NCBI GenBank assembly: GCA_031292175.1
Contig: JARLHQ010000005.1
Location: 1 to 64,000, forward strand
Reading direction: 5' to 3'
DNA from: Humidesulfovibrio sp.
GTDB taxonomy: Bacteria > Desulfobacterota > Desulfovibrionia > Desulfovibrionales > Desulfovibrionaceae
Length of the DNA stretch: 64,000 nt
This document shows positions 1-64,000 of this stretch, piece by piece. Under the pieces are notes generated by a model that was not told the DNA's origin, searched no databases, and saw nothing but the letters and a program-made list of their open reading frames with translations. Position numbers and translations under genes: made by a program. The stretch's first letter is position 1; each line of letters starts with the position of its first letter.

Positions 1-252
1 CTTGGGCTCAAGCACATTCGGACACGGCCCTACACGCCGCGCACCAACGGCAAAGCCGAACGGTTCATCCAGACGTCGCTGCGCGAGTGGGCCTACGCCG
101 CCGCGTACCCGGACTCAAACGAAAGAGCCAGCGAGTTGCCTCGCTGGCTCCACGAATACAACTTCTACAGAAATCACTCTGCGTTACAAAACAAACCGCC
201 CATCAGCCGAGTCGGTGAGGTTGTGAACAACGTCTTGCAACTCCACATCTAG
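1..252 (+). CDS. IS481-type transposase, C-terminal part (5' end outside window)
   Basis: The frame is open from the first base and ends with TAG at 250-252, giving 83 residues. It is the end of an rve-type integrase core: the segment TPRTNGKAERFIQ carries the third catalytic acid (Glu of KAERF) of the DDE triad, followed by the usual W..Y...RNHSAL region and the short tail ending LQLHI. This pattern is typical of IS481 and related IS3-like transposases, which cut and join the ends of their element. The remainder of the gene and the left end lie outside the window, so it cannot be said whether the copy is intact. The right inverted repeat of such elements commonly overlaps the end of the gene. 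The stop codon overlaps the stop of the convergent gene on the other strand. Confidence 0.85.
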   Translation, partial: LGLKHIRTRPYTPRTNGKAERFIQTSLREWAYAAAYPDSNERASELPRWLHEYNFYRNHSALQNKPPISRVGEVVNNVLQLHI

Positions 253-551
253 CCGCGCTCCCGCACGTCATCGCGCCAGGCGTTGTGCCGGGCGCAGCAG
301 CCCTGCCCGACGAAAAGCGGCGTCAGGTCCACGCCCGCGCGGGGGTGGATCACCAGATCACAGACATAACGCGCGCCGGTCCAGACCAGGGCCGGACAGC
401 GGGGCGTGTAGCCGTAAGCCTGCTGTGAGACCTCGCAGGGGTTGTCCAGGCAGCACCAGCCGCAGCCCAAGCACGCCAGGGGCGGCAGGCCGGGGTCCTT
501 GGGCGAGAAGAAGTCATCGTCCAGCGTCGTTGTTTCCAGCGGTGTCGACAT
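249..551 (-). CDS. Small cysteine-rich protein, CxxCxxCC type
   Basis: A 100-residue protein starting MSTPLETT is the likeliest product; starts at 563 (MLRRMSTP) or 620 are possible and none has a clear ribosome binding site. It has nine cysteines, with a cluster CLGCGWCC at residues 27-34 followed by Cys39, Cys52, Cys64 and a Cys-Cys pair at 85-86. The spacing resembles the metal-binding cluster of YkgJ-type (zinc or iron chelating) proteins, but the protein is short and I do not recognise a defined function. Its TAG stop is read from the same CTAG that ends the neighbouring transposase, so the C terminus may have been set by insertion of the IS element. Coding bias is like the neighbours. 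Confidence 0.6.
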   Translation of the reverse strand: MSTPLETTTLDDDFFSPKDPGLPPLACLGCGWCCLDNPCEVSQQAYGYTPRCPALVWTGARYVCDLVIHPRAGVDLTPLFVGQGCCARHNAWRDDVRERG

Positions 552-729
552 GCGCCGCAACATAAGGCAGGCCACGCGGGTTGGCAACCGTGGCCAATCC
601 CCGTTGACGCTCCAGCCCACTCAGGATACATGATACTGGCGACCTCTTGTTGCCCGGCCTCCGGGTGGAGGCTTCACCACTTTGAATTCACCGTGAAATG
701 CTATAGGCTCCCGCCTGGGCGAGGTGGAG

Positions 730-1815
730 ATGACCACGGAACAGGACCACAAGGACCAACATAACGGGCTGGACGGTGTGCAGGCCACCCTGGAGCGTCT
801 GGGTGTGGCCGGTAACGTCGACTGGCTTGCGGTGGTCCTCTTCGCGCGGAATCTCGTCTCGTCCATGGATCTGTTCTCCGAAGAGCAGAAGGCCCAGCTT
901 CAGGCCAAGATCTTTGAACAAATGGGCAAGCGCCCCCTGAACAACAAGCGTTTTCAGCACATCGTCCAGATCATCCAGCACTTCCTGCTGGACAATCCGA
1001 AGATGGCGGATCTGCGTAGTCAGCTGGTCAACGAACGCCAGGGCTACGCCTCCCTGTATGAGGAGATGGGCAAGGTCTTCGCCGACATCCAGCAAAGCAC
1101 CGAGGCGCGGGAGAGTCATATCCAACGCATGGGCGAGGACACGGAGAAGGGCATCACCGCCGCAGAGTCCAGGGCCGAAGTGGTCAGCCGCCTGCGCGGC
1201 ATGGTCACGGAGATGGTTTCCCAGGCCCGGGCCGAGGCGCGGACCTGGCAGGAGCGCGCGACCCAGCTGGAGCACACGGCCAATTTTGACTCCCTGCTCT
1301 CCGAGCTCTACAGCCGTCGCGCCCTGGACGCCCAGCTCAGCGTGGTGCTGGAGCGCTGTCGCAAGACCAACACCCCGGTGTCGCTGTTGTTCATTGACGT
1401 GGACCGGTTCAAGGACGTGAATGACACCTTTGGCCACCAGACGGGGGACGGGGTGCTGCGTGTCCTGGCGGCCATCCTTTCCGCCCACTCCATGCAGTTC
1501 AAGGGCTACGCCGCCCGCTTCGGCGGGGAGGAGCTGCTGATCCTGTGCGAGGGGCTGTCCGAGGCCGAGGCCATGGTCAGGGCGGAGGAAATCCGCCAGG
1601 ATGTGGCGCGTTGCCCCTTTGTGCCGCACCTGACCGGAGCGGAGAACACGGCCCCGCTGCATATCACCGTCAGCATCGGCGTGGCCCAGATGCGCCCCGG
1701 GCAAAGCACCGCGGACCTCATCATGGCGGCCGACCAGGCCATGTACGCAGGCAAGACCCAGGGCCGCAACCGCGTGGTCGGCCATAGTTCCCTTGCCGCG
1801 TACCGGCCCTTGTAA
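730..1815 (+). CDS. Diguanylate cyclase (GGDEF domain) with helical N-terminal region
   Basis: The 361-residue protein starts at ATG 730, preceded by GAGGTGGAG; a GTG at 724 is the alternative. The C-terminal half (about residues 185-355) is a GGDEF domain that would make cyclic di-GMP from two GTP. The active-site motif reads GGEEL near residue 265, an accepted active variant, and FDSLLSELYSRRALD and VSLLFIDVDRFKDVND are the standard N-terminal blocks. The RxxD inhibitory I-site expected five residues before GGEEL is absent (FKGY there), so product inhibition at that site is unlikely. The N-terminal part is helical and hydrophilic, without membrane segments or a recognisable sensor; residues about 100-185 look coiled-coil. 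The gene is followed by a histidine kinase on the same strand 64 bases on, but a hairpin lies between. Confidence 0.9.
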   Translation: MTTEQDHKDQHNGLDGVQATLERLGVAGNVDWLAVVLFARNLVSSMDLFSEEQKAQLQAKIFEQMGKRPLNNKRFQHIVQIIQHFLLDNPKMADLRSQLVNERQGYASLYEEMGKVFADIQQSTEARESHIQRMGEDTEKGITAAESRAEVVSRLRGMVTEMVSQARAEARTWQERATQLEHTANFDSLLSELYSRRALDAQLSVVLERCRKTNTPVSLLFIDVDRFKDVNDTFGHQTGDGVLRVLAAILSAHSMQFKGYAARFGGEELLILCEGLSEAEAMVRAEEIRQDVARCPFVPHLTGAENTAPLHITVSIGVAQMRPGQSTADLIMAADQAMYAGKTQGRNRVVGHSSLAAYRPL

Positions 1816-1837
1816 CGGCCCGACGCCCACACGAAGC

Positions 1838-1862
1838 AAAAAAAACCCGCCGGAAGCGGCGG
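1838..1862 (-). terminator. Hairpin with U-tract in the minus direction
   Basis: Read on the minus strand, CCGCC and GGCGG form a stem around a six-base loop, followed by G and eight T. This is terminator-like only in the minus direction, although both flanking genes are on the plus strand. It may limit antisense transcription from the downstream kinase gene; no minus-strand gene ending here was found. Confidence 0.4.
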
Positions 1863-1882
1863 ATCACAGCCAAGGATCCATG

Positions 1883-3673
1883 ATGCCCAGAGTGCAATCC
1901 ATTCAGATGCGTGTTTTGTTGTGGGGATGGGCCGTGCTTATCGCCGGCTTGGCCCTGGCCTTCTGGCGCTACAGCGCCACCCTGGACGGCGAGACCGCCC
2001 GGGATTTCGAGCGCGCGACCATCGGGCGCCTGCAGACGGTGGAATGGCTGCTCGAACGCAACGGGCCCTTCACCGAGCCCCGCGACCGGCAGGACTTCCT
2101 GCACACCCTGGCCACAAACATGGGCATGCGCATCACCTTGATCGAGGGCGGCAAGGTTGTGGCCGATACCTCCGTGGCCTTCGGCGACCTGGGCAAGCTC
2201 GACGACCATTCCGCCCGGCCCGAGGTCGTCGCCTCTTTGAGCGGCGAGGTGGGGCAGTCCACGCGCCACAGCGTGACCCTCGATCGCGACATGATCTACA
2301 TGGCCAAGAAATTGCCCGGAAAGGACGGCGCGCCCGACACCGTGTTGCGGCTGGCCGCGCCGGTATCCCAGCTGCGCACGCACCTGCAGCGGATGCGCTG
2401 GGCGCTTTTGGCGGCCATGGTGCCGCTCTTGCTCGGCTCCGGAGTGTTGCTCTGGCTGCTTTCTCGCACCATCACCATGGGCATCGCCCAGTTCACGGAG
2501 GCCGCGCAGGCCATCGGCGACGGCGACTACCGGCGCAAGATCCTCTTCTATCCGGCCGCAGAGTTCCAGCCCTTGGCCGAGGCCATCAACCGCATGGCCA
2601 AGAAGATCAAGAAGAACGTCAAGGTCATCGAGAATCAGCGCGGCGAACTCTGGGCCATGTTCGAGGGCATGAGCGAGGGTGTCATGGTGCTCGATACGAG
2701 CGGACGCATCCTGCACGTCAATCCGGCCCTGTCCAAGATCTTCCCGCGCGCCCAGGAGTTCATCGGCCGTGCGCCGCTTGAGGCCACCATGAGCCTGGAG
2801 ATCCAGAACCTGGTGGACATCCTCATGGCGGGTGAGACCAGCGAACGCGTGAGCCGGCAGATCGAACTCAAGGACCGCCGCTGTGCGGAGATGACCGTGG
2901 TGCCCTTCCGCGACCACAAGTACCGCCCGCGCGTCATCCTGGTGTTCCACGACACAAGCGAGCAGAAACGCGTGGAGCGTGTGCTGCGCGACTTCGTCGC
3001 CAACGCCTCGCACCAGCTGCGTACGCCGCTGACGAGCATCCGCGGCTACGCCGAGACCCTCATCGACGCGCCTCCGCAGGAAGAGGCCAAGCGCAAGGAG
3101 TTCCTGGAGATCATCCACGCCAACGCCGTGCACATGGCCAAGGTCATCGGCGGCATGTTCGCCCTGGCCAAGAGCGAGCGCGAAGGCAAGCGCCCGGGCG
3201 ACCTCTCCGCCAGTGTGCCCCAGGCCCTGGACCATGCGCTCAAGAATGCTTCCTTCGCGGCCCAGGACAGGGGCATCGAGTTGGAACTCGAAGCCCTGCC
3301 GGAGAACATGCCCGCCACGGCCGCAGACCCCGACGGTCTGCTGCAGATCATCGAGAGCATTCTGGACAACGCCATCAAGTACTCACCGGAGGGCGCCAAG
3401 GTGCATATCTCCGCGGCCTCCGACGGCCAAAGCGTGCTGTTGAGCTTCGCCGACCAGGGGCCTGGCATCAGCCCGGAGAACCAGAAGCGCATCTTCGAGC
3501 GCTTCTTCCGCGCCGACGGCAACGGTGTGGACAGCGCGGGCAGCGCGGGCCTCGGCCTGGCCATCTGCCGCCACATCGCCCGCAACTACGGGGGCGAGGT
3601 TTGGGTAAAGTCACCCACGGACGAGGAAACCGGCATGGGCAGCGTGTTCACCGTGCGTCTGCCCGTGGCCTGA
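1883..3673 (+). CDS. PhoR-like membrane sensor histidine kinase (HAMP-PAS-HisKA-HATPase)
   Basis: The 596-residue protein starts at one of two adjacent ATG codons (1880 or 1883); AAGGA at 1872-1876 favours 1883. Order of parts: membrane helix at about residues 10-30, a periplasmic domain of about 140 residues, a second membrane helix near 170-195, HAMP, a PAS domain (about 250-360), the dimerisation and phosphoacceptor domain with NASHQLRTPL (His about 377), and a catalytic domain with DNAIKYS, DQGPGIS and GLGLAI. It would autophosphorylate in response to a periplasmic or membrane signal and pass phosphate to a response regulator. The architecture is that of PhoR/WalK-type kinases. No response regulator gene is adjacent, so the partner is unknown. 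The next gene is another kinase on the same strand. Confidence 0.9.
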   Translation: MPRVQSIQMRVLLWGWAVLIAGLALAFWRYSATLDGETARDFERATIGRLQTVEWLLERNGPFTEPRDRQDFLHTLATNMGMRITLIEGGKVVADTSVAFGDLGKLDDHSARPEVVASLSGEVGQSTRHSVTLDRDMIYMAKKLPGKDGAPDTVLRLAAPVSQLRTHLQRMRWALLAAMVPLLLGSGVLLWLLSRTITMGIAQFTEAAQAIGDGDYRRKILFYPAAEFQPLAEAINRMAKKIKKNVKVIENQRGELWAMFEGMSEGVMVLDTSGRILHVNPALSKIFPRAQEFIGRAPLEATMSLEIQNLVDILMAGETSERVSRQIELKDRRCAEMTVVPFRDHKYRPRVILVFHDTSEQKRVERVLRDFVANASHQLRTPLTSIRGYAETLIDAPPQEEAKRKEFLEIIHANAVHMAKVIGGMFALAKSEREGKRPGDLSASVPQALDHALKNASFAAQDRGIELELEALPENMPATAADPDGLLQIIESILDNAIKYSPEGAKVHISAASDGQSVLLSFADQGPGISPENQKRIFERFFRADGNGVDSAGSAGLGLAICRHIARNYGGEVWVKSPTDEETGMGSVFTVRLPVA

Positions 3674-3799
3674 AATCGGAGAGGATGTTTTGGATGAGTC
3701 CTCTGTTTATTGCAACGGCGTGGTGACAAAAGCGGCTGCCGGGTGTAGGGGGTAGGCTCTCGCCCGCATGGGCGCAACGGATCTCCAACCGGGAACCGT

Positions 3800-6700
3800 A
3801 TGGCCAAGCCAAACGCGCTCCAACGCATTCCGCAAGCCGCTTGGGTGCGGAGGTCCGCCAGGATCTGCGCCCTGGCCTTGTGGCTTCTGGCTGCGTCGGC
3901 CGCCCTGGCTCAGCCCCCGGCGGCGGACCCGCGGGTTCTGGTGCTGCATTCCTACCACCCGGGCTATCTGTGGACAGACAGTATCCAGCGGGGCGTGGCC
4001 GGGACTCTGGAGCGCCTGGCGCCGGAAGCCCGCGTGTTCGTAGAGTACATGGACACCCAGCGCGTACCGCCGGAACGCTCCTTCCCGCAGCTCAACGCCT
4101 ACTTCGCGGCCAAATATGCGCCTTTGCGCCCCTCGGTTATCCTGGCCAGCGACGACAACGCCCTTGATTTTTTGCTGCTCCACCGCCACGAACTCTTCCC
4201 TGACGTGCCGGTGATCTTTTGCGGCGTGGGCGAACTGGGGGCGAAGCACCTGGAACGGCATCGGGGCTACACCGGCGTGGTGGAGCACACGGACCTCTCC
4301 GGCACCATCGACGCCGCGCTCAAGCTCATGCCCGCCATGCGACGCCTGGTCCTTATAACCGGCGCCACCGAAAACGGCGCCACCGGCCAGCGTCTGTTCC
4401 GGCAAACCATGTCCGCCTACCGGGGGCGCCTGGAACCCATGGAACTGTGCGGTTTGCCCTTTGCGGAGGTGGCCGCCAGGCTCACCACGCTTTCCTCGGA
4501 CACGGGCATTCTCTACATGGGCCTGCTGCGCGACCCCAGCGGCGCGACCATGAGCGTCGAGGAGTCGCTGGCCTTCATCCGCAAGGCCACGCCGCAGCCG
4601 GTGTTTTGCGCGTGGGATTTCGTGGTCGGCCACGGTGCGGTGGGCGGCGTGGTGGTCAGCGGCGAGCGCCAGGGCCGGATCATGGCCGAGATGGCTGCGC
4701 GCATCCTGCATGGCGTGCCCATGGAGTCCATTCCCATCCTGCACGAAAGGCCCAACGTGGGCATGTTCGACTACCGTGAACTACAGCGCTTTGGATTCTC
4801 GGAGGCCAAGCTTCCCCCCGGCAGCATCGTGCTCAACCAGCCGCAGGAGCTTTGGCGGAGCTACCAGTCCGAGATCATCATGGCGGGCGTTCTGTTTCTG
4901 GCCATGGCGGCGGCCATTGCGCTGCTGGGGCTGAAGGTCCGAGGTCGGCGGCGCGCTGAACTCCAGCAGGACATGGCCCGGCTGCGCTACCAGGAATTCG
5001 TGGAGGCCATGAGCGTCGGGGTGCTTGAGGTGGACCGCGCCGGGCGCATCGTTTTCGCCAACCGCGCCAGCCATGCCCTGTGCGGCGCGCTCCAGGGCGC
5101 GTTGGAGGGGAGAAGTGTGCTGGACCTGGCCGAAAATCCCGCCTCGCGCGAGGCCATGGTCCGGCAGCTGAACGCCGGGCTCTGCCCGCCGGGATCAGCC
5201 CTCGTGCGTCTGCGCGGCGCGGCCGGCGCCGTGGTGGAGGCCCAGTTGGAGTGGATTTGCCTGAGCGGTGCGGATGGGCAGCCCACGGGGTTCTTGGCCA
5301 CGGCCATGGATCTGACGGAGCTGCGCCGGGCCGAGCGCGCGCGCGAGGAGCAACACCGCTTTACCCTCGCCCTTTTGGACGCCAATCCTGCACCCATCAT
5401 GGCTACGGATCTCGAAGACCATTATGTGCAGGTGAACCGCGCCATGTGCGAACTCTTCGGGCTTTCTGCCGGGGAGATCCTGGGCCGCCGGGTGCGGGAC
5501 ACCGGGCCGCCGGATTTTGCGGCCAAGATGGCGGAGCTGGTCAGCGAGCTTTTGGCGGGCGGGGAACGGCGGCAGCTGGAGGCCCAGATGCGTGATGTCC
5601 GTGGCTCCCTGCGCGAGATCCTCCTCACCCATTCCCTGTACCACGATGCCCAGGGCCGCCCCCTCGGGTGCGTGGGGACGCTGACGGATATCACCGCGCG
5701 CAAGCGGACCGAGGCCGCGCTTTTTGAGAGCCATGAGAAGTACCGCGCCATGTTCGAGAGCTTGCCGCTGGCCGTGGCCATTACAGATCAGGAGGCGCGC
5801 CTTCTGGAGGTCAACCGTGGCTTTGAGGCGCTCTACGGCTGCACGCGTCAGGATTTGCTGCGCCAGCGGCTTTCGGAGCGCCGGTTCAACCTGCGCCGTC
5901 TGGATGGCAGCCCGCTGGCGTCCGAGGAGGTTCCCAGCCTGCGCGCCGCGCGGGAGCAAATGCTGGTGCGCATGGACCTCATCGTGCAACGGCCCGACGG
6001 CAGCAGCTCCTTCGTGCAGTGCTCCGCCGCCCCCCTGCAGCTCCCGGGCTATGGCGCCGTGGTGGCCCTGGTGGACATCACCGAGCAACGGCACATGGAG
6101 CAGATCATCAAAAGTCGGCTGGCTGCGGTCACCAAACCCTTAGGCGATTCCCTGGAGCCTAGCTTTACCGACCTTTTTGAGCTTGAGGGAATCCAGGCCG
6201 TGCAGGACGCCTTCGCCGTGGCCATGGGCGTGACCTCAGTGCTTACAACCCCGGAGGGCGCGGCCATCACCCGGCCGAGCAATTTCCCGTCTTCGTGCGC
6301 CATGCTGCGCTGCGGCGAAGGGGCTTCCGTCTTGCCGTGCGTCCTCACCCGACCTGCGGGGCAGCGTCCCGAACTGCCGGGGCTTTTGATCGGCGAGGCC
6401 CCCATCATGGCCGGGGACAAGCGCATTGCCCTCTGGCACATTTATCAGCTGAACGAGCAGAAGCTCGACCTCGCCCAGGCAAACGCGGCGTTGGCGGGCA
6501 TGGGCTTGGACAGCCAGCAGGCCAGCACCTGCCTTGCGTCCCTGCCCACGACGCCTGATGAGGAACGTTTCCGCCTGGTCAGCGGCGCGTTGGCGCTCAT
6601 GGCCGGCAAGCTTTCGGAGCTGGGCTTGAAGAATTTCCAGCAGGCCCGGTTCATTGAACAGCTGCGCCGCACCGAGGCGGCCTTGCAGCAGGCCAAGGAA

Positions 6701-7864
6701 CTGGCCGAGGCCGCCAGCAGCGCCAAAAGCGACTTTTTAGCCAACGTGAGCCACGAGATACGCACACCCCTGCACGGGGTGCTTGGGATGCTGCAACTGC
6801 TGCGCACGACCCCCCTCGACACCCATCAGAGCGATTATCTGGAGAAGGCTCAGTACTCGGCGCGGAGTTTGCTTTCAATCATCAACGACATCCTGGATTT
6901 CTCCAAGATTGAGTCCGGCACTCTGGAACTTTCGACCGAATTGTTCGACCCCGCGCAGCTGTTGCGCTCCAGCGCGGCCGTGTTTGAGGAGCAGGCCCGG
7001 GCCAAAGGGCTCAAGCTTACGGTGGAGGTGCGGGGCCATGTTCCCGAGAGCCTGCAGGGTGACGCTGGCAAGATCCGCCAGATTTTGTTTAACCTGCTGG
7101 GCAACGCCGTGAAGTTTACGGACGCCGGCTGGGTTTCGGTGGTGCTGCAAAGCCTGCCTGGACCGCGGGGCTGCGTTGTGCTTTTGCTCCAGGTGGAGGA
7201 CAGCGGCGTGGGCATTCCAGAAGATCTGCAGGACATGGTTTTTGAACCCTTCACCCAGGCCGAAGCCGTGTACACCAAGCGTTTCCAAGGCACGGGTCTC
7301 GGGCTGGCCATCGTGCGCAAGCTGGCAGGGCTTATGGACGGCGGCATCACCCTGGAAAGCAAGCCCGGCCAGGGAACGCGTATTGATTTGGCCCTGGTCT
7401 TAAGCGAGGCGGACAAGGAGTGGCGGCCCGCCGCGAAGCCCGCGGCCCAGGCGGAGGGCCTGCCGCCCATGCGTCTGCTCTTGGTGGAGGACAATGTCAT
7501 CAGCCAGATGGCGGCCAAGAGTTTCCTCACCCGGCAGGGGCACGAGGTGCAGACTGCCCAGAACGGGCAGGAGGCGCTGGACGCCCTGGAGCAGAGGCGG
7601 TTCGACGCCGTGCTCATGGACATCCAGATGCCGGTCATGGACGGGGTGGAGGCCACGCGGCGCATCCGCGCGCATGATGGCTCCCGCTATGATCCTACGC
7701 TGCCGATCATTGCGCTGACCGCCTATGCGCAGGTGGTCGAGCACCGCGAGTTCCTCGCCGCGGGCATGGACGAAGCCATCTCCAAACCCCTGGAGCCGAA
7801 TGACATCTCCGATGCGTTGGTCCGCGTGTTGGCGCGCCGCGCCAAGTCTCAGCCCATGAACTGA
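3800..7864 (+). CDS. Hybrid sensor kinase: ABC-substrate-binding-like sensor, PAS x3, PocR, HisKA, HATPase, receiver
   Basis: A 1354-residue membrane protein. A signal-anchor sequence (to about residue 38, ending ASAALAQ) leads into a periplasmic ABC-substrate-binding-like domain (about 45-335; starts [16 protein letters not shown]). A membrane helix follows at about 355-378. Inside are three PAS-like domains (about 390-505, 515-640, 645-765), a PocR sensory domain (about 785-945, with [16 protein letters not shown] and CGEG), the phosphoacceptor helix with SHEIRTPL (His985), the ATPase with GTGLGLAI, and a receiver domain with phosphoacceptor Asp1274 in [10 protein letters not shown]. Such proteins run an internal phosphorelay; an Hpt protein is expected elsewhere. 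The periplasmic part probably binds a small ligand, and PocR domains are associated with sensing small alcohols or related metabolites in the cytoplasm. The end overlaps the convergent azlD gene by 16 bases. Confidence 0.9.
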
Positions 7865-8154
7865 CGCAGTCCAAACACCACCGCCACCCCGACCAGCATG
7901 GCCAGGGGCAGGTTGCGATAGCGCCAGGCCGCCAAGGCTGTGGCCGTTGTGGCGATGATTTCCGCCGGTCCGGCCGTCAGGGCCGAAGGCGCGATGATGC
8001 TGGCCAGGATGGCTCCGGGGATGGCGCGCATGAAGCGCTCCGTGCGCGGGCCCGGCGTCATGCGGCGCATGAGCAGGAGCCCGGCCGCCCGGCTGACATA
8101 CGTGGCCAGCGCCATGCCAAGGATGGTCAGAAGCGCGGTGGCGAGCGGGCTCAT
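7849..8154 (-). CDS. azlD: AzlD-family branched-chain amino acid exporter, small subunit
   Basis: A 101-residue very hydrophobic protein with four predicted membrane helices, starting at ATG 8154 (an in-frame TTG lies one codon upstream). AzlD proteins work with AzlC as a two-part exporter of branched-chain amino acids or their analogues; the conserved region GLLLMRRM and the Ala-rich helices match the family. Its ATG overlaps the azlC stop by one base, so the two are translationally coupled. The 3' end overlaps the convergent hybrid kinase gene by 16 bases. Confidence 0.85.
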
Positions 8155-8906
8155 CAACGGATCTCCGGCTCGGACGCCACAGGGGCGTGACTAAGGGCGG
8201 CGGTCAGGCCGCCAGCCAGGGCTCCGGCCAGGATGTACCACTTGCCGGGACAGAGGCGCGCGGTCAGAAGCGCCGCGCCTGTGGCCACGATGAGCGGCAG
8301 AGCGTCGCTCCTGCGGGGGCGCAGACCCACGAGCAGCGCGGTGAATACTGCCGTGAAAGCGAAGTCCAGGCCGTAGCGCGCGGGGTCGTCCAGGCCGCGC
8401 ACCAGCACGTGTCCCAGCGCCGTGGACAGGTTCCAGAACACATACACGGCGATTCCCGCACCGATGAGGAACGCGCCGTCGGACACCAGGCCCCGGCGGC
8501 GGTCGTCAGCGTAGCGGGCCAGGGTCAGGGCCCAGGACTCGTCGGTCATGAAGAACAGCGAGCCGAAGGCCCGCCCGGGAGACAGCCGCAGAAGCTGCGG
8601 AGACAGCGCCGCGCCCATGAGCACGTGGCGCAGGTTCACGATGAACGTGGTGGCGATGAGCGAGACCACCGGCAGGTCGCGGCTCCACAGGTCCAGCGCG
8701 ATGAGCTGGCTGGCTCCGGCGAAGACCAGGAGACTCATGCTCTGGGCTTCGACGAGGGACAGCCCCTTCTGACGGGCAAGAAGGCCGTAGAGTACGCCGT
8801 AAACGGCCACGCCCAGGGCCACGGGAACGCAGGCGCGGAAGCCCGCCAGGGCTCCACCTAGGGTGAAGGGCAGTCGTCCTGCGGCGGATGGCGTTTGTGT
8901 ATTCAT
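8154..8906 (-). CDS. azlC: AzlC-family branched-chain amino acid exporter, large subunit
   Basis: A 250-residue inner-membrane protein with about six or seven helices. The stretch beginning at about residue 22 (GFRACVPVALGVAVYGVLYG) and the following VFAGASQLIALDLW are typical of AzlC, which together with AzlD exports valine, leucine and isoleucine or toxic analogues such as azaleucine. The start ATG at 8906 gives a family-typical length. An AraC-family regulator lies 49 bases upstream on the same strand and is the likely controller; the three genes may form one operon regulator-azlC-azlD. Confidence 0.9.
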   Translation of the reverse strand: MNTQTPSAAGRLPFTLGGALAGFRACVPVALGVAVYGVLYGLLARQKGLSLVEAQSMSLLVFAGASQLIALDLWSRDLPVVSLIATTFIVNLRHVLMGAALSPQLLRLSPGRAFGSLFFMTDESWALTLARYADDRRRGLVSDGAFLIGAGIAVYVFWNLSTALGHVLVRGLDDPARYGLDFAFTAVFTALLVGLRPRRSDALPLIVATGAALLTARLCPGKWYILAGALAGGLTAALSHAPVASEPEIR

Positions 8907-8955
8907 GCGCGGAGCTTAACGCGGGGCGGGCGAACGGGCTTGTACAATCTTGCGC

Positions 8956-9813
8956 TTAGCCGCGCCAACGGCCCGGCGCGACGCCGAAGGCACGCCGGAA
9001 ATGGCGCGTGTAGTGGCTCTGGTCCGCAAAGCCGCAGGCCTGGGCGGCCTCGGCCACGCTGTCACCCCGGCGCAGGAGCTCCAGGGAGCGGTTTACGCGC
9101 AGCTGGTTGCGCCAGGCGTGGGGCGGCAGGCCCGTCTCCCGCGCGAAGAGCCGGGCGGCGTGGAAGGGCGAAAGCCCAACGGCGGCCGCCAGTTCGTCCA
9201 GGGTCAGGGGCTCGGACAGATCCGCTGCCAGCCGCTGGCGCATGGCCTCCACGTGGGCGGTGGACCGGCCCGACGCGGCAACGGGCTGGGCTGGGAACAT
9301 CTGGCCGTGGCGCAGCAGCAAAGCGGAAAAGGCCTCGAGCGTGGCCGTCTGCGCCTCCAACAGATCCTGGCCGGACTCCAGCAGCGCGTGGGCGCGCAAA
9401 AGGGCGCGGGCCAGGGTGTCATCCTGGACCACGTCGTGCAGCAGGCGCGGCAGCCCGGTCCCCTTGTCCGCGCAGGCCCGTCCGCGCAGGTTCGCGGCCA
9501 GCCCGCGCAGCAGTTCCGCGGGGGGATAGAACACGCGGTAGGCCCAGCCTTCGTCGGCCGCGCGCTCGCCGGTGTGGATCTCGTCCGGGTTGATGCAGGC
9601 CAGGCAGAGCGGGCCAGCCACGTGACGCGCGCCGCGGTAGCGGTAGCCCTCGGCCCCGGCGGTGATGACCGCGACCACGTAGCCCTCGTGCCAATGGGGC
9701 GAGAAGGCGTGACTGAAGAAACGCGCGGTCAACAGCTCCGCCCCGGGCAGGGCCGGTGAGCGGAAAAAACGCGCCTCGTCGCGGAAATGTTTTGGAGAAT
9801 CGTTGTCGCGCAT
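8956..9813 (-). CDS. AraC-family transcriptional regulator
   Basis: A 285-residue regulator. The N-terminal half is a cupin-like ligand-binding domain (HAFSPHWHEGYVVAVITAG near residue 35, then INPDEIHTGE near 90). The C-terminal 100 residues carry two helix-turn-helix motifs: LTLDELAAAVGLSPFHAARLF and the second one with SVAEAAQACGFADQSHYTRHF, followed by FGVAPGRWR. This is the AraC group often found beside amino acid exporters and usually responding to an amino acid or similar effector. It sits directly upstream of azlC on the same strand, which makes control of azlCD the most likely role. The ligand cannot be read from sequence. Confidence 0.92.
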   Translation of the reverse strand: MRDNDSPKHFRDEARFFRSPALPGAELLTARFFSHAFSPHWHEGYVVAVITAGAEGYRYRGARHVAGPLCLACINPDEIHTGERAADEGWAYRVFYPPAELLRGLAANLRGRACADKGTGLPRLLHDVVQDDTLARALLRAHALLESGQDLLEAQTATLEAFSALLLRHGQMFPAQPVAASGRSTAHVEAMRQRLAADLSEPLTLDELAAAVGLSPFHAARLFARETGLPPHAWRNQLRVNRSLELLRRGDSVAEAAQACGFADQSHYTRHFRRAFGVAPGRWRG

Positions 9814-9833
9814 GGCCGTGCCCGGAGGTCCGG

Positions 9834-10784
9834 CTACTGGCGGTACTGCAAGGTGAGGCCGCCCTGGCCGTCGGCCGCGCTCTGCGCGCCCAGACCATTG
9901 GCCACGCCCTGCGCAATGCCTTGCGTCAGACCGGAAAGGCTTGCGCCCAGGAGGCGGGGCAAGAACGGCAGCTTTTTCTCCGGACCTTCGATGACCGGGG
10001 CGTCCTGGCCCAGCTTGACCATCTGGCGCAGGGTGTCCATGGCCAGCTCCTGCCCGCCCAACTTGTCCACAAGCTTGAGCTTCAGGGCTTGGCTCCCTGT
10101 GTAGGCGCGGCCATCAGCCAGTTTGGCCACCACGTCCTCGGGCAGACCGCGCGCGGCCGCCACGTCGCTGACGAACTGGTGGTGCAGGTCCAGGATGAGG
10201 TCCATGAGATAGGCGCGCTGCTCGGGCGTCAGGGCTTGCGTGGGATCGCCCGCCGCCTTCATCTTGCCGCTGGCCATGATGTCGGTCTTGAGCCCCAGCT
10301 TGTCGAGCAGGCCCTGCACGTTCAGGTACTCGGCGCGCACGCCGATGCTGCCGGTGATGCTGCCGGCGTTGGCCACGATGAGCGTGGCCGGGCATGCGGC
10401 ATAGTAGCCGCCGCTGGCTGCCGCCGTGCCCATGCTGACCACCACGGGCTTGACCTTGGCCAGGGCGCGCACGGCCTGGTAAAGTTCCTGGGACGGGGCC
10501 ACGGAGCCGCCGGGGGAGTCGATGCGTAGGAGCACGCCCTTGACCGAGTCGTCCTGGCGCAGCTCGCGCAGGAAGTCGACGACCTCGCGGGCGTCGCTGA
10601 TCATGCCTTCAATCTTGCACAGCCCGATCTTATTCCCCGCGAGCGGGCGGCTGTTGCCGCCAAGCCCACGGAAAAAGGCCATGGCCCCCGTAAAGAGGGC
10701 CACAGCCAATACAATCAAGACAATTCCGAAGAGCAGCGGGTGCTCAGCGGAAAACTTAGGACTAGTTTCCGGATTCCTCACCAC
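9834..10784 (-). CDS. sppA: Signal peptide peptidase SppA (protease IV type, short form)
   Basis: Serine-lysine membrane protease that degrades cleaved signal peptides. The chosen GTG start at 10784 is preceded by GAGGA at a spacing of eight bases and gives 316 residues, overlapping the end of rpsA by 23 bases; an upstream TTG at 10823 is possible. One membrane helix (about residues 15-40) anchors a periplasmic S49 peptidase domain. The nucleophile Ser lies in GTAAASGGYYAA (about 124) and the general-base Lys in SGKMKAAGDP (about 176); SITGSIGV is the usual flanking motif. Length fits the single-domain SppA rather than the double-length E. coli form. Overlap with rpsA suggests translational coupling. 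Confidence 0.9.
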   Translation of the reverse strand: MVRNPETSPKFSAEHPLLFGIVLIVLAVALFTGAMAFFRGLGGNSRPLAGNKIGLCKIEGMISDAREVVDFLRELRQDDSVKGVLLRIDSPGGSVAPSQELYQAVRALAKVKPVVVSMGTAAASGGYYAACPATLIVANAGSITGSIGVRAEYLNVQGLLDKLGLKTDIMASGKMKAAGDPTQALTPEQRAYLMDLILDLHHQFVSDVAAARGLPEDVVAKLADGRAYTGSQALKLKLVDKLGGQELAMDTLRQMVKLGQDAPVIEGPEKKLPFLPRLLGASLSGLTQGIAQGVANGLGAQSAADGQGGLTLQYRQ

Positions 10785-12495
10785 TGGCGGCGTCCTCGAT
10801 CTTGGCACGGAGAAGGTCGCCAAGGTTGCTGCCGGTTTCCGGACCAGAGGTACGGAACTCCTTGGGCTTCTTGCGCTCTTCTTCTTCCTTGATCTGCTTG
10901 ATGGACAGGCCCAGGCGGCGCTCGTCGGCGCTCACGTGGATGACCTTGGCCTCAATGGACACGCCTTCCTTGAACAGCTCGCTGGGGCTCTTGATCTTCT
11001 TGCGGCTGATTTCGGAGACGTGCACCAGGCCCTCAATGCCTTCCTCAACCTCGACGAACAGGCCGAAGTCGGTGATGTTCGTCACCAGGCCGGTGATGAT
11101 GGTGCCAACGGGATACTTGCCCGGCACCTTCAGCCACGGATCCTCGGAGAGCTGCTTAATGCCCAGGGTGAACTTCTCATTTTCCTTGTCCACCGTCAGC
11201 ACCTTGGCCTGGACGATGTCGCCGATCTTGAAAACTTCACTCGGGTGACGGATCTTCTTGGTCCAGCTGATGTCGGACACGTGGATCAGGCCGTCGATGC
11301 CTTCCTCGATGCCGATGAACACACCGAACTCGGTGATGTTCTTGATGGCGCCTTCAAGGATGGTGCCTTCTGGGTACTTCTCGGCCACCACGTCCCAGGG
11401 ATTCGGCTTGATCTGCTTCATGCCCAGGCTGATGCGCTTCTTGTCGGGATCGACGCCGAGCACAATGACCTCGACCTCGTCTCCGGCGCGCACCATCTGC
11501 GAGGGGTGGCGCAGCTTGCGGGTCCAGCTCATCTCGGAGATGTGCACCAGACCTTCGACACCGGCCTCAAGCTCCACAAAGGCGCCGTAGTCGGCCAGGT
11601 TGGTGACTTTGCCCTTGAAGCGGGAACCCTGCGGGTATTTGCCCGCGATGTTTTCCCAGGGATCGGCCACGAGCTGCTTCAGGCCCAGGGAGACCTTCTG
11701 GCCTTCGCGGTCGAAGTGCAGGACCTTGAGGTCGAGCTCGTCGCCCAGCTGCACCATCTCTTTCGGGTGGCGGATGCGCTTCCAGCTCATGTCGGTGATA
11801 TGCAGGAGACCGTCGAGGCCGCCAAGGTCGATGAACACGCCGTACTCGGTGATGTTCTTGACCTTGCCCTTGACCACCTGGCCTTCGCCCAGGGTCTCCA
11901 GAAGCGCGCCGCGCTGCTCGCTGCGCTGCTCTTCAAGCAGTACACGGCGGCTGACGATGACGTTGCTGCGGCGGCGGTTGATCTTGAGGATCTTGAATTC
12001 GAAATCCTGACCCACCAGTGCGTCCATGTCGGGCACGGGGCGCAGGTCCACATGGGAACCGGGCAGGAAGGCCTCCACGCCGCCGAGGTCGACGGTGTAG
12101 CCGCCCTTGATGCGGCGGACGATACGGCCGGTGACGGTGCCGTTGTTCTCCTGGGAATCTTCCAGGCGATCAAAAAGCTGCATCCGCTTGGCCTTGTCGC
12201 GCGAAAGGTGGATGGTGCCTTCGTTTTCGTCCTTGTTGGACACGAAGACATCAACCTTGTCGCCCACGGCCACGGTGATGTTGCCCTCGGAATCGAGGAA
12301 TTCCGAGACCGCGATCTGGCCTTCGGACTTGAAATTCACGTCAACCAGCACATGGTCCTTGCCGATCTTGACCACTGTGCCGGGAACAATGGTGCCTTCA
12401 TCAAGGTCACCAAAGTCATCCTTGAGGTAGTTCTCAAGGGCATCCTCAAAATTGAGGTCCATTTCCTGTTCTGCGACTTTCTTGGTTTTTTCCAT
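10762..12495 (-). CDS. rpsA: 30S ribosomal protein S1
   Basis: A 577-residue protein with six S1 (OB-fold) RNA-binding repeats, which binds mRNA leaders and delivers them to the 30S subunit. Repeats can be followed from about residue 35 by the recurring patterns G..VEA.LPGS, G.F.DL.G.DGL.H..., and the last four units with IT.FG.FV...GIEGLVHVSE. The start ATG at 12495 is preceded by GGAGG at five bases; the longer frame from 12525 has no such support. An N-terminal acidic extension precedes the first repeat, as is common outside enterobacteria. sppA follows with a 23-base overlap. The 340-base gap upstream is shared with the divergent tag gene. Confidence 0.96.
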   Translation of the reverse strand: MEKTKKVAEQEMDLNFEDALENYLKDDFGDLDEGTIVPGTVVKIGKDHVLVDVNFKSEGQIAVSEFLDSEGNITVAVGDKVDVFVSNKDENEGTIHLSRDKAKRMQLFDRLEDSQENNGTVTGRIVRRIKGGYTVDLGGVEAFLPGSHVDLRPVPDMDALVGQDFEFKILKINRRRSNVIVSRRVLLEEQRSEQRGALLETLGEGQVVKGKVKNITEYGVFIDLGGLDGLLHITDMSWKRIRHPKEMVQLGDELDLKVLHFDREGQKVSLGLKQLVADPWENIAGKYPQGSRFKGKVTNLADYGAFVELEAGVEGLVHISEMSWTRKLRHPSQMVRAGDEVEVIVLGVDPDKKRISLGMKQIKPNPWDVVAEKYPEGTILEGAIKNITEFGVFIGIEEGIDGLIHVSDISWTKKIRHPSEVFKIGDIVQAKVLTVDKENEKFTLGIKQLSEDPWLKVPGKYPVGTIITGLVTNITDFGLFVEVEEGIEGLVHVSEISRKKIKSPSELFKEGVSIEAKVIHVSADERRLGLSIKQIKEEEERKKPKEFRTSGPETGSNLGDLLRAKIEDAASGEESGN

Positions 12496-12835
12496 CGTTG
12501 CCTCCAACGACACTCCCTCGGACAAATGTATTTGCGCTTTTTATGGCCTGTGGCCGCCAACCGCCGCGTCCCGGTTCCGAGGCATCCGGATGCCGCAACG
12601 GCCGCGTTCGGTCCAAAATGAACCGGGTCCAAAGGCCGTGACGCCGTTCAAGGGCCGGGTACAACCACGAGGGTGCACCCTGAAGAGCATGGTACCTATC
12701 GCAATCGGTCGCGGGTGTAAACATAATTTCCGCCCGGAAATAGCGGCCGCGGCGCGGAGCCTCTGCGGTTGTGGGTAGAACGCCGATTTGGTATCATACT
12801 CCGCATGGCCGGGAGTCCTCCGGCAAGGAGCGTCC
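12496..12835. other. Divergent intergenic region rpsA / tag
   Basis: No gene was found in these 340 bases. They must hold the rpsA promoter and leader (minus) and the tag promoter (plus). Visible are a perfect 7-base inverted repeat ATTTCCG-CC-CGGAAAT at 12726-12741 and, on the minus strand just downstream of it, TTTACA at 12721-12716, a plausible -35 for rpsA with no good -10. The leader to rpsA would be about 200 bases, long enough for the autoregulation known for S1 in other bacteria, but no specific structure was recognised. Confidence 0.35.
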
Positions 12836-13480
12836 ATGTCCGCAGATCGGCCACACCCAGACTCTGTCCGCTGCCCGTGGTGTCTGGCCGGGACCACAGA
12901 GCCCGACCCTCTATATATCCGCTATCACGACTGCGAGTGGGGGACGCCTCTGCACGCTGACAACGTCCTGTTCGAGCTGCTTGTGCTTGAGGGCGCGCAG
13001 GCCGGGCTGAACTGGCGCCTGGTGCTGCATAAGCGCCAGGGCTACCGCGAGGCCTTTTGCGGTCCTGGCGCGGCGGTTCTTGATCCCCGGACCGTGGCCC
13101 GACTGGGCGAGACAGACCAGGAGCGCCTCAGGGCTGACGCGCGCATCATCAGAAACCGGCAGAAGATTGCCGCGGCCATCGGCAACGCCCGGGCCTTTCT
13201 GGAGATCGTGGACGCCTTCGGCAGTTTTGACACCTATCTGTGGCGTTTTGTGGACGGTGCGCCCGTGCAGAACGCCTGGGCCATCCTGAGCCAGATCCCG
13301 GTGCGCACGGCGCTCAGCGACGCCCTGGCCAAGGACCTGCTTGCGCGCGGCATGAAGTTCGTCGGCACCACTATTATGTATGCCTACATGCAGTCCACCG
13401 GGCTGGTGAACGACCACCTGACGGGCTGCTTCCGCCACCGGGAGCTTGCCGCCGCTACTTCTTTCCCCGTGAAGGGATGA
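12836..13480 (+). CDS. tag: DNA-3-methyladenine glycosylase I
   Basis: A 214-residue base-excision repair enzyme that removes 3-methyladenine from alkylated DNA. The start ATG 12836 follows AAGGAG at the right spacing. The family zinc site is visible: RCPWC near the N terminus, YHDCEWG, and the C-terminal NDHLTGCFRH. The central segment VLEGAQAGLNWRLVLHKRQGYREAF and the region MKFVGTTIMYAYMQSTGLVNDH are characteristic of Tag. The end overlaps the convergent BON-domain gene by 26 bases. No alkylation-response regulator is nearby. Confidence 0.95.
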   Translation: MSADRPHPDSVRCPWCLAGTTEPDPLYIRYHDCEWGTPLHADNVLFELLVLEGAQAGLNWRLVLHKRQGYREAFCGPGAAVLDPRTVARLGETDQERLRADARIIRNRQKIAAAIGNARAFLEIVDAFGSFDTYLWRFVDGAPVQNAWAILSQIPVRTALSDALAKDLLARGMKFVGTTIMYAYMQSTGLVNDHLTGCFRHRELAAATSFPVKG

Positions 13481-14054
13481 GCAGGGAAGTGACGGCGGTG
13501 ACGCCCTTCACGCCCTTGGCGTGGACCACGGATCGGGCCGCGTCCTTCTGGCTGCGCACCATGCCGAGCAGGTATACGTGGCCGCCAAACACCTCGCACT
13601 CCACCTGCGTGGCGCTGATGTTCTTGTCCGCCACCAGCGCGGCGCGGATCTTCGTCGCAATCTCAATGTCCGCCGCCGTGGTGCTCTCCTTCCCGGGCGT
13701 GACCCAAAAGGTTGCCACGCTCCGCACGCCGCGGGTCTTCTTGGCCGTGGCCACGGCAAAGGATTTAAAGTTCTCGTCCGCAAGCTGTCCCAAAAGCGTC
13801 ACACGGCCCAGAAAGCAATAGGTTTTGACCGCCAGGCCCAGCTTGCCGTCCTTCTGCAGTAGTTCGGCCTTGATGGTCGTGGTGATCTTTTTGTCTGTGG
13901 CGATGTCGGCCACGCTGCGCTCGTCGCGCGCGACCTCGTAGACGCTGGTCAAGGGTGTGAAGGCCTGGGCCAGGGAGATGGCCCGGGCCGGGACCGGCTG
14001 GCAAGATACGGCAGCAAGGCAGACTGTGGCGAAAATCATCGTGCTGTGGCGCAT
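13455..14054 (-). CDS. Exported protein with two BON domains (OsmY/DolP-like)
   Basis: A 199-residue envelope protein. ATG 14054 is preceded by GGAG at six bases; the longer start at 14081 has no such site. A signal peptide covers about the first 25 residues and ends near CLAAVSCQPVPARA; the Cys could be lipidated, but the lipobox AVSC is poor. Two BON domains follow (about 45-115 and 120-190), each with the pattern of an early D..I...I.A.L and a later G.V.LLG.V. BON domains bind phospholipid or envelope components; DolP and OsmY homologues help keep the outer membrane intact under stress. It stands alone, convergent with tag and divergent from ychJ. Confidence 0.85.
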   Translation of the reverse strand: MRHSTMIFATVCLAAVSCQPVPARAISLAQAFTPLTSVYEVARDERSVADIATDKKITTTIKAELLQKDGKLGLAVKTYCFLGRVTLLGQLADENFKSFAVATAKKTRGVRSVATFWVTPGKESTTAADIEIATKIRAALVADKNISATQVECEVFGGHVYLLGMVRSQKDAARSVVHAKGVKGVTAVTSLLIPSRGKK

Positions 14055-14161
14055 GGCGGACTCCAGCGGTTGCGGGTTCATGTTGCGCGGGACGAGTTGA
14101 CCAGCCCGACTTTAGCCCGTAATGTCCGCCGCCACAAGAAACCATCACCGAGAGGTGCCTT

Positions 14162-14653
<492 letters not shown>

Positions 14654-14660
14654 GAAAAGA

Positions 14661-14706
14661 CAAAGGGTTCGCCCTTTGATCCCGTCGGGGGGCCTGAGGC
14701 CCCCCG
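14661..14706 (+). terminator. Two hairpins after ychJ (UUCG loop; CCTGAGG core)
   Basis: Eight bases after the ychJ stop, CAAAGGG-TTCG-CCCTTTG forms a 7-base stem with a very stable UUCG loop (14661-14678). Next comes CGGGGGGCC-TGA-GGCCCCCCG (14686-14706), a 9-base GC stem. Neither has a T-run. The GGGCCTGAGGCCC core recurs downstream of asnB (25613-25635) in the same orientation relative to the gene. They probably protect or define the mRNA 3' end. Confidence 0.5.
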
Positions 14707-14709
14707 AAC

Positions 14710-14779
14710 CACCGCAGAGACGCCAAAGAGCCAGGGCCAAGCATTCGCTTGGCCCTGGCTCTTTGGCGTCTCTGCGGTG
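14710..14779. repeat. 70-base perfect palindrome, 33-base arms, 4-base loop
   Basis: Bases 14710-14742 are exactly complementary to 14747-14779 with ATTC between. It lies between the convergent ychJ and NADH dehydrogenase-like genes and would form the same hairpin in either transcript. Two other long palindromes of different sequence occur at 16295-16345 and 25508-25559. Confidence 0.9.
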
Positions 14780-14790
14780 TGGGGGGAATG

Positions 14791-16077
14791 CTACTCTTGC
14801 GGATTTTGTCTGGTGATGAGCCGCACCACGCGTTCGGAGAGAAAATAGTCCACGGCCCAGTTGGCCAGCACAAAAAGCCTGTTGCGGAAGCCGATGAGGT
14901 AGGTCAGGTGGACGGCCAGCCAGAGCAGCCAGGCGGGCAGCCCCTTGAGGTGAAGCGGGCCCAGCTTGGCCACGGCGGCGCGCTTGCCGATGGTGGCCAT
15001 CATGCCCTTGTCAAAGTAGCGGAAGGGTTGCGGATCCTGTCGGCGGATGAGCCGCAGAATGTTTGCGGCGGCGTGGCGGCCCTCCTGGATGGCCGGCGGC
15101 CCGAACATGGGCAGGGGCCGGCCCTGGTATTCGGCGCGGCAGATGTCGCCCGCAAGAAAAACCTCGGGGTAGTCGCGGCTTTGCAGGGTAGGCAGAGCCA
15201 GAACCTGACCGTTGGGGGCCTGGGGCAGACCCAGGCGCGCGGCCACGGGTTCGCCCTTGACCCCGGCAGTCCAGACGGTGGTGGCGGCGTGGAAGACGGT
15301 GCCGTCCTTGAGTTCAACGCCTTTGGGGAACACGCGCGACACCTGGGCCTTCAAACGCACCTCCACGCCCATACGTTGTAATTTTTTCTGGGCATAGGCG
15401 CGCAGGGAGTCCGGGAAGCCGGGCAGAAGGCCATCGCCCGCCTCCAGCAGGGTGACGCAGGGCCGTGAGAGACCCAGGCGCGGGAAGTCGCGCCTGAGCG
15501 CCCCGGTCATAAGCTCGGCCATGGCCCCGGCCAGCTCCACGCCCGTGGGCCCGCCGCCCACCACAATGAAGCAGAGATGGTTCAGACGGGTCGAGGGGTC
15601 TCTGGTCCAGGCCGCGGCCTCGAAGCTGCGCAGGATGTGGTTGCGCAGGCGCACGGCCTCTTCCAGGTTCTTGAGCGAAAAGGCGTATTGGTCCGCGCCG
15701 GGCACCCCGAAGGTGTTGGTGACGCTGCCGGGCGCCAGGAGCAGATAGTCGTAGGGCAGGCTCAGGATGTCGCCGTCCTGGCCCTGGGCCAGGAACAGGC
15801 GGGCGTCGAAGTCCACGTTTTTGACTTCGGCCATGAGGAAGTCCAGATTGGCTGCGCGCCGGCCGAGAGCGCGGATGATGCCGCGCACGGGCGCGGCGAT
15901 GTGCTCGGACTCCACGGCGGCCGTGGCCACCTGATAGAGCAGGGGCAGAAAGGTGTGGGCGTTGTTGCGGTCGATGATGAGCACGTCGCAGGGGCCGCCG
16001 GCCAGCTCGCGTGCGGCGAAGATCCCGGCGAAGCCTGCGCCCACGATGATGACGCGGGGCTTGTGCTGATGCTGCAT
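14791..16077 (-). CDS. NAD(P)/FAD-dependent oxidoreductase, type II NADH dehydrogenase-like
   Basis: A 428-residue flavoprotein. ATG 16077 is preceded by GGGGAGGAC; longer in-frame starts lack support. An N-terminal FAD-binding Rossmann motif VIIVGAGFAGIFAARELA (about 8-25), a second dinucleotide site FIVVGGGPTGVELAGA (about 165-180), and VFLAGDICRAEYQG near 285-300 for FAD contact give the standard two-dinucleotide fold. The C terminus has a hydrophobic stretch (LKGLPAWLLWLAVHLTYLIG) that would sit on the membrane, as in Ndh-2 enzymes that pass electrons from NADH to quinone without pumping. It stands alone. It could compensate for the lack of a NADH module in the complex I of this window; sulfide:quinone-type activity is less likely because the redox Cys pattern is not seen. 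Confidence 0.85.
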   Translation of the reverse strand: MQHQHKPRVIIVGAGFAGIFAARELAGGPCDVLIIDRNNAHTFLPLLYQVATAAVESEHIAAPVRGIIRALGRRAANLDFLMAEVKNVDFDARLFLAQGQDGDILSLPYDYLLLAPGSVTNTFGVPGADQYAFSLKNLEEAVRLRNHILRSFEAAAWTRDPSTRLNHLCFIVVGGGPTGVELAGAMAELMTGALRRDFPRLGLSRPCVTLLEAGDGLLPGFPDSLRAYAQKKLQRMGVEVRLKAQVSRVFPKGVELKDGTVFHAATTVWTAGVKGEPVAARLGLPQAPNGQVLALPTLQSRDYPEVFLAGDICRAEYQGRPLPMFGPPAIQEGRHAAANILRLIRRQDPQPFRYFDKGMMATIGKRAAVAKLGPLHLKGLPAWLLWLAVHLTYLIGFRNRLFVLANWAVDYFLSERVVRLITRQNPQE

Positions 16078-16294
16078 GGCTGTCCTCCCCGCCGGGGCGC
16101 GGCGTGCTCGCATGTCAGAGTGGCGCCCATAATGTAACGCCCCCGAGGGTTCGTGGCAATGCCTGATGCAAGGAATCAGGGGCGCCCGCCCCTTGACCGC
16201 GCTGGGAGGCTTGATACCCCCAGGCCCTTTGGCTGGCGATTGGGTGGGGCGCGGACGGCGGTTCGGTGGGCGCCCTTCTGGATATACCCGCTCC

Positions 16295-16345
16295 TCACGC
16301 ACAAAGGGCGGAATGAGCATTGCCCATTCCGCCCTTTGTGCGTGA
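16295..16345. repeat. Perfect palindrome with 21-base arms
   Basis: 16295-16315 pairs perfectly with 16325-16345 around a 9-base loop. It follows directly on the 3' element behind metK and lies about 220 bases upstream of the NADH dehydrogenase-like gene. The remaining sequence between the two genes (16078-16294) shows no gene and no clear promoter. Confidence 0.85.
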
Positions 16346-16349
16346 ACTG

Positions 16350-16401
16350 AGGGGGGGCTGGGGGGAATGGCTCCCCCCAGAAATCCCTCTGGATTTTTGC
16401 C
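16350..16401 (-). terminator. 3' hairpin / C-tract element downstream of metK
   Basis: In the sense of metK, the stop codon is followed by AAATCC-AGAG-GGATTT, then CTGGGGGGAGCCATTCCCCC and a run of seven C ending CTCAG. It is one of five similar elements in this window (others after the genes ending at 25457, 44129, 47092 and 50115). The G-run and first C-run make a hairpin; there is no U-tract. Confidence 0.6.
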
Positions 16402-17571
16402 TTACAGCTTGCAGGCCGTGCGCAGGTCGGCGGCGGCGTCCGTCTTTTCCCAAGTGAACTCGGGCAGCTCGCGGCCGAAATGGCCGTAGTTGGTGGTGAG
16501 GCGGTAAATGGGGCGGCGCAGGTCGAGGCGCTTCAGGATGAAGTAGGGGCGCAGGTCGAACACTTCGCGCGTGGCCTTGGTGAGCACGTCGTCGGGCACC
16601 TGGCCCGTGCCGTGGGTGGTGCAGACGACGGACACGGGGTCGGCCACGCCGATGGCGTAGGCGATCTGGACCTCGGCCACTTCACCGAGGCCGGCGGCCA
16701 CGATGTTCTTGGCCACGTAACGGGCCATGTACGCGCCGGAGCGGTCCACCTTGGAGGGATCCTTGCCGGAGAACGCGCCGCCGCCGTGGGCGCCCGCGCC
16801 GCCGTAAGTGTCCTGGATGATCTTGCGGCCGGTCAAGCCGCAGTCGCCCACGGGGCCGCCGATGACGAACCGGCCGGTGGGATTCACGTAGATCTTGAGT
16901 TTGTCGTCGATGAGGTTCTGGGGAAGCGAATGGAAGATGACTTCCTTCTTGATGGCTTCCACGAGGTCGCCGTGCTCGATGGTCTCATCGTGCTGGGCGG
17001 AGACGACGACGTTGTCGATGCGGATGGGCTTGCCGTTTTCATACTCAATGGCGACCTGGGTCTTGCCGTCGGGGCGCAGGAATTTCAGGATGCCCTGCTT
17101 GCGCACGAACGTGAGGCGCTGGGAGAGCTGGTGCGCGTAGTAGATGGGCGCGGGCATCAGCGTGGGGGTCTGGTTGGAGGCAAAACCGAACATCATGCCC
17201 TGGTCGCCGGCGCCCTGGTCCTCGGGCTTGGTGCGATCGACGCCCTGGGCGATGTCGGCGCTCTGCTTGTCGATGGAGGATATGACCGCGCAGGTGGCGT
17301 GGTCGTAACCCATTTCGGAACTGTTGTAGCCGATTTCCTTCACGGTCTCGCGGACGATGGTGGGCAGATCGGCGTAGGCCTTGGTGGTGATTTCACCAGC
17401 GATGAAGGCCATGCCTGTTGTGACGAGCGTTTCGCAGGCCACGCGGGAAGTGGGATCGGGCCCAATGAGGGCGTCGAGTACCGCGTCGGAGATGGCGTCC
17501 GCCACTTTATCGGGGTGGCCTTCGGTAACGGACTCGGATGTGAACATGTAACGGCTTTTGGGCGAAATCAT
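16402..17571 (-). CDS. metK: S-adenosylmethionine synthetase
   Basis: A 389-residue enzyme that makes S-adenosylmethionine from methionine and ATP. Signatures: [11 protein letters not shown] at the N terminus, the methionine-loop hexapeptide GAGDQG with MMFGFAS, and the ATP-binding [21 protein letters not shown] precedes the ATG at seven bases. It is last in the run panC-panD-metK, 26 bases after panD. Methionine supply is represented at the other end of the window by metE. Length and motifs are standard. Confidence 0.98.
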
Positions 17572-17597
17572 GCAGAATCCTCCAGTATATCAGGTAA

Positions 17598-17960
17598 TCA
17601 TTTGGTTTTGTGGGCCGCCTCGGGCCTGTTGGCGGCATCCACACGAATGACCCTGGGTTTGTGCGCAGCGATTTCGTGCGGCTCAAGCTCCAGGTATGTC
17701 ACCAGAATAATACGCTGACCGGCTTTGCCCTTGTGCGCGGCGGCGCCGTTCAGACAGATCTCCCCTGGCTTGCCGGGGATGGCATAGGTGGTCAGCCGCT
17801 CCCCGTTGTCCAGGTTCAGCACATCGATCTGCTCGTAGGGCAGGATGCCCACCGCGTCGAGCAGAGCCGTATCCACGGAAATGCTGCCTTCGTACTCCAA
17901 ATTCAGCGAAGTAAGGGTGGCCCCGTGGATCTTGGCGCTCAAAAAAGTGCGTCTGGGCAT
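17598..17960 (-). CDS. panD: Aspartate 1-decarboxylase precursor
   Basis: A 120-residue pyruvoyl enzyme making beta-alanine for pantothenate. The self-cleavage site is EGSISVD: the chain is cut between Gly24 and Ser25, and the Ser becomes the pyruvoyl group. Also visible are the conserved Lys9 (SAKIHGATLT), Tyr in YEGS, and the C-terminal core NGAAAH, which holds the active-site loop. Its start lies six bases after the panC stop, so beta-alanine formation and its condensation with pantoate are produced together. Confidence 0.97.
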   Translation of the reverse strand: MPRRTFLSAKIHGATLTSLNLEYEGSISVDTALLDAVGILPYEQIDVLNLDNGERLTTYAIPGKPGEICLNGAAAHKGKAGQRIILVTYLELEPHEIAAHKPRVIRVDAANRPEAAHKTK

Positions 17961-17966
17961 GAGCTT

Positions 17967-18815
17967 TTACGCCTCCAGAAGCTTATTGTCTATAAGGCGC
18001 ACCTTGCCGACGAATACTGCGACGGCGAGGAGCGTTTGGGCGGTGACGCGAGCCACCGGGGCCAAGGATTCCGGGTGCGCGAAGGAGGCGTAATCCACAC
18101 GGGCTCCGGGCAGCTTATCGGCCAGGTGCGAGCGGAACATAAGCCCCAGGGCCTCGGCGTCGCGCTCGCCCGCGCGCAGGCGCTCCTGCACGAGTTCAAG
18201 CCCTTCGTGGATGGCCGGGGCCTTGGCGCGCTCCTCCGGGGTCAGGTAGACGTTGCGCGAGCTCATGGCCAGGCCATCGGGCTCGCGGAAGATGGGCCGG
18301 CCCACCAGCTCCGCGTCCAGGTCCAGGTCGCGCGCCATGCGGCGCAGGATGGCCAGCTGCTGCCAGTCCTTTTCACCGAACACGGCCACGTCCGGCTGGA
18401 CGAGGTTCAGGAGCTTCAGCACCACGGTGCACACGCCCCGGAAGTGGATGGGGCGCGAGGCGCCGCAGAGCCGTTTGCCCATTTCGGGCACATCGACCCA
18501 GGTGGCATGGTCCGGGTGGTACATGGCCCCAGGTTCGGGGGCGAACACGGCGTCCGCGCCATGCTCCTCGGCCAGGGCCAAGTCGTGGGGCAGGTCGCGC
18601 GGGTAGCGGTCCAGGTCTTCATTCGGGCCGAACTGGGTCGGGTTCACGAAGACGCTGACCACGAGGCGGTCGGCGCGCAGGCGCGCGTGGTCCATCAGGC
18701 TCATGTGCCCGGCGTGCAGAAAGCCCATGGTGGGCACCAGGGCGATGGAGAGGCCCTGTTTGCGCCAGGCGCGGCATTGTTCTCGAAGATGTGGGGGGGT
18801 GGTGATTAGGTCCAT
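17967..18815 (-). CDS. panC: Pantoate--beta-alanine ligase (pantothenate synthetase)
   Basis: A 282-residue enzyme joining pantoate and beta-alanine with ATP. Motifs: VPTMGFLHAGHMSLM (HIGH-type nucleotide site), SVFVNPTQFGPNEDLDRYPR, FGEKDWQQL, and MSSRNVYL (KMSKS-equivalent). ATG 18815 gives the usual length; a much longer open frame upstream is only an antisense shadow of the next gene. panD and metK follow on the same strand. The gene is divergent from the TPR/GGDEF gene, with about 126 bases between them. Confidence 0.96.
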   Translation of the reverse strand: MDLITTPPHLREQCRAWRKQGLSIALVPTMGFLHAGHMSLMDHARLRADRLVVSVFVNPTQFGPNEDLDRYPRDLPHDLALAEEHGADAVFAPEPGAMYHPDHATWVDVPEMGKRLCGASRPIHFRGVCTVVLKLLNLVQPDVAVFGEKDWQQLAILRRMARDLDLDAELVGRPIFREPDGLAMSSRNVYLTPEERAKAPAIHEGLELVQERLRAGERDAEALGLMFRSHLADKLPGARVDYASFAHPESLAPVARVTAQTLLAVAVFVGKVRLIDNKLLEA

Positions 18816-18941
18816 GCGGATTCCCGAAGGGTCGTTTTCGGTAGGGAGACATGGCACGATTGCCCAAGGCTGTCCATAGATATTTCCCTCGCCTGGTTCT
18901 GGCCCTTGTGCTGGGCCTCCCGGCAGGATAGATACCCGTGC

Positions 18942-21434
18942 ATGCGACCCGCCGCCGACATCTTCTCGGACATCCTGGCCGATCAGAGCGTCACGCTCAC
19001 GCGCCAGGATCTCATCGACATGGAGCACAGCCTGAAGGATGCCATCCGCTCCTTTTTGCCGTTCACTTCCTACAGCCTGTACTTCCCGCGCGAGGGGGAC
19101 CGCACGCCTGAGTTGCGCTTCGACGCCGGCAGCCGCGAACTTGTGCTGCCGCTGGTGCTGGGCGGGCGGAACCTGGGCGTGTTCGTGGCGCGCGGCGTCA
19201 GGATCAAGGCCCCCAAGGTCTTGCCTCCGCTCATCCAGGCCACGGCCACACGGGTGCTGGGAGAGCTGCTGCTCTACAAACGCTCGGTGACGGACGCCCT
19301 GACCGGGCTTTCCTGCCGTGACCATTTCCACAAGGTGCTGGCACAGGAGATCGCGCTCATCCGCCACTGCCTGGACGCCACCACCGGGGGCCGCACGGAC
19401 CCGGAGGTGCAGTGCTTCAGCGCTTCGCTCGGCATTATTCTGCTGGACCTCGACTCGTTCCAGGGGATCAACGAACGCTATGGCTATCTGCTGGGTGACC
19501 AGATGGTGGCCGAGGTCGGCCGGACCATCGCCGCCACCTGCCGGAGCCATGTCACCGCCGCGCGCATCCATAACGACACCTTCGCCCTCCTGGTGCCAGA
19601 CGCCAGCCCAAAGGGCGCGTCCCAACTGGCGGAACAGGTGCGTCAGGCCATCGGCGCCCTGAGCTTCCAGGACGAGATCACCGGCGACCGCATCAGCGTC
19701 TCGGCCTCGCTCGGCTACGCCAACTATCCCCAGTGCCTGCGCGGGCCGCAGCTGGAGCGCACCCCGCCGGAGCAGGCGCGCATCCTCATGCGCGCGGCGC
19801 GGAAGGCCGTCGGCACCAGCAAGGACCACGGACGCAACCGCGTGTTCGGCTTTCAGGACATCGTGCGCAGCGGCGGGCGCATCCTTGAGGTGCTGCCCAT
19901 GCAGCGCCTTTCCGTGACGCTCGGGCGGGGCGTGGGCGCGCAGGAGGGGCTACGCTACCTCGTGTGGTCGCCCGCGTTCCAGGAGCGCACCATCGAGGCC
20001 CGGCTCTCAGGTGAGGAACACCTGGTGGGCCGCACGCCCGCGCTCTACAAGGGCGAAATCGTGCTCACCGAGGTGCAGGCGGATATCGCCATCGCCGAGG
20101 TGCTCCACGCGGGCGACCCGGCCTGGGCCCCGGAGCCCGGCGACCGCCTGACACTCATCCAGGAGCGTGACAGCCTCTTCGCCGCTGAAGCGGGCGAGGG
20201 CGTGAGCGGCCAGCCCCAGGCCCAGCGCGACCTGTTTACCGGCCTCTACGGCTACCGAGATTTTTTGGCCTTTTTTGGCCGTGCGCGCCAGCGTACGGAC
20301 AGCTTCGCCGTGCTGTTGACCCGCGTGTTGCCGCCCGATGGCGAGCAGCCGACCATGGAGCGGCGCGGCGGCACGGTGAAGCGCCTGGAGGCCGCCGTGG
20401 CCCAGGTGGCGGCCCTGTCCGATACCTGCCTTATGGCCGGGGTGGAGGCTCAGCCCGCCGCCCCGGGGCAAAAACCCGCGCGCGCCGCTGGCGGACGTTT
20501 CGGCCTGGGTGGACTGGTGCATTTTCTGCCCGGCGCGTCTGGTCCCGAGGCCCTGGCCAAGGCCCGGGAGCTGTGCGCCCAGGCGGCGGCGGAGCATGGT
20601 CTGGAACTGGCCGTGGGGCTCTTCGCCTATCCGTTCCTCAATTTCGCCAAGGCCGACGCCCTGGAATGTGCGCGCAAGGCCCTGGAACACGCTTTGCTTC
20701 TGCCTGGGCCGCACGTGGCGCTCTTCGACTCCGTGTCCCTGAATGTCTCGGCCGACAGGCTGTTTGTGGAAAGCGACCTCTACGCGGCGGTGGAGGAGTT
20801 CAAGCTTTCCCTGCTGGCCGATTCCGCCAACATGCTCGCGCGCAATTCGCTCGGCATCTGCTACGCCCAGCTGGGCAAGGCCGATCTGGCCCGCCGCGAG
20901 TTCGAGCTCGTGGTTGCGGCCGAGCCGGAGAATGTGATGGCCCACTACAATCTGGGCTGGGCCTGTCAGCACCTGGGGGAGAACCAGTTCGCCCGCCAGG
21001 CCTATGAGCGCTGCCTGACGCTTGATCCCGCGCACTGCTTCAGCTTGCTGCGCCTGGGCTCCCTGGCCGAAGGCGAGGGCGACCTGCCCCGGGCCGAGGC
21101 GCTGTATCAGAAGGCCCTGGCCACGCCCGGCGGCGAGGCCTCGGCCCTGCGGCCCCTGGCTCGGGTGGCCCTGGCCGAGGGCAACCCCGACCGCGCGCGC
21201 GAACTGCTGCACCTGGCCATCGGCGCCAACCACAACGACGCCTACGCCATGGGCACGCTGGCCCGGCTGTACCTGGACGCCGGGGAGGACCCGCAGATCG
21301 CCGAGGTGCTCTCGCGGCAGGCCGCCGCCCTCATGCCGGAACGCCAGGAGTTCTGGGACACCCTTATCCAGGCCCTCACCCTTCAGGGCCGGCTGGACGA
21401 GGCCCGCAAAGTCGAAGCGCGGGGCCGCTTCTAG
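18942..21434 (+). CDS. Degenerate GGDEF protein with C-terminal TPR repeats
   Basis: An 830-residue cytosolic protein starting at ATG 18942 (a TTG 36 bases upstream is weaker). Residues about 1-110 form a GAF-like sensor; about 115-290 are a GGDEF-type fold, with DALTGLSCRDHFHKVL and ILLDLDSFQGINERYG. The signature loop reads RIHNDTFALL instead of RxGGDEFxxL, so cyclase activity is unlikely and it probably binds GTP or acts as a scaffold. A middle domain (about 310-420) has no obvious match, and a second weak GGDEF-like remnant may lie around 430-590. The last 220 residues are tetratricopeptide repeats (for example NMLARNSLGICYAQLGKADLA and VMAHYNLGWACQHLGENQFA). A role as a signalling adaptor is inferred. 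Confidence 0.8.
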   Translation: MRPAADIFSDILADQSVTLTRQDLIDMEHSLKDAIRSFLPFTSYSLYFPREGDRTPELRFDAGSRELVLPLVLGGRNLGVFVARGVRIKAPKVLPPLIQATATRVLGELLLYKRSVTDALTGLSCRDHFHKVLAQEIALIRHCLDATTGGRTDPEVQCFSASLGIILLDLDSFQGINERYGYLLGDQMVAEVGRTIAATCRSHVTAARIHNDTFALLVPDASPKGASQLAEQVRQAIGALSFQDEITGDRISVSASLGYANYPQCLRGPQLERTPPEQARILMRAARKAVGTSKDHGRNRVFGFQDIVRSGGRILEVLPMQRLSVTLGRGVGAQEGLRYLVWSPAFQERTIEARLSGEEHLVGRTPALYKGEIVLTEVQADIAIAEVLHAGDPAWAPEPGDRLTLIQERDSLFAAEAGEGVSGQPQAQRDLFTGLYGYRDFLAFFGRARQRTDSFAVLLTRVLPPDGEQPTMERRGGTVKRLEAAVAQVAALSDTCLMAGVEAQPAAPGQKPARAAGGRFGLGGLVHFLPGASGPEALAKARELCAQAAAEHGLELAVGLFAYPFLNFAKADALECARKALEHALLLPGPHVALFDSVSLNVSADRLFVESDLYAAVEEFKLSLLADSANMLARNSLGICYAQLGKADLARREFELVVAAEPENVMAHYNLGWACQHLGENQFARQAYERCLTLDPAHCFSLLRLGSLAEGEGDLPRAEALYQKALATPGGEASALRPLARVALAEGNPDRARELLHLAIGANHNDAYAMGTLARLYLDAGEDPQIAEVLSRQAAALMPERQEFWDTLIQALTLQGRLDEARKVEARGRF

Positions 21435-21454
21435 TCCCGGCAGGAGTTCCCCCC

Positions 21455-21775
21455 ATGTCCCTCATGTCCGCAATCGCGCAGATTCCGCTGACCACACAGC
21501 TCTTGTCTTTCGCCGTGGCCCTGCAGCTCGTCGCCCTTTTGGCCGTGCTGTGGCGCGGCGGCCCCGGCATGTCCGGGCCTACCGCACGCCGGCCCCGCTG
21601 GCCGTTTTTCCCGCTTGTGCTGGGCACGGGCGCGGGCCTCTGGTACGCGGTGCTCCAGCGCGATCTGGTCTTCGGCGCGGCCCAGGGCCTAGCCTTGTCC
21701 GTAGGCTTTTGTCTCATCAGCGGCAGGCGCGAAAAGCGCGCGGCGCGGCGCGGTGGGCACGGCAATGGCGAGTAA
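21455..21775 (+). CDS. Small membrane protein, LAB_N-like
   Basis: A 106-residue protein with three hydrophobic segments (about 13-34, 48-64, 68-88), preceded by AGGAG at eight bases. The part LWYAVLQRDLVFGAAQGLALSVGF resembles the LAB_N domain found at the N terminus of some lipid A disaccharide synthases and as small stand-alone proteins near envelope glycolipid genes. Similarity is modest and the function is unknown. The basic C-terminal tail is cytosolic. It overlaps the next gene by 11 bases and lies 20 bases after the TPR gene, suggesting one transcript. Confidence 0.65.
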   Translation: MSLMSAIAQIPLTTQLLSFAVALQLVALLAVLWRGGPGMSGPTARRPRWPFFPLVLGTGAGLWYAVLQRDLVFGAAQGLALSVGFCLISGRREKRAARRGGHGNGE

Positions 21776-22523
21776 TGGCGGCGGGGTGAAGCCCCTGCTC
21801 AAGGGCCTGGCGCTGCTTTTGGTGCTTGGCGGCATCGTGCTTGTGGCGCGCAGCCTCGGTCTGGACCAGCACGGCGCCTTCCGCCAGTGGGTGCTTGCCA
21901 ACGTGGAGGGGCAGGGCGTCAAGGGCGTGCTGTTCTTCGTGGGCGTCGCGGCGCTGGCCTCGGCCATGGGGGTGCCCCGGCAGTTTCCGGCATTTTTAGG
22001 TGGGTATGTTTTCGGAGGCGTCTGGGGGGGGCTGCTCGCCACCCTGGGCACGGCGCTGGGCTGCGCCCTGGATTTCACCCTGGCGCGCACCTTGGGCCGG
22101 GAGCTCGTGCTGGCTCGTTTCGGCAAGCGCGTCGCCCGGCTCGACGCCTTTCTGAGCACTGGACCTTTCCGCACCTCGCTGGCCATCCGGCTGTTCCCCG
22201 TGGGCCACAACCTGCTCACCAGCGTGGCCGCTGGCGTCACCAGCATACCCGCCAGCTCGTTCATCCTGGGCTCGGCCCTGGGCTATGTGCCGCAGAATCT
22301 CGTGTTCGCGCTCTTCGGGGCCGGATTCAGCGCGGAGACCGGCCTGGGCAAGACGTTGTCCCTTGTCCTGTCGGTCGTGCTTCTGGCGGCCTCGGCCTGG
22401 CTCGGGTTCTCTGTGTACCGGGCGTACAAGCGCGAAGGGGCCGTGCCTGACCTCGACGCCGTGGACGACGCCGTGGACGAGGCCGGAGATGGGGACGTCG
22501 GCCGGTCCGGCGGCGGGAAATAG
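21765..22523 (+). CDS. TVP38/TMEM64 (DedA-like, VTT domain) membrane protein
   Basis: A 252-residue inner-membrane protein from ATG 21765 (GTG 21753 is possible). The VTT domain is clear: GVPRQFPAFLGGYVFGGVWGGLLATLGTALG..., then FTLARTLGRELV, and the later FPVGHNLLTSVAAGVTSIP. Proteins of this group are proposed lipid scramblases or flippases for undecaprenyl phosphate or phosphatidylethanolamine. The acidic C-terminal tail (PDLDAVDDAVDEAGDGD) is cytosolic. It is coupled to the LAB_N-like gene and convergent with a PAP2 phosphatase, consistent with envelope lipid handling. Confidence 0.85.
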   Translation: MASNGGGVKPLLKGLALLLVLGGIVLVARSLGLDQHGAFRQWVLANVEGQGVKGVLFFVGVAALASAMGVPRQFPAFLGGYVFGGVWGGLLATLGTALGCALDFTLARTLGRELVLARFGKRVARLDAFLSTGPFRTSLAIRLFPVGHNLLTSVAAGVTSIPASSFILGSALGYVPQNLVFALFGAGFSAETGLGKTLSLVLSVVLLAASAWLGFSVYRAYKREGAVPDLDAVDDAVDEAGDGDVGRSGGGK

Positions 22524-22538
22524 GGGACGTGGCGTCCG

Positions 22539-23177
22539 CTACCGGCAGCCGGGCGGCGGCAGCAGAAAGGGCCGGTACAGGTCGTCCGGATGCACCGCGA
22601 GCTTGAGCCGTGGAGCCAGTCGTTTCCAGAGCAGCCATGCGCCCCAGCCGATGAGCGCGCCCAAGATCCAGCCCGCGGCCACATCCAGCGGGTAATGCTT
22701 GCCGAGATAGACCCGCGACCAACCGACGATGACGGGCAGCGCCCAGAGCCCGCGCTTGAGGCGCGGCCAGAGCATCATGGCCAGAACCACAAGCGCCATT
22801 GAGTTGGCCGCGTGGGCCGAGGGGAAGGACGTGTCGCGCTCGCGGTCCGGGACGTAGTCCGCGGGCAAGCGCTGCCAATGGCCGTCGTCCTCGTGGTAGG
22901 TCCCGGCCACGGAATGCATCGGCCGCAGGCGCGGCACGGCGTGCTTTACCGTGTTGCAGGTCAGGTCCGTGACGCCCATGGTCAGCACGAGGATGATGAA
23001 ATAGATCGCCTGCCCTTTGCCGCGCAGGGCCGAGCGCCAGACAAGCAGTCCTGCCAGCAGGATGAACAGCGGCGCACGCCGCGAAAAAAGTGGCAAGAGC
23101 GTATCCAACAGCGGCGCGCGCCACTCTTGGTTCAGCAGGAGCTGCAGGTGCGCATCCGCCGGTAGGACAGGGAACAT
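22539..23177 (-). CDS. PAP2-superfamily membrane phosphatase
   Basis: A 212-residue integral membrane protein from ATG 23177, preceded by GGAGG. The three phosphatase motifs are intact: KHAVPRLRP, FPSAHAANS and SRVYLGKHYPLDV, with the His nucleophile in the last. Such enzymes remove phosphate from lipid phosphates (phosphatidic acid, undecaprenyl pyrophosphate) or, in Gram-negatives, from lipid A. About five membrane helices are visible. The neighbours (VTT protein, lipopolysaccharide-type glycosyltransferases) support a role with undecaprenyl phosphate or lipid A. It is divergent from the glycosyltransferase gene. Confidence 0.88.
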   Translation of the reverse strand: MFPVLPADAHLQLLLNQEWRAPLLDTLLPLFSRRAPLFILLAGLLVWRSALRGKGQAIYFIILVLTMGVTDLTCNTVKHAVPRLRPMHSVAGTYHEDDGHWQRLPADYVPDRERDTSFPSAHAANSMALVVLAMMLWPRLKRGLWALPVIVGWSRVYLGKHYPLDVAAGWILGALIGWGAWLLWKRLAPRLKLAVHPDDLYRPFLLPPPGCR

Positions 23178-23307
23178 CGGAGGCCTCCAGGGTAGTCGGC
23201 CGGCTGGAATTCCGTCCGGCTTTCTGCGTATGCCAAAGCGCCGGTTGCTTGTCAAAGTTCGGAAATTCATTCAAGACTGCCGACACCCGAACCATCGTGG
23301 AGCCGCC

Positions 23308-24453
23308 ATGCCCCAATCCAGAATCGCCATCACCATGCCCCGTCTGGGCCTCTACGGAGGCGCTGAGGGCTTTGCCTGGCGTCTGGCCAAAGAACTCGCC
23401 GCAGCCGGGCACGGTGTGGATTTCCTTTGCGCCCGGACCGAGGGCCATGTGCCGGAGGGCGTGACCGCCGTGGAGCTGGGGCGTCCGCCCCTAGGCCGGG
23501 CCATCAAGAACCTGTGGTTCGCCTGGGTGGTGGGAAAATACCTGCGGGCTCAGCGCTACGACCTGGTCATCGGTCTTTCCCGCACCTGGAATCAGGACAT
23601 CCTACGCGTGGGAGGCGGGCCGCAAGATATCTTTCAGCGTCTCACCCTGTCGGCCTATGGCTGTGGCTTCGCCCGTCTGCGCAAGCGGTTGCACCGCGTC
23701 TTTTCGCCCTCGGCCGCCGTCATCCGCTGGATGGAGGGGCGGCAGTTCGACACCCCAACCAACCCGGCGCAACGTATCATCTGCGTGTCGCACCTTGTGC
23801 GCGACTGGCTTCTGGAAGCCCACCCGGCCCTGGATCCCGCCCTTGTCAGCGTGGTCTACAACCGGCCGGACCTGGAACGCTTCGCGCCGCTTTCTCCCAC
23901 ACGCCGGACCGAACTGCGCGCCAGCTGCGGCCTCTCCGACGCGGACGTGGTCATCTGCACCGCAGGCACAAACTTCGCGCTCAAGGGTGTGGGCACCCTT
24001 GTTCGGGCCCTGGGGCACCTGCCGCCGAACTACCGTTTGATCGTGGCGGGCAAGCGCAACCCGGAGGCCTGGCTGGCCCTGGCCCGGAATCTCGGCGTGG
24101 AAAAGCGCGTCAACTTCGTAGGCAAGGTGGACGACATGCCTGCCTTCTATGGCGGCTCGGACGTTTTCGTCCTGCCGACCTACTACGATGCCTGTTCCAA
24201 CGCCGTGCTCGAAGCTCTGGCCTGCGGCCTGCCCGCCATCACCAGCAGCCGCAACGGCAGCGCCGTGTTTGTGCCGCAGCGCTTTATCCTGCAAGACCCC
24301 GGCGACGCCGGGACCCTGGCCGCGCTCATCCTTGAGGCCGCGAATGAGAAGGACCGCGCGCCCTTCGTCTGGCCCGAGGACCAGCCCTGTGGCCTTGCTC
24401 CCTACCTTGCGCTGGTGGAGGAGATGCTGGCCCAAAAGCGAGCCCGCCCATGA
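23308..24453 (+). CDS. GT4-family glycosyltransferase (RfaG-like)
   Basis: A 381-residue GT-B enzyme starting at ATG 23308 after GGAG. The N-terminal loop PRLGLYGGAEGFAWRLAKEL and the C-terminal nucleotide-sugar site YYDACSNAVLEALACGLPAITS, with the Glu of EALACG, are typical of family 4. The acceptor-side segment GGGPQDIFQRLTLSAYG resembles lipopolysaccharide core glucosyltransferase I (WaaG/RfaG). It probably adds a sugar to the lipopolysaccharide core at the inner membrane. The next glycosyltransferase overlaps by four bases (ATGA), so the two are co-translated. Confidence 0.87.
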   Translation: MPQSRIAITMPRLGLYGGAEGFAWRLAKELAAAGHGVDFLCARTEGHVPEGVTAVELGRPPLGRAIKNLWFAWVVGKYLRAQRYDLVIGLSRTWNQDILRVGGGPQDIFQRLTLSAYGCGFARLRKRLHRVFSPSAAVIRWMEGRQFDTPTNPAQRIICVSHLVRDWLLEAHPALDPALVSVVYNRPDLERFAPLSPTRRTELRASCGLSDADVVICTAGTNFALKGVGTLVRALGHLPPNYRLIVAGKRNPEAWLALARNLGVEKRVNFVGKVDDMPAFYGGSDVFVLPTYYDACSNAVLEALACGLPAITSSRNGSAVFVPQRFILQDPGDAGTLAALILEAANEKDRAPFVWPEDQPCGLAPYLALVEEMLAQKRARP

Positions 24454-25457
24454 CCCTCGATGTGCTCTTCCTCACGCCTTCCGGAGCGGATCTGCCAAGC
24501 GTGCGCTTCCGCGTGCTGCCCTTTGTGGAGCTCGGCCTGCGCCAGGGCCTTGTGGTGGACTGGCGGCGCGCCCCGAAGGCCATCCATCAGCGTCTGCTTT
24601 TTCTGCTGACTCTGCCTGCGGCGCGCGTCATCATCATCCAGCAGAAGCTTTTCGCTCCGTGGGAGCTCCAGCTCATCCGTCAGCGTTGCCAGACACTCGT
24701 CTACGACGTGGACGACGCGCTTTGGGCTCTGCACCCGGCCGACGTGGACCGGCCCGGCAGCGCCGCGAAGGCCGCCAAGATCAAGGCCCGCTTCGCCCAC
24801 ACCTGCCGGTCCGTCGATCTTGTCATCGCGGGTAATGATTATTTGGCCGAGCACGCGCGCGCGCATCAGCAAAACATCTTTGTGTTGCCCACTCTGCTCG
24901 ACACCGACAAATATACGCCGCCCCCGCCGGACGCCTCGGGCATCGGGCGTTTCCGCGTGGGCTGGATGGGCACCTCGGGCAATCTTTACTTCCTGCCCGA
25001 GGTGTTGCGCCAGCTGGCCCCGCACCGCGACCGCCTGGAGATCCGCGTTGTCTCCGATGCGCCTTACGGGGGTGAGTTGCACGATATGGTGCGCTTCGAA
25101 CGCTGGAGCCCCGTCCTGGAGCCGGACCAACTGCGCGGTTTCGAAGCCGGGCTCATGCCGCTCAGCGACGATGAGTACACGCGCGGCAAGTGTGGCTTCA
25201 AGATCCTGCAATACATGGCCGTCGGCGCGGTGCCCGTGGCCTCGGCCGTGGGCTTCAACACCCAGCTGCTCACCCACGGCCACGACGGCCTGTTGGTGCG
25301 CCAGCCCTTCGACTGGGCCGAACACATCCTGCGTCTGGCTGACGACCGCGAGCTTTTGGAACGCATGTCCGCCAACGCACGCCTTACCGTGGTGCAGCGC
25401 TTCAGCCTGAACAACATGGCCCCCAGGCTGTGGGAGGCGTTGGGGCTGCGCACGTAG
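24450..25457 (+). CDS. GT4-type glycosyltransferase
   Basis: A 335-residue protein with the GT-B layout. The N-terminal half lacks the usual GG loop and instead has SGADLPSVRFRVLPF, followed by IIIQQKLFAPWEL and LVYDVDDALW, a pattern shared by a group of surface-polysaccharide glycosyltransferases. The C-terminal half has VGWMGTSGNLYFLPEVL and the donor-site region GKCGFKILQYMAVGAVPVAS. Sugar and acceptor are not predictable. It is coupled to the upstream enzyme by a 4-base overlap and followed by a 3' hairpin element and a long palindrome. Confidence 0.83.
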   Translation: MTLDVLFLTPSGADLPSVRFRVLPFVELGLRQGLVVDWRRAPKAIHQRLLFLLTLPAARVIIIQQKLFAPWELQLIRQRCQTLVYDVDDALWALHPADVDRPGSAAKAAKIKARFAHTCRSVDLVIAGNDYLAEHARAHQQNIFVLPTLLDTDKYTPPPPDASGIGRFRVGWMGTSGNLYFLPEVLRQLAPHRDRLEIRVVSDAPYGGELHDMVRFERWSPVLEPDQLRGFEAGLMPLSDDEYTRGKCGFKILQYMAVGAVPVASAVGFNTQLLTHGHDGLLVRQPFDWAEHILRLADDRELLERMSANARLTVVQRFSLNNMAPRLWEALGLRT

Positions 25458-25460
25458 CGG

Positions 25461-25507
25461 GATGAAATGTTTTCTGGAGGGAATCGTTTCCCCCTGCCCC
25501 CCTCAGG
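25461..25507 (+). terminator. 3' hairpin / C-tract element downstream of the glycosyltransferases
   Basis: A few bases after the stop codon comes GAAATGTTTTCTGGAGGGAA, then TCGTTTCCCCCTG and a run of C ending CTCAGG. It matches the elements behind metK, the thioesterase, the heptosyltransferase and the ferredoxin genes in order and orientation. The long palindrome begins immediately after it. Confidence 0.6.
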
Positions 25508-25559
25508 GCAAGCGAACGGGCTAGGGGCGCGTCTCCGCGCCCCTAGCCCGTTCGCTTGC
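25508..25559. repeat. Perfect palindrome with 24-base arms, 4-base loop
   Basis: 25508-25531 pairs exactly with 25536-25559 around TCTC. It sits between the convergent glycosyltransferase and asnB genes. Sequence is unrelated to the other two long palindromes; only the architecture is shared. Confidence 0.9.
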
Positions 25560-25612
25560 TGGGGATGTGATGAGCATGGCCTGTGCTTCGGTCCCGCCAA
25601 TTTATGGGGAGT

Positions 25613-25635
25613 CCAGAGGGCCTCAGGCCCTTTGG
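25613..25635 (-). terminator. CCTGAGG hairpin downstream of asnB
   Basis: In asnB sense, CCAAAGGGCC-TGA-GGCCCTCTGG forms a 10-base stem with one mismatch, about 32 bases after the stop codon. The GGGCCTGAGGCCC core is the same as behind ychJ. No U-tract. Confidence 0.5.
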
Positions 25636-25666
25636 CCGCCGGAGGTCTCTTCGTCCTTTTTCCCGT

Positions 25667-27544
25667 CTACTTGGTCCGGCTCCACAGGGTGAGCACCATG
25701 AGGCGCCAGAGCATGTTCTTGTGCTTTTTGCGGTGGACATGCTCCTCGGCCAGGGAGAGTGCGGCGTCGAGGTTCAGGTGCTCCTTGAGCATGGGCGAGG
25801 CTTGGGTGAGGGCCTCGCGCACGAAGCCGCGCATGGGCCCGGCCATCCACTCGCGGATGGGCAGATCGAAGCCCTGCTTGCGCCGGTAAAGCACGCTGGG
25901 CGGTACGCGGGTCTCGGCCATCTTCTTCAGCAGATATTTGGTCTCACGGCCGCGCACCTTGAGGCGCACCGGGAAGCTGGCGAACAGCTCGATGAGCTTT
26001 TGGTCGAGCAGGGGCGAACGCACCTCAAGCGCGTGGGCCATGCTGGCGATATCCGTCTTGACCAGCAGGATATCCGGCAGAGAGGTGCTGTTGTCGAGAA
26101 ACAGCATGCGTTCCACGGGGTTCGCGGCGCGTTGGTAGGCGCGGTCCAGCCAGGGCAGGAACCAGTCGGCGTGGGCGCGGGCCACGAGGCGCGCGGTCTG
26201 CGCAGTGTACAGGCGTTCCTTGATCGGTTTGAGGCGCGTCTCTGTGCGCAGCAGCGGCTTGGTCTCCGGCCAAATGTTGGCGGAGGCGAACTTGCGCCAG
26301 GCCTTGGCCAGTGAGCCGGGGGAGTCGGCCAGGGCGCGCAGGGTTTCACCGCCCGGTGGGCGCAGTGTGCACAGGGAATTGATGGCGCTGGCCATGCCCG
26401 CGTGGCGGTAGGTGGGATAGCCGCAGCAGAGCTCGTCGCCGCCGTCGCCGCCGAGGGCCACGGTGATGTGCTTGCGCGCCATGTGCGCGAGGGCCAGGGC
26501 GGGCAGGGCGGAGTCGTCCGCAAAGGGCTCGCCGTAGCGTTCCACGACCTCGGGCAGCATGGCGAGGCTGGCCGGGGGCATGATCTCGTGGTGCAGGGTT
26601 ATCCCCAGGTGTCGGGCCACCTCCTGGGCGTGGGGCAGCTCGTTGTACTTCTTTTCGTCGAATCCGATGCTGAAGGCTTCAACCTTGCCGGGGCAGAGGT
26701 CGGCCAGGACGGCGGCCACCAGACTGGAATCCACGCCGCCGGAAAGCAGCAGGCCCAGGGGCACGTCGGATTCCAGGCGCAGGCGCACGCTCTCGGTGAG
26801 CTCGGCCCAGGCCAAGTCCAGGGCCTCGGCCTCGGAGACGGCAATCTTGCGGCGGAAGTCCATCTCCCAGTGGCGGCGCACAGCCAGGGCGGGTGACGCG
26901 CCGCGGCAGGAATACGTGGCGCAGCAGCCCGGCGGCAGCTTGCGCACGCCCGCTAGGATGGTTTTGGGCGAGGGCACGTAGCCCAGGCTCAGGTAGAGGT
27001 CGAGGGCCTGCGGGTCCAGCTCGGTGGGGCAGTCCGGGTGGGCGCGCAGGGCGCGGATCTCCGAGGCGAACACGAGTCCCGTGGACCCCTCGAAGTACAC
27101 CAGGGGCTTCTTGCCCACGGCGTCCCGGGCGAGAAAAAGTTCCTGCCTGGCGGCGTCCCAGATGGCGAAGGCGTACATGCCGCGCAGGCGGGCAAGGCAG
27201 TCCTGACCATACTGGCGGTAGAGAGCCAGCAGGATCTCTGTGTCGCCGGTGGTCCGGAAGCGTTCGCCCTGGGCCTCCAGTTCGGCGCGCAGGGCGCGAA
27301 AATTATAGATCTCGCCGTTGAAGACGATGATGTTGCCGGTTTTATCGTCACGCATGGGCTGGCCCGCGCGCGGGTCCAGATCCAGGATGGACAGCCGCGT
27401 GTGGCCCAGGACAAGCTTTTCGCCCCGCCAGCGTCCGGTTTGATTGGGGCCGCGGTGGACGATGCGGGCGAGCACACCCTCTAGGTGGCCGGGATCGTCC
27501 TCGCGCAGGCCGGCCGCGCGGACATGGCCGCAGATGCCACACAT
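25667..27544 (-). CDS. asnB: Asparagine synthase (glutamine-hydrolysing)
   Basis: A 625-residue two-domain amidotransferase. The N-terminal class II glutaminase begins MCGICGH with Cys2 as nucleophile (after removal of Met), followed by RGPNQTG and IIVFNGEIYNF. The C-terminal synthetase carries the pyrophosphate-binding SGGVDSSLVAAVLA (about residue 265). The family includes free asparagine makers and enzymes amidating polysaccharide or peptide precursors; placement next to two surface glycosyltransferases fits the AsnB variants of cell-surface loci, but it is convergent with them. The weak ribosome binding site before ATG 27544 is noted. Confidence 0.92.
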   Translation of the reverse strand: MCGICGHVRAAGLREDDPGHLEGVLARIVHRGPNQTGRWRGEKLVLGHTRLSILDLDPRAGQPMRDDKTGNIIVFNGEIYNFRALRAELEAQGERFRTTGDTEILLALYRQYGQDCLARLRGMYAFAIWDAARQELFLARDAVGKKPLVYFEGSTGLVFASEIRALRAHPDCPTELDPQALDLYLSLGYVPSPKTILAGVRKLPPGCCATYSCRGASPALAVRRHWEMDFRRKIAVSEAEALDLAWAELTESVRLRLESDVPLGLLLSGGVDSSLVAAVLADLCPGKVEAFSIGFDEKKYNELPHAQEVARHLGITLHHEIMPPASLAMLPEVVERYGEPFADDSALPALALAHMARKHITVALGGDGGDELCCGYPTYRHAGMASAINSLCTLRPPGGETLRALADSPGSLAKAWRKFASANIWPETKPLLRTETRLKPIKERLYTAQTARLVARAHADWFLPWLDRAYQRAANPVERMLFLDNSTSLPDILLVKTDIASMAHALEVRSPLLDQKLIELFASFPVRLKVRGRETKYLLKKMAETRVPPSVLYRRKQGFDLPIREWMAGPMRGFVREALTQASPMLKEHLNLDAALSLAEEHVHRKKHKNMLWRLMVLTLWSRTK

Positions 27545-28163
27545 GGCGCGCCGCCTAGATTCCCGCCGCGCGTTGCGTCGCGCCGGCAGATGGGGTGCGC
27601 GGCGCGCGGGCGGTCCCGGAACCGGGGGCGGCCCTGCGGGATAAGTTCAGGTGCATGAGTGTTTCAGGCATTTCCGTGTCGGCTCCATGCCCCGCTCAAT
27701 ATGCTGAAACCATGCCCGGCACAAGGGTTCTTGGGCGTGTGTGAATTATGCCCTAAAGGCACACCTGCGATATATGAAATGCAAATCCTTGCTACCCAAG
27801 GCGACCTCATTCGGGCTATACTGCGCGACCGCTCTCCCTGGTCGTGCTACGTGTGCGGATGTCGTGCTACCGACTTGGGAAAGAGAAACATGGCGGGCGG
27901 TTGCGCAAGGTGCGGAGGGGGTGTTTTCGCCGTGTCGCAACCACCTAATATCTTGTGAAAAATATATGGCCAACAACAATATTGCGAATAATTACCGGAC
28001 GATGAACTTCGCGTTGCAAAAGAAATAATGGGGAAGAAAGCGCGAATTTCCTCGTGAGGGGTTGACGTCTTCGACAAGTCAAGGCAAAAGGAGGCATCAT
28101 TTTTCAAAGGTCGGGCAAGGGCTCGAATTTTCGAGCCGAATTCTTCCGTGAGGGGGGAGGGCT
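27545..28163. other. AT-richer intergenic region upstream of the complex I operon
   Basis: No convincing gene is present. It carries the asnB (minus) and nuoA (plus) promoters. From about 27,930 the composition is far lower in GC than the rest of the window. Visible structure: GTTTCAG/CTGAAAC inverted repeat at 27661-27667 and 27704-27710; a direct repeat GTCGTGCTAC at 27841-27850 and 27861-27870, exactly 20 bases apart; an imperfect palindrome TTGAC...GTCAA at 28062-28082; and a perfect palindrome at 28120-28137. No clean sigma-70 promoter was identified. Confidence 0.5.
28120..28137. promoter_or_regulatory. 18-base perfect palindrome before nuoA
   Basis: GGCTCGAA-TT-TTCGAGCC lies 26 bases upstream of the nuoA start codon. 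It could be an operator for a dimeric repressor or a hairpin in the leader just before the ribosome binding site. No other copy was noticed. Confidence 0.4.
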
Positions 28164-28541
28164 ATGGTCTTTAGCTGGCTTCATTTGGCCATCATCCTGT
28201 TCCTGTTGGGCGGGTTGCTGTTTGCGGGCGGTCCGCTCATCTTGTCTTATCTGGTTGCCCCCCGCGCCCGTGGCGGCGACATGGGTATGCCATACGAGTG
28301 CGGCATGCGCCCCTATGGCGGCGCCTGGACCAATTTCGGCATAAACTACTATGTTTACGCCCTGCTTTTCCTGGCCTTCGACGTGGACGTGCTCTACCTG
28401 TTCCCGGTGGCCTCGGTGTATCGCACCACGGACGGCTGGCTGCCCTTCCTTGAAATGGTCATCTTCCTCGTGGTGCTGGCTCTCGCGATTATTTATTTCT
28501 GGGCGAAAGGGGTGTTCACATGGCCGCGCAAAATCTCGTAG
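28164..28541 (+). CDS. nuoA: NADH-quinone oxidoreductase subunit A
   Basis: A 125-residue membrane subunit with three helices and the family signature [12 protein letters not shown]...[21 protein letters not shown], where the Glu-Cys loop and the acidic FDVD lie at the quinone channel. It opens a twelve-gene operon (nuoA to nuoN) without nuoE, F or G. A purine-rich GGGGGGAGGG precedes the start. nuoB overlaps its end by 22 bases. Confidence 0.97.
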
Positions 28542-29065
28542 CGCAAAAACCCGACATCATCATCGCCGATCCGATCCTGAACATCGGCCCGGCGCAGCAG
28601 ATCATGGACATCTGCCGTTCCATGTCGCTCTGGCCCATGACCTTCGGCCTGGCCTGCTGCGCCATTGAAATGATGGCCGTGGGCATGGCGAGATGGGATA
28701 TCGCCCGTTTCGGCGCGGAGGTGTTCCGCCCCTCGCCGCGCCAAAGCGACCTTATGATCGTTGCCGGCACCGTGACCAAGAAGATGGCTCCAGCCGTCGT
28801 GCGTCTTTACGAACAGATGCCGGCCCCGCGCTGGGTTATGGCCCTCGGCAACTGCGCCATCTCCGGCGGCCCCTTCAAGTACAAGGACCAGTACGGCATT
28901 GTCGAAGGCGTGGACAACCTGATCCCGGTCGACGTGTACGTGCCCGGCTGCCCGCCCCGGCCCGAGGGACTCTTGGAAGGCCTGTTCAAGCTGCAGGAGA
29001 AGATCACCGGCAAGCGCTTCTGGCCCAATCCGCCGGTGGACGGCCCCTTTGAGGAGGGCAAGTAG
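28520..29065 (+). CDS. nuoB: NADH-quinone oxidoreductase subunit B
   Basis: A 181-residue peripheral subunit that holds iron-sulfur cluster N2, the last electron carrier before quinone. Ligands are visible: the Cys-Cys pair in GLACCAIEM, Cys in GNCAISGG and Cys in VPGCPPRPE. The start ATG 28520 lies inside nuoA, so the two are coupled. nuoC starts on the base after its stop codon. Confidence 0.97.
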
Positions 29066-29611
29066 ATGGACGCGCTCTTCCAAGGACTCTCCCTCGACTA
29101 CCTGGCCGCCTGCGACTATGCCAAGACCGGCAAGACCTGGCAGGTGTTCCTGCCCGCATCCTCTTTGGTGAAGGCCGCTGAGCGCCTGCGCGTCGCGGAC
29201 TGGCATCTGGAGGACGTGTTGGCGCTCGACTGCGCCGAGGGGTTTGTGGTCACCTACCATTTCGCGCACTTCGACAAGCCGGGCCGCGTGGCCATCCGCG
29301 TGCTGGCTCCGCACGACGCGCCCAACGTCCCCTCCATCTCCCACGTGTTTGATGGGGCGCTGTGGCATGAGCGCGAAACCCGCGACTTCCACGGCGTCAT
29401 CTTTGAGGGCCACCCGAACCTGATCCCGCTTCTGCTCGACCCCGACATGGCCGACTGCTTCCCGTTGCGCAAGGAACCGAAGTCACGCGCCAAGACGCGC
29501 GAGATGCTGGAAGTCGGCGAGGTGGTTTACTGCCGCCCGTCCTTCACCCTCATGACGCCCGATGCCCCCGCCGAGGGCCAAGAGTCCGGCGGCCCGGCCG
29601 CCACGGCATAA
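29066..29611 (+). CDS. nuoC: NADH-quinone oxidoreductase subunit C
   Basis: A 181-residue subunit of the peripheral arm (30-kDa type), separate from NuoD rather than fused. The signature WHERETRDFHGVIFEGHPNL and the following LLLDPDMADCFPLRK are diagnostic. The last 35 residues (from about VVYCRPSF onward) are a Pro/Ala/Gly-rich tail outside the family core. The start is directly after the nuoB stop. Confidence 0.95.
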   Translation: MDALFQGLSLDYLAACDYAKTGKTWQVFLPASSLVKAAERLRVADWHLEDVLALDCAEGFVVTYHFAHFDKPGRVAIRVLAPHDAPNVPSISHVFDGALWHERETRDFHGVIFEGHPNLIPLLLDPDMADCFPLRKEPKSRAKTREMLEVGEVVYCRPSFTLMTPDAPAEGQESGGPAATA

Positions 29612-29627
29612 AAATAGGACAGCGCCT

Positions 29628-30794
29628 ATGACACGCTACGCAGATATGGATCAGGTCGCTGGCGACTTCTACACCAACAATTTTGCCAAGACCGCGAAAG
29701 AGAGCTCACTCATCCTGAATCTGGGCCCGCAGCACCCGTCCACCCACGGCGTGCTCCGCGTCATTGTGGAGATGGACGGCGAGTACATCCTGCGTGCCGA
29801 GCCGGTGCTGGGCTACCTGCACCGCATGCACGAGAAGATGGCCGAGGTCAAAACGGCTGCTCAGTTCATCCCGAACATGGGCCGGGTGGATTACGGCCAC
29901 GCGCTGGCCTGGAACTGGGCCTTTCTGGGCGCGGTGGAGAAGCTGGCGGGCATTGAGGTGCCGGAGCGCGCGGAGTACGTGCGCACCATCACCTGCGAGC
30001 TGAACCGCATCGCGTCGCACCTGCTGTGGTGGGGCGCGTATCTGCTCGACCTCGGCGCCTTCACCCCCATCATGTACGCCTTCGATGACCGCGAAAAGGT
30101 CCTGGACATCCTGCAGATGCCCACGGGTTCGCGCCTGACCTACAGCTACTACCGCATCGGTGGCGTGGCCCTGGACTTGAGCGAGGACTGTCTGCGCAGC
30201 ATCCGGGAGTTCATTCCCTGGATGCGCTCACGGCTGCCTATGTACAAGGACCTGGTCAGCGACAACATCATCCTGCGCAAGCGCATCGAGGGTGTCGGCG
30301 TCATCGAGCCGGAGCTCTGCCGCCGCTACGGGGCCACGGGCCCGGTGGCGAGAGGCTCGGGCATCAACTACGACGTGCGCCGCGCTGAACCCTATTCCGT
30401 GTACCCGAAGGTCGACTTCATCGTTCCCACCTCCGAACTCAAGGATGCGCGCGGCCGCTATGACGTGCGCATGATCGAGATCGAGCAGAGCCTGCGCATC
30501 ATCGAACAGTGCGTGGAGCAGATGCCCGAGGGCGACATCCTGGTGAAGGGCGCGCCGAAGCCGAGCTGGAAGGCGCCCAAGGGCGAGGCCTACTTCGCGG
30601 TCGAGGGCGGGCGCGGCAAGATCGGCGTGTACGTGGCCTCCGACGGTGGCAAGAACATCTACCGCACCAAGCTCCGCGCGCCGGGCTACAGCAACCTGAG
30701 CCTCTTCGCCGAGGTTTCGAGCGGCACCATCCTGGCCGACGCCGTGGCCATCCTCGGCAGCCTCGACTTGATCATCCCGGAAATCGACAGGTAG
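29628..30794 (+). CDS. nuoD: NADH-quinone oxidoreductase subunit D
   Basis: A 388-residue quinone-site subunit related to the large subunit of NiFe hydrogenases, without metal-binding cysteines. Signatures: GPQHPSTHGVLR (the His loop at the quinone head), EPVLGYLHRMHEKMAE and GATGPVARGSGINYDVR. ATG 29628 with AGGA upstream is preferred to the longer frame starting inside nuoC. Together with NuoB it forms the quinone-reducing cavity. Confidence 0.97.
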   Translation: MTRYADMDQVAGDFYTNNFAKTAKESSLILNLGPQHPSTHGVLRVIVEMDGEYILRAEPVLGYLHRMHEKMAEVKTAAQFIPNMGRVDYGHALAWNWAFLGAVEKLAGIEVPERAEYVRTITCELNRIASHLLWWGAYLLDLGAFTPIMYAFDDREKVLDILQMPTGSRLTYSYYRIGGVALDLSEDCLRSIREFIPWMRSRLPMYKDLVSDNIILRKRIEGVGVIEPELCRRYGATGPVARGSGINYDVRRAEPYSVYPKVDFIVPTSELKDARGRYDVRMIEIEQSLRIIEQCVEQMPEGDILVKGAPKPSWKAPKGEAYFAVEGGRGKIGVYVASDGGKNIYRTKLRAPGYSNLSLFAEVSSGTILADAVAILGSLDLIIPEIDR

Positions 30795-30803
30795 GAGAAC
30801 GCG

Positions 30804-31787
30804 ATGCCCGCTGAACTCATTCGCATCCTCATCGGCCTGGTGGCCGTGGCCGTAAGCGTGGGCCTCATCGGCCTGGTGATGGTCTGGGTGGAACGCAAGG
30901 TCGCCGGCCATGTGCAGCGCCGGCCCGGCCCCTACGAGGTCGGTCCTTACGGACTCTTGCAGCCCCTGGCCGACGCCCTCAAGCTCGTGGGCAAGCAGCT
31001 CTTCATGCCCGACAACGCCGACCCCATCCTGTTCTGGCTGGCCCCGGTGTTGTCGTTCCTGCCGGTGCTGCTGCTCTTTCTGCCCCTGCCCTTGGGCGAC
31101 GGCCTGTTCACCCTCGACGTCAACCTGGGCCTTTTGCTCATCCTGGCCTTCTCCGGCCTGGCGGTGCTCTCGCTGCTTTTGGGCGGCTGGGCCTCCAACA
31201 ACAAGTATGGCCTGCTCGGCGCGGCCCGCGCCGTCGCCCAGTCCGTGGCCTACGAAATTCCGCTCCTGCTTTCGGTCCTGGCCGTGGCCTTCGTGTCCGG
31301 CAGCCTGGATCTGGCCACCGTGGTCAAGGAACAGGGCACCTGGCCTTGGAACTGGAACATCATGACCCAGCCCTTGGCCTTCCTTATATATATAGTGAGC
31401 GCCCTGGGCGAGACCAACCGCGCGCCCTTCGACCTGCCCGAGGCTGAGAGCGAACTCACCGCGGGCTTCCACACGGAATACTCGGGCATGGGCTTCGGCC
31501 TGTTCTTCCTGGCGGAATACGCCAACATGGTCGTGGTCTGCTCCGTGGCCACGGTGCTCTTCCTGGGTGGCTGGCACGGTCCCGTGCTGCCCGGCCCGGT
31601 GTGGTTCGTGCTTAAGGTTTCACTGCTCATGCTCCTGCTGGTGTTCTTCCGCTGGACGTACCCACGCGTGCGCTTCGACCAGCTTTTGAACATCAACTGG
31701 AAGTGGCTCATGCCCCTGGCCGTGGCCAACCTGATGCTCACCGCCTTCTTTGTGAAGCTGGCCCAGTACGCCGTTGTTAAGATGTAA
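30804..31787 (+). CDS. nuoH: NADH-quinone oxidoreductase subunit H
   Basis: A 327-residue membrane subunit with about eight helices that links the quinone site to the proton channels. Signatures: WVERKVAGHVQRRPGP in the first loop and ETNRAPFDLPEAESEL in the charged cytoplasmic loop. It starts nine bases after nuoD. A short AT alternation (TATATATATAG near 31384) encodes LIYIV and is not unusual for the protein. Confidence 0.97.
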   Translation: MPAELIRILIGLVAVAVSVGLIGLVMVWVERKVAGHVQRRPGPYEVGPYGLLQPLADALKLVGKQLFMPDNADPILFWLAPVLSFLPVLLLFLPLPLGDGLFTLDVNLGLLLILAFSGLAVLSLLLGGWASNNKYGLLGAARAVAQSVAYEIPLLLSVLAVAFVSGSLDLATVVKEQGTWPWNWNIMTQPLAFLIYIVSALGETNRAPFDLPEAESELTAGFHTEYSGMGFGLFFLAEYANMVVVCSVATVLFLGGWHGPVLPGPVWFVLKVSLLMLLLVFFRWTYPRVRFDQLLNINWKWLMPLAVANLMLTAFFVKLAQYAVVKM

Positions 31788-31796
31788 GGAAAGCCA

Positions 31797-32363
31797 ATGA
31801 ACGCCATCAAGGAAGCTTTCAAAACCGTCTCCGACCTCTGGAGTCTCATGGTCGGCCTCAAGGTGACCGGGAAATACTTTCTGGAGCCCCAGCGGACCGT
31901 GCGCTACCCGTGGAAGGCCGTCGCCAACCTCGACACCTTCAAAGGCCACCTGGAGCTGGTGGGCGGGGTAAAGGACATCTTCACGCCGCGCTGCATCTCC
32001 TGCGGCATGTGTGCGCTGGCCTGCCCCTCGAACTGCATTACCGTGGTGAAGCGCAAGGCTCCCAAGCCCACGCCGGAAGAAGAAAAGGCCCTGGCCGAGG
32101 CCAAGGCCAAGGGCGAAAAGCCCAAGGACAAGACGCCCAAGGATCCCGAGCGGTTCTTGTACGACTACAGCCTGTGCAGCCTCTGCGGCACCTGCATGGA
32201 GAACTGCCCGGTCGGCGCGTTGCGGTTTTCGAAAAATGTCTACATGGCGGGCTACTCGCGCAACGACTTCCAATTCGACCTGGTGCTGAAGCTCCGGGAG
32301 TCGGAAGCGCACGCCCCGAAAGCAGAGCCTGCGGCCCCCGCCGCAGAGACGAGCGAGGCCTGA
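31797..32363 (+). CDS. nuoI: NADH-quinone oxidoreductase subunit I (2 x [4Fe-4S]) with charged insertion
   Basis: A 188-residue ferredoxin-like subunit carrying clusters N6a and N6b: Cys66, 69, 72, 76 in CISCGMCALACP and Cys127, 130, 133, 137 in CSLCGTCMENCP. Between the motifs is an insertion of about 30 residues rich in Lys, Glu and Pro (about 87-118), longer than the linker in the E. coli protein. The C-terminal tail is Ala/Glu-rich. Since NuoE/F/G are missing, NuoI would be the entry point for electrons, and the charged insertion might contact the donor; that is inference. Confidence 0.95.
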   Translation: MNAIKEAFKTVSDLWSLMVGLKVTGKYFLEPQRTVRYPWKAVANLDTFKGHLELVGGVKDIFTPRCISCGMCALACPSNCITVVKRKAPKPTPEEEKALAEAKAKGEKPKDKTPKDPERFLYDYSLCSLCGTCMENCPVGALRFSKNVYMAGYSRNDFQFDLVLKLRESEAHAPKAEPAAPAAETSEA

Positions 32364-32366
32364 GCT

Positions 32367-32876
32367 ATGGAACAGATGGCTAAAGTCGCCTTCGGCATCT
32401 ATACGCTCATCATCCTGAGCGGCAGCATCCTGGCCGTGAGCGCCAAGAGTCTGGTGCGCGCGATGGTCGGGCTCATCGCCACGCTGCTCGGTGTGGCGGG
32501 CATGTACATGCTCTTGAACAGCCCCTTCCTGGCGCTGATGCAGATCCTCATCTATGTGGGCGCGGTCTGCGTGCTCATCTTCTTCGCCATCATGCTGACC
32601 CGGGCCGACGCGGGCGGCGAGGAGGCCGCGAGCGCGCCTCTGCGCCAGAACCTGCTGGCCCTGCTCGCCGTGACCACGGTGGGCGGCATTCTTTCCTGGC
32701 TGCTCTTGACCCGGCCGCTCATCACCACGGGCGTGCCCGTGGAGGTGGCGATCGAGAAGCTGGGCCTGGGCCTGCTCGGACCCTACGGGCTGGCCTTCGA
32801 ACTGATCTCGGTGGTGCTTTTGGTGTCCATGGCCGGGGCGGTGCTCCTGGCCTGGGAGAGGAGGAACGGCAAATGA
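32367..32876 (+). CDS. nuoJ: NADH-quinone oxidoreductase subunit J
   Basis: A 169-residue membrane subunit with five helices. The conserved LLNSPFLALMQILIYVGAVCVLIFFAIMLT, including the pi-bulge helix, marks NuoJ. It starts three bases after nuoI and overlaps nuoK by four bases (ATGA). Confidence 0.95.
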   Translation: MEQMAKVAFGIYTLIILSGSILAVSAKSLVRAMVGLIATLLGVAGMYMLLNSPFLALMQILIYVGAVCVLIFFAIMLTRADAGGEEAASAPLRQNLLALLAVTTVGGILSWLLLTRPLITTGVPVEVAIEKLGLGLLGPYGLAFELISVVLLVSMAGAVLLAWERRNGK

Positions 32877-33181
32877 GTCCGTTGACGCTTTACCAACTCG
32901 TGTCCCTGATGCTGCTGCTGGCGGGGCTTTTCGGCATCTCGCAGCGCAAGAGCCTGGTGGGCATGCTCATCAGCGTGGAGCTGATGCTGAACGGCGCGGG
33001 CCTGTCCATCGTGGCCGCCGCCCAGCTCACCCCGGCCAACGCCGTGCTGGGGCAGCTCGGCACGCTCTTCGTCATGGGGCTGGCCGCCGCGGAGGCGACG
33101 CTCGTGCTCGCCATCATCGTGGTCATCGCCAGGCGTTTCGGCACCACCAAAACCAGCGTCATCTCGACTCTGAAGGGATAA
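32873..33181 (+). CDS. nuoK: NADH-quinone oxidoreductase subunit K
   Basis: A 102-residue three-helix subunit (MnhC-like). The two buried acidic residues are present: Glu in LISVELMLNGAGL and Glu in GLAAAEATLVLAIIV, needed for proton transfer along the membrane arm. Coupled to nuoJ by ATGA; the next gene starts three bases on. Confidence 0.96.
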   Translation: MSPLTLYQLVSLMLLLAGLFGISQRKSLVGMLISVELMLNGAGLSIVAAAQLTPANAVLGQLGTLFVMGLAAAEATLVLAIIVVIARRFGTTKTSVISTLKG

Positions 33182-33184
33182 GCC

Positions 33185-34681
33185 ATGACAGGGATCATCG
33201 AAAGCCCCCGCGTGCTTCTGCCGGTTGCCTTTACTCTGGTGGCGCCGCTGTTCATCTGGCTCAACCGGGGCAACATCAACCGCCGCGAGGCCGCGAGCTT
33301 CATCGGCGGCGCCCTCACCTTCGCCTCTGTGCTCAGCTTGGCGCCGCAGGTGCTGGCCGGAAACATCTGGAAATACACTCTGTTCGACATCATGCCCGGC
33401 ATCACGGTGACTTTTTGCGCCGACGGGCTTTCGCTCATCTTCGGCCTAGTGGCCAGCTTTCTCTGGATGTTCGCCACGAGCTACAACATCGGCTACATGC
33501 GCACCCTGGATGAGCACGCGCAGACGCGCTACTACGTCTGCTTCGCCGTGGCCATCTTCGGGGCCGAGGGCGTGGCGCTCGCCGCGAACGTGTTCACGCT
33601 GTACCTCTTCTACGAGGTCATCACCGTGTTCACGTACCCGCTGGTCGCCCACCACCAGGACGACGAGGCCTTCACCGGCGCGCGCAAGTACATTGTGTAC
33701 TTGATGGGCACCTCGAAGCTCTTCCTCCTGCCCGCCATGGTCATGACCTACGTGCTTCTGGGCACGCTGGACTTCCACCTGGGCGATGTGGTGACCGGCA
33801 TGTTCCCGCCCAGCGTGGTGGCCGCGCACCCGCTGGCCGTCACCATCACTTACGTGCTGTTCATCGCGGGCATCGGCAAGGCCGCGCTCATGCCCTTCCA
33901 CAACTGGCTGCCCTCGGCCATGGTCGCGCCCACGCCGGTTTCCGCCCTGCTGCACGCGGTGGCCGTGGTCAAGGCGGGCGTGTTCTGCGTCTGCCGCATC
34001 ATCCTCTCCGGCTTCGGTGTGGAGGTCATGCACCAGCTGAACCTGGGGCTGCCCACGGCGTATGTGGCGGCTTTCACCCTTACCGTGGCCAGCTTCATCG
34101 CCCTTACAAAAGACGACCTCAAAGCCCGGCTGGCCTACTCCACCGTGGCGCAACTCAGCTACATCGTGTGTGGCGTGGCCATGTTGACGCCCCTGGCGGT
34201 ACAGGGCGGCATGGCCCACATCGCGCACCACGCCTTCTCCAAGATCACCCTCTTCTTCGCGGCCGGGGCCATCTATGTGGCCACACACCTGAAGAAGATC
34301 AGCCTCATGGATGGCCTGGGCCGCAAGATGCCCTGGACCTTCGGCGCATTTGCCGTGGCCTCGCTCTCCATGATCGGCGTGCCGCCGGTGTGCGGCTTCG
34401 TCTCCAAATGGTACATCGTGAACGGCGCGTTGCAGACCGGGCAGATCGTCATCTTCCTGGCCTTCATGCTCTCCACGGCCTTGAATGCGGGCTACTTCGT
34501 GCCGGTGATCTACAGGGCCTTCTTCAAGGACCCTTTGCCGAACAACCCGCATTACGAGCACTATAAGGAAGCACCGCTGACCATGGTGATTCCCTTGTGC
34601 ACCACGGGCCTCATCTCGGTGTTGCTGGGCCTGTATCCGGCCGTATTCATGGATTTCATCCGCGTGTTTGGCAAGTTCTAG
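33185..34681 (+). CDS. Additional antiporter-like complex I subunit (MrpD/NuoL family)
   Basis: A 498-residue membrane protein of the proton-conducting antiporter family with about 14 helices. The key channel region is KAALMPFHNWLPSAMVAPTPVSALLHAVAVVKAGVF with its conserved Lys and His; an upstream Glu lies in FTLYLFYEVITVFTYPL. Length and the PTPVSALLHAVAVVKAG motif look more like MrpD/MnhD of sodium/proton antiporters or NuoM than NuoL, since the C-terminal lateral helix is missing. Because a NuoL-like, a NuoM and a NuoN follow, this is a fourth antiporter-like subunit. It may replace part of, or extend, the pumping arm. Calling it nuoL or mrpD would be guesswork. Confidence 0.85.
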   Translation: MTGIIESPRVLLPVAFTLVAPLFIWLNRGNINRREAASFIGGALTFASVLSLAPQVLAGNIWKYTLFDIMPGITVTFCADGLSLIFGLVASFLWMFATSYNIGYMRTLDEHAQTRYYVCFAVAIFGAEGVALAANVFTLYLFYEVITVFTYPLVAHHQDDEAFTGARKYIVYLMGTSKLFLLPAMVMTYVLLGTLDFHLGDVVTGMFPPSVVAAHPLAVTITYVLFIAGIGKAALMPFHNWLPSAMVAPTPVSALLHAVAVVKAGVFCVCRIILSGFGVEVMHQLNLGLPTAYVAAFTLTVASFIALTKDDLKARLAYSTVAQLSYIVCGVAMLTPLAVQGGMAHIAHHAFSKITLFFAAGAIYVATHLKKISLMDGLGRKMPWTFGAFAVASLSMIGVPPVCGFVSKWYIVNGALQTGQIVIFLAFMLSTALNAGYFVPVIYRAFFKDPLPNNPHYEHYKEAPLTMVIPLCTTGLISVLLGLYPAVFMDFIRVFGKF

Positions 34682-34691
34682 GGGGGCCAAT

Positions 34692-34952
34692 ATGAGCTTG
34701 TTCGGAATGTTGCTCAATGCGCTCAGGGCCAGGTCGGGCGTCATCGCCATCCTGTTCTTCCTGGGCCTGACGGGGCTTGTGCTGGCGAACGTGTTCCTCC
34801 GGCCCCCTGAGGCGGAGTACGTGTTCGACGTCTATCCGGGCTTCTGGGCCTTGTTCGGCCTGGTGGGCGGCCTGGCCATGGTCATCATCATGAAGAAGAT
34901 CATTCAGCCCATGATCAGCCGGGGAGATGCCTATTATGAGCGCAATAGCTAG
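34692..34952 (+). CDS. Small two-helix membrane protein inside the nuo operon
   Basis: An 86-residue protein from ATG 34692, with hydrophobic helices at about residues 16-37 and 50-70 and a short basic C terminus. The longer frame beginning at 34668 overlaps the preceding gene and lacks a ribosome binding site. It overlaps the following NuoL-like gene by 17 bases. I do not recognise a family. Its position between two antiporter subunits suggests an accessory subunit, comparable to the small MnhE/F/G proteins of Mrp complexes, though without clear sequence similarity. Confidence 0.7.
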   Translation: MSLFGMLLNALRARSGVIAILFFLGLTGLVLANVFLRPPEAEYVFDVYPGFWALFGLVGGLAMVIIMKKIIQPMISRGDAYYERNS

Positions 34953-36720
34953 CGGTTTCATTCATCCCGCCCTGGGCTTCTTCGCCCTGGCGCTGATCTT
35001 GCCGTTCTTGCCCGGCAAGGCCTGGAAATGGCTGCTCCTCATGCCGCCCGTCGTGGCCATCTGGAGCGTCATGACCATTGATCCGGGGATGTACGGACAG
35101 GTGAGCTACCTGGGCCAGACCCTGCTTCTGGGCCGCGTGGACAAGCTGTCGCTCATCTTCGCGCAGGTGTTCGCGGTCATGAGCCTCATCGGCATGATCT
35201 ACGCCCTGCACGTGGAGGACAAACTCCAGCACATCATGGCCTGCGTATACGTGGGTGGCGCTTTCGGGTGCACCTTCGCGGGCGACTACCTGACCCTGTT
35301 CATCTTCTGGGAGTTCATGAGCGTCGGCTCGACCTTCCTCATCTGGCTGGCCAGAAACCCGGTCTCGACCAAGGCGGGCTTCCGGTACTTCATGTACCAC
35401 ACCATTGGCGGGCTTTTCCTGCTGATCGGCCTCTTGATGCGTTATAAGGCCATCGGGACCTTCGCGTTCGACCACGTGGAGCCCACGAACATGATGCTCT
35501 ACGATTGGATGATCCTGCTCGGGTTCTGCGTCAACGCGGCGGTCGTGCCCCTGCACGCCTGGCTGCCGGACGCCTACCCCGAAGGCACGGTCACCGGCTC
35601 GGTGTTCATGTGCGCCTACACCACCAAAACCGCAGTCTACGTGCTGCTGCGCGGGTTCCACGGGGTTGAGGCCCTGGCCATCGCCGGAACGGTCATGGCG
35701 GTGTACGGCGTTCTCTACGCGTGCATTGAGAACAACGCCCGGCGCATCCTGTCCTACCACATCGTCTCGCAGGTCGGCTACATGGTGGCCGGCATCGGCA
35801 TCGGCACGGCCATGACCATGAACGGCGCGGTGGCCCACGCCTACGCCCACATCCTGTACAAGGGCCTGCTCTTCATGGGCACCGGCTGCCTGCTTTACGC
35901 GGCCGGCACCACCAAACTCGACCAGCTGGGCGGCTTGGTGCACCGGCTGCCCTGGGTCATGGTGCTCTACATGGTGGCGGCGCTGTCCATCTCGGGCATG
36001 CCGCTCTTCAACGGCTTCATCTCCAAGACCATGACCATCGCCGGCGCGGCCGAGGCCCACCGGACCTGGCTGGCCATCGGCCTGGAGGTCGCGGCGGTGG
36101 GTACGTTCCTTTCCGTGGGCATCAAGCTGCCGTACTTCGCCTTCTGGGGCAAACCAGCGAACAACACCATGAAGCTCAAGCCCATTCCGCTGAACATGTA
36201 TGTGGCCATGGCCATCGGCGCCGGGCTCTGCATCGCTCAGGGCCTGTACCCGAACATGCTGTACCGCTACCTGCCTTTCGCGGTTGAGGAAATGTACCAG
36301 CCCTGGACCACCTGGCATGTCTTGCAGGCGTTGCTGCTCCTCGGGTTCTCCGGCTTGGCATTCTACATCACGCGGGACATCATCACCCCGCACGCCAAGA
36401 CGAACCTGGACTTCGACTTCTTCTATCGGCTCATCGGCCGGGGCGCGCTGGCCCTGGTCTCTAAGCCCCTGGCGTGGATCGACGACCGCTGGACCGAGGC
36501 CTACAGGGCCGTGGGTCTGGCCGGTCTTCTGACCCTCGCGCGGGGTACTGTCTGGTTCGACACCAAGGGGATCGATACCGTGGTGGATGGCTCGGCGTAT
36601 ACGGTGCAGAACGTGGGCGTTCTTGGCGCCAAGGTGCAAAGCGGCAGGCTCCAGGACTACCTGGGGTTGGCGGCGGCGCTCGCCTTGGGCATCTTCGCCC
36701 TTGTTTGGTATCTTGCCTAA
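34936..36720 (+). CDS. nuoL: NADH-quinone oxidoreductase subunit L-like
   Basis: A 594-residue antiporter-like subunit; ATG 34936 is preferred over 34927 because GGGGAG then lies at a workable spacing. The core has the Glu of FIFWEFMSVGSTFLIW and NAAVVPLHAWLPDAYPEGTV. The long C-terminal part with VDGSAYTVQNVGVLGAKVQSGRLQDYLGLAAAL resembles the end of NuoL, where a lateral helix runs along the membrane arm before the last transmembrane helix. It therefore is the best NuoL candidate of the four antiporter-like proteins here. Confidence 0.85.
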   Translation: MSAIASGFIHPALGFFALALILPFLPGKAWKWLLLMPPVVAIWSVMTIDPGMYGQVSYLGQTLLLGRVDKLSLIFAQVFAVMSLIGMIYALHVEDKLQHIMACVYVGGAFGCTFAGDYLTLFIFWEFMSVGSTFLIWLARNPVSTKAGFRYFMYHTIGGLFLLIGLLMRYKAIGTFAFDHVEPTNMMLYDWMILLGFCVNAAVVPLHAWLPDAYPEGTVTGSVFMCAYTTKTAVYVLLRGFHGVEALAIAGTVMAVYGVLYACIENNARRILSYHIVSQVGYMVAGIGIGTAMTMNGAVAHAYAHILYKGLLFMGTGCLLYAAGTTKLDQLGGLVHRLPWVMVLYMVAALSISGMPLFNGFISKTMTIAGAAEAHRTWLAIGLEVAAVGTFLSVGIKLPYFAFWGKPANNTMKLKPIPLNMYVAMAIGAGLCIAQGLYPNMLYRYLPFAVEEMYQPWTTWHVLQALLLLGFSGLAFYITRDIITPHAKTNLDFDFFYRLIGRGALALVSKPLAWIDDRWTEAYRAVGLAGLLTLARGTVWFDTKGIDTVVDGSAYTVQNVGVLGAKVQSGRLQDYLGLAAALALGIFALVWYLA

Positions 36721-36747
36721 ACCCCGCAACGAGACGGAGAGCGAGCC

Positions 36748-38286
36748 TTGGACTTTGGATACCCGGTTTTAACAAGCCTCATCGTGTTCCCGCTTGTGGC
36801 CGCAGCGGGGCTGTTCCTCATCAAAAGCCCGCAGGTTGCGCGCGCCTATACCATGGGCGCAAGCATCCTGGAGCTGATTCTGGGACTGCCGCTCTTGACC
36901 TTCCAGCACAACGCCGAATTCCAGTTCGTGGAAAAGGCGCACTGGGTGCCGCAATGGGGATTGGAATACGCGCTCGGCATTGACGGCATCAGCTATCTCA
37001 TGATCCTGCTGACGCTCGCCATCCTGCCCTTGTGCGTCATGTGTTCCTGGACGTATATCTCCAAGCGCGTGAAGGAGTTCCACTTCTGCCTGCTGTTCAT
37101 GACGTCGGCCTGCGTGGGCGTCTTCGCGGCGCTTGATCTGGTGCTGTTCTATGTGTTCTGGGAAGCGATGCTCATCCCCATGTACCTGCTCATCGCGGTC
37201 TGGGGCGGCGACCAGCGCCGGTACGCCTCGCTCAAGTTCTTCCTGTACACGCTTGCGGGGAGCACGCTGCTCCTGGCGGCCATCGTGGCCTTCCGGGTCA
37301 CCGGCGGCACCTTCTCGATTCCCGAACTCATGCACACGCACTTCAGCTTCGACTTCCAGTTTTGGGCCTTCCTGGCCATGGCCCTGGCCTTCGCCATCAA
37401 GGTGCCCATGTTCCCGTTCCACACCTGGCTGCCCGCCGCGCACGTGCAGGCGCCCAGCGCCGGCTCGGTCATCCTGGCCGCGGTGCTGCTCAAGATGGGC
37501 ACCTATGGCTTCCTGCGCTTCTGCTTGCCGCTGACGCCCGACGCCAGCGTGTACTTCGCCCCGCTCATGATCGCCTTCTCCATCGCGAGCATCCTGTACG
37601 GCGGGGCCATTGCCCTCGGCCAGGAGGACGTCAAGAAATTGATCGCCTACTCGTCGGTCGGCCACATGGGCTTCGTGACGCTGGGCATCTTCCTGTTCAA
37701 CCTGCGCGGGGTTGAGGGTGCGCTCTTCCAGATGCTGAACCACGGCATCATCACCGGTGCGCTGTTCATGATGATTGGCGCGGTGTACGAGCGCAGCCAC
37801 AGCCGCTCCATCACGGACAACATGGGCCTGGGCAAGTATCTGCCCGCGTTCATGGGCTTCTGGGGCCTGTTTGCGCTGGCCAGCTTCGGCTTCCCCGCCA
37901 CCAACGGGTTCGTGGGCGAGATGCTGGTGTTCACCGGCGCGTTCCAGAAAAGCCCGTACATCGGTGCCTTCCTGGTGCCGGGCGCGCTCCTGGGCGCGGC
38001 GTACATGTTCCGCGTTTCGCTGAAGCTGGCCTGGGGCCGGCCCAGCACCGCCAAGACCTGGCGCGACCTGAACTCCCGTGAGTGGACGTATCTCATCATT
38101 CCGGCCGTGTTCGTGTTCTACATCGGCCTTGCGCCGAAGCTGTTCTTCAATGTCATTGATCCGTCCGTCGAGAAGCTGGTGAACGACCTCGCGTCGCGCA
38201 CCACGGTCCAGCAGGTGGCCGCGGTAACGCCCGCGCCGCCCGTTGTCGCCGCCGTGGAAACGCCCGCCGAACCGGTCAACAACTAG
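36748..38286 (+). CDS. nuoM: NADH-quinone oxidoreductase subunit M
   Basis: A 512-residue antiporter-like subunit with about 14 helices. Typical NuoM motifs: LGIDGISYLMILLTLAILPL, VLFYVFWEAMLIPMYLLIAVWGG with the conserved Glu, and KVPMFPFHTWLPAAHVQAPSAGSVILAAVLLKMG. It starts with TTG at 36748, supported by GGAGAG six bases before; the first ATG lies well inside the first helices. The last 35 residues are a Pro/Ala/Val tail beyond the family core. Confidence 0.95.
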   Translation: MDFGYPVLTSLIVFPLVAAAGLFLIKSPQVARAYTMGASILELILGLPLLTFQHNAEFQFVEKAHWVPQWGLEYALGIDGISYLMILLTLAILPLCVMCSWTYISKRVKEFHFCLLFMTSACVGVFAALDLVLFYVFWEAMLIPMYLLIAVWGGDQRRYASLKFFLYTLAGSTLLLAAIVAFRVTGGTFSIPELMHTHFSFDFQFWAFLAMALAFAIKVPMFPFHTWLPAAHVQAPSAGSVILAAVLLKMGTYGFLRFCLPLTPDASVYFAPLMIAFSIASILYGGAIALGQEDVKKLIAYSSVGHMGFVTLGIFLFNLRGVEGALFQMLNHGIITGALFMMIGAVYERSHSRSITDNMGLGKYLPAFMGFWGLFALASFGFPATNGFVGEMLVFTGAFQKSPYIGAFLVPGALLGAAYMFRVSLKLAWGRPSTAKTWRDLNSREWTYLIIPAVFVFYIGLAPKLFFNVIDPSVEKLVNDLASRTTVQQVAAVTPAPPVVAAVETPAEPVNN

Positions 38287-38298
38287 GGAGTGGTCGCC

Positions 38299-39723
38299 GT
38301 GGAGTTCAATCCCATTCAGATTGTCCCGGAACTGTATCAGCTTCTGCTGATTGTGGCCCTGTTCTGCCAGAGCCTGGGCGACGGGTCCGAGACCCCGCCC
38401 GCGGAGCGTTGGCTCCCGTTCTTCGCGGGGTTCGGCATCTTCGTGAACATCGTGTCCTGGGGGGCCGAGGGGCTCATCTTCGGCGGGGCCTACAAGCTTG
38501 ACGCGCTCTCCCAGTTCTTCAAGCTGGCCATCGCCGCCGGATTCTACGTGGCCGTGCTGAACGCGGCCCGCCAGCCCTCCCTGGCGGAAAAGAAGCGCCC
38601 GGACTACTTCATGTTCTTGGCGCTTTCCGCCTGGGGCCTGATGATTTTGTCCTCGGCAGTGGAACTTATCACCATCTACATCGCCCTGGAGATCTCGTCG
38701 TACAGCCTGTATGCCGTCATCCCCCTGCGCAACAACGACAAGGGCGCGGCCGAGGCGGCCATCAAGTACATCCTCTTCGGCGCGGTCGCCACGGCCATCG
38801 CGCTTTATGGGTTCTCGTACATTCTGGCCAGCCAGCACACAAGCTACATCGCCCAGCTGGCCCAGCGCACCTGGACCTGGGACGGTGAGCCCATGGCCGT
38901 GGTCGGACTCTCGCTCTTCATGGGCGGCATGTTCTACAAGCTGGCGCTCTTCCCCTTCCACTTCTGGTGCCCGGACGTGTACCAGGGCGCGAGCAACGAG
39001 ACGGCCGGTTTCGTGGCCACCCTGCCCAAGCTGGGCGCGGTCGTCGTGCTCATTCGCCTGGCCGCGCTCCTGAAGCCTGGCCTGGAGATCACCACGCTTC
39101 TGGCCGTGCTGGGCGCGGTCAGCATGACCTTCGGCAACCTCTGCGCTCTGGCCCAGAAGGACCTGAAGCGCATGCTCGGCTTCTCCTCCGTGGCCCACGC
39201 GGGCTACATCATGGTCGGCCTGGTCTCCGCCACGGCCCGGGGCCTTGCGGCTGCGGCGTTCTACGCTTTGGCCTATGTGGCCATGAACCTGCTCTGCTTC
39301 TGGGTCATCAGCCGTGTGGCCAGCGATGGCCGCAACCTCCAGCTGGATGACCTGAACGGGCTCTACAAGCGCTCGCCCGCCCTGGCCTTTGCCCTGGGCG
39401 TGGGTGCCTTCGCTCTGGTGGGCTTGCCGCCGACCATGGGCTTCATGGGCAAGTTCTTCCTCATCGCCTCGGCCTGGGGACATGGCTACAACTGGCTGGT
39501 CATCACGCTGGTTTTGAACAGCGCCATAGCCATCTTCTACTACTTGAGCCTGGTGCGCCACGCGTATACGCATGAGGCGGGCGAGAATCCCCCGGTGCCG
39601 GACAACAGCGCCTTCAGCCTCTGCGGGGCGGGCCTGCTCGCCGCCGTGGTGCTGGTCTTCGGCATGGTGCCCAGCGGACTCTTCGAGTACGCGTTGACCG
39701 CGGGCAAGCAGCTGCTTCCATAA
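38299..39723 (+). CDS. nuoN: NADH-quinone oxidoreductase subunit N
   Basis: A 474-residue subunit, the antiporter-like unit nearest the quinone module. GTG 38299 with GGGAG eight bases upstream is preferred over GTG 38290. Motifs: LITIYIALEISSYSLYAV with the conserved Glu, KLALFPFHFWCPDVYQGA (channel Lys in a P.H.W.PDVY.G context typical of NuoN) and FSSVAHAGYIMVG. It is the last gene of the operon; a strong terminator follows 26 bases after its stop. Confidence 0.96.
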   Translation: MEFNPIQIVPELYQLLLIVALFCQSLGDGSETPPAERWLPFFAGFGIFVNIVSWGAEGLIFGGAYKLDALSQFFKLAIAAGFYVAVLNAARQPSLAEKKRPDYFMFLALSAWGLMILSSAVELITIYIALEISSYSLYAVIPLRNNDKGAAEAAIKYILFGAVATAIALYGFSYILASQHTSYIAQLAQRTWTWDGEPMAVVGLSLFMGGMFYKLALFPFHFWCPDVYQGASNETAGFVATLPKLGAVVVLIRLAALLKPGLEITTLLAVLGAVSMTFGNLCALAQKDLKRMLGFSSVAHAGYIMVGLVSATARGLAAAAFYALAYVAMNLLCFWVISRVASDGRNLQLDDLNGLYKRSPALAFALGVGAFALVGLPPTMGFMGKFFLIASAWGHGYNWLVITLVLNSAIAIFYYLSLVRHAYTHEAGENPPVPDNSAFSLCGAGLLAAVVLVFGMVPSGLFEYALTAGKQLLP

Positions 39724-39748
39724 GCCAACGCCTTTATCGTTCCAAGCA

Positions 39749-39780
39749 GGAAGGCCCACGCAAGCGGGCCTTCTTTTTTT
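39749..39780 (+). terminator. Rho-independent terminator of the nuo operon
   Basis: GAAGGCCC at 39750-39757 pairs with GGGCCTTC at 39766-39773 around an 8-base loop, followed by seven T. It is the clearest intrinsic terminator in the window and marks the end of the twelve-gene complex I transcript. Confidence 0.92.
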
Positions 39781-39841
39781 GGCGTCCCCATTGACTTCGC
39801 GGGCCAAGCCGCTACGCTTCAGGCAAGCACGGAGGTGTCCC

Positions 39842-40411
39842 ATGCACGAAGTCAGCCTCGGCGGCACGCTTACCGACTATCTTACCGGGAAAAGCATTGA
39901 GGAAACCACCTACGAGGAGTTCCGGCAGGCCCTGGCCAAGTTCTTGGTGGAGGAGAAAGGCTACCCCAAGCGCAACCTCAAGACCAAGGTGCCCCTTATC
40001 TTCAAGATCGACGGGGAGGACACGGGGCGGCACATCGACCTCGTGGCCTCCGACGACTCGGGCGTGCCTATGGTCCTGATCATCTTCTGCGCGGGCGATG
40101 TGGGCAGTTTTGAACGTGAAACCGTGAGTTGCGCCCGGCTGTTCCCCGGCGGTCCCGTGCCCGTGGCCGTTGCCTCCGACTCCATCGGCGCAAGCATCCT
40201 GGACACAAGGACCGGCGACTGCGTGGCCACCGGCGTACGCGCCATTCCTACCTGGGAGGAGGCGCTGGCCATAGACGCCAGAACGCCCCGCCCGCCCCTT
40301 GCCGAGGAGCGCCGCCGCAAGGAGGAACGCATCCTCCACGCGTACAACGGCTTTCTGTACGGCACCTGCTGCAGTGAGTCCTGCCGCATTCCGCCCAAGC
40401 GCGGCAAATAA
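39842..40411 (+). CDS. HSDR_N-domain protein (type I restriction HsdR N-terminal-like)
   Basis: A 189-residue protein from ATG 39842 with GGAGG seven bases before. The centre resembles the nuclease-like HSDR_N_2 domain: YEEFRQALAKFLVEEKGYPKRNLKT, then a possible catalytic block RHIDLVASDDSGVPMVLIIF and later ERETVSCARLF. In type I restriction enzymes this fold cuts DNA, but here there are no HsdM, HsdS or helicase parts, and the second Lys of the PD-(D/E)xK motif is not obvious. It ends with CCSESCRIPPKR. It stands alone between two hairpins; function unknown. Confidence 0.7.
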   Translation: MHEVSLGGTLTDYLTGKSIEETTYEEFRQALAKFLVEEKGYPKRNLKTKVPLIFKIDGEDTGRHIDLVASDDSGVPMVLIIFCAGDVGSFERETVSCARLFPGGPVPVAVASDSIGASILDTRTGDCVATGVRAIPTWEEALAIDARTPRPPLAEERRRKEERILHAYNGFLYGTCCSESCRIPPKRGK

Positions 40412-40455
40412 CCCGCCGCCGCTGGGCAACCTCCGGACCGTCTGACGCACTACCA

Positions 40456-40489
40456 CCGCCGGGCGCTGTGTTTTCTCGACACCCGGCGG
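40456..40489. terminator. GC hairpin between convergent genes
   Basis: CCGCCGGG (40456-40463) pairs with CCCGGCGG (40482-40489); the stem can be extended by TGT/ACA after a bulge. There is no T-run. It lies between the ends of the HSDR_N and HdrD-like genes and could act for either. Confidence 0.45.
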
Positions 40490-40517
40490 CGGATTGCGCC
40501 TCGTTGCCAGAATCGCG

Positions 40518-41759
40518 CTAGGGAATGAGGGCGTCCGCGACCAGGGAGGACAGGAACACGACCCGCTGGCCCAGGGCATAGTGCCGGTTCAGGTCGCTGA
40601 GCTGCGTGTGGCAGTTCTCGCAGGCCGTGACCACCACCTCCGCTTTGCTGCCGCGCATCTGCTCCGCCTTGACCTTGGCGGACTGCATGCGGAACTCAAG
40701 GGTCTCCTCGCCCATGGCCACCAGACCGCCGCCACCGCCGCAGCACCAGTTGTACTTGGGGTCGGGCGACATCTCCCGGAAGTCTTCCACCAGATGCCTC
40801 AAGATGTACCGTGGTTCGTCGTACACGCCGCCGTTGCGGGCGATCTGGCAGGGATCGTGGTAGGTATAGCTGCCGGGCAGCTTCCTCAGCTTGATGCGCC
40901 CCTGGCGGAGGTACCGGGCGTGCATCTCGGTCAGGCCCACCACGGCGAAGGGCGCATCCTTGAGCTGCTTGGCCACGCGTACGGCCGTGCCGCACTCGCA
41001 GATGCAGACTTCCTTGACCTTGAGGCGCTTGGCCTCGTTCACGATGCGGTCAAGAATGAGCCTGGTCTTGGTGGGGTCGCCCACGAAGGCGCCAAAGTTC
41101 ACGGCCTCGAAGAAGCTTAAGGACCATTTCTCGCCCGCGGCATTGAACACTGCGGCGGCCGGAATGATGGAATGCGCGCCGGCCAGGGCCACGTAAAGCA
41201 CATCCGCGCCCACCACGTCGGTTGGGATGGGGTGTTCCCCCTGACTCCGCCACTTCTCCACCACCTGGTCCTCCAGGCGCTTGATGCCGGAAAGAAAGCC
41301 CTCCTTGAGGGCGTCGATGTTTTCGCCCTTGGACACGGACATGTCCGCGAGCATGGACAGGGTCTCCGGCTCGGCCTGGGCTCCGATGAGCAGCAGCTTG
41401 GCGATAGACATTATCTGCTGGGTGTCGATGCCGAAGGGGCAGTAGACCATGCAGCGGCGGCAGCCGGTGCAGCTGTATGCCGCTTCCTTGAGCTCAACGA
41501 GGGCGGCGTCAGTGATGTCCTTGGCCTCGCCAAGGACGGGCATGAAGCGGCCCTGTTTCGTGAAGTAGCGTTTGTAGATGCGCCGCACCACCTCGGCGCG
41601 GTAAGCCGGGGCGTACTTGGCCAACGGCATGGAAGCGTACGCGTGGCAAGCGGGCGTACAGATGCCGCAGCGGGAGCAGGTCTCCAGGTTGAGCAGCATC
41701 TGCGTGGAGAGCTTGGACTCGAACAGCGTGACCAGAGAATCATGAAGCTGGGCTTCCAT
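40518..41759 (-). CDS. HdrD/DsrK-like iron-sulfur protein
   Basis: A 413-residue redox subunit. Two [4Fe-4S] motifs near the N terminus (CSRCGICTPACH at about 28-39 and CTGCRRCMVYCP at about 97-108) are followed by two CCG domains: the first with CECG and YHDPC, the second with WCCGGGGGL and CENCHTQL. The CCG domains bind the special [4Fe-4S] cluster that reduces disulfides in heterodisulfide reductase HdrD and in DsrK, HmcF and TmcB of sulfate reducers. It follows the cytochrome b-like gene by two bases, giving a membrane-bound two-subunit module likely to exchange electrons between quinol and a thiol/disulfide or polysulfide carrier. Confidence 0.9.
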   Translation of the reverse strand: MEAQLHDSLVTLFESKLSTQMLLNLETCSRCGICTPACHAYASMPLAKYAPAYRAEVVRRIYKRYFTKQGRFMPVLGEAKDITDAALVELKEAAYSCTGCRRCMVYCPFGIDTQQIMSIAKLLLIGAQAEPETLSMLADMSVSKGENIDALKEGFLSGIKRLEDQVVEKWRSQGEHPIPTDVVGADVLYVALAGAHSIIPAAAVFNAAGEKWSLSFFEAVNFGAFVGDPTKTRLILDRIVNEAKRLKVKEVCICECGTAVRVAKQLKDAPFAVVGLTEMHARYLRQGRIKLRKLPGSYTYHDPCQIARNGGVYDEPRYILRHLVEDFREMSPDPKYNWCCGGGGGLVAMGEETLEFRMQSAKVKAEQMRGSKAEVVVTACENCHTQLSDLNRHYALGQRVVFLSSLVADALIP

Positions 41760-41761
41760 GG

Positions 41762-42469
41762 CTAGCCCCTCCGGAACTTGTTCATGGCGAAGGTGAAGAT
41801 GGCGTGCATCAACTTGGTGAAGGGAAACGCCATGATGAGCAGGTTGGCGAAGAATACGTGGGCCACGAGCATGAAGGAGTGCCCGGCCGAGGTTACGCCC
41901 TCAACGGAAGGCTTAAGGCGGATGAGGCTCGACAGGTAGCCGCGGTACTCGTCCACGCCCATGCTGGAATAGCCGAACCAGGTCCTGGCCCAATCCATCT
42001 GCGCACCGAAAAGCACCGTGAACAGCAGCAGGACCAGCAGAAGATAGTCCTCGGGCACGGAGAGCTCCTTGGTCGGGGAGACCATGCGGCGGCACAGAAA
42101 ATACATGAGGCACACAAGCACGGTCAGGCCAATCAAGCCCTTGCCGAGAAAGATGCTGTGGGGGATGAGCTGAAGCGCCTTGAAGTCCGCGACAAGCTCC
42201 AGGTGCCCAAGGAAAAGCGCGGCCAGACCCAGGTGGAACAGTCCCAGCGCCGCCCACAGCGGCGCGTTGTGCTTGAACACGGAGGGCAGCAAGAGCGCGT
42301 CGCCAAGGGCGAAGAGCCAGGAGGGCTTGCGCGAGGGGTAGATGGGCGGGGGCGGAGGCGCTGCGGGCGCGCGCAACAGCCGCGCGATGCGCCACAGCGT
42401 TCCGAGGACGGAAACCGCCACGGCCAGATACACCATTGGCGCCAGAATCAGGTAATACAACGTCGCCAT
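41762..42469 (-). CDS. Cytochrome b-like membrane subunit (NarI/DsrM/TmcC type)
   Basis: A 235-residue integral membrane protein with about five helices, from ATG 42469. Histidines that could bind two b-type hemes are in LWAALGLFHLGLAALFLGHLEL (first pair) and SAGHSFMLVAHVFFANLL (second pair). This arrangement is that of the respiratory nitrate reductase gamma family, which includes DsrM and TmcC. Its partner is the HdrD-like protein encoded right behind it. It probably oxidises or reduces menaquinone. TusA and DsrE2 are encoded immediately upstream. Confidence 0.82.
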   Translation of the reverse strand: MATLYYLILAPMVYLAVAVSVLGTLWRIARLLRAPAAPPPPPIYPSRKPSWLFALGDALLLPSVFKHNAPLWAALGLFHLGLAALFLGHLELVADFKALQLIPHSIFLGKGLIGLTVLVCLMYFLCRRMVSPTKELSVPEDYLLLVLLLFTVLFGAQMDWARTWFGYSSMGVDEYRGYLSSLIRLKPSVEGVTSAGHSFMLVAHVFFANLLIMAFPFTKLMHAIFTFAMNKFRRG

Positions 42470-42525
42470 GTATTTTGCCCTTTGTTTCAGGAGGCCAAAC
42501 GCTGGGTCCGGTCTCCTGGTCGCCA

Positions 42526-42765
42526 CTACTTCAGGCGCTTGATGTAGAAATTGACCTCGGTCCCGGTCGTTTCCGTCTCCAGAATCTGGTGGCCGCTGGT
42601 CTTGGCCCAGGCCGGGAAGTCTGTCAGCGCGCCGGGATCGGTGGTGATGGCCTTGACCACCTCGCCCACGGCGACCTCCTTGATGCCTTTGCTGATCTTC
42701 ACCACGGGCATGGGGCAGGGCAGATTCCGCAGGTCGAGTTCCTTGGCGTATGCGATCGTGCTCAT
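42526..42765 (-). CDS. TusA-family sulfur carrier protein
   Basis: A 79-residue protein starting at ATG 42765 with AAGGAG upstream. The TusA signature LDLRNLPCPMPVVKISKGI contains the active Cys (about residue 17) that carries persulfide sulfur. TusA proteins pass sulfur between sulfurtransferases, DsrE proteins and acceptors such as DsrC or the sHdr complex. It is encoded directly between dsrE2 and the membrane redox subunits, so it may be the protein substrate or carrier of the module. Confidence 0.92.
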   Translation of the reverse strand: MSTIAYAKELDLRNLPCPMPVVKISKGIKEVAVGEVVKAITTDPGALTDFPAWAKTSGHQILETETTGTEVNFYIKRLK

Positions 42766-42800
42766 GGGTTTCTCCTTTGTGTTTCCGGTTTGCTGCATAG

Positions 42801-43349
42801 TCAGATGAAAAGCTGGACCTTGCTGCCCATGGCCTGCTCCAAGAACTTGGCCACGCCGCAGTACATGAGGTCCGGGTAGTCGATCATTTCCTCGCGCTTG
42901 AAGCCCATGAGGTTCATGGACATGTCGCAGATGCACACCTTAATGCCCAGCTCGGCGGCCAATTCGATCATCTGCGGCAGGGAGGCCACGTTCTTGCTGG
43001 CCATGAGCCCCTGCATCATCTTCGTGCCCGCGCCGCCGAAGTTCATCTTGGAGAGCTGGGCCTTGGCCGCGCCCTTGGGCAGCATGGCCCCGAACATCGT
43101 GCCCATCAGATCCTTGCCGGGAGTGGCCTTCTTGGGGTCGCGCAGAAGCGGGGTGGCCCAGAAGGTGAAGAACATCATGACCTCCATGCCCATGGCCGCG
43201 GCCCCCGTGGCGATGATGAACGAGGCCAGGGCCCGGTCGAGGTCGCCCGAAAAGACGACCATGGAAAGCTTGTTCTCCTGGGCGTTCTGTTCCAGGTTCT
43301 CCACCCGCGCCTTCAACTCCTCGAATTGCGCCGAAAAGTCCGTGTCCAT
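42801..43349 (-). CDS. DsrE2-like membrane-associated sulfurtransferase
   Basis: A 182-residue protein of the DsrE/F/H superfamily (DsrE2 group). A coiled-coil start (FEELKARVENLEQNAQENK) precedes the core MVVFSGDLDRALASFIIATGAAAMGMEVMMFFTFW, whose hydrophobic stretch may dip into the membrane, and a Cys pair in GIKVCICDMSM (about residue 138-140) is the likely persulfide site. DsrE2 proteins typically sit next to TusA and rhodanese genes in sulfur-oxidising organisms. GGAGG precedes ATG 43349. TusA follows 35 bases later. Confidence 0.9.
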   Translation of the reverse strand: MDTDFSAQFEELKARVENLEQNAQENKLSMVVFSGDLDRALASFIIATGAAAMGMEVMMFFTFWATPLLRDPKKATPGKDLMGTMFGAMLPKGAAKAQLSKMNFGGAGTKMMQGLMASKNVASLPQMIELAAELGIKVCICDMSMNLMGFKREEMIDYPDLMYCGVAKFLEQAMGSKVQLFI

Positions 43350-43480
43350 ATTTCCTCCCGAGGGGATTATTCTTGCGGTTTATTTACTCTATTGTTTGTT
43401 ATCCAAGCTAATTGCGCAACATTTCTGGCGTCGGATTGCCTGTTATTGTTCTTGCTATGAACCTTCATCCCGAAAAAAGG

Positions 43481-43960
43481 CTACTCCAGGTTTTCGCCGG
43501 CGCGCTCCATGGCCGTCTTGAGCGTCTCCAGCGATTGCAGCAGGGCGGGGCGGCGCTCCGGCTCAACGGCGTCAAGCACCTTGTCGCGCAGGGACTCCAT
43601 CATGCCGGAGACCTCCTGGCGCACCTTCTGCCCTGCCGGGGTCAACGCCAGCAGCACCACGCGCGAATCGGCCGGGTCCGGGATCCTGCTCACCAAACCC
43701 CTTGTGGTGAGCCCGTTCACGAGCATGGTCACCCGGCTTCTGACGATATTAAGCCGCGCGGCAATGCCCTTTGCGGTGAGGTAGCGCTCCTGGCCGAAGA
43801 GCAGCAGGCAGCGCAGCTCGGCCTGGGGTATCCCGAACTGGCCAGAGATGTAGACCTGCCTGTCCGTGCAGCATTGGTACAGCTTGTCCAGCATTTGGCT
43901 GAACTGGCGCCGCTGCTTCTGGGACAACATCCCGGTTTCGGAGGGGGATATTCCGTTCAT
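43481..43960 (-). CDS. MarR-family transcriptional regulator
   Basis: A 159-residue winged-helix regulator. The recognition region GIPQAELRCLLLFGQERYLTAKGIAARLNIVRSRVTMLVNGLTTRGLVSR and the wing PDPADSRVVLLALTPAG are standard for MarR proteins, which usually repress and are released by a small molecule or by Cys oxidation. Cysteines occur in KLYQCCTDRQ and in AELRCLLLF and could sense redox or sulfur species. It lies upstream of dsrE2 on the same strand with a 131-base AT-rich gap, so it probably controls the sulfur module. No ribosome binding site precedes the ATG; a sigma-70 promoter lies directly in front. Confidence 0.88.
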   Translation of the reverse strand: MNGISPSETGMLSQKQRRQFSQMLDKLYQCCTDRQVYISGQFGIPQAELRCLLLFGQERYLTAKGIAARLNIVRSRVTMLVNGLTTRGLVSRIPDPADSRVVLLALTPAGQKVRQEVSGMMESLRDKVLDAVEPERRPALLQSLETLKTAMERAGENLE

Positions 43961-43996
43961 GGTGTGTACAATATGCAGCCGGGATTGCCTTGTCAA
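43961..43996 (-). promoter_or_regulatory. Sigma-70 promoter of the MarR gene (leaderless)
   Basis: On the minus strand TTGACA (43996-43991) and TATTGT (43973-43968) are separated by exactly 17 bases. Transcription starting seven bases after the -10 would begin at or next to the A of the start codon at 43960, consistent with the lack of a ribosome binding site. Confidence 0.65.
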
Positions 43997-44035
43997 GCCC
44001 AGGGGGATGGCTTGCCCGGCATTTGCGGGTGGATT

Positions 44036-44063
44036 CACGGAAGGCGTCTGTTGGTCTTCCGTG
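44036..44063. repeat. 8-base inverted repeat between thioesterase and MarR genes
   Basis: CACGGAAG (44036-44043) is matched by CTTCCGTG (44056-44063) with a 12-base loop. It lies after the 3' element of the thioesterase gene and 40 bases upstream of the MarR -35 box, so it could be part of the transcript end or an operator. Confidence 0.4.
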
Positions 44064-44082
44064 TCCCTCCGCTTGTATGAAT

Positions 44083-44128
44083 AGGGGGGTGGGGGAAACC
44101 ATTCTCCCCGGGAAATGGTCTCTCCTTC
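44083..44128 (-). terminator. 3' hairpin / C-tract element downstream of the thioesterase gene
   Basis: In gene sense, ACCATTTCCCGGGGAGAATG is followed by GTTTCCCCCACCCCCCT. Same order as in the elements behind the genes ending at 16402, 25457, 47092 and 50115. Confidence 0.6.
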
Positions 44129-44644
44129 CTACCCGCGGCGTTCCTCGGCGATGGCCTGCCGGCGCAGCTCACGGCGGCGCAAAGCCTGGCGGTGGCGGCG
44201 TTCGGCCACCTCACCTTCAAGAACAAGCGGTGGCGCGGGTCTGGGGCAACCGTGCTCATCCAGGGCCACAAAGGTCAGGTAGGCGGAGTTGGTGTGGCGC
44301 ACCTCGCCCGTGAGCAGGTTCTCGGCTTCCACGCGCACGCCGATCTCCATGCTGGTGTGCCCCACCATGTTCAAACTGGCCTTGAGGGTGACGAGTTCGC
44401 CCACATACACGGGCTTGAGAAAATCCATGCGGTCGATGCTGGCGGTGACGGCCCAGCCGCGCACATGGCGCATGGCCACCACCCCGGCGGCGGTGTCGAT
44501 GAGCTTGAGGATGACGCCGCCGTGCACGTTGCCGGCCGGGTTGGCATCCTCGGGCAGCACCTGATGGGTCAGGGTCACGGCGGACTGGCCGGAGGTCTTG
44601 CCTGCCTGCTGCGTTGGGGTGTCCTGGCGGTCGGGCTGGGTCAT
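44129..44644 (-). CDS. Acyl-CoA thioesterase (hot-dog fold)
   Basis: A 171-residue enzyme of the YciA/BACH type. The hot-dog core shows LPEDANPAGNVHGGVILKLIDTAAGVVAMRH, with the catalytic acid and the N-x-x-G-x-x-HGG motif, then ASIDRMDFLKPVYVGELV. These enzymes hydrolyse acyl-CoA esters. The C-terminal 30 residues are Arg-rich (RRHRQALRRRELRRQAIAE) and may form a charged helix. GGAGG precedes ATG 44644. It stands alone upstream of the MarR gene. Confidence 0.92.
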   Translation of the reverse strand: MTQPDRQDTPTQQAGKTSGQSAVTLTHQVLPEDANPAGNVHGGVILKLIDTAAGVVAMRHVRGWAVTASIDRMDFLKPVYVGELVTLKASLNMVGHTSMEIGVRVEAENLLTGEVRHTNSAYLTFVALDEHGCPRPAPPLVLEGEVAERRHRQALRRRELRRQAIAEERRG

Positions 44645-44798
44645 GCGGTGCCTCCGGGTATCTTGGGCGGGCGGGAGTGCCTTTTTTTGATGTAGGACGC
44701 GTCGGAGCCCGGGTCAAGGGCGGCGCGGGAGGGGCTTCCTATCCGTCAGGCCTCATGCTATCAGTAAACGATCATGTTTCACTGAGGAGCCCGCATTC

Positions 44799-45710
44799 AT
44801 GGCGATCAAATTTCCGCGCCGCTTCGTGCGCGCGTTAGCTGTCTTGTGTTGTCTTTTGGCTTTTGGGGCCGCCGAGGCCCAAGCCGCCTCCCTTGCCCTG
44901 GCCGCGCCAGCGCCGAATGCCCAGTCCGCCTGGTCTCCCGGTGCGCCCTGGAGCTACAAGGCGTTTCAGGAGTCCATGCGCCAGTCCGGGCGCCAGACGA
45001 CCTTGCCGGAGAAGGACTTCCACGAACTCCAGGCGCGCAAGACCGTGGCCATGGAGGCGATCGAGAATTACCTGAAGCGCCGCTTCGGCAAGGCGGACCA
45101 GAACGTGTTGCGCGCCTTCCGTGAGCTGCCGCGCGAGTACTACCACTACGACTACCAGCGCCAGAAGCCCTTCGCCTCCAACTGCTACGAAGCCGAGCCC
45201 AAGCCCTGGGCCATTGGCTACGGCTCCGCCCTTTCCGACTACCTGGGCCAAGCCTATATGACGCAGCTGGCCAAGCCGCGTTCCGGGGACACCGTCCTTG
45301 AGGTCGGCACCGGCTCCGGCTTCCAGAGTTCGCTTTTGTCGCGCATTGTGAAGGAAGTGTATTCGGTGGAGATCATCAAGCCGCTCGGCACGGAGGTCGC
45401 CAAGATCTACAAGCCGCTGGGACTTGAGAATGTGCACACCCGCGTGGGCGACGGCTACTTCGGTTGGCCCGAGGTCAAGGGCGGTTTTGACATCATTATG
45501 GTCACCTGCGCCGCGCGCTATGTTTCGCCAGAACTCCTGAAGCAGCTCAAGCCCGAGGGTCGGCTCATTGTGCCCATCGGCCAGCCCTTCCGGAAAGGGC
45601 AGGTGCTCTACGTGTTCACCAAGGACAAGGCTGGCCGGGTCCATTCCCACAAGGATATGGGCGTGTTCTTCATCCCCATGACCGGCAAGATCATGGAGAG
45701 CAAGTCCTAG
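44799..45710 (+). CDS. Exported PCMT-like methyltransferase
   Basis: A 303-residue protein with a Sec signal peptide (about 1-30: basic start, then VRALAVLCCLLAFGAAEAQA). The mature part, after about 90 residues of non-conserved sequence, has the protein-L-isoaspartate O-methyltransferase fold: GYGSALSDYLGQAYMTQLA, the SAM-binding VLEVGTGSGFQSSLLS and LKPEGRLIVPIG. Cytosolic PCMT repairs isoaspartate using S-adenosylmethionine; a periplasmic version is odd because SAM is not known there. Either SAM is supplied, the ligand differs, or the leader is an anchor. ATG 44799 follows GAGGAG. The next gene, nine bases on, is also exported. Confidence 0.83.
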   Translation: MAIKFPRRFVRALAVLCCLLAFGAAEAQAASLALAAPAPNAQSAWSPGAPWSYKAFQESMRQSGRQTTLPEKDFHELQARKTVAMEAIENYLKRRFGKADQNVLRAFRELPREYYHYDYQRQKPFASNCYEAEPKPWAIGYGSALSDYLGQAYMTQLAKPRSGDTVLEVGTGSGFQSSLLSRIVKEVYSVEIIKPLGTEVAKIYKPLGLENVHTRVGDGYFGWPEVKGGFDIIMVTCAARYVSPELLKQLKPEGRLIVPIGQPFRKGQVLYVFTKDKAGRVHSHKDMGVFFIPMTGKIMESKS

Positions 45711-45718
45711 CCGGGCGT

Positions 45719-46987
45719 ATGCGCGCCGCTTTGGCCATCCTGTCCGCCTCCACGCGCCGCCGGCTGTGCGGGCTTGCGGCCGCCCTGGCCCTGTGCGCGC
45801 TGCTTGCGCCCGTTCCGGCGCTGTGTGCGGAGAGCGCGCGCGGCATGGCCCAGGATCTGCTGGACGTGCTCACAAAATCACCGGCAAAGGACAAGGCCGC
45901 GAACCACTCCGGCTCCACCGGCCAGACCGGGCCTGTTGCGCCCGCGCAGCCCAGGGCTCCCGTGGTGCCTGGCGCACCCGGCCAGTCTGGCGGCCCGGCG
46001 CAAGATGCGGCTCCCTCCTTCGCCCCCAGGCAAGACAAGGCGCCCAGGCAACAGGCCCAACCCGGCCGAGCCTCCGCGCCGCGTTTCCAGGACCGTGGGC
46101 AGGTCCTGACCCTGCGCTACGACGGCCTGGAGCGCCGGGCTCTGCTTACCCTGCCAAAATCCGCCGCATTGAAGCAAGGCCAAGCTGGGCCAAGGCTCCC
46201 GCTCATCGTCTTTCTGCACGGGGCCGGGAGCTCCGCCGCCCAGGCCATGCGCCAGACCGGCCTGGCGGAGCGCGCGGCGGCGGCGGGTTTTCTCGCCGTG
46301 TTCCCGGAAGGGCTGGGGCCGGAGGGGGAACAGACCTGGAACGCGTGGATGTGCTGCGGCTATGCCCGAGACCAGCGCGTGGATGACGTGGGCTTCCTGT
46401 CCGCGCTCATCGGCCGCCTGTGCGCGGACTATGACGCCGATCCGAAACGCGTCTACCTTGCGGGCTTCTCCAATGGGGCCATGCTTGCCAGCCGCTTTGT
46501 CCTCGAACGGCCTGGGGTGACCGCCGGCCTCGCCGTGGCCGCAGGCTACCTGCCCTGCGATGTGGAGCGCCCGGCAGACCGCCTGCCTGTGCTCATTATC
46601 CACGGCGCCCGGGACCAGGTGGCGCGTTTCGCTCCCACGCGGGCGCACCCGGCTACCGGGCGTTTCTGCGAAGACTCTCCGGCCCGGGCGCAGGTGGACG
46701 ATTGGGTGCGTGGCATGGAGCTTTCGCCCAAGGCCAGGGTGCGGGACAGCCGGACCTCTCCCCTGCGCGTTGAGGACTATGCCTCGGTTCAAAGGGGCGG
46801 ACGCGGGTTTGTGCGTTTCGTCATCGTCAAGAACGGCGGGCACGCTTGGCCCGGGGGCCAGTGCGAGCGCTACCGCTACTGCGACTTGCCGAGCGCCAGC
46901 CTCGACGCCACTGGCCTTGTGCTGGATTTCTTCCGCAAGCCGCCCGCCGTCGCCAGCGCCGTGGCAAAGGTCAAGACGAGGCGCTAG
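45719..46987 (+). CDS. Exported alpha/beta-hydrolase, LpqC/PHB-depolymerase type esterase
   Basis: A 422-residue protein. Signal peptide about 1-37 (LCGLAAALALCALLAPVPALCA); then a Pro/Ala/Gln-rich linker to about residue 120; then the hydrolase. Catalytic elements: LIVFLHGAGSS (oxyanion), the nucleophile Ser in AGFSNGAML, Asp in IHGARDQ, and His in NGGHAWPGG. This is the family of poly(3-hydroxybutyrate) depolymerases and feruloyl esterases. The substrate is unknown; the linker suggests a surface or periplasmic place. It probably shares a transcript with the exported methyltransferase. Confidence 0.85.
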   Translation: MRAALAILSASTRRRLCGLAAALALCALLAPVPALCAESARGMAQDLLDVLTKSPAKDKAANHSGSTGQTGPVAPAQPRAPVVPGAPGQSGGPAQDAAPSFAPRQDKAPRQQAQPGRASAPRFQDRGQVLTLRYDGLERRALLTLPKSAALKQGQAGPRLPLIVFLHGAGSSAAQAMRQTGLAERAAAAGFLAVFPEGLGPEGEQTWNAWMCCGYARDQRVDDVGFLSALIGRLCADYDADPKRVYLAGFSNGAMLASRFVLERPGVTAGLAVAAGYLPCDVERPADRLPVLIIHGARDQVARFAPTRAHPATGRFCEDSPARAQVDDWVRGMELSPKARVRDSRTSPLRVEDYASVQRGGRGFVRFVIVKNGGHAWPGGQCERYRYCDLPSASLDATGLVLDFFRKPPAVASAVAKVKTRR

Positions 46988-47058
46988 CGTTTCGGCTGAT
47001 GAGTGCCAGGGGCTCCCGCGTGGGGCAGACCAGTTTCCCAAGCCCTTCGTTTGGTATG

Positions 47059-47091
47059 AGGGGGTCCGGAGGGATTCCCCCCAGGAGCATT
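47059..47091 (-). terminator. 3' hairpin / C-tract element downstream of the heptosyltransferase gene
   Basis: In gene sense, the stop codon is followed by ATGCTCCTGGGGGGAATCCC and TCCGGACCCCCTC. It is the shortest of the five such elements in the window. Confidence 0.55.
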
Positions 47092-48168
47092 TTACTCTTC
47101 CAGTAAAGCGAGCAGGCGGGGCAGCACGGCTTCGGGGGCGAAGTCCTCGAGGCATTTGCACCCCAGGCTGCAGGTGTCTTTGCCGCAGGGCTGGCAGGGC
47201 AGCCCCAGGGCGATGTCCTCGTGGCCGGGGCCGGGGAAGGTCCAGGCGTTGCTGGTGGAGCCGCGCACGGTGAGGCTTTTGGTGCCCACGGCCACGGCGA
47301 AGTGCCGGGGCGAGGAACAGTTGCCCAGGTGCAGCGCGGCCTCGGCCTGCATGGCGGCCATTTCGCGCAGGGAGGTCAGGCGCGGGGGCAGGATGAGCCG
47401 CTCAGGCGGGAGACCGGCAGCCAGGGCCAGGGTGCGCACCTTCGCCGCGATGTCCAGCTCGCCGGGTCCATAGAGCATGAGAAAACACAGGTCCGGGCGT
47501 CGTTCGGCGGCCAGGGCGAGCAGCTTGCCATAGTGCCGGGCGGGCCACTGCCGGGTGATGCGGCGATGCGTGGGATCCACGGTGATGAGGGTCTGGCCGG
47601 GGCCGAGACCCCAGGCGGCCAACTCGGCGCGGGCGCCTTCGCGCTCGGATGCGGTGAGGTAGAGACGCGGCGGCTCGTTTTCCCAGGGCAGGCCGAACGC
47701 GTTCATGAGCACCCCGGCCTTGCATTTGGCCGCGTAGGGGCCGCTGACAGGCGCCCAATGCGTGTAGACCAGCCGGTTATACCAGGGCGGCGTGTAGCTG
47801 AGCTTCACGGGCGCGTTGGAGAAGGCCAGAACCCAGCGGATGCGCGGCAGCTGCTGGAAATCGATGATCATGTCGTAGCGGCCCTGGCCGCCGCCGGTGC
47901 CGACTTTGCGGTAGAAGCGCAGACAGTCAAGGACGCTCTGGTCGCGTTCCAAGGCCCAGATGTGATGGATGTTCGGGTTGTTCTCCAGCACCGGGACGCA
48001 TTTTTTTTCCGTGAACACGTCGATGTCCGCGTCCGGGAAGCGCTTGCGGAGCATCTGCAGGCTCGGCGTGAGCAGAAGCACATCGCCGATCTGCCGCAGC
48101 TGGCAGCAGAGGATACGTTTGGGGTTCAACGCGGCGAGGCCGTCCGTGCGGAACTGTGTTATGGACAT
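47092..48168 (-). CDS. GT9-family heptosyltransferase (lipopolysaccharide core)
   Basis: A 358-residue inner-membrane-associated GT-B enzyme. Family 9 signatures: KRILCCQLRQIGDVLLLTPSL at the N terminus, VDPTHRRITRQWPARHYGKL at the domain junction and HLGNCSSPRHFAVAVGTKSL at the ADP-heptose site; the usual D/N-S-G of the donor site is changed to NCSSPRH. Cysteines cluster near the C terminus (LPCQPCGKDTCSLGCKCLED), as in GT9 proteins of Desulfovibrio-type bacteria. It follows the MsbA-like gene on the same strand, 23 bases apart, fitting lipid A-core assembly and export. Confidence 0.88.
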   Translation of the reverse strand: MSITQFRTDGLAALNPKRILCCQLRQIGDVLLLTPSLQMLRKRFPDADIDVFTEKKCVPVLENNPNIHHIWALERDQSVLDCLRFYRKVGTGGGQGRYDMIIDFQQLPRIRWVLAFSNAPVKLSYTPPWYNRLVYTHWAPVSGPYAAKCKAGVLMNAFGLPWENEPPRLYLTASEREGARAELAAWGLGPGQTLITVDPTHRRITRQWPARHYGKLLALAAERRPDLCFLMLYGPGELDIAAKVRTLALAAGLPPERLILPPRLTSLREMAAMQAEAALHLGNCSSPRHFAVAVGTKSLTVRGSTSNAWTFPGPGHEDIALGLPCQPCGKDTCSLGCKCLEDFAPEAVLPRLLALLEE

Positions 48169-48191
48169 GTTGGTCTGGTTCCCGCAGGGCG

Positions 48192-49955
48192 CTAGTTCGC
48201 GCCGAACTGCATTTCATAGAGCGTGCGGTAGATTTCGCAACGTTCCAATAGTTTCGAGTGTTTGCCCTGATCCACGATGCGGCCGTCGGCCATGACCACG
48301 ATGAGGTCGGCGGTGAGGATGGTGGACAGCCGGTGGGCGATGACCAGGCTGGTGCGTTCCTGCATAAGGTTTTCCAAGGCGAGCTGCACGATGCGCTCGC
48401 TTTCGGTGTCGAGCGCACTGGTGGCCTCGTCAAGAATGAGCAGGGGCGGGTTCAGCATGATGGCCCGGGCAATGGTGAGGCGCTGCTTCTGCCCGCCGGA
48501 GAGCTTGACGCCGCGTTCGCCCACCACGGTGTCGTAGCCCTCGGGCAGCTCCATGATGAAGTCATGCGCGTAGGCGGCCTTGGCCGCTGCCTCGACCTCT
48601 TCCTGGGTATACCCGATCCCCGCGCCGTAGGCGATGTTCTCGCGCACGCTGGTGTTGAACAGGAACGCCTCCTGCGAGACAAGGCCCATGCTGCGGCGCA
48701 GGCTGCCCAGGGTGTAGTCCGCGAGCGGTTGCCCGTTCAGCAGGATGCGGCCTTCCTGGGGGTCGAAAAAGCGCGGCACCATGTTCGCCAGGGTGGTTTT
48801 TCCGGAGCCGCTGGAGCCCACGATGGCGATACGTTCCCCGGCCTTTACCAGAAGATCGATGCCGCAAAGCGCGGGCCGGTTGGCGCCATTGTACGTGAAT
48901 ACCACGTTCTGGAAGGCGATCTGCTGGAAGGGACCCCGCAGCTCCACGCTGCCGCCGCGTTCGGCCAGCGCCTCTGAGGTATCCATGATTTCGAAGACGC
49001 GTTCCGCGCCGGTGAGCGCCATCTGGATGTCGATGTTCGCGGCGTTGATGCGCTTGATGGGATCGTAGAGCATGGCCAGCGCGGTGAGGAAGGACAAAAG
49101 CGCGCCGGTCGTCAGGTCGCCCGCGATGACGCGGCTGCCGCCGTACCAGATCACCAGGCCGGCAGCGAAGGAGCCGAGGGTCTCCATGACGCGCGAGCTT
49201 TGCTCGCTGGCTTGGATCTGTTTGACGCTACTGCCGATGAGCTTGGTGTTCTCGTCCTGGAAGTGCGCGACCTCTTTGCTTTCCTTGGCAAAGCCCTTGA
49301 TGACCTTGATGCCGGACAGACCTTCCTGGACGCGCACGGAGACGTCGGCCACGTGTCCCTGAGTGCGCCGCCCCAGTTTGCGCATGCGGCGGCTGTAGTA
49401 AACGAAAGGATACAGGGCCAGCGGCAGGACGATGGTGCCCCAGAACGCCAGCTTCCAGTCCAGATAGAACACGTAGAACGCCAGGCCGATGACGGAGAAG
49501 CTTTCCCGCGTCAGCATCACGATGGACGGCAGGCTGCCCCTGATGAGGCCCACGTCGTTCAGGACGCGGCTCATCAACATGCCCACCTGCGACTCATTGA
49601 AGTAGTCCATGGGCAGGTAGACGACCTTTGCGTACAGGTCGTTGCGCAGGTCGTTGATGGCCAGCAGGCCGGCCGTGTTCATGTAGTAGTTCTGCATGAA
49701 CCGAAAGATGCCCTTGGCGGTCATGAGCACCACGATGCCCAGCGTGACGAACTTGAGGGCCTGGACGTCCTTGTGGATGAGCACGTCGTCCACGGTTTTT
49801 TTGACCAGCCAAGCGCTGGCCGCGGCGCACGGCGCCACAACAACCATGCCCAGAACGGCCAACGCCACGCGGGTTTTGTAGCGCATAAAATACGCCATGC
49901 TGCGTTTGAGCATGCGCAGGGATTCTCGGCCTTGAGTCTGCTTGGGGAGGGTCAA
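48192..49955 (-). CDS. msbA: MsbA-like ABC exporter (lipid A flippase type)
   Basis: A 587-residue half-transporter with an N-terminal six-helix domain and a C-terminal ATPase. Walker [11 protein letters not shown], signature [11 protein letters not shown], Walker [13 protein letters not shown] and the switch His in IAHRLST are all present. The transmembrane part ([25 protein letters not shown]) matches MsbA, which moves lipid A-core across the inner membrane; downstream lies a core heptosyltransferase. The start may be TTG 49955 (GGAG eight bases upstream) or ATG 49913, which has no clear site. A peptide or drug exporter is possible but less likely. Confidence 0.88.
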
Positions 49956-50074
49956 ACTATGTCACTCCGTGTCTGCTTTTCCGGTAAAACGTCACCGGGG
50001 TTAGGCCCATATACTGACGCGGGCGCACCCTGGCAAGGACGGCTCCGACAAAAGAAGGCTGCTTTAAACAATTC

Positions 50075-50114
50075 CGAGGGGGGCGGGGACATGCCCCGGG
50101 AAATGTCTTTTTGC
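50075..50114 (-). terminator. 3' hairpin / C-tract element downstream of the ferredoxin gene
   Basis: In gene sense, GGCAAAAAGACATTTCCCGG and GGCATGTCCCCGCCCCCCTC follow the stop codon. It shares ATTTCCCGGGG with the element behind the thioesterase. Confidence 0.6.
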
Positions 50115-50336
50115 CTAATAGTCTTCCTCTTCCCAGCCCTCGGCGCTGATGCAGCGCTTGGGGCATAGGGCGATGGCTTCGCGCACCTCGTCGTGGGTGG
50201 CGAAGTTGCGCTTGAGATAGGGCCGGGCCATGTCGTCGTCCCAGCCGAAGATTTCCGGGCAGATCTCGGTGCAGCCGGAGCAGGCGTTGCAGCGAGAGAG
50301 GTCGAGGAGCACTTCATGCAGGCTGTCGTCGGCCAT
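50115..50336 (-). CDS. Ferredoxin, single [4Fe-4S]
   Basis: A 73-residue acidic electron carrier. The cluster ligands are Cys16, Cys19, Cys22 or Cys26 in CNACSGCTEICPEIF and Cys58 in LCPKRC; the extra Cys residues are typical of Desulfovibrio ferredoxin I-type proteins, where some cluster ligands vary. GGAGG precedes ATG 50336. It sits 16 bases behind the YchF-like gene and likely shares its transcript. It could feed the donor-less complex I, but that is speculation. Confidence 0.9.
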   Translation of the reverse strand: MADDSLHEVLLDLSRCNACSGCTEICPEIFGWDDDMARPYLKRNFATHDEVREAIALCPKRCISAEGWEEEDY

Positions 50337-50352
50337 GGCCGCCTCCGGGGGG

Positions 50353-51366
50353 TTAAACGTTGAAGCGGAATTCGATGATGTCGCCGTCCTGGACGATGTA
50401 GTCCTTGCCTTCCAGCCGGGCCAAGCCCAGTTCCTTGGCCTTCTTGAAGTCGCCCGCCTTGAGGAAGTCCTGGTAGCCGATGACCTCGGCGCGGATGAAG
50501 CCCTTCTGGAAGTCGGTATGGATGACGCCCGCGGCCTCGGGAGCCGTTGCGCCCACGCGCACCGGCCAAGAGCGCACCTCCTTGTCGCCCGCGGTCAGGA
50601 AGCTCATGAGGCCGAGCAGCTTGTAGGTGCGGCTGATGACCTTGTCGAGCGCGGACTCGGTGAGCCCCAGGTCGGTCAGGAACATGGCGCGCTCCTCGGG
50701 ATCGGTGATGGCGGCGAGCTCACGCTCCAGCCTGGCGGAGACGCTCATGTGCATCTGGCCGTCGCCATCGGCCGGGACCTGGAAGCTGTCCATGACGGTT
50801 TCGGCCACGTTCCACACGTAGAGGATGGGTTTGGCGGAGAGGAAGCGGAAGCCGCGCATGGCGGGTTCGGCGCACAGGGCCGGGTCCAGGCGCAGAGGCT
50901 TTTCGTCCTCCAGCATGGCGCGGGCCTTGGTCAGGCACTCCTCTTCCTTGGCGTCCACGAGGTCCTTGTTCTTTTTCTTGTCGCTGGCCATGCGTTCCTG
51001 GCGCTTCTCCACCACGGCCAGGTCGCTGACGAGCAGGTCGGCCTCAACGGCGCCGTGCTGTTCCTTGGGATCGACGAGGCCGGAGAAGGCGTCGAGCACA
51101 CACAGGTGGCAGTCGTAGGGGCGGATGTCGTTCAGCACGCGTTCGCCCAGGCCGCTGCCCTTGCCGCCGCCGCCTGGCACGTCCAGGTATTCGATCTCAC
51201 TCAAGGTGATCTTCTTGGGGTTGAAGAGCTTGATGAGCGGGTCCAGGCGGGGCTCCGGCACCTTGACCATGGCGCGGTTGCCTGCGGCTGTGGCCTTTTC
51301 GCCCGCGAGGGCGGCGAACATGTCGGTTTTGCCGGAGCCTGAGAATCCAAAGATAGCGGTTTTCAT
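50353..51366 (-). CDS. YchF-like P-loop NTPase (DUF933/TGS)
   Basis: A 337-residue protein from ATG 51366, with AAGGA upstream and a good promoter. N-terminal G domain with FGFSGSGKTDMF as the P-loop, where YchF/OLA1 proteins normally have G.PNVGKST.F; switch region EYLDVPGGGGKGSGLGERVL; a coiled-coil insert around KKKNKDLVDAKEEE; and YVWNVAE in place of the base-specificity NxxE. The C-terminal TGS-like domain is complete (GFIRAEVIGYQDF...DYIVQDGDIIEFRFNV). YchF binds ribosomes and prefers ATP. The altered P-loop and shorter length suggest a divergent paralogue. Confidence 0.82.
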   Translation of the reverse strand: MKTAIFGFSGSGKTDMFAALAGEKATAAGNRAMVKVPEPRLDPLIKLFNPKKITLSEIEYLDVPGGGGKGSGLGERVLNDIRPYDCHLCVLDAFSGLVDPKEQHGAVEADLLVSDLAVVEKRQERMASDKKKNKDLVDAKEEECLTKARAMLEDEKPLRLDPALCAEPAMRGFRFLSAKPILYVWNVAETVMDSFQVPADGDGQMHMSVSARLERELAAITDPEERAMFLTDLGLTESALDKVISRTYKLLGLMSFLTAGDKEVRSWPVRVGATAPEAAGVIHTDFQKGFIRAEVIGYQDFLKAGDFKKAKELGLARLEGKDYIVQDGDIIEFRFNV

Positions 51367-51415
51367 TAGTATTCCTTGCGTGTGGGATGGGTCCGGCAGA
51401 GCCCGGAAGGGGCGT

Positions 51416-51444
51416 ATTCTAGGCTGAAGCGCGCGCGGATGCAA
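51416..51444 (-). promoter_or_regulatory. Sigma-70 promoter for the YchF-like gene
   Basis: Minus strand TTGCAT (51444-51439), 17-base spacer, TAGAAT (51421-51416). The leader to the start codon would be about 43 bases with the ribosome binding site AAGGA in it. Confidence 0.6.
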
Positions 51445-51504
51445 GGCCGCCTCCCGGCCGCTCCGCCCACTGCCGCGCCGACAGCCCCGCCGTGCCTGGA
51501 ATGT

Positions 51505-51533
51505 TTGTCTCCGGCCAGGATTTGCCGTACAGT
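51505..51533 (+). promoter_or_regulatory. Candidate sigma-70 promoter for aroL and the GAK operon
   Basis: TTGTCT (51505-51510), 17-base spacer, TACAGT (51528-51533), 39 bases before the aroL start. Both boxes match the consensus at four of six positions. If real, it would drive aroL and probably the downstream GAK genes and aroC. Confidence 0.45.
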
Positions 51534-51572
51534 CGCCAGACATTAGCGACGGGACAAGCGGGAGGCGCAAGC

Positions 51573-52136
51573 ATGTCGGGCGAGCGGAACATCTATCTCA
51601 TCGGCGCGCGGGCCAGCGGCAAAACCACCCTGGGGCGCAAGCTCGCGGCGCTGCTCAAGCGGCCCTTCGTGGACACGGACCGGCGCGTGCGTCTGCGTAC
51701 GGGAAAAACCGTGGCCGAACTGGTGGAGGCGGGCGGCTGGGAGGCTTTCCGCGAGGCCGAGAGCATAGCCCTGGCCGAGGTCTCCGTGTTCTCCGGCCAG
51801 GTGGTGTCCTGCGGCGGCGGCATTGTGCTTGCACAGGAGAATTGCGACCTGCTCGCACGCGGCATTGTGCTCTATTTGAAGGCCCCGGCCGAGGTGTTGG
51901 CCGGACGGCTGGAGAAAAGCCCCCTGGCGGCCCAGAGGCCGTCCTTGACCGGCGGCGGCGTGGTGGACGAGGTGCGCCAGGTGCTGGCCGAGCGCGGGGG
52001 CATCTATCTTTCCTGCGCCCACGCCGTACTCCCGGCGGATGCGCCGCTTACCGAACTGGTGGATCTGGCCTTGGCGGAGGTTACGCGCCTGGGCGGGGCC
52101 AAGCCCGCTGTTGCCGGGCGTGGGCGAATCTCGTAG
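51573..52136 (+). CDS. aroL: Shikimate kinase
   Basis: A 187-residue P-loop kinase that phosphorylates shikimate in aromatic amino acid synthesis. ATG 51573 follows GGAGG. Motifs: IYLIGARASGKTTLGRKLA (Walker A), FVDTDRRV (substrate Asp), WEAFREAES, VSCGGGIVL (substrate-binding GGG loop) and AQRPSL in the lid. It starts a plus-strand run that goes on through the GAK genes to aroC, the last shikimate-pathway enzyme; the usual intermediate genes are not here. Confidence 0.95.
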   Translation: MSGERNIYLIGARASGKTTLGRKLAALLKRPFVDTDRRVRLRTGKTVAELVEAGGWEAFREAESIALAEVSVFSGQVVSCGGGIVLAQENCDLLARGIVLYLKAPAEVLAGRLEKSPLAAQRPSLTGGGVVDEVRQVLAERGGIYLSCAHAVLPADAPLTELVDLALAEVTRLGGAKPAVAGRGRIS

Positions 52137-52172
52137 CATGCGGGCCGCGCCAAAGGTGGCCGGGAGGTTCCG

Positions 52173-52778
52173 ATGAGCGCCTGGAGACTTGAAACCGACG
52201 TGAGCGAGGCGGATCTGCCGCGGCTTCTGCGGCTTTTGGCGAACGCCTTGGAAGCGGGCCCCGCCGAGGCCACCGGACCTTTGACCGGCTTTCCGCCGGA
52301 GGTGCGCGCGCTGGAGCTTTTTGCCGAGCGCAGCGGCGCGGGCTACGCGCTCACGCTCAAGGCCAGGCGCGCCGTGGAGTCCCATGCATCGGCCCACGAC
52401 GCCGGCGGCCAGAAGACCATGGGCCATGCCCGCGAGACGGACGCGGCCGAGCGCGCGCGGGAGAAGTACCGCCAGCTCAAGAAGCTCATGCAGGCAGACT
52501 ATAAGGTGCTGCAGAAGGCGGCCGAGGCCGGAACCCTGCCCGCGCCGGAGGTGCTGGAGTCTTTCCTGGCCCTGTGCGACTCCATGGCGGACATCGTCCA
52601 GCCGCTGCTGGCCCCGCGCGGCCTGGAGGCCAAGGAGCTGGCCCTGGCCAACCGGTCCTTTGTGGAGGAGGCGCGCGCCCTGCGTCGGGCCGTTTCCGCC
52701 CGGGACGTGGCCGCTCTGGCCGAGGTTCTGGCGCGGTTGGAACGCCGCAAGTCGGCCTGCCACGTCCAGTTCCGCTGA
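52173..52778 (+). CDS. GAK system XXXCH-type protein
   Basis: A 201-residue hydrophilic protein. The last part is helical (about 90-201) and ends SACHVQFR: a CH pair followed by Phe-Arg at the extreme C terminus. I recall this as the XXXCH domain of the GAK system, described as a cytochrome c-prime-like helical domain in which the first Cys of CxxCH is missing. With one Cys only, covalent heme attachment is doubtful. The N-terminal 75 residues are a separate small domain (MSAWRLETDVSEADLPRLL, with FPPEVRALELFAERSGAGYALTLKARR), weakly reminiscent of the amphi-Trp protein encoded further on. It starts 36 bases after aroL and is the first GAK gene. Confidence 0.75.
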   Translation: MSAWRLETDVSEADLPRLLRLLANALEAGPAEATGPLTGFPPEVRALELFAERSGAGYALTLKARRAVESHASAHDAGGQKTMGHARETDAAERAREKYRQLKKLMQADYKVLQKAAEAGTLPAPEVLESFLALCDSMADIVQPLLAPRGLEAKELALANRSFVEEARALRRAVSARDVAALAEVLARLERRKSACHVQFR

Positions 52779-52826
52779 GACCCGCCGGAAAATTTCACCC
52801 CGCCGCACGGCGGGCAAGGAGCACGG

Positions 52827-53987
52827 ATGACGCGCCAGCATCAGCACGAGGGCTGCACCGCCCTGACGGCCGAGCCCCTCACGCCAGACGTCACAGAGTT
52901 TGACGAGCGGCTCTTCGCCAGTCTGATCGACACGCGCCTGGACGCGGCGGCCGAGGCGCGCATCCTCACGCCCGGCGTGGTCCAGCCCGCGCAGGACTCG
53001 GTCCTGGCCGTGCACTGGCACCCTGAGCACGTGCCGTTGCCGCTCATCAAGCGGCGCATCGAGGCCAGTTACCCGGCCATGCGCAAGAGCCTCATCATCC
53101 CCACCCAGCACAATGAGCTGCTGGAGTACGGCCCGTACTCCGGGGTGGAGGTGGACTGCTACTCGCGCGGATTCAATCAGAAAGTGCAGCTTCTTCTGCA
53201 CTTCCGCACTGAAAAGCTGAGCGACGCGCACGTGCTGAAAAGCATGCTGGCGCACACCCACGCCTACCGTTCCAGCCAGCTCTTCGACTACCTCAGCACC
53301 ATCACGAAGCCCGACGAGGCCCGGCTGGCCCTCGCGGCGCGCGAGTCCGGCGCGGAGCCCGAACTGGTGGACCTGGCGCGCATCTGCTGTCTGAAGCTCG
53401 AAGCCCTCATCAAGGCCCACGAAGGCGACATGCCCGTGGACGCCATCAAGAACAAGCTGGTGCGCAACTTTGTGGACGGCCTGCGGCCGTTTTTGGGTGA
53501 GATCACGGCCAACCGCGTGCAGGTCTTCCTGAAAGAGGTCAAGGCCGTGGTCAAGATCCAGTTCCCGCTCAGCTATTTCTACCGTACCACGGAGTTCATC
53601 GAGGAGGCGCGCGGTCTGGGCGGCGGGGTGGTCATCCCCCACCCCGAGCAGTTCTGGCCCATCCTGCTGGCCGACTACGACGTGGATGGCTACGAGGTGT
53701 GGAACCCGCAATCCCAGCGCTACACGGAGTTCCTCATCTCCGTCCTGTATGAGAAGAACCGTCGGCGCGGCAACGGCGAGCGCCGCTGGCTGGTGTTCAT
53801 GGGCGACGACACCCATATGGGCGAGAAGACCCTGCCCCTGAGCGGCGGGACAGATCCGGCCAAGGCCAATCGCGAGATCGGCCTCCAGCCCGCCTGGGAC
53901 GATCTCTCCATCGGCAAGAAGCTCATCGTGGCGGACATGGACCGCGCGCGTGTCATCGAGGAATACTCCGCCCGGCTGGACGGCTAG
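52827..53987 (+). CDS. PHP-like metal-dependent phosphoesterase domain protein of the GAK locus
   Basis: A 386-residue soluble protein. I do not recall a family name, but motifs along the chain follow the order seen in PHP phosphoesterases: HWHPEH (about residue 65), IIPTQHNELLEYGPYSGVEVD with its Glu and the following VQLLLHF, PHPEQFWPIL (about 272), DVDGYEVWNP and GDDTHMG (about 331), equivalent to the GSD.H motif. These would supply His and Asp ligands for two or three metal ions. A helical insert (about 165-235) interrupts the domain. If the assignment holds, the protein would remove phosphate from a product of the two kinases of the locus. The classification is inference from motif order, not from a search. 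Confidence 0.6.
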   Translation: MTRQHQHEGCTALTAEPLTPDVTEFDERLFASLIDTRLDAAAEARILTPGVVQPAQDSVLAVHWHPEHVPLPLIKRRIEASYPAMRKSLIIPTQHNELLEYGPYSGVEVDCYSRGFNQKVQLLLHFRTEKLSDAHVLKSMLAHTHAYRSSQLFDYLSTITKPDEARLALAARESGAEPELVDLARICCLKLEALIKAHEGDMPVDAIKNKLVRNFVDGLRPFLGEITANRVQVFLKEVKAVVKIQFPLSYFYRTTEFIEEARGLGGGVVIPHPEQFWPILLADYDVDGYEVWNPQSQRYTEFLISVLYEKNRRRGNGERRWLVFMGDDTHMGEKTLPLSGGTDPAKANREIGLQPAWDDLSIGKKLIVADMDRARVIEEYSARLDG

Positions 53988-54005
53988 GCGGCAACAGGGG
54001 GGCAC

Positions 54006-54275
54006 ATGGGCGACCAGAAGTTCGTATTTGAATCCATGCAGGACGCGGAAAGCATCCGCAAATACCTTCAGGCCGTGATGGACGGCCTGGGCAAGGGGCG
54101 GTTGGCCGTGGCCGCCGGGGACGAGCCGTTCGTGCTCCAGCCCGCTGAGCTGCTGACCTTCACGGTGAAGGCCAGGAAGCGCGGTGGCTCCGGAAGGCTC
54201 TCCCTCACCATCTCCTGGCGCTGCCCGGAGGAGGACGCGCCCAAGGCCGGGGAAACCCTGAAGATCGAGGTCTGA
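54006..54275 (+). CDS. amphi-Trp domain protein (GAK system)
   Basis: An 89-residue single-domain protein. It matches the amphi-Trp domain as I recall it: KFVFESMQDAESIRKYLQAV at the start, GDEPFVLQPAELLTFTVKARKR in the middle and LSLTISWRCP with the conserved Trp near residue 72. The domain is small, alternates charged and hydrophobic residues, and has no known activity; it could be the carrier or substrate handled by the enzymes of the locus. The next gene starts two bases after its stop. Confidence 0.8.
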   Translation: MGDQKFVFESMQDAESIRKYLQAVMDGLGKGRLAVAAGDEPFVLQPAELLTFTVKARKRGGSGRLSLTISWRCPEEDAPKAGETLKIEV

Positions 54276-54276
54276 C

Positions 54277-55923
54277 ATGAGCGGCCTGGAAGGGTTGGAG
54301 GAAAATTTCCGTTTCCTCGTGCTTGAGGTGACGAGCCAGATGGCCGAGACGCGCGCCTTCGCGGCCGCGCCCACCCACGCGGGCTATGACAAGGTCGTCT
54401 CGCGCGACGACTACATCGACAACCTCAAGAACATCGTCGAGGATGCCTGCTATTCGCGCATCCACAGCGCGCGCGGGCTCTCCAAACGCGACATCGACCG
54501 CATCCGGGGTTTGCAGATCATTTCGGCCAACCTGGAACGCATCGCCGACTACTGCGTGAACATTGCCGGGCAGATGCGCTACCTGAAGGATCTTTCGGTG
54601 CTCACGCGCCACAATCCGGGCCCGCTCTTCGACATCATCGACGAGGCGCTGGCGCACATCCTGGAGGTGCGCTCCCGCGCGGACGTGAACGGGGCGCTTG
54701 GCATCTGCCGGGCGGAGTTCGACCTGGACCGGCTGTACAAGGACGCCTTCGACGCCCTCATGGAGGAGCTGCGCCAGGGGCGCGACGTGCAGAACGGCGT
54801 CACCGCCATCTTCATCTTCCGCTACCTGGAGCGCATCGGCGACTCGCTTCTGAACGTCGGAGAGGCGCTGCTCTTCTCGGTCATCGGCGAGAAAATCAAG
54901 ATCGAGCAGTTCCAGGCCCTGCAGCAGACGCTCTCCACCGCCGGGTTCGAGGGCGACGTGGGGGACATCGACTTCCAGTCCATCTGGGGCACGCGCTCCG
55001 GCTGCCGCATCGGCCGGGTGAGCCCCAAGGACGCGGCTCCGACCGATCCGACACAGGGCGGCGTGTTCAAGGAAGGCAACCTGAAGAAGATCCGGCGCGA
55101 GCGCGAGAACCTGGAGCTCTGGGCCAAGGTCTCGCCGGGCACGGGACCGCGCATCTTCAGCTACCATGAGGAGGGCGACAGCGCCTCCATGCTCGTGGAG
55201 TTCCTGCCTGGCTGCACCTGGACCGAAGTGGTGCTCACCGCCGACCGGAACGTGCTGGAGGACGCCATCTTCGTGTTCGAGCAGACCGTGGGCGACATCT
55301 GGCGCTCCACGCTGGAGCGCGGCGAGTCGCCGCTGGACTACATGGAACAGTTGCAAAACCGCATGGCCGCCGTGCGGCACGTGCATCCGGACTTTCTCCG
55401 CCAGACGCGCAGCCTGGGCGCGGTGTCCGTGCCCTCCACCGAGGAGCTCGTCGCGCAGTGCCGCGCCGTGGAGGGCACGCTGCGCACGCCCATGACCGTT
55501 TTGCTGCACGGCGATTTCAACGCGAATAACATCGTCTTCGACCAGGGCTCGCCGCGCGTGCATTATGTGGATCTGCACCGCACCCACAGGGGCGACTTCA
55601 TCCAGGACGCCTCGGTGTTCCTGGTGTCCTTCTTCCGCATGCCCATCTTCGAGCCGGGCCTGCGGTGGCGCATCAACCATATGATCGCCTCGTTCTTCGA
55701 GCATTCGCGCGACTTCGCCGACGACATCGGCGACGAGGCCTGGCAGGCGCGCCTGGCCCTGGGCCTGGCGCGCTCGTTCATGACCAGCACGCGTTTTGAA
55801 CTCAACTACGACTTCGCGCGGGAGATGTTCCTGCGTGCCCACTATCTCATGGAAGGCCTGGTGGCCCACGCGGGCGCGCCCTGGGAGGCCTACCGCCTGC
55901 CCAGGGCGATTCTGTTCTACTAG
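54277..55923 (+). CDS. PhoU-like domain fused to an aminoglycoside phosphotransferase-type kinase
   Basis: A 548-residue fusion. Residues about 1-215 are helical and PhoU-like: the pattern LQIISANLERIADYCVNIAGQ (with R.AD..) and again FRYLERIGDSLLNVGEALLF near 190 is typical of PhoU metal-binding repeats. After a linker (about 230-260), residues about 265-548 are an APH/choline-kinase fold: FKEGNLKKIRRERENL (Lys region), LLHGDFNANNIVFD with catalytic Asp413, and YVDLHRTHRGDFIQD with metal-binding Asp432 in place of DxD. The kinase half is complete enough to be active on a small molecule or peptide. Such a fusion is unusual. It is coupled to the amphi-Trp gene and followed by the ATP-grasp gene. 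Confidence 0.78.
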   Translation: MSGLEGLEENFRFLVLEVTSQMAETRAFAAAPTHAGYDKVVSRDDYIDNLKNIVEDACYSRIHSARGLSKRDIDRIRGLQIISANLERIADYCVNIAGQMRYLKDLSVLTRHNPGPLFDIIDEALAHILEVRSRADVNGALGICRAEFDLDRLYKDAFDALMEELRQGRDVQNGVTAIFIFRYLERIGDSLLNVGEALLFSVIGEKIKIEQFQALQQTLSTAGFEGDVGDIDFQSIWGTRSGCRIGRVSPKDAAPTDPTQGGVFKEGNLKKIRRERENLELWAKVSPGTGPRIFSYHEEGDSASMLVEFLPGCTWTEVVLTADRNVLEDAIFVFEQTVGDIWRSTLERGESPLDYMEQLQNRMAAVRHVHPDFLRQTRSLGAVSVPSTEELVAQCRAVEGTLRTPMTVLLHGDFNANNIVFDQGSPRVHYVDLHRTHRGDFIQDASVFLVSFFRMPIFEPGLRWRINHMIASFFEHSRDFADDIGDEAWQARLALGLARSFMTSTRFELNYDFAREMFLRAHYLMEGLVAHAGAPWEAYRLPRAILFY

Positions 55924-55944
55924 GCCGGGGGAGGGAGGAACGCC

Positions 55945-56865
55945 GTGCGCATCGCCGTTGTGGGAATAGCCGGGGGCTGGTCCTCCGAAGTCTTGGCCGA
56001 CGCCGTCGGGCGCGCCACCGGCGAGCGTGTGCTGGTGGACCTGGACCACGCGCGGCTCGACTTCGCTTCCGGGCGGCTTTTGTGCCGGGATCAGGACGGC
56101 CGCGAACTCGATCTTGCGAGCCTGGACGCCCTGTGTGTCAAGAAGGTGGCCAAGCGCTATGCGCCGCGGATGATCGACCGACTGGAGATGTTGCGCGTGG
56201 CGGCCGCGCGCGGGGTGCGCTGCTTTTCCGACCCGGAACGCATTCTGCGCCTGGTGGACCGTCTGGCCTGCACCGTGACCCTGGCGAACGCGGGCATGCC
56301 CCTGCCGCCGACAACGGTCACCGAGGACCCGGAACAGGCTTTGGATGCCGTGCGCGTCTACGGCAGGGCCGTGCTCAAGCCTCTGTTCACCTCCAAGGCG
56401 CGCGGCATGGCGCTCCTTGACGCCGAGGCCCTGGACGCGAGCGAGATCGCCACGGCCCTGGAGGCCTTCCGCGCCGTGAACCCGGTCATGTACATCCAGC
56501 AGGCCGTGGAGCTGCGCGGCCAGGATCTGGGCGTATGTTTCCTGGGCGGGGAGTATCTGGGCACCTACGCCCGGCGCAAGACCCCAGGCGGCTCTCCGGA
56601 AGGCGAAACCGTCTGGAGCACCAGCACCGTGAACGGCGGCCGCTACGCCGCCTTCGATCCGCCCCGGGAGATCATCGACTTGGCGCGGCGCGCGCAGGAG
56701 CCCTTCGGTCTCGACTTCACCTGCGTGGACGTGGCGCTCACCGAGACCGGGCCTTACATCTTCGAGGTCTCAGCCTTTGGCGGCTTCCGGGGGCTTTTGC
56801 AGGCGCGCGGCCTGGACGTCGCGCAGTTGTTCACGGCCCATGTGCTGCGGGAGCTTAAGCGGTGA
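55945..56865 (+). CDS. GAK system ATP-grasp enzyme (RimK-like)
   Basis: A 306-residue enzyme with GTG start after GGGAGGAA. The ATP-grasp fold is visible in YGRAVLKPLFTSKARGMALL (Lys and Gly-rich loop, about residues 130-152), MYIQQAVELRGQDLGVCFLGGEY, and the metal-binding end GPYIFEVSAFGGFRGLLQA. The usual Glu-x-Asn at the last site reads EVS, so one metal ligand is replaced by Ser. RimK-type relatives add amino acids to proteins or make tetrahydromethanopterin side chains. The product here is unknown. The next gene overlaps by four bases (GTGA). Confidence 0.8.
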   Translation: MRIAVVGIAGGWSSEVLADAVGRATGERVLVDLDHARLDFASGRLLCRDQDGRELDLASLDALCVKKVAKRYAPRMIDRLEMLRVAAARGVRCFSDPERILRLVDRLACTVTLANAGMPLPPTTVTEDPEQALDAVRVYGRAVLKPLFTSKARGMALLDAEALDASEIATALEAFRAVNPVMYIQQAVELRGQDLGVCFLGGEYLGTYARRKTPGGSPEGETVWSTSTVNGGRYAAFDPPREIIDLARRAQEPFGLDFTCVDVALTETGPYIFEVSAFGGFRGLLQARGLDVAQLFTAHVLRELKR

Positions 56866-58046
56866 GCGCGCAGTCCGGCGGACCCGCCGCCTTCGACACC
56901 CTGGCCCGCGTGCTGGCGGAGCGCGAGTCCGCTCCATACGCCTTCCGCTTGCGCCTGGAGGAGCTGACGCTTTCCGTGCGTTCCAACTCCGGGGCGGTCA
57001 TCAATGATCTGCGCGGCTATTTCGCGCCCTTTGCGGCGACGGAGGAATCCGCTCCCGCGGACCTGGATTTTCTGCTGCTCGACAGCCCGGTGGAGGTTCC
57101 ACCCATGGAACTGGCCACGCGGCCGCACCTGCCGGGCAAGCGGCCGGATAAGGAGCGCACGGCCGACCTGCCGGGCGCGGACGGTGGCGGGCGCATTGTG
57201 CGCAAGCAGGCCACGGGCATGCTCTTTGTGTTTGGCGGGCGCGGCGTGAACATTGCGCTCGGTCCCTGCGCGCTGAACCGCAACCAGCTGGTAAACTTTC
57301 TGTGCGCGCGCTACATGGAGCGCCGCGTGGCCCGAGGCTGGGTGCTGGGCCACGCCGCCGGGGTGGCCCGCCCGCAAGCCCTTGGCGGCAAGGCCCTGGC
57401 TTTGTGCGGGTTCGCGGGCATGGGCAAGAGCACCCTCGCCCTGCATCTGGTGGCGCGCGGCTGCGACTTTTTGAGCAACGACCGGGTGTTGGTGGAGCCC
57501 CGTCCGGGACAGGCCCCGGTGCTGCACGGCATCCCCAAGCACCCGCGGCTGAACCCCGGCACGGCCCTGGGCAACCCGGAGCTGTCGCCGCTTCTGGCCT
57601 GCGCCCTGCCTGAGGCCTTGCGTCGGGCCTACGCCGATCTGCCCACGGCGGCGCTTTACGCCGTGGAGGACAAGTACGATGCCGTCATCGACGAGTGTTT
57701 TGGGACACGTTCCAGCGGCGGGACGGCTGGAGACTCGCGCTTCCGGCTGGCCGCCCCTCTGGCCGGGCTGGTGGTGCTGAACTGGCGGCACGGCGGCGGA
57801 TCGCTCAGCGCCCGGCGCGTGGATTTGGCGCTGCGCCCGGATCTGCTGGAGGCTCTGCGCAAGCCGCCGGGGGCATTTTATCTGGACACGGCCTTGAAAA
57901 CGGCCAGGCTCACGGCGGCGGACTGCCTGGAGGCGCTTTCCGGCGTGCCTGCGCTGGAGCTTTCGGGCGGTTCGGACTTTTCGGCCGGGGCCACGGCCTG
58001 CCTCGATTTTTTTGATGAAGAGCAAGCACAAGGACGGGAACCATGA
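56862..58046 (+). CDS. HprK-related kinase B (GAK system)
   Basis: A 394-residue protein whose C-terminal part carries an HprK-like kinase: the P-loop CGFAGMGKSTLALHLVARGC (Lys189), then FLSNDRVLVE, the equivalent of the HprK acidic loop, and KHPRLNPGTAL. HPr kinase phosphorylates a Ser on HPr; no HPr is encoded here, so a different target is likely. The N-terminal 150 residues resemble the extra domain of PqqD/HprK-related proteins and are not assigned. It uses GTG overlapping the ATP-grasp stop, and its own stop overlaps the aroC start (ATGA). Confidence 0.82.
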   Translation: MSAQSGGPAAFDTLARVLAERESAPYAFRLRLEELTLSVRSNSGAVINDLRGYFAPFAATEESAPADLDFLLLDSPVEVPPMELATRPHLPGKRPDKERTADLPGADGGGRIVRKQATGMLFVFGGRGVNIALGPCALNRNQLVNFLCARYMERRVARGWVLGHAAGVARPQALGGKALALCGFAGMGKSTLALHLVARGCDFLSNDRVLVEPRPGQAPVLHGIPKHPRLNPGTALGNPELSPLLACALPEALRRAYADLPTAALYAVEDKYDAVIDECFGTRSSGGTAGDSRFRLAAPLAGLVVLNWRHGGGSLSARRVDLALRPDLLEALRKPPGAFYLDTALKTARLTAADCLEALSGVPALELSGGSDFSAGATACLDFFDEEQAQGREP

Positions 58047-59101
58047 GCGGCAACACCTTCGGCACACTTTTCTCCCTCACCACCTTCGGCGAGTCCCACG
58101 GCGTGGGCCTGGGCGGCGTGGTGGATGGCTGCCCGCCGGGCATCATTCTTTCCGAGGACATCATCCAGCGGGAGCTGGACCGCCGCAAGCCCGGCCAGGG
58201 CGGACCCGCCGCCACGGCGCGCAAGGAGTCCGACACCGTGCGCCTGCTCTCCGGCGTGTTCGAAGGCAAGACCACGGGCACGCCCATCGGCTTCGTCGTC
58301 ATGAATGAGGACCAGCGTTCGCGCGACTACTCGGCGATCATGGATGTGTATCGGCCGGGGCACGCGGACCTGGGCTTCGACGCCAAGTTCGGCGTGCGCG
58401 ACTACCGGGGCGGGGGGCGGTCCTCCGGCCGCGAGACCGTCTCGCGCGTGGCGGGCGGGGCCATCGCCCAGGAGCTGCTGCGCGCGGAGGGCATCGCCGT
58501 GTGCGCGGCCACGGTGGAGTTGGGCGGCATCGCCGCGAGCGGGCGGGATTTCGACGGCGCGCTGGAGCGGCCCTTTTTCAGCGTGGATGCGGACAGCGTG
58601 GACGCCTGGGAGGCGCGCGTGCGCGAGGTGAAGGCCGGGGGCGACACGCTCGGCGGCATCGTGGAGCTGCGCGTCACGGGCGTGCCCGCGGGCTTGGGCG
58701 AGCCCGTGTTCGACAAGCTGGACGCGCGTCTGGCGTACGCCCTCATGGGGGTGGGCGCGGTGAAGGGCGTGGAGATCGGCGCGGGCTTCGCGGCCGCGCG
58801 GCTCACCGGCAGCCAGAATAACGACCCCATGACGCCGGATGGATTTTTATCCAATAACGCCGGTGGGATTCTGGGCGGCATGGCCAGCGGCCAGGAGCTT
58901 GTCGTCCGCGTGGCGGTAAAGCCCATTCCGTCCATCGCCCGCGAGCAGCGGACCGTGGACCGCAACGGCGCGGCCAGACGCATCACCATCGGAGGGCGGC
59001 ACGACATCTGCGCCATTCCGCGCATTGTTCCGGTCTTGCGGGCCATGGCGCTTTTGGCCCTGGCTGACTTCGTGCTGCTGCAACGGCGCGTGGGGCGCTA
59101 G
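58043..59101 (+). CDS. aroC: Chorismate synthase
   Basis: A 352-residue FMN-dependent enzyme forming chorismate from 5-enolpyruvylshikimate 3-phosphate. Motifs: TFGESHGVGLGGVVDG, FEGKTTGTPIGF, YRPGHADLGFDAKFGVRDYRGGGRSSGRET and QNNDPM. It starts within the HprK-like stop codon, so it depends on the GAK operon for translation. Together with aroL it frames the GAK genes. The hybrid kinase gene ends ten bases away on the other strand. Confidence 0.97.
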   Translation: MSGNTFGTLFSLTTFGESHGVGLGGVVDGCPPGIILSEDIIQRELDRRKPGQGGPAATARKESDTVRLLSGVFEGKTTGTPIGFVVMNEDQRSRDYSAIMDVYRPGHADLGFDAKFGVRDYRGGGRSSGRETVSRVAGGAIAQELLRAEGIAVCAATVELGGIAASGRDFDGALERPFFSVDADSVDAWEARVREVKAGGDTLGGIVELRVTGVPAGLGEPVFDKLDARLAYALMGVGAVKGVEIGAGFAAARLTGSQNNDPMTPDGFLSNNAGGILGGMASGQELVVRVAVKPIPSIAREQRTVDRNGAARRITIGGRHDICAIPRIVPVLRAMALLALADFVLLQRRVGR

Positions 59102-59111
59102 CCGTCCAGCC

Positions 59112-61094
59112 TTAATTTTCCGTTCGGGCCGCGTGCTCAAGCAGGCACTGGTCCAGGGCCCGGAACAGCTCCTCCGCAACCAGTGGCTTGGGCACGAAAC
59201 CATCCATGCCCAGCTCCAGGAAACGCGCTCTGTCCTTCTCGCGGGCGTAGGCAGTCAGGGCGATGATCGGCACGGTTTTGTCCAGGCCGGGCACTTCCCC
59301 ACCGCGTATGTGGTGCGTGGCCTCGATGCCATCCATGAGCGGCATCTGGATGTCCATAAGGATGACGTCCACCTTCTCCTTGTCCAGGGCGCGCAGGGCT
59401 TCCACCCCGTTTTCCGCCTCGAACACGGTGTCTCCCCTGCGGCGCAGCAGGGTGGTGGTCATGACGCGGTTGATCACCTCGTCCTCCACCAGCAGGATGC
59501 GCCTGCCCGTGGGGCTCGGCTTTGTGACGGCGGCGTCGGATTTGACGTCCACGGCGACCGCGGTCCTGGACAGCGCCAGGCGCAGGGTGAAGAAGAAGCG
59601 GCTGCCCTTGCCCGGTTCGGAGGTGACTGCGATGTCGCCGCCCATGAGCGTCACCAGGTTCCGGGCGATGCACAGGCCGAGGCCCATGCCGCTGCGCCGC
59701 TTGGTCAGGACGTCCTCCGCCAGGGTGAAGCTGTCGAAGATGGACTCCATCTTTTCCTTGCGGATGCCGACGCCGGTATCCTCCACGTAAAAGATAAGGT
59801 TGGCCCAGCCCGCTGCGTCCGCACGGCCTTGTGCCATGTTCGCAGGGGCCACGCCCATCTCGATGCGTCCCGTGGATGTGCATTTCAGCGCATTGCTCAT
59901 AAGGCAGACCAGGGTTTGGCGCACGCGGAATTCGTCGCCGCAGACCAGCCGGGGCACGTCGTGCCGAACGCTCAGGTCGAGGGTCAGGCCTTTCAGTTTG
60001 GCCTGGACCGAATAGGTGTTGGCGACGGAACGCATGAGCGCGATCAGATCGAACTCTTTGACAATGGGCTCAATCGCTCCGGCCTCGATGTCCGCCAGAT
60101 CCAGCAGATTGTTGATGACGTTGGTGAGGCGCACGGCAGATTCGCGGATGACCTCCAGGCAGTCCTTGTGCTCTTCCGAAGGCTGGCCAGCCAAGCCCAC
60201 CTGGGCCATGCCCAGGATGCCGTTCAGGGGCGTGCGCAGTTCGTGGCTGATGTTCGCCAAAAATTGCGACTTCATCATGGTGGCGCTTTCAGCCAGCATT
60301 TTGGCCTTGACCAGCTCCTGCTCGCGCCGGATCTGCTGTGTGATGTCTTGGGAAAATCCCGCCAGGGCGTACACCGCGCCGGAGTCGTCAATGACGGGAT
60401 AGATGCAGACCGAGGAGATGCGGTCCGCGAATTCCTCCTTGTAGCAGATGGTTTTTTTTTCGCGCAGGGCGCACGCAAACTTCTCCTTGCGGTGGTCGGC
60501 GTGCGGGGCTGTCAGAAAGGCGAATGAGGATTTCCCGATGAGTTCCTGGACTGTGCTGCCGCGCCGCCGGGCGGCCTCGTCATTCAGGGCCAGGAATACG
60601 CCTTGCGGGTCCACCAGGATGGCCGATTCCTGGCTGGCGTTCAACAGGGCCTTGATCATGCGCTCGGAGTCGATGACTTTTTTCTCAGAGAGCACGTCGT
60701 TGGTGACATCCTCGCGGATGACGATGCCGCCGATGAACTCACTATCTTTCTTGATCGGGATGGCGCGCAGGGTCTGATAGCCGCTTTGCCCGCCGCTGAA
60801 CTCCGAGGTGAAGATGTTTTCGGCCTGGATGGACTGGCCGTTCATGACCTTTTCGATCTGCTGGGTCAGTCCGGCGCTGGCGATGCCCGGCAGTCCGAAG
60901 ATCGAGTGGCCGAGATAGTCTTCCTTGCCGCGCGCGTTTCTGGCGAAATACCGCAGGTGCCAGTCGTTGACGAAGGTGATTTCTCCCTGGCTGTTGAAGC
61001 ACATGATGGAGACCGGAGCCAGTTCCGCCAGCTGGCTGGCGTCACAGATGGGGACATCCTTGATGTCCCTGATGTCCTTGTCTTGAGGGGCCAT
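59112..61094 (-). CDS. Cytosolic hybrid histidine kinase (PAS-PAS-HisKA-HATPase-REC)
   Basis: A 660-residue protein from ATG 61094, preceded by GGAGG five bases before; upstream in-frame starts are not supported. No membrane segment. Two PAS domains (about 20-135 and 150-265; the second has SILVDPQGVFLALNDEA-like sequence and FADRISSVCIYPV), phosphoacceptor His284 in NISHELRTPL, the ATPase with GMGLGLCI, and a receiver with Asp581 in MDIQMPLMDG. It would phosphorelay to an Hpt protein not encoded nearby. The first PAS includes a loop NARGKEDYLGH seen in redox- or light-independent sensors; the signal is unknown. Confidence 0.92.
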   Translation of the reverse strand: MAPQDKDIRDIKDVPICDASQLAELAPVSIMCFNSQGEITFVNDWHLRYFARNARGKEDYLGHSIFGLPGIASAGLTQQIEKVMNGQSIQAENIFTSEFSGGQSGYQTLRAIPIKKDSEFIGGIVIREDVTNDVLSEKKVIDSERMIKALLNASQESAILVDPQGVFLALNDEAARRRGSTVQELIGKSSFAFLTAPHADHRKEKFACALREKKTICYKEEFADRISSVCIYPVIDDSGAVYALAGFSQDITQQIRREQELVKAKMLAESATMMKSQFLANISHELRTPLNGILGMAQVGLAGQPSEEHKDCLEVIRESAVRLTNVINNLLDLADIEAGAIEPIVKEFDLIALMRSVANTYSVQAKLKGLTLDLSVRHDVPRLVCGDEFRVRQTLVCLMSNALKCTSTGRIEMGVAPANMAQGRADAAGWANLIFYVEDTGVGIRKEKMESIFDSFTLAEDVLTKRRSGMGLGLCIARNLVTLMGGDIAVTSEPGKGSRFFFTLRLALSRTAVAVDVKSDAAVTKPSPTGRRILLVEDEVINRVMTTTLLRRRGDTVFEAENGVEALRALDKEKVDVILMDIQMPLMDGIEATHHIRGGEVPGLDKTVPIIALTAYAREKDRARFLELGMDGFVPKPLVAEELFRALDQCLLEHAARTEN

Positions 61095-61236
61095 GTCTTC
61101 CTCCGGCACAGTTGACCTGGGGAGAGGCGAAAAGGCGCCACTGTATTTCATGGCGTATAGCAGTTCGCCAGGCAAGGCAATCGTATTTGCTGGCGTGGCG
61201 GGCGGCCCGGATGCGGGATGCGCCGGGCGGATTGGA

Positions 61237-63585
61237 TCAGGCATGGGCCAGTTCCAGGCGCGCCAGCCGTGCGGCCTCGACCATGTTCGTCAAACTGGCC
61301 AGGGTCTCAGGCCAGGCGCGGGTTTTGAGCCCGCAGTCCGGGTTCACCCACAAGCGCTCGGCGGGGATGACCTCTGCGGCGCGCCGGATGAGGCCCAGCA
61401 TCTCCGTCGCGCTGGGCACGCGCGGGCTGTGGATGTCGTACACGCCGGGGCCGATCTCGTTGGGGTAGCGGAAGCGCCGGAAGGCCTCCAGAAGCTCCAT
61501 GCGGCTGCGGCTGGCTTCGATGCTGATGACGTCGGCGTCGAGGGCCGCGATCCACTCCACGATCTCGTTGAACTCGCAGTAGCACATGTGCGTGTGGATC
61601 TGCGTCTGCGGCGTGGCCGCGCCCACGGCCAGGCGGAAGGCGTCCACGGCCCAGCGCAGGTAGCCGTCCCAGTCCGCGCGCCGGAGCGGCAGGCCCTCGC
61701 GCAGGGCGGGCTCGTCGATCTGGATGACCCTGATGCCCGCGTCCTGCAAGTCCGCCACCTCGTCACGCAGGGCCAGCGCGATCTGGCGGCAGGTCTCGGC
61801 CCTGGGCTGGTCGTCGCGCACGAAGCTCCAGCACAGAAGAGTCACCGGGCCGGTGAGCATGCCCTTCATCGGCTTCGGCGTCAGGGACTGGGCGAAGCGG
61901 CTCCACTCCACGGTCATGGGTCCGGGCCGGCTCACGTCGCCGTAGACCACCGGCGGTTTGACGCAACGCGAGCCGTAGCTCTGCACCCAGCCGTTCTGGG
62001 TGAAGCAGAAGCCTTCGAACTGTTCGCCGAAGTACTCCACCATGTCGTTTCGTTCCGGTTCGCCGTGCACCAGCACGTCCAGCCCCAGGCGTTCCTGAAT
62101 GCCCACCGCGTCGCGGATGGTGTCCTTGATGAAGTCCCGGTATGCCTCGGGCGAGAGCTCGCCCTTCTTGAGCCGCGCCCGGGCGGAGCGCACCTCCATG
62201 GTCTGCGGGAAGGAACCGATGGTGGTGGTGGGCAGCGGGGGCAGACTGAAGGCCGCGCGTTGGAGCCGGACCCGCTCACGGTAAGGCAGGGGCCGGGCGA
62301 GCATGTCCGGTGTGAGCGCGGCCAAACGCCGGGCCACGGACGGATTGTTCCGCAACGGACTTGCGCGCCGCGCGGCCTGGACGCGCGCGTTTTCGGCCAG
62401 CCAGTCCGCGCAGGAGAGGCCCCGGCTGCGGTCCAGGCCATCCGCGCAGTCGGCCAGTTGGCGCACCTCGCCACATTTTTGCAGGGCGAAGGCCATCCAC
62501 TGGCGCACCTCGGGGCTAAGCCGTGTCTCACTTTCCAGGTCCACAGGGCAGTGCAGCAGGGAACAGGACGGCGCCACAAGCACGCGCTCCGGGCCAAGGG
62601 CCGCCACGGCGTCGTTCAGCATGGCCAGGGCGCGCTCCGCGTCCACGCGCCAGATGTTCCGCCCGTCCACCACGCCCAGGGACAGGGCCGTGTGCGGCGC
62701 CAGGTGCGCGTATACGCCGGGCAGCTGCTCTGGCGCACGCACCAGATCCAGGTGCAGGGCGCTCAGCCCCAGGCCGGAATAGACGCCCGCATTGTGTTCC
62801 ACGCCGCCGAAGTAGGTGGCGAGCATGACTTGGGCCGGCTTCGCCTCCGGGATGAGCTTGGCCAGGGTGGCCCGAAATTTACGCGACAGGTGCTCCGGCA
62901 GATCAAGGGCCAGCACCGGCTCGTCGAGCTGGATCCAGTCCGCCTGGGTTGCCAGCTGGTTCAGGAGCCTGGCGTAAGCCTCGGTGAGGGCGGGCAGGAG
63001 CTCAAAGCGGTCGAAGCCGAGGTCCAGGCTCTTGCTCAGGTGCAGAAAGGTGCAGGGGCCGGGCAGGACCGCCTTGGTGTGGAAGCCCGCGGCCCGGGCC
63101 TCGGCCAGCTGGTCCAGCAGATCGCGGGCGTTCGGGGCGAAGCTCTGCCCGCGCGAAAGCTCGGGCACGATGTAGTGGTAGTTTGTGTCGAACCATTTGG
63201 TCATTTCCATGGCCGCCTGGTCCTGGCCCTCGCCGCCGCCCCGGGCCATGCGGAAGTAGAGATCCAGGTCGCCGGGGCCGTCGGAGCGGCCGAAACGGCG
63301 GGGCGCGAGCCCCAGGCGGACGGTCATGTCCAGCATGTGGTCGTAGAGGGAGAAGTCGCCAACAGGCACGAGGTCGATGCCCGCCTGGACCTGCTGGGTC
63401 CAGTGCCGCAGACGCAGCGCGCGCGCTGTTTTGAGCAGGGCCTCCCGGTTCGGGTCGCGGTCCGGCTCATGGTTCGATTCGCGGCACCGTTCGTGGCTTG
63501 GTCCGGTCGCCCAAAACGCCTCCAATGCTGTTTTGAGTTCGCGGGCCACGCCCATGCGGGGAAAGCCCAAAGTGTGCGTCAGCAT
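61237..63585 (-). CDS. metE: Cobalamin-independent methionine synthase
   Basis: A 782-residue enzyme that moves a methyl group from methyltetrahydropteroyltriglutamate to homocysteine. ATG 63585 follows GGAGG; the frame from 63843 has no support. The N-terminal half (LGFPRMG..RELK) is the folate-binding duplicate; the C-terminal half carries the zinc site: His and Cys in QIHTHMCYCEF, Glu in the EAS region and Cys in WVNPDCGLKTR. TTTIGSFPQT opens the C-terminal domain. An insertion with a run of charged residues (about 30-50) is seen near the N terminus. A long structured leader precedes it. Confidence 0.97.
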   Translation of the reverse strand: MLTHTLGFPRMGVARELKTALEAFWATGPSHERCRESNHEPDRDPNREALLKTARALRLRHWTQQVQAGIDLVPVGDFSLYDHMLDMTVRLGLAPRRFGRSDGPGDLDLYFRMARGGGEGQDQAAMEMTKWFDTNYHYIVPELSRGQSFAPNARDLLDQLAEARAAGFHTKAVLPGPCTFLHLSKSLDLGFDRFELLPALTEAYARLLNQLATQADWIQLDEPVLALDLPEHLSRKFRATLAKLIPEAKPAQVMLATYFGGVEHNAGVYSGLGLSALHLDLVRAPEQLPGVYAHLAPHTALSLGVVDGRNIWRVDAERALAMLNDAVAALGPERVLVAPSCSLLHCPVDLESETRLSPEVRQWMAFALQKCGEVRQLADCADGLDRSRGLSCADWLAENARVQAARRASPLRNNPSVARRLAALTPDMLARPLPYRERVRLQRAAFSLPPLPTTTIGSFPQTMEVRSARARLKKGELSPEAYRDFIKDTIRDAVGIQERLGLDVLVHGEPERNDMVEYFGEQFEGFCFTQNGWVQSYGSRCVKPPVVYGDVSRPGPMTVEWSRFAQSLTPKPMKGMLTGPVTLLCWSFVRDDQPRAETCRQIALALRDEVADLQDAGIRVIQIDEPALREGLPLRRADWDGYLRWAVDAFRLAVGAATPQTQIHTHMCYCEFNEIVEWIAALDADVISIEASRSRMELLEAFRRFRYPNEIGPGVYDIHSPRVPSATEMLGLIRRAAEVIPAERLWVNPDCGLKTRAWPETLASLTNMVEAARLARLELAHA

Positions 63586-63712
63586 GCGGGTAACCTCCGG
63601 TCGTCCAGTCTGGGTCAGAACTGCAAGGCCGCGCGCGGGAGCGAAAGGCGAGGAAGGCGGGAGCACGCTGGCGCAAAGTCCAGCGGAAGCACGCCGGGGG
63701 GGCGTTTCTGTG

Positions 63713-63807
63713 TCGCCAGACCGGCGTTTTGCCCGGTTAGAGCAACGCGTCTGCGACGGATCCGCACCGTCTTCCGTTACCCGAAGGATGTCTGGCGAAG
63801 TTCGGGT
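63713..63807 (-). promoter_or_regulatory. Structured leader of metE, possible riboswitch-like element
   Basis: In the metE transcript ACCCGAA (63807-63801) pairs with TTCGGGT (63785-63779); TCGCCAGAC (63798-63790) pairs with GTCTGGCGA (63721-63713), crossing the first stem; and GACGG/CCGTC form a hairpin (63771-63755). The segment GGAAGACGGTGCGGATCCGT resembles the GGGAA..CGGTG..A.TCCG core of cobalamin riboswitches, which often control metE. The downstream B12 box (GCCAGGAGACCTGCC type) was not found, so the assignment is weak. Confidence 0.3.
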
Positions 63808-63814
63808 TATCCTG

Positions 63815-63843
63815 TGGCTAGCCCGCTGGGGTTGGGCTGTCAA
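63815..63843 (-). promoter_or_regulatory. Candidate metE promoter
   Basis: Minus strand TTGACA (63843-63838), a perfect -35, with TAGCCA (63820-63815) 17 bases on, a poor -10. It begins ten bases after the stop of the upstream transporter gene and would give a leader of about 220 bases. Confidence 0.4.
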
Positions 63844-63853
63844 GCCGCGGGGC

Positions 63854-64000
63854 TCAGGCGGTCTTGTCCGGCTCCATGTGGATGGTGATGCGGATGAGTT
63901 GGGGCAGGCGCGCGCGCAGGGCGGCCTCCAGGGCCACGGTGCGGTCGTGCGCCAGGGTGATGGGGGTGTCCGGATGCATGCGGCAGTGAAACGAGGCGGA
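63854..64000 (-). CDS. Cation diffusion facilitator, C-terminal end (partial)
   Basis: Only the last 48 residues are in the window. SFHCRMHPDTPITLAHDRTVALEAALRARLPQLIRITIHMEP is the metallochaperone-like dimerisation domain at the end of CDF zinc/iron/manganese exporters; the AHD and the IHMEP end are typical. The membrane part lies outside. It is followed closely by the metE promoter. Confidence 0.75.
   Translation of the reverse strand, partial: SASFHCRMHPDTPITLAHDRTVALEAALRARLPQLIRITIHMEPDKTA

Follow-up and report, generated by a model that had tools for sequence, protein, structure and literature searches.

The GAK operon between aroK and aroC in Humidesulfovibrio: a second, CofD-less copy and a possible link of the GAK system to phosphate

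The NCBIfam models give the GAK system a name without a function, and a literature search found no study of it. What, then, might its genes do together? The question is raised by a 64,000-nt stretch of Humidesulfovibrio sp. (contig JARLHQ010000005.1, positions 1-64,000; hereafter the window), in which the initial annotation described a complete-looking GAK operon and proposed a cycle of two kinases, a ligase and a phosphoesterase. Here we report that this operon is a second, CofD-less copy in an aro setting that belongs to a clade of its own, together with the co-occurrence of PHP and grasp genes, the phosphate- and lipid-related neighbours of other GAK operons and the domain make-up of the XXXCH protein. 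The neighbours provide a first functional direction for GAK, namely phosphate.

Gene content and membership in the GAK system

All six annotated ORFs were found in one direction on the + strand, spanning 52173-58046. A shikimate kinase gene (AroL/AroK type; 51576..52136, +; NF002988, 178.9 bits against a cut-off of 161) lies upstream, followed by the genes of an XXXCH protein (52173..52778; TIGR04358, 49.2 bits, cut-off 40), a 386-aa putative metal-dependent phosphoesterase of an unnamed family, assigned from its predicted PHP fold (52827..53987), an amphi-Trp protein (54006..54275; TIGR04354, 63.7 bits, cut-off 31), a fusion of a PhoU domain and an APH-type kinase (54277..55923), a RimK/MptN-like GAK ATP-grasp enzyme (55945..56865; TIGR04356, 387.8 bits, cut-off 300) and an HprK-related kinase B (56862..58046; TIGR04355, 332 bits, cut-off 200). 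The chorismate synthase gene aroC (58043..59101, +; NF003793, 439 bits) lies downstream. From aroK to aroC the intergenic gaps are 36, 48, 18, 1, 21, −4 and −4 bases, the first of them separating the end of aroK from the start of the XXXCH gene. Both 4-base overlaps noted earlier exist; only the grasp/HprK overlap falls within the six genes, the other being that of HprK with aroC. No sigma-70-like promoter was found in 51300-59400 (0.7 expected), and no Rfam match reached its gathering score within 44000-64000. A defence system was ruled out, as none of the six genes had a PADLOC match at E up to 0.001.

Membership in GAK was borne out by the HMM search, in which four of the six genes (XXXCH, amphi-Trp, grasp_GAK and HprK_rel_B) passed their NCBIfam cut-offs. 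Compared with GAK as modelled in NCBIfam (TIGR04355, 04356, 04357 and 04358, with amphi-Trp TIGR04354), the window operon has neither CofD_rel_GAK nor a second amphi-Trp gene, and its PHP-fold protein and PhoU-APH fusion match no GAK model in the scan. The annotated fusion is real: both domains reside in one 548-aa protein and exceed their gathering scores (PhoU, PF01895, E 9e-22; APH, PF01636, E 5.9e-7), and a PhoU-APH protein is present in 77 of 81 GAK loci with wide flanks, stand-alone PhoU being left out of the count. The PHP and PhoU-APH proteins are thus two near-constant GAK members without a matching GAK model.

Two of the families, grasp and PHP, do not occur independently of each other. 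Their genes co-occur almost perfectly in 199 genomes, with 97 genomes carrying both, one grasp only, one PHP only and 100 neither. Among 20 chosen genomes, HprK_rel_B exceeded its cut-off in 14 of 16 grasp-positive and none of four grasp-negative ones, the grasp-positive genomes without it being G337 and G370. The neighbourhood analyses started from 144 GAK loci, 137 of them with a called grasp gene, which gave 130 non-redundant loci (119 others and 11 of the window type). Nitratidesulfovibrio is one of the genera in which GAK loci occur. Genes in these neighbourhoods were called with a codon-scored caller that missed some of them, so the HprK and CofD counts from the 81 wide-flank loci are lower bounds; this caller found HprK in 8 of 11 window-type loci, as against 12 of 12 in a six-frame search.

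A second GAK operon at the aro site

The genome holds two GAK operons, the window copy and one on contig C14. The absence of CofD from the former had been noted correctly; both CofD and a second amphi-Trp gene are found in the C14 operon but not in the window copy. Most other GAK operons add CofD and many a second amphi-Trp gene, CofD family members occurring in at least 65 of the 81 wide-flank loci. The label "complete-looking" therefore does not hold, since the same genome holds a fuller paralogue of this CofD-less copy. All 12 window-type loci fetched lie between aroK and aroC, and CofD was found in none of these 12 stretches. Among 25 genomes checked for CofD_rel_GAK, it was found nowhere in G040 (100% complete), G339 or G382 (99%), all of which have the window type. 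Neither HprK_rel_B, which 2 of the 16 grasp-positive genomes lack, nor CofD, which is missing from genomes that have the window type alone, is indispensable, and CofD may not be a defining feature of GAK. Such genomes, with six genes and no CofD, constitute a natural experiment. The aroK/aroC setting, like the phosphate link of the relatives, was absent from the initial annotation.

In a tree restricted to the 61 loci in which three or more of the four proteins were long enough, the window-type operons form their own clade with support 1.0. The median dN/dS values of the six GAK genes (0.23-0.54) stand beside 0.28 for aroC and 0.39 for aroK. Among 15 genus members, G406 is the sole genome without any GAK match; it is 83% complete and lacks aroC too, so the absence was not taken as a true loss. 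The window operon is best read as a vertically inherited second GAK operon between aroK and aroC. Most simply, its type would have arisen from a full operon by loss of CofD and the second amphi-Trp gene. Two full operons at non-aro sites (L080 and L091) group more closely with the window clade (support 0.92) than do the g198 operons at the aro site, and descent at the aro site is therefore unproven.

Predicted folds of the component proteins

Predicted folds are now available for two of the proteins, the PHP-like and the XXXCH protein. Even at E up to 0.1 the former matched no Pfam or NCBIfam family, and it had no sequence relative in the PDB at E up to 1. Its structure model (pLDDT 90.4) gave only two sets of Foldseek matches below E 0.001, both with probability 1.00: the PHP phosphoesterase BAD_1165 (3e0f, E 3.8e-6; 3o0f) and RNase AM (9etk, E 1.2e-4). 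It differs from these in a long helical insert, and the TM-scores are only 0.38-0.55. Seven residues (H63, H65, H95, H125, H272, D327 and H330) are invariant in 51 sequences, and the His and Asp residues of such a motif set are metal ligands in PHP enzymes. The earlier PHP-like identity is thus backed by the predicted fold but not by any sequence-family match, and the model supports a putative phosphoesterase with a PHP fold and a metal-binding-type His/Asp set. Proteobacterial GAK operons carry calcineurin-like, histidine-phosphatase or NUDIX enzymes in place of PHP, and in Catenovulum a single protein has a weak histidine-phosphatase match and a NUDIX match.

The XXXCH protein consists of an N-terminal amphi-Trp-like domain (about residues 1-66), a C-terminal four-helix bundle (about 86-200) and a CH..FR end. 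Pairwise profile matching aligned XXXCH with amphi-Trp at probability 89.7 (E 1.9e-6). Most of the best Foldseek matches of the C-terminal half were cytochromes c' or b562, with probability 1.00 and a best E value of only 0.02. The histidine of the CH motif is present in 29 of 29 aligned sequences and the cysteine in at least 90% (serine in L125), and a CH..[YF][KR] ending is a feature of c-type cytochromes. Moderate evidence, in part from the structure model, thus favours an amphi-Trp-like domain joined to a cytochrome c'-like bundle. XXXCH shares the bundle fold match and this ending with cytochromes c' and b562; unlike cytochrome c', it has an incomplete CXXCH motif, in which the first cysteine is absent and only CH is kept, and heme binding is hypothetical. 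Visual inspection of the XXXCH protein from the window revealed no export signal. As for the amphi-Trp protein, at least 90% of 39 sequences keep Ser10; its PDB matches were weak, with a fatty-acid-binding protein ranking first (E 0.02), and were set aside.

The ATP-grasp enzyme belongs to the fold family of the RimK/MptN/LysX ligases, with a profile match to 7qyr over nearly its full length (E 1.4e-23), and its nearest solved structures are alpha-L-glutamate ligases. MptN is its best non-GAK model (115.6 bits, E 2.2e-33) and misses the cut-off of 350, as RimK does (PRK10446, 53.7 against 331 bits). Alignment to two solved ligases showed that the Asn of their EVN motif is replaced by Ser, giving an EVSAFGG-type motif in GAK.

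Phosphate-related neighbours and the possible role of GAK

Relatives of pst, phoU and phoH, the PhoH2 assignment being below its NCBIfam cut-off (325 against 680), adjoin 19 of the 119 non-window GAK loci and 1 of 40 control 20-kb regions, all from Desulfobacterota (Fisher p 0.018); a PhoU match at L071 was a PhoU-APH fragment and was left out. With nine phosphate/lipid markers, among which the OlsF (397 against 620) and ArsC-like assignments are also below cut-off, at least one was found at 38 of 119 loci and 1 of 40 controls (p 3.6e-5). Both p-values are optimistic, because the markers were picked after the neighbours had been seen. At L112, L121, L142, L167 and L188, pstB and a stand-alone phoU lie upstream of the GAK operon on the same strand, as do pstB and a 220-aa gene without assignment at L154. 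No alpha- or gammaproteobacterial locus is in the pst/phoU/phoH list. Pho-box-like sites are weakly enriched, occurring at 9 of 103 other GAK operon starts and 13 of 416 non-GAK operon starts (p 0.017); at a stricter score (at least 11 of 14) they occur at 7 of 104 GAK operon starts, against 1.6% of shuffles. In passages of the phosphate study of D. alaskensis G20, mutants in pst, phoR, agt and olsF are unfit under phosphate limitation, and those passages name no GAK gene (PMC5193443). In comparison with this Pho regulon of sulfate reducers (pst, agt and olsF in D. alaskensis G20), many GAK operons are flanked by genes related to pst, phoU or olsF or by one for a GT4 glycosyltransferase, whereas the window copy lacks such neighbours and a Pho box: none of the 11 window-type loci has a phosphate neighbour, and none of their 11 operon starts has a Pho-box-like site.

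These observations lead us to propose, tentatively, that the GAK system in general is a module linked to phosphate status and serves to produce or turn over a phosphorylated small molecule, the window operon being its CofD-less second copy. The data themselves cover gene content, co-occurrence, genomic neighbourhoods and predicted folds; the whole of the chemistry, and the sign of any response to phosphate, are what we infer. Phosphorylation of a small molecule would fall to the HprK-type kinase and to the APH kinase, the latter under the control of the PhoU domain fused to it, and the RimK/MptN-like ATP-grasp enzyme would join an amino acid, or a group like it, to a carboxylate. The CofD-like protein of full operons might contribute another step, of phosphodiester type; the PHP enzyme, or its proteobacterial replacement, could hydrolyse the product or an activated form of it, and amphi-Trp and XXXCH may be binding proteins for the product or for the enzymes. 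Lacking the CofD step, the window operon would carry out just the core reactions, co-expressed with shikimate genes. The cycle proposed earlier fits these parts, with the PHP fold backed by the predicted structure; the carrier or target role that it gave to a small protein stands as a proposal.

Three other readings were weighed against this module. By the chemistry of F420, GAK might build an F420- or methanopterin-like cofactor tail, in which the kinases would yield a phosphorylated hydroxy acid, the CofD-like protein a phosphodiester and an MptN/CofF-like ATP-grasp enzyme a glutamate cap. The MptN match, the glutamate-ligase structures and the frequent CofD are in its favour, but we consider it rather unlikely: the MptN score is far under its cut-off, the EVN Asn is replaced, whole genomes keep the other six genes without CofD_rel_GAK, and the named neighbours, a minority of all neighbours, include no pterin or deazaflavin gene. 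A protein-phosphorylation relay, modelled on the switching of HPr by HprK, would have HprK-B and PhoU-APH phosphorylate amphi-Trp and XXXCH, and PHP reverse this. Here an HprK-type kinase adjoins small conserved proteins; amphi-Trp homology reaches the XXXCH N-terminus, so that two or three such targets can occur in a single operon, and Ser10 is a conserved candidate site. Such a relay is nevertheless unlikely, as it has no place for the ATP-grasp enzyme, the PHP fold matched a putative phosphoesterase and an RNase rather than protein phosphatases, and Ser10 may serve only as a helix cap.

ATP-grasp kinases and NUDIX enzymes also act in inositol pyrophosphate metabolism, and the ATP-grasp enzyme could be a kinase in a system handling pyrophosphorylated metabolites (inositol pyrophosphates or dinucleoside polyphosphates). 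The NUDIX and histidine-phosphatase partners, including the Catenovulum protein, the PhoU domain and the phosphate neighbours would suit this; with a grasp sequence closest to amino-acid ligases instead of inositol kinases and no inositol-specific gene among the named neighbours (at L114, Gfo/Idh/MocA dehydrogenases are encoded a few kb from the GAK locus), we regard it as very unlikely.

Within the phosphate-linked reading, a more far-reaching version is quite doubtful. GAK would be an unrecognised phosphate-limitation arm in many bacterial lineages, where the PhoU-gated kinase, the atypical ATP-grasp enzyme and PHP would control how much of a new phosphorylated metabolite is present. The operon in the window would be coupled to chorismate synthase and make a different product, possibly from a shikimate-pathway carboxylate, and XXXCH would use a cytochrome c' fold to sense heme or redox state in the cytosol. 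Mutant libraries already exist for some sulfate reducers, in which the phosphate idea could be put to a direct test.

Gene identities, setting and predicted folds of the window operon

Re-reading of the open reading frames bore out the six forward-strand genes that the initial annotation had placed at 52173-58046. A search with the NCBIfam models placed four of them, encoding the XXXCH, amphi-Trp, ATP-grasp (grasp_GAK) and HprK-related (HprK_rel_B) proteins, above their cut-offs, in agreement with the proposed assignment to GAK, which is a named system in NCBIfam. Both domains of the PhoU-APH fusion were likewise clear in Pfam, and the 386-aa PHP-like protein gave no Pfam or NCBIfam match at E up to 0.1. 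Because the shikimate kinase gene aroK (51576-52136, forward strand) lies 36 bases upstream of the operon and the chorismate synthase gene aroC (58043-59101, forward strand) overlaps its end by 4 bases, the eight genes probably form a single transcription unit. In the literature collection searched, the names of the GAK system retrieved no relevant paper, the single hit of one search being a phage genome paper, and the terms ATP-grasp, PhoU and amphi were absent from the main text of a D. vulgaris mutant-library paper (PMC10102598).

The predicted model of the PHP protein (pLDDT 90) matched BAD_1165 (entries 3e0f, E 3.8e-6, and 3o0f) and RNase AM (9etk, E 1.2e-4); no other structure matched at E up to 0.001, and the TM-scores of these three matches were modest (0.38-0.55). 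In seven genomes of genus g207, the PHP protein matched as two pieces within one open frame, which indicates that about 15-65 residues are inserted in frame near residue 132. The XXXCH model (pLDDT 88, pTM 0.58) comprised an alpha-beta N-terminal domain, related to amphi-Trp by pairwise profile comparison, and a four-helix bundle, for which Foldseek gave no match at E up to 0.001 and cytochrome c' as the best matches (probability 1.00, E 0.02). Judged from the predicted fold, the bundle may resemble cytochrome c'; the CH is retained and the first Cys of CXXCH is absent. The CH end was kept in 11/11 readable proteins of window-type loci, i.e., GAK operons lying between aroK and aroC and lacking CofD; the twelfth locus, L065, has a run of N at that site. 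The grasp enzyme was nearest to the alpha-L-glutamate ligases, but all 12 aligned GAK sequences carry Ser where the EVN of these ligases has Asn.

Distribution and membership of the GAK system

Grasp_GAK was found at E 1e-60 or better in 17 of 247 genomes of the phylum. Within the family, relatives of the window grasp protein and the PHP-like protein each occurred in 98 of 199 genomes. When the two lists were compared by eye, 97 genomes had both and 100 neither, and the remaining two were G411 (78% complete), with grasp only, and G298 (87% complete), with PHP only; the co-occurrence expected by the initial annotation was therefore near-perfect for this pair. PHP was also present in all 18 chosen grasp-positive genomes, including those with scattered operons, and HprK_rel_B exceeded its cut-off in 14/16 grasp-positive versus 0/4 grasp-negative genomes of a chosen set. 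A scan of GTDB species matched at least 591 stretches, at least 488 of which encode a relative; the best 80 of these relatives belonged, by record title, to Desulfobacterota, FCPU426, Zixibacteria, Eisenbacteria, Spirochaetia, Phycisphaerae, Alphaproteobacteria and Gammaproteobacteria.

Members were then counted in the 81 of 119 non-redundant non-window loci (all GAK loci not of the window type) with at least 5.5 kb on each side of grasp. PhoU-APH was present in 77, amphi-Trp in 73, CofD in 65, HprK in 64, PHP in 63 and XXXCH in 48, these counts being lower bounds for genes missed by the gene caller. Eleven PHP-less loci were named among the 81, nine Alpha- or Gammaproteobacterial and two from deltaproteobacterial MAGs (L178, L187). 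Many Proteobacterial operons carry a calcineurin-like phosphoesterase in place of PHP, and some additionally a histidine phosphatase or a NUDIX protein; this replacement by unrelated phosphoesterases suggests that PHP would act in phosphoester or anhydride hydrolysis. The near inseparability of PHP and grasp in the family and the near constancy of PhoU-APH are among the strongest constraints on the model, a phosphate-status-linked module whose chemistry we infer to be the making and turnover of a phosphorylated small molecule. A further such constraint is that CofD and HprK are each missing from some genomes that retain the remaining members.

Several individual loci were recorded besides. L083 and L087 are GAK operons with CofD adjoining grasp, and their genomes (G337, G370) gave no HprK_rel_B genome-wide at E up to 1e-5. 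Four genomes (G213, G311, G271, G276) have an extra HprK_rel_B copy (338-370 bits) near PHP or CofD, apart from the grasp operon. In the Catenovulum sediminis operon, one protein (L175:11010-12023) combines a weak histidine-phosphatase N-terminus with a NUDIX domain. Three operons (L114, L115, L116) lie on large Rhodobacterales plasmids, in Qingshengfaniella, Pseudooceanicola and Tritonibacter.

Two operons in one genome and the history of the window copy

Besides the window operon, the assembly (2.6 Mb, 81% complete) has another grasp_GAK gene, on contig C14. There the six-gene order of the window operon is repeated and then extended by CofD_rel_GAK (546 bits) and one more amphi-Trp gene; upstream lies an OlsF-like gene that scored 397 bits, short of its cut-off of 620. 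Paired proteins of the two operons share 29-61% identity. The earlier statement that CofD is not here thus holds for the window operon and fails for the genome, since the C14 operon carries it.

The window-type grasp gene was found in 12 of the 15 genomes of the genus (69-100% identity), and G413 and G427 were window-type by PHP (76%), bringing the count to 14; the fifteenth, G406, gave no window-type match, and its assembly also lacks aroC. All 12 window-type loci fetched contained aroK, the six operon genes and aroC, and neither CofD nor a second amphi-Trp gene was found in the fetched stretches. Two of them had split or cut frames, L057 in HprK and L065 in both HprK and grasp; assembly error may account for this. 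CofD_rel_GAK was not found in six of the 15 genomes, namely G040 (100% complete), G339 and G382 (both 99%) and three of lower completeness, G391, G427 and G406; it was present in 10/10 tested genomes outside the genus, picked for having grasp.

Concatenating four proteins from each of 61 loci gave a tree in which the window-type loci formed one clade (support 1.0), and a node with support 0.99 united this clade with four other loci. Two of these (L078 and L079, genus g198) carry a CofD-containing full operon, likewise between aroK and aroC; the other two (L080 and L091), also full operons, had no aro gene within the fetched stretch and stand nearer the window clade than the g198 loci (support 0.92). 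In 6/19 other family genomes, the 1.5 kb retrieved ahead of aroC contained aroK, and no GAK gene was detected between the two. A full operon could have entered the aroK-aroC gap once and later moved out in L080 and L091 or their kin, or it could have entered twice; under either history, CofD and one amphi-Trp gene would have been lost from the window type. The other operon of the genus formed a separate clade (support 1.0) that includes L081, although its genome (G368, 66% complete) is placed in another genus (g179); either transfer or bin contamination would explain this. Both clades divide the shared genomes into the same two main groups. According to dN/dS (6-12 genomes per gene), the six window-type genes are under purifying selection about as strong as that on their aro neighbours, and in PHP, PhoU-APH, grasp and HprK (48-60 sequences each) no column with at least 95% agreement was found in which the window protein deviates.

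Phosphate-related genes beside GAK loci

Nine markers (pstS, pstC, pstA, pstB, phoU, phoH, GT4 glycosyltransferase, OlsF and ArsC-like) were counted at the 119 non-window loci and in 40 control regions of 20 kb, set at chosen round coordinates in 13 Desulfobacterota genomes. Relatives of pst genes, phoU or phoH occurred at 19 loci, GT4 at 18, OlsF at 10, ArsC-like at 11 and any marker at 38, whereas pst genes occurred in 1/40 controls and the other markers in 0/40 (Fisher, p 0.018 for pst/phoU/phoH and 3.6e-5 for any marker). The comparison is conservative in that the controls were longer (mean 19.9 kb versus 16.3 kb including the operon itself), against which stands the selection of the markers after the neighbours had been seen. 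PstB (412 versus 343) and PstS (276 versus 207) passed their NCBIfam cut-offs; PhoH2 and the ArsC-like protein fell below theirs. At five loci (L112, L121, L142, L167, L188), the operon has pstB and a stand-alone phoU ahead of it on its own strand, with 0-2 genes between; at L154 this position is taken by pstB and an unassigned gene of 220 aa. A Pho-box-like repeat was seen at 9/103 GAK operon starts versus 13/416 other operon starts in the same loci. None of the nine markers was found at window-type loci, so it is homology alone that would extend the phosphate link to the window copy. Mutants of D. alaskensis G20 in pst, phoR, agt and olsF are reported to be unfit under phosphate limitation, and the phosphorus-free lipids of this strain to require agt and olsF (PMC5193443).

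The GT4 protein, of about 800-900 aa with the glycosyltransferase at the C-terminus, recurs beside GAK operons (L162:12856-15366 and 24 related genes), FCPU426 and Spirochaetia records included. Inspected by eye, its N-terminus resembles PHP, and Pfam reports glycosyltransferase domains only.
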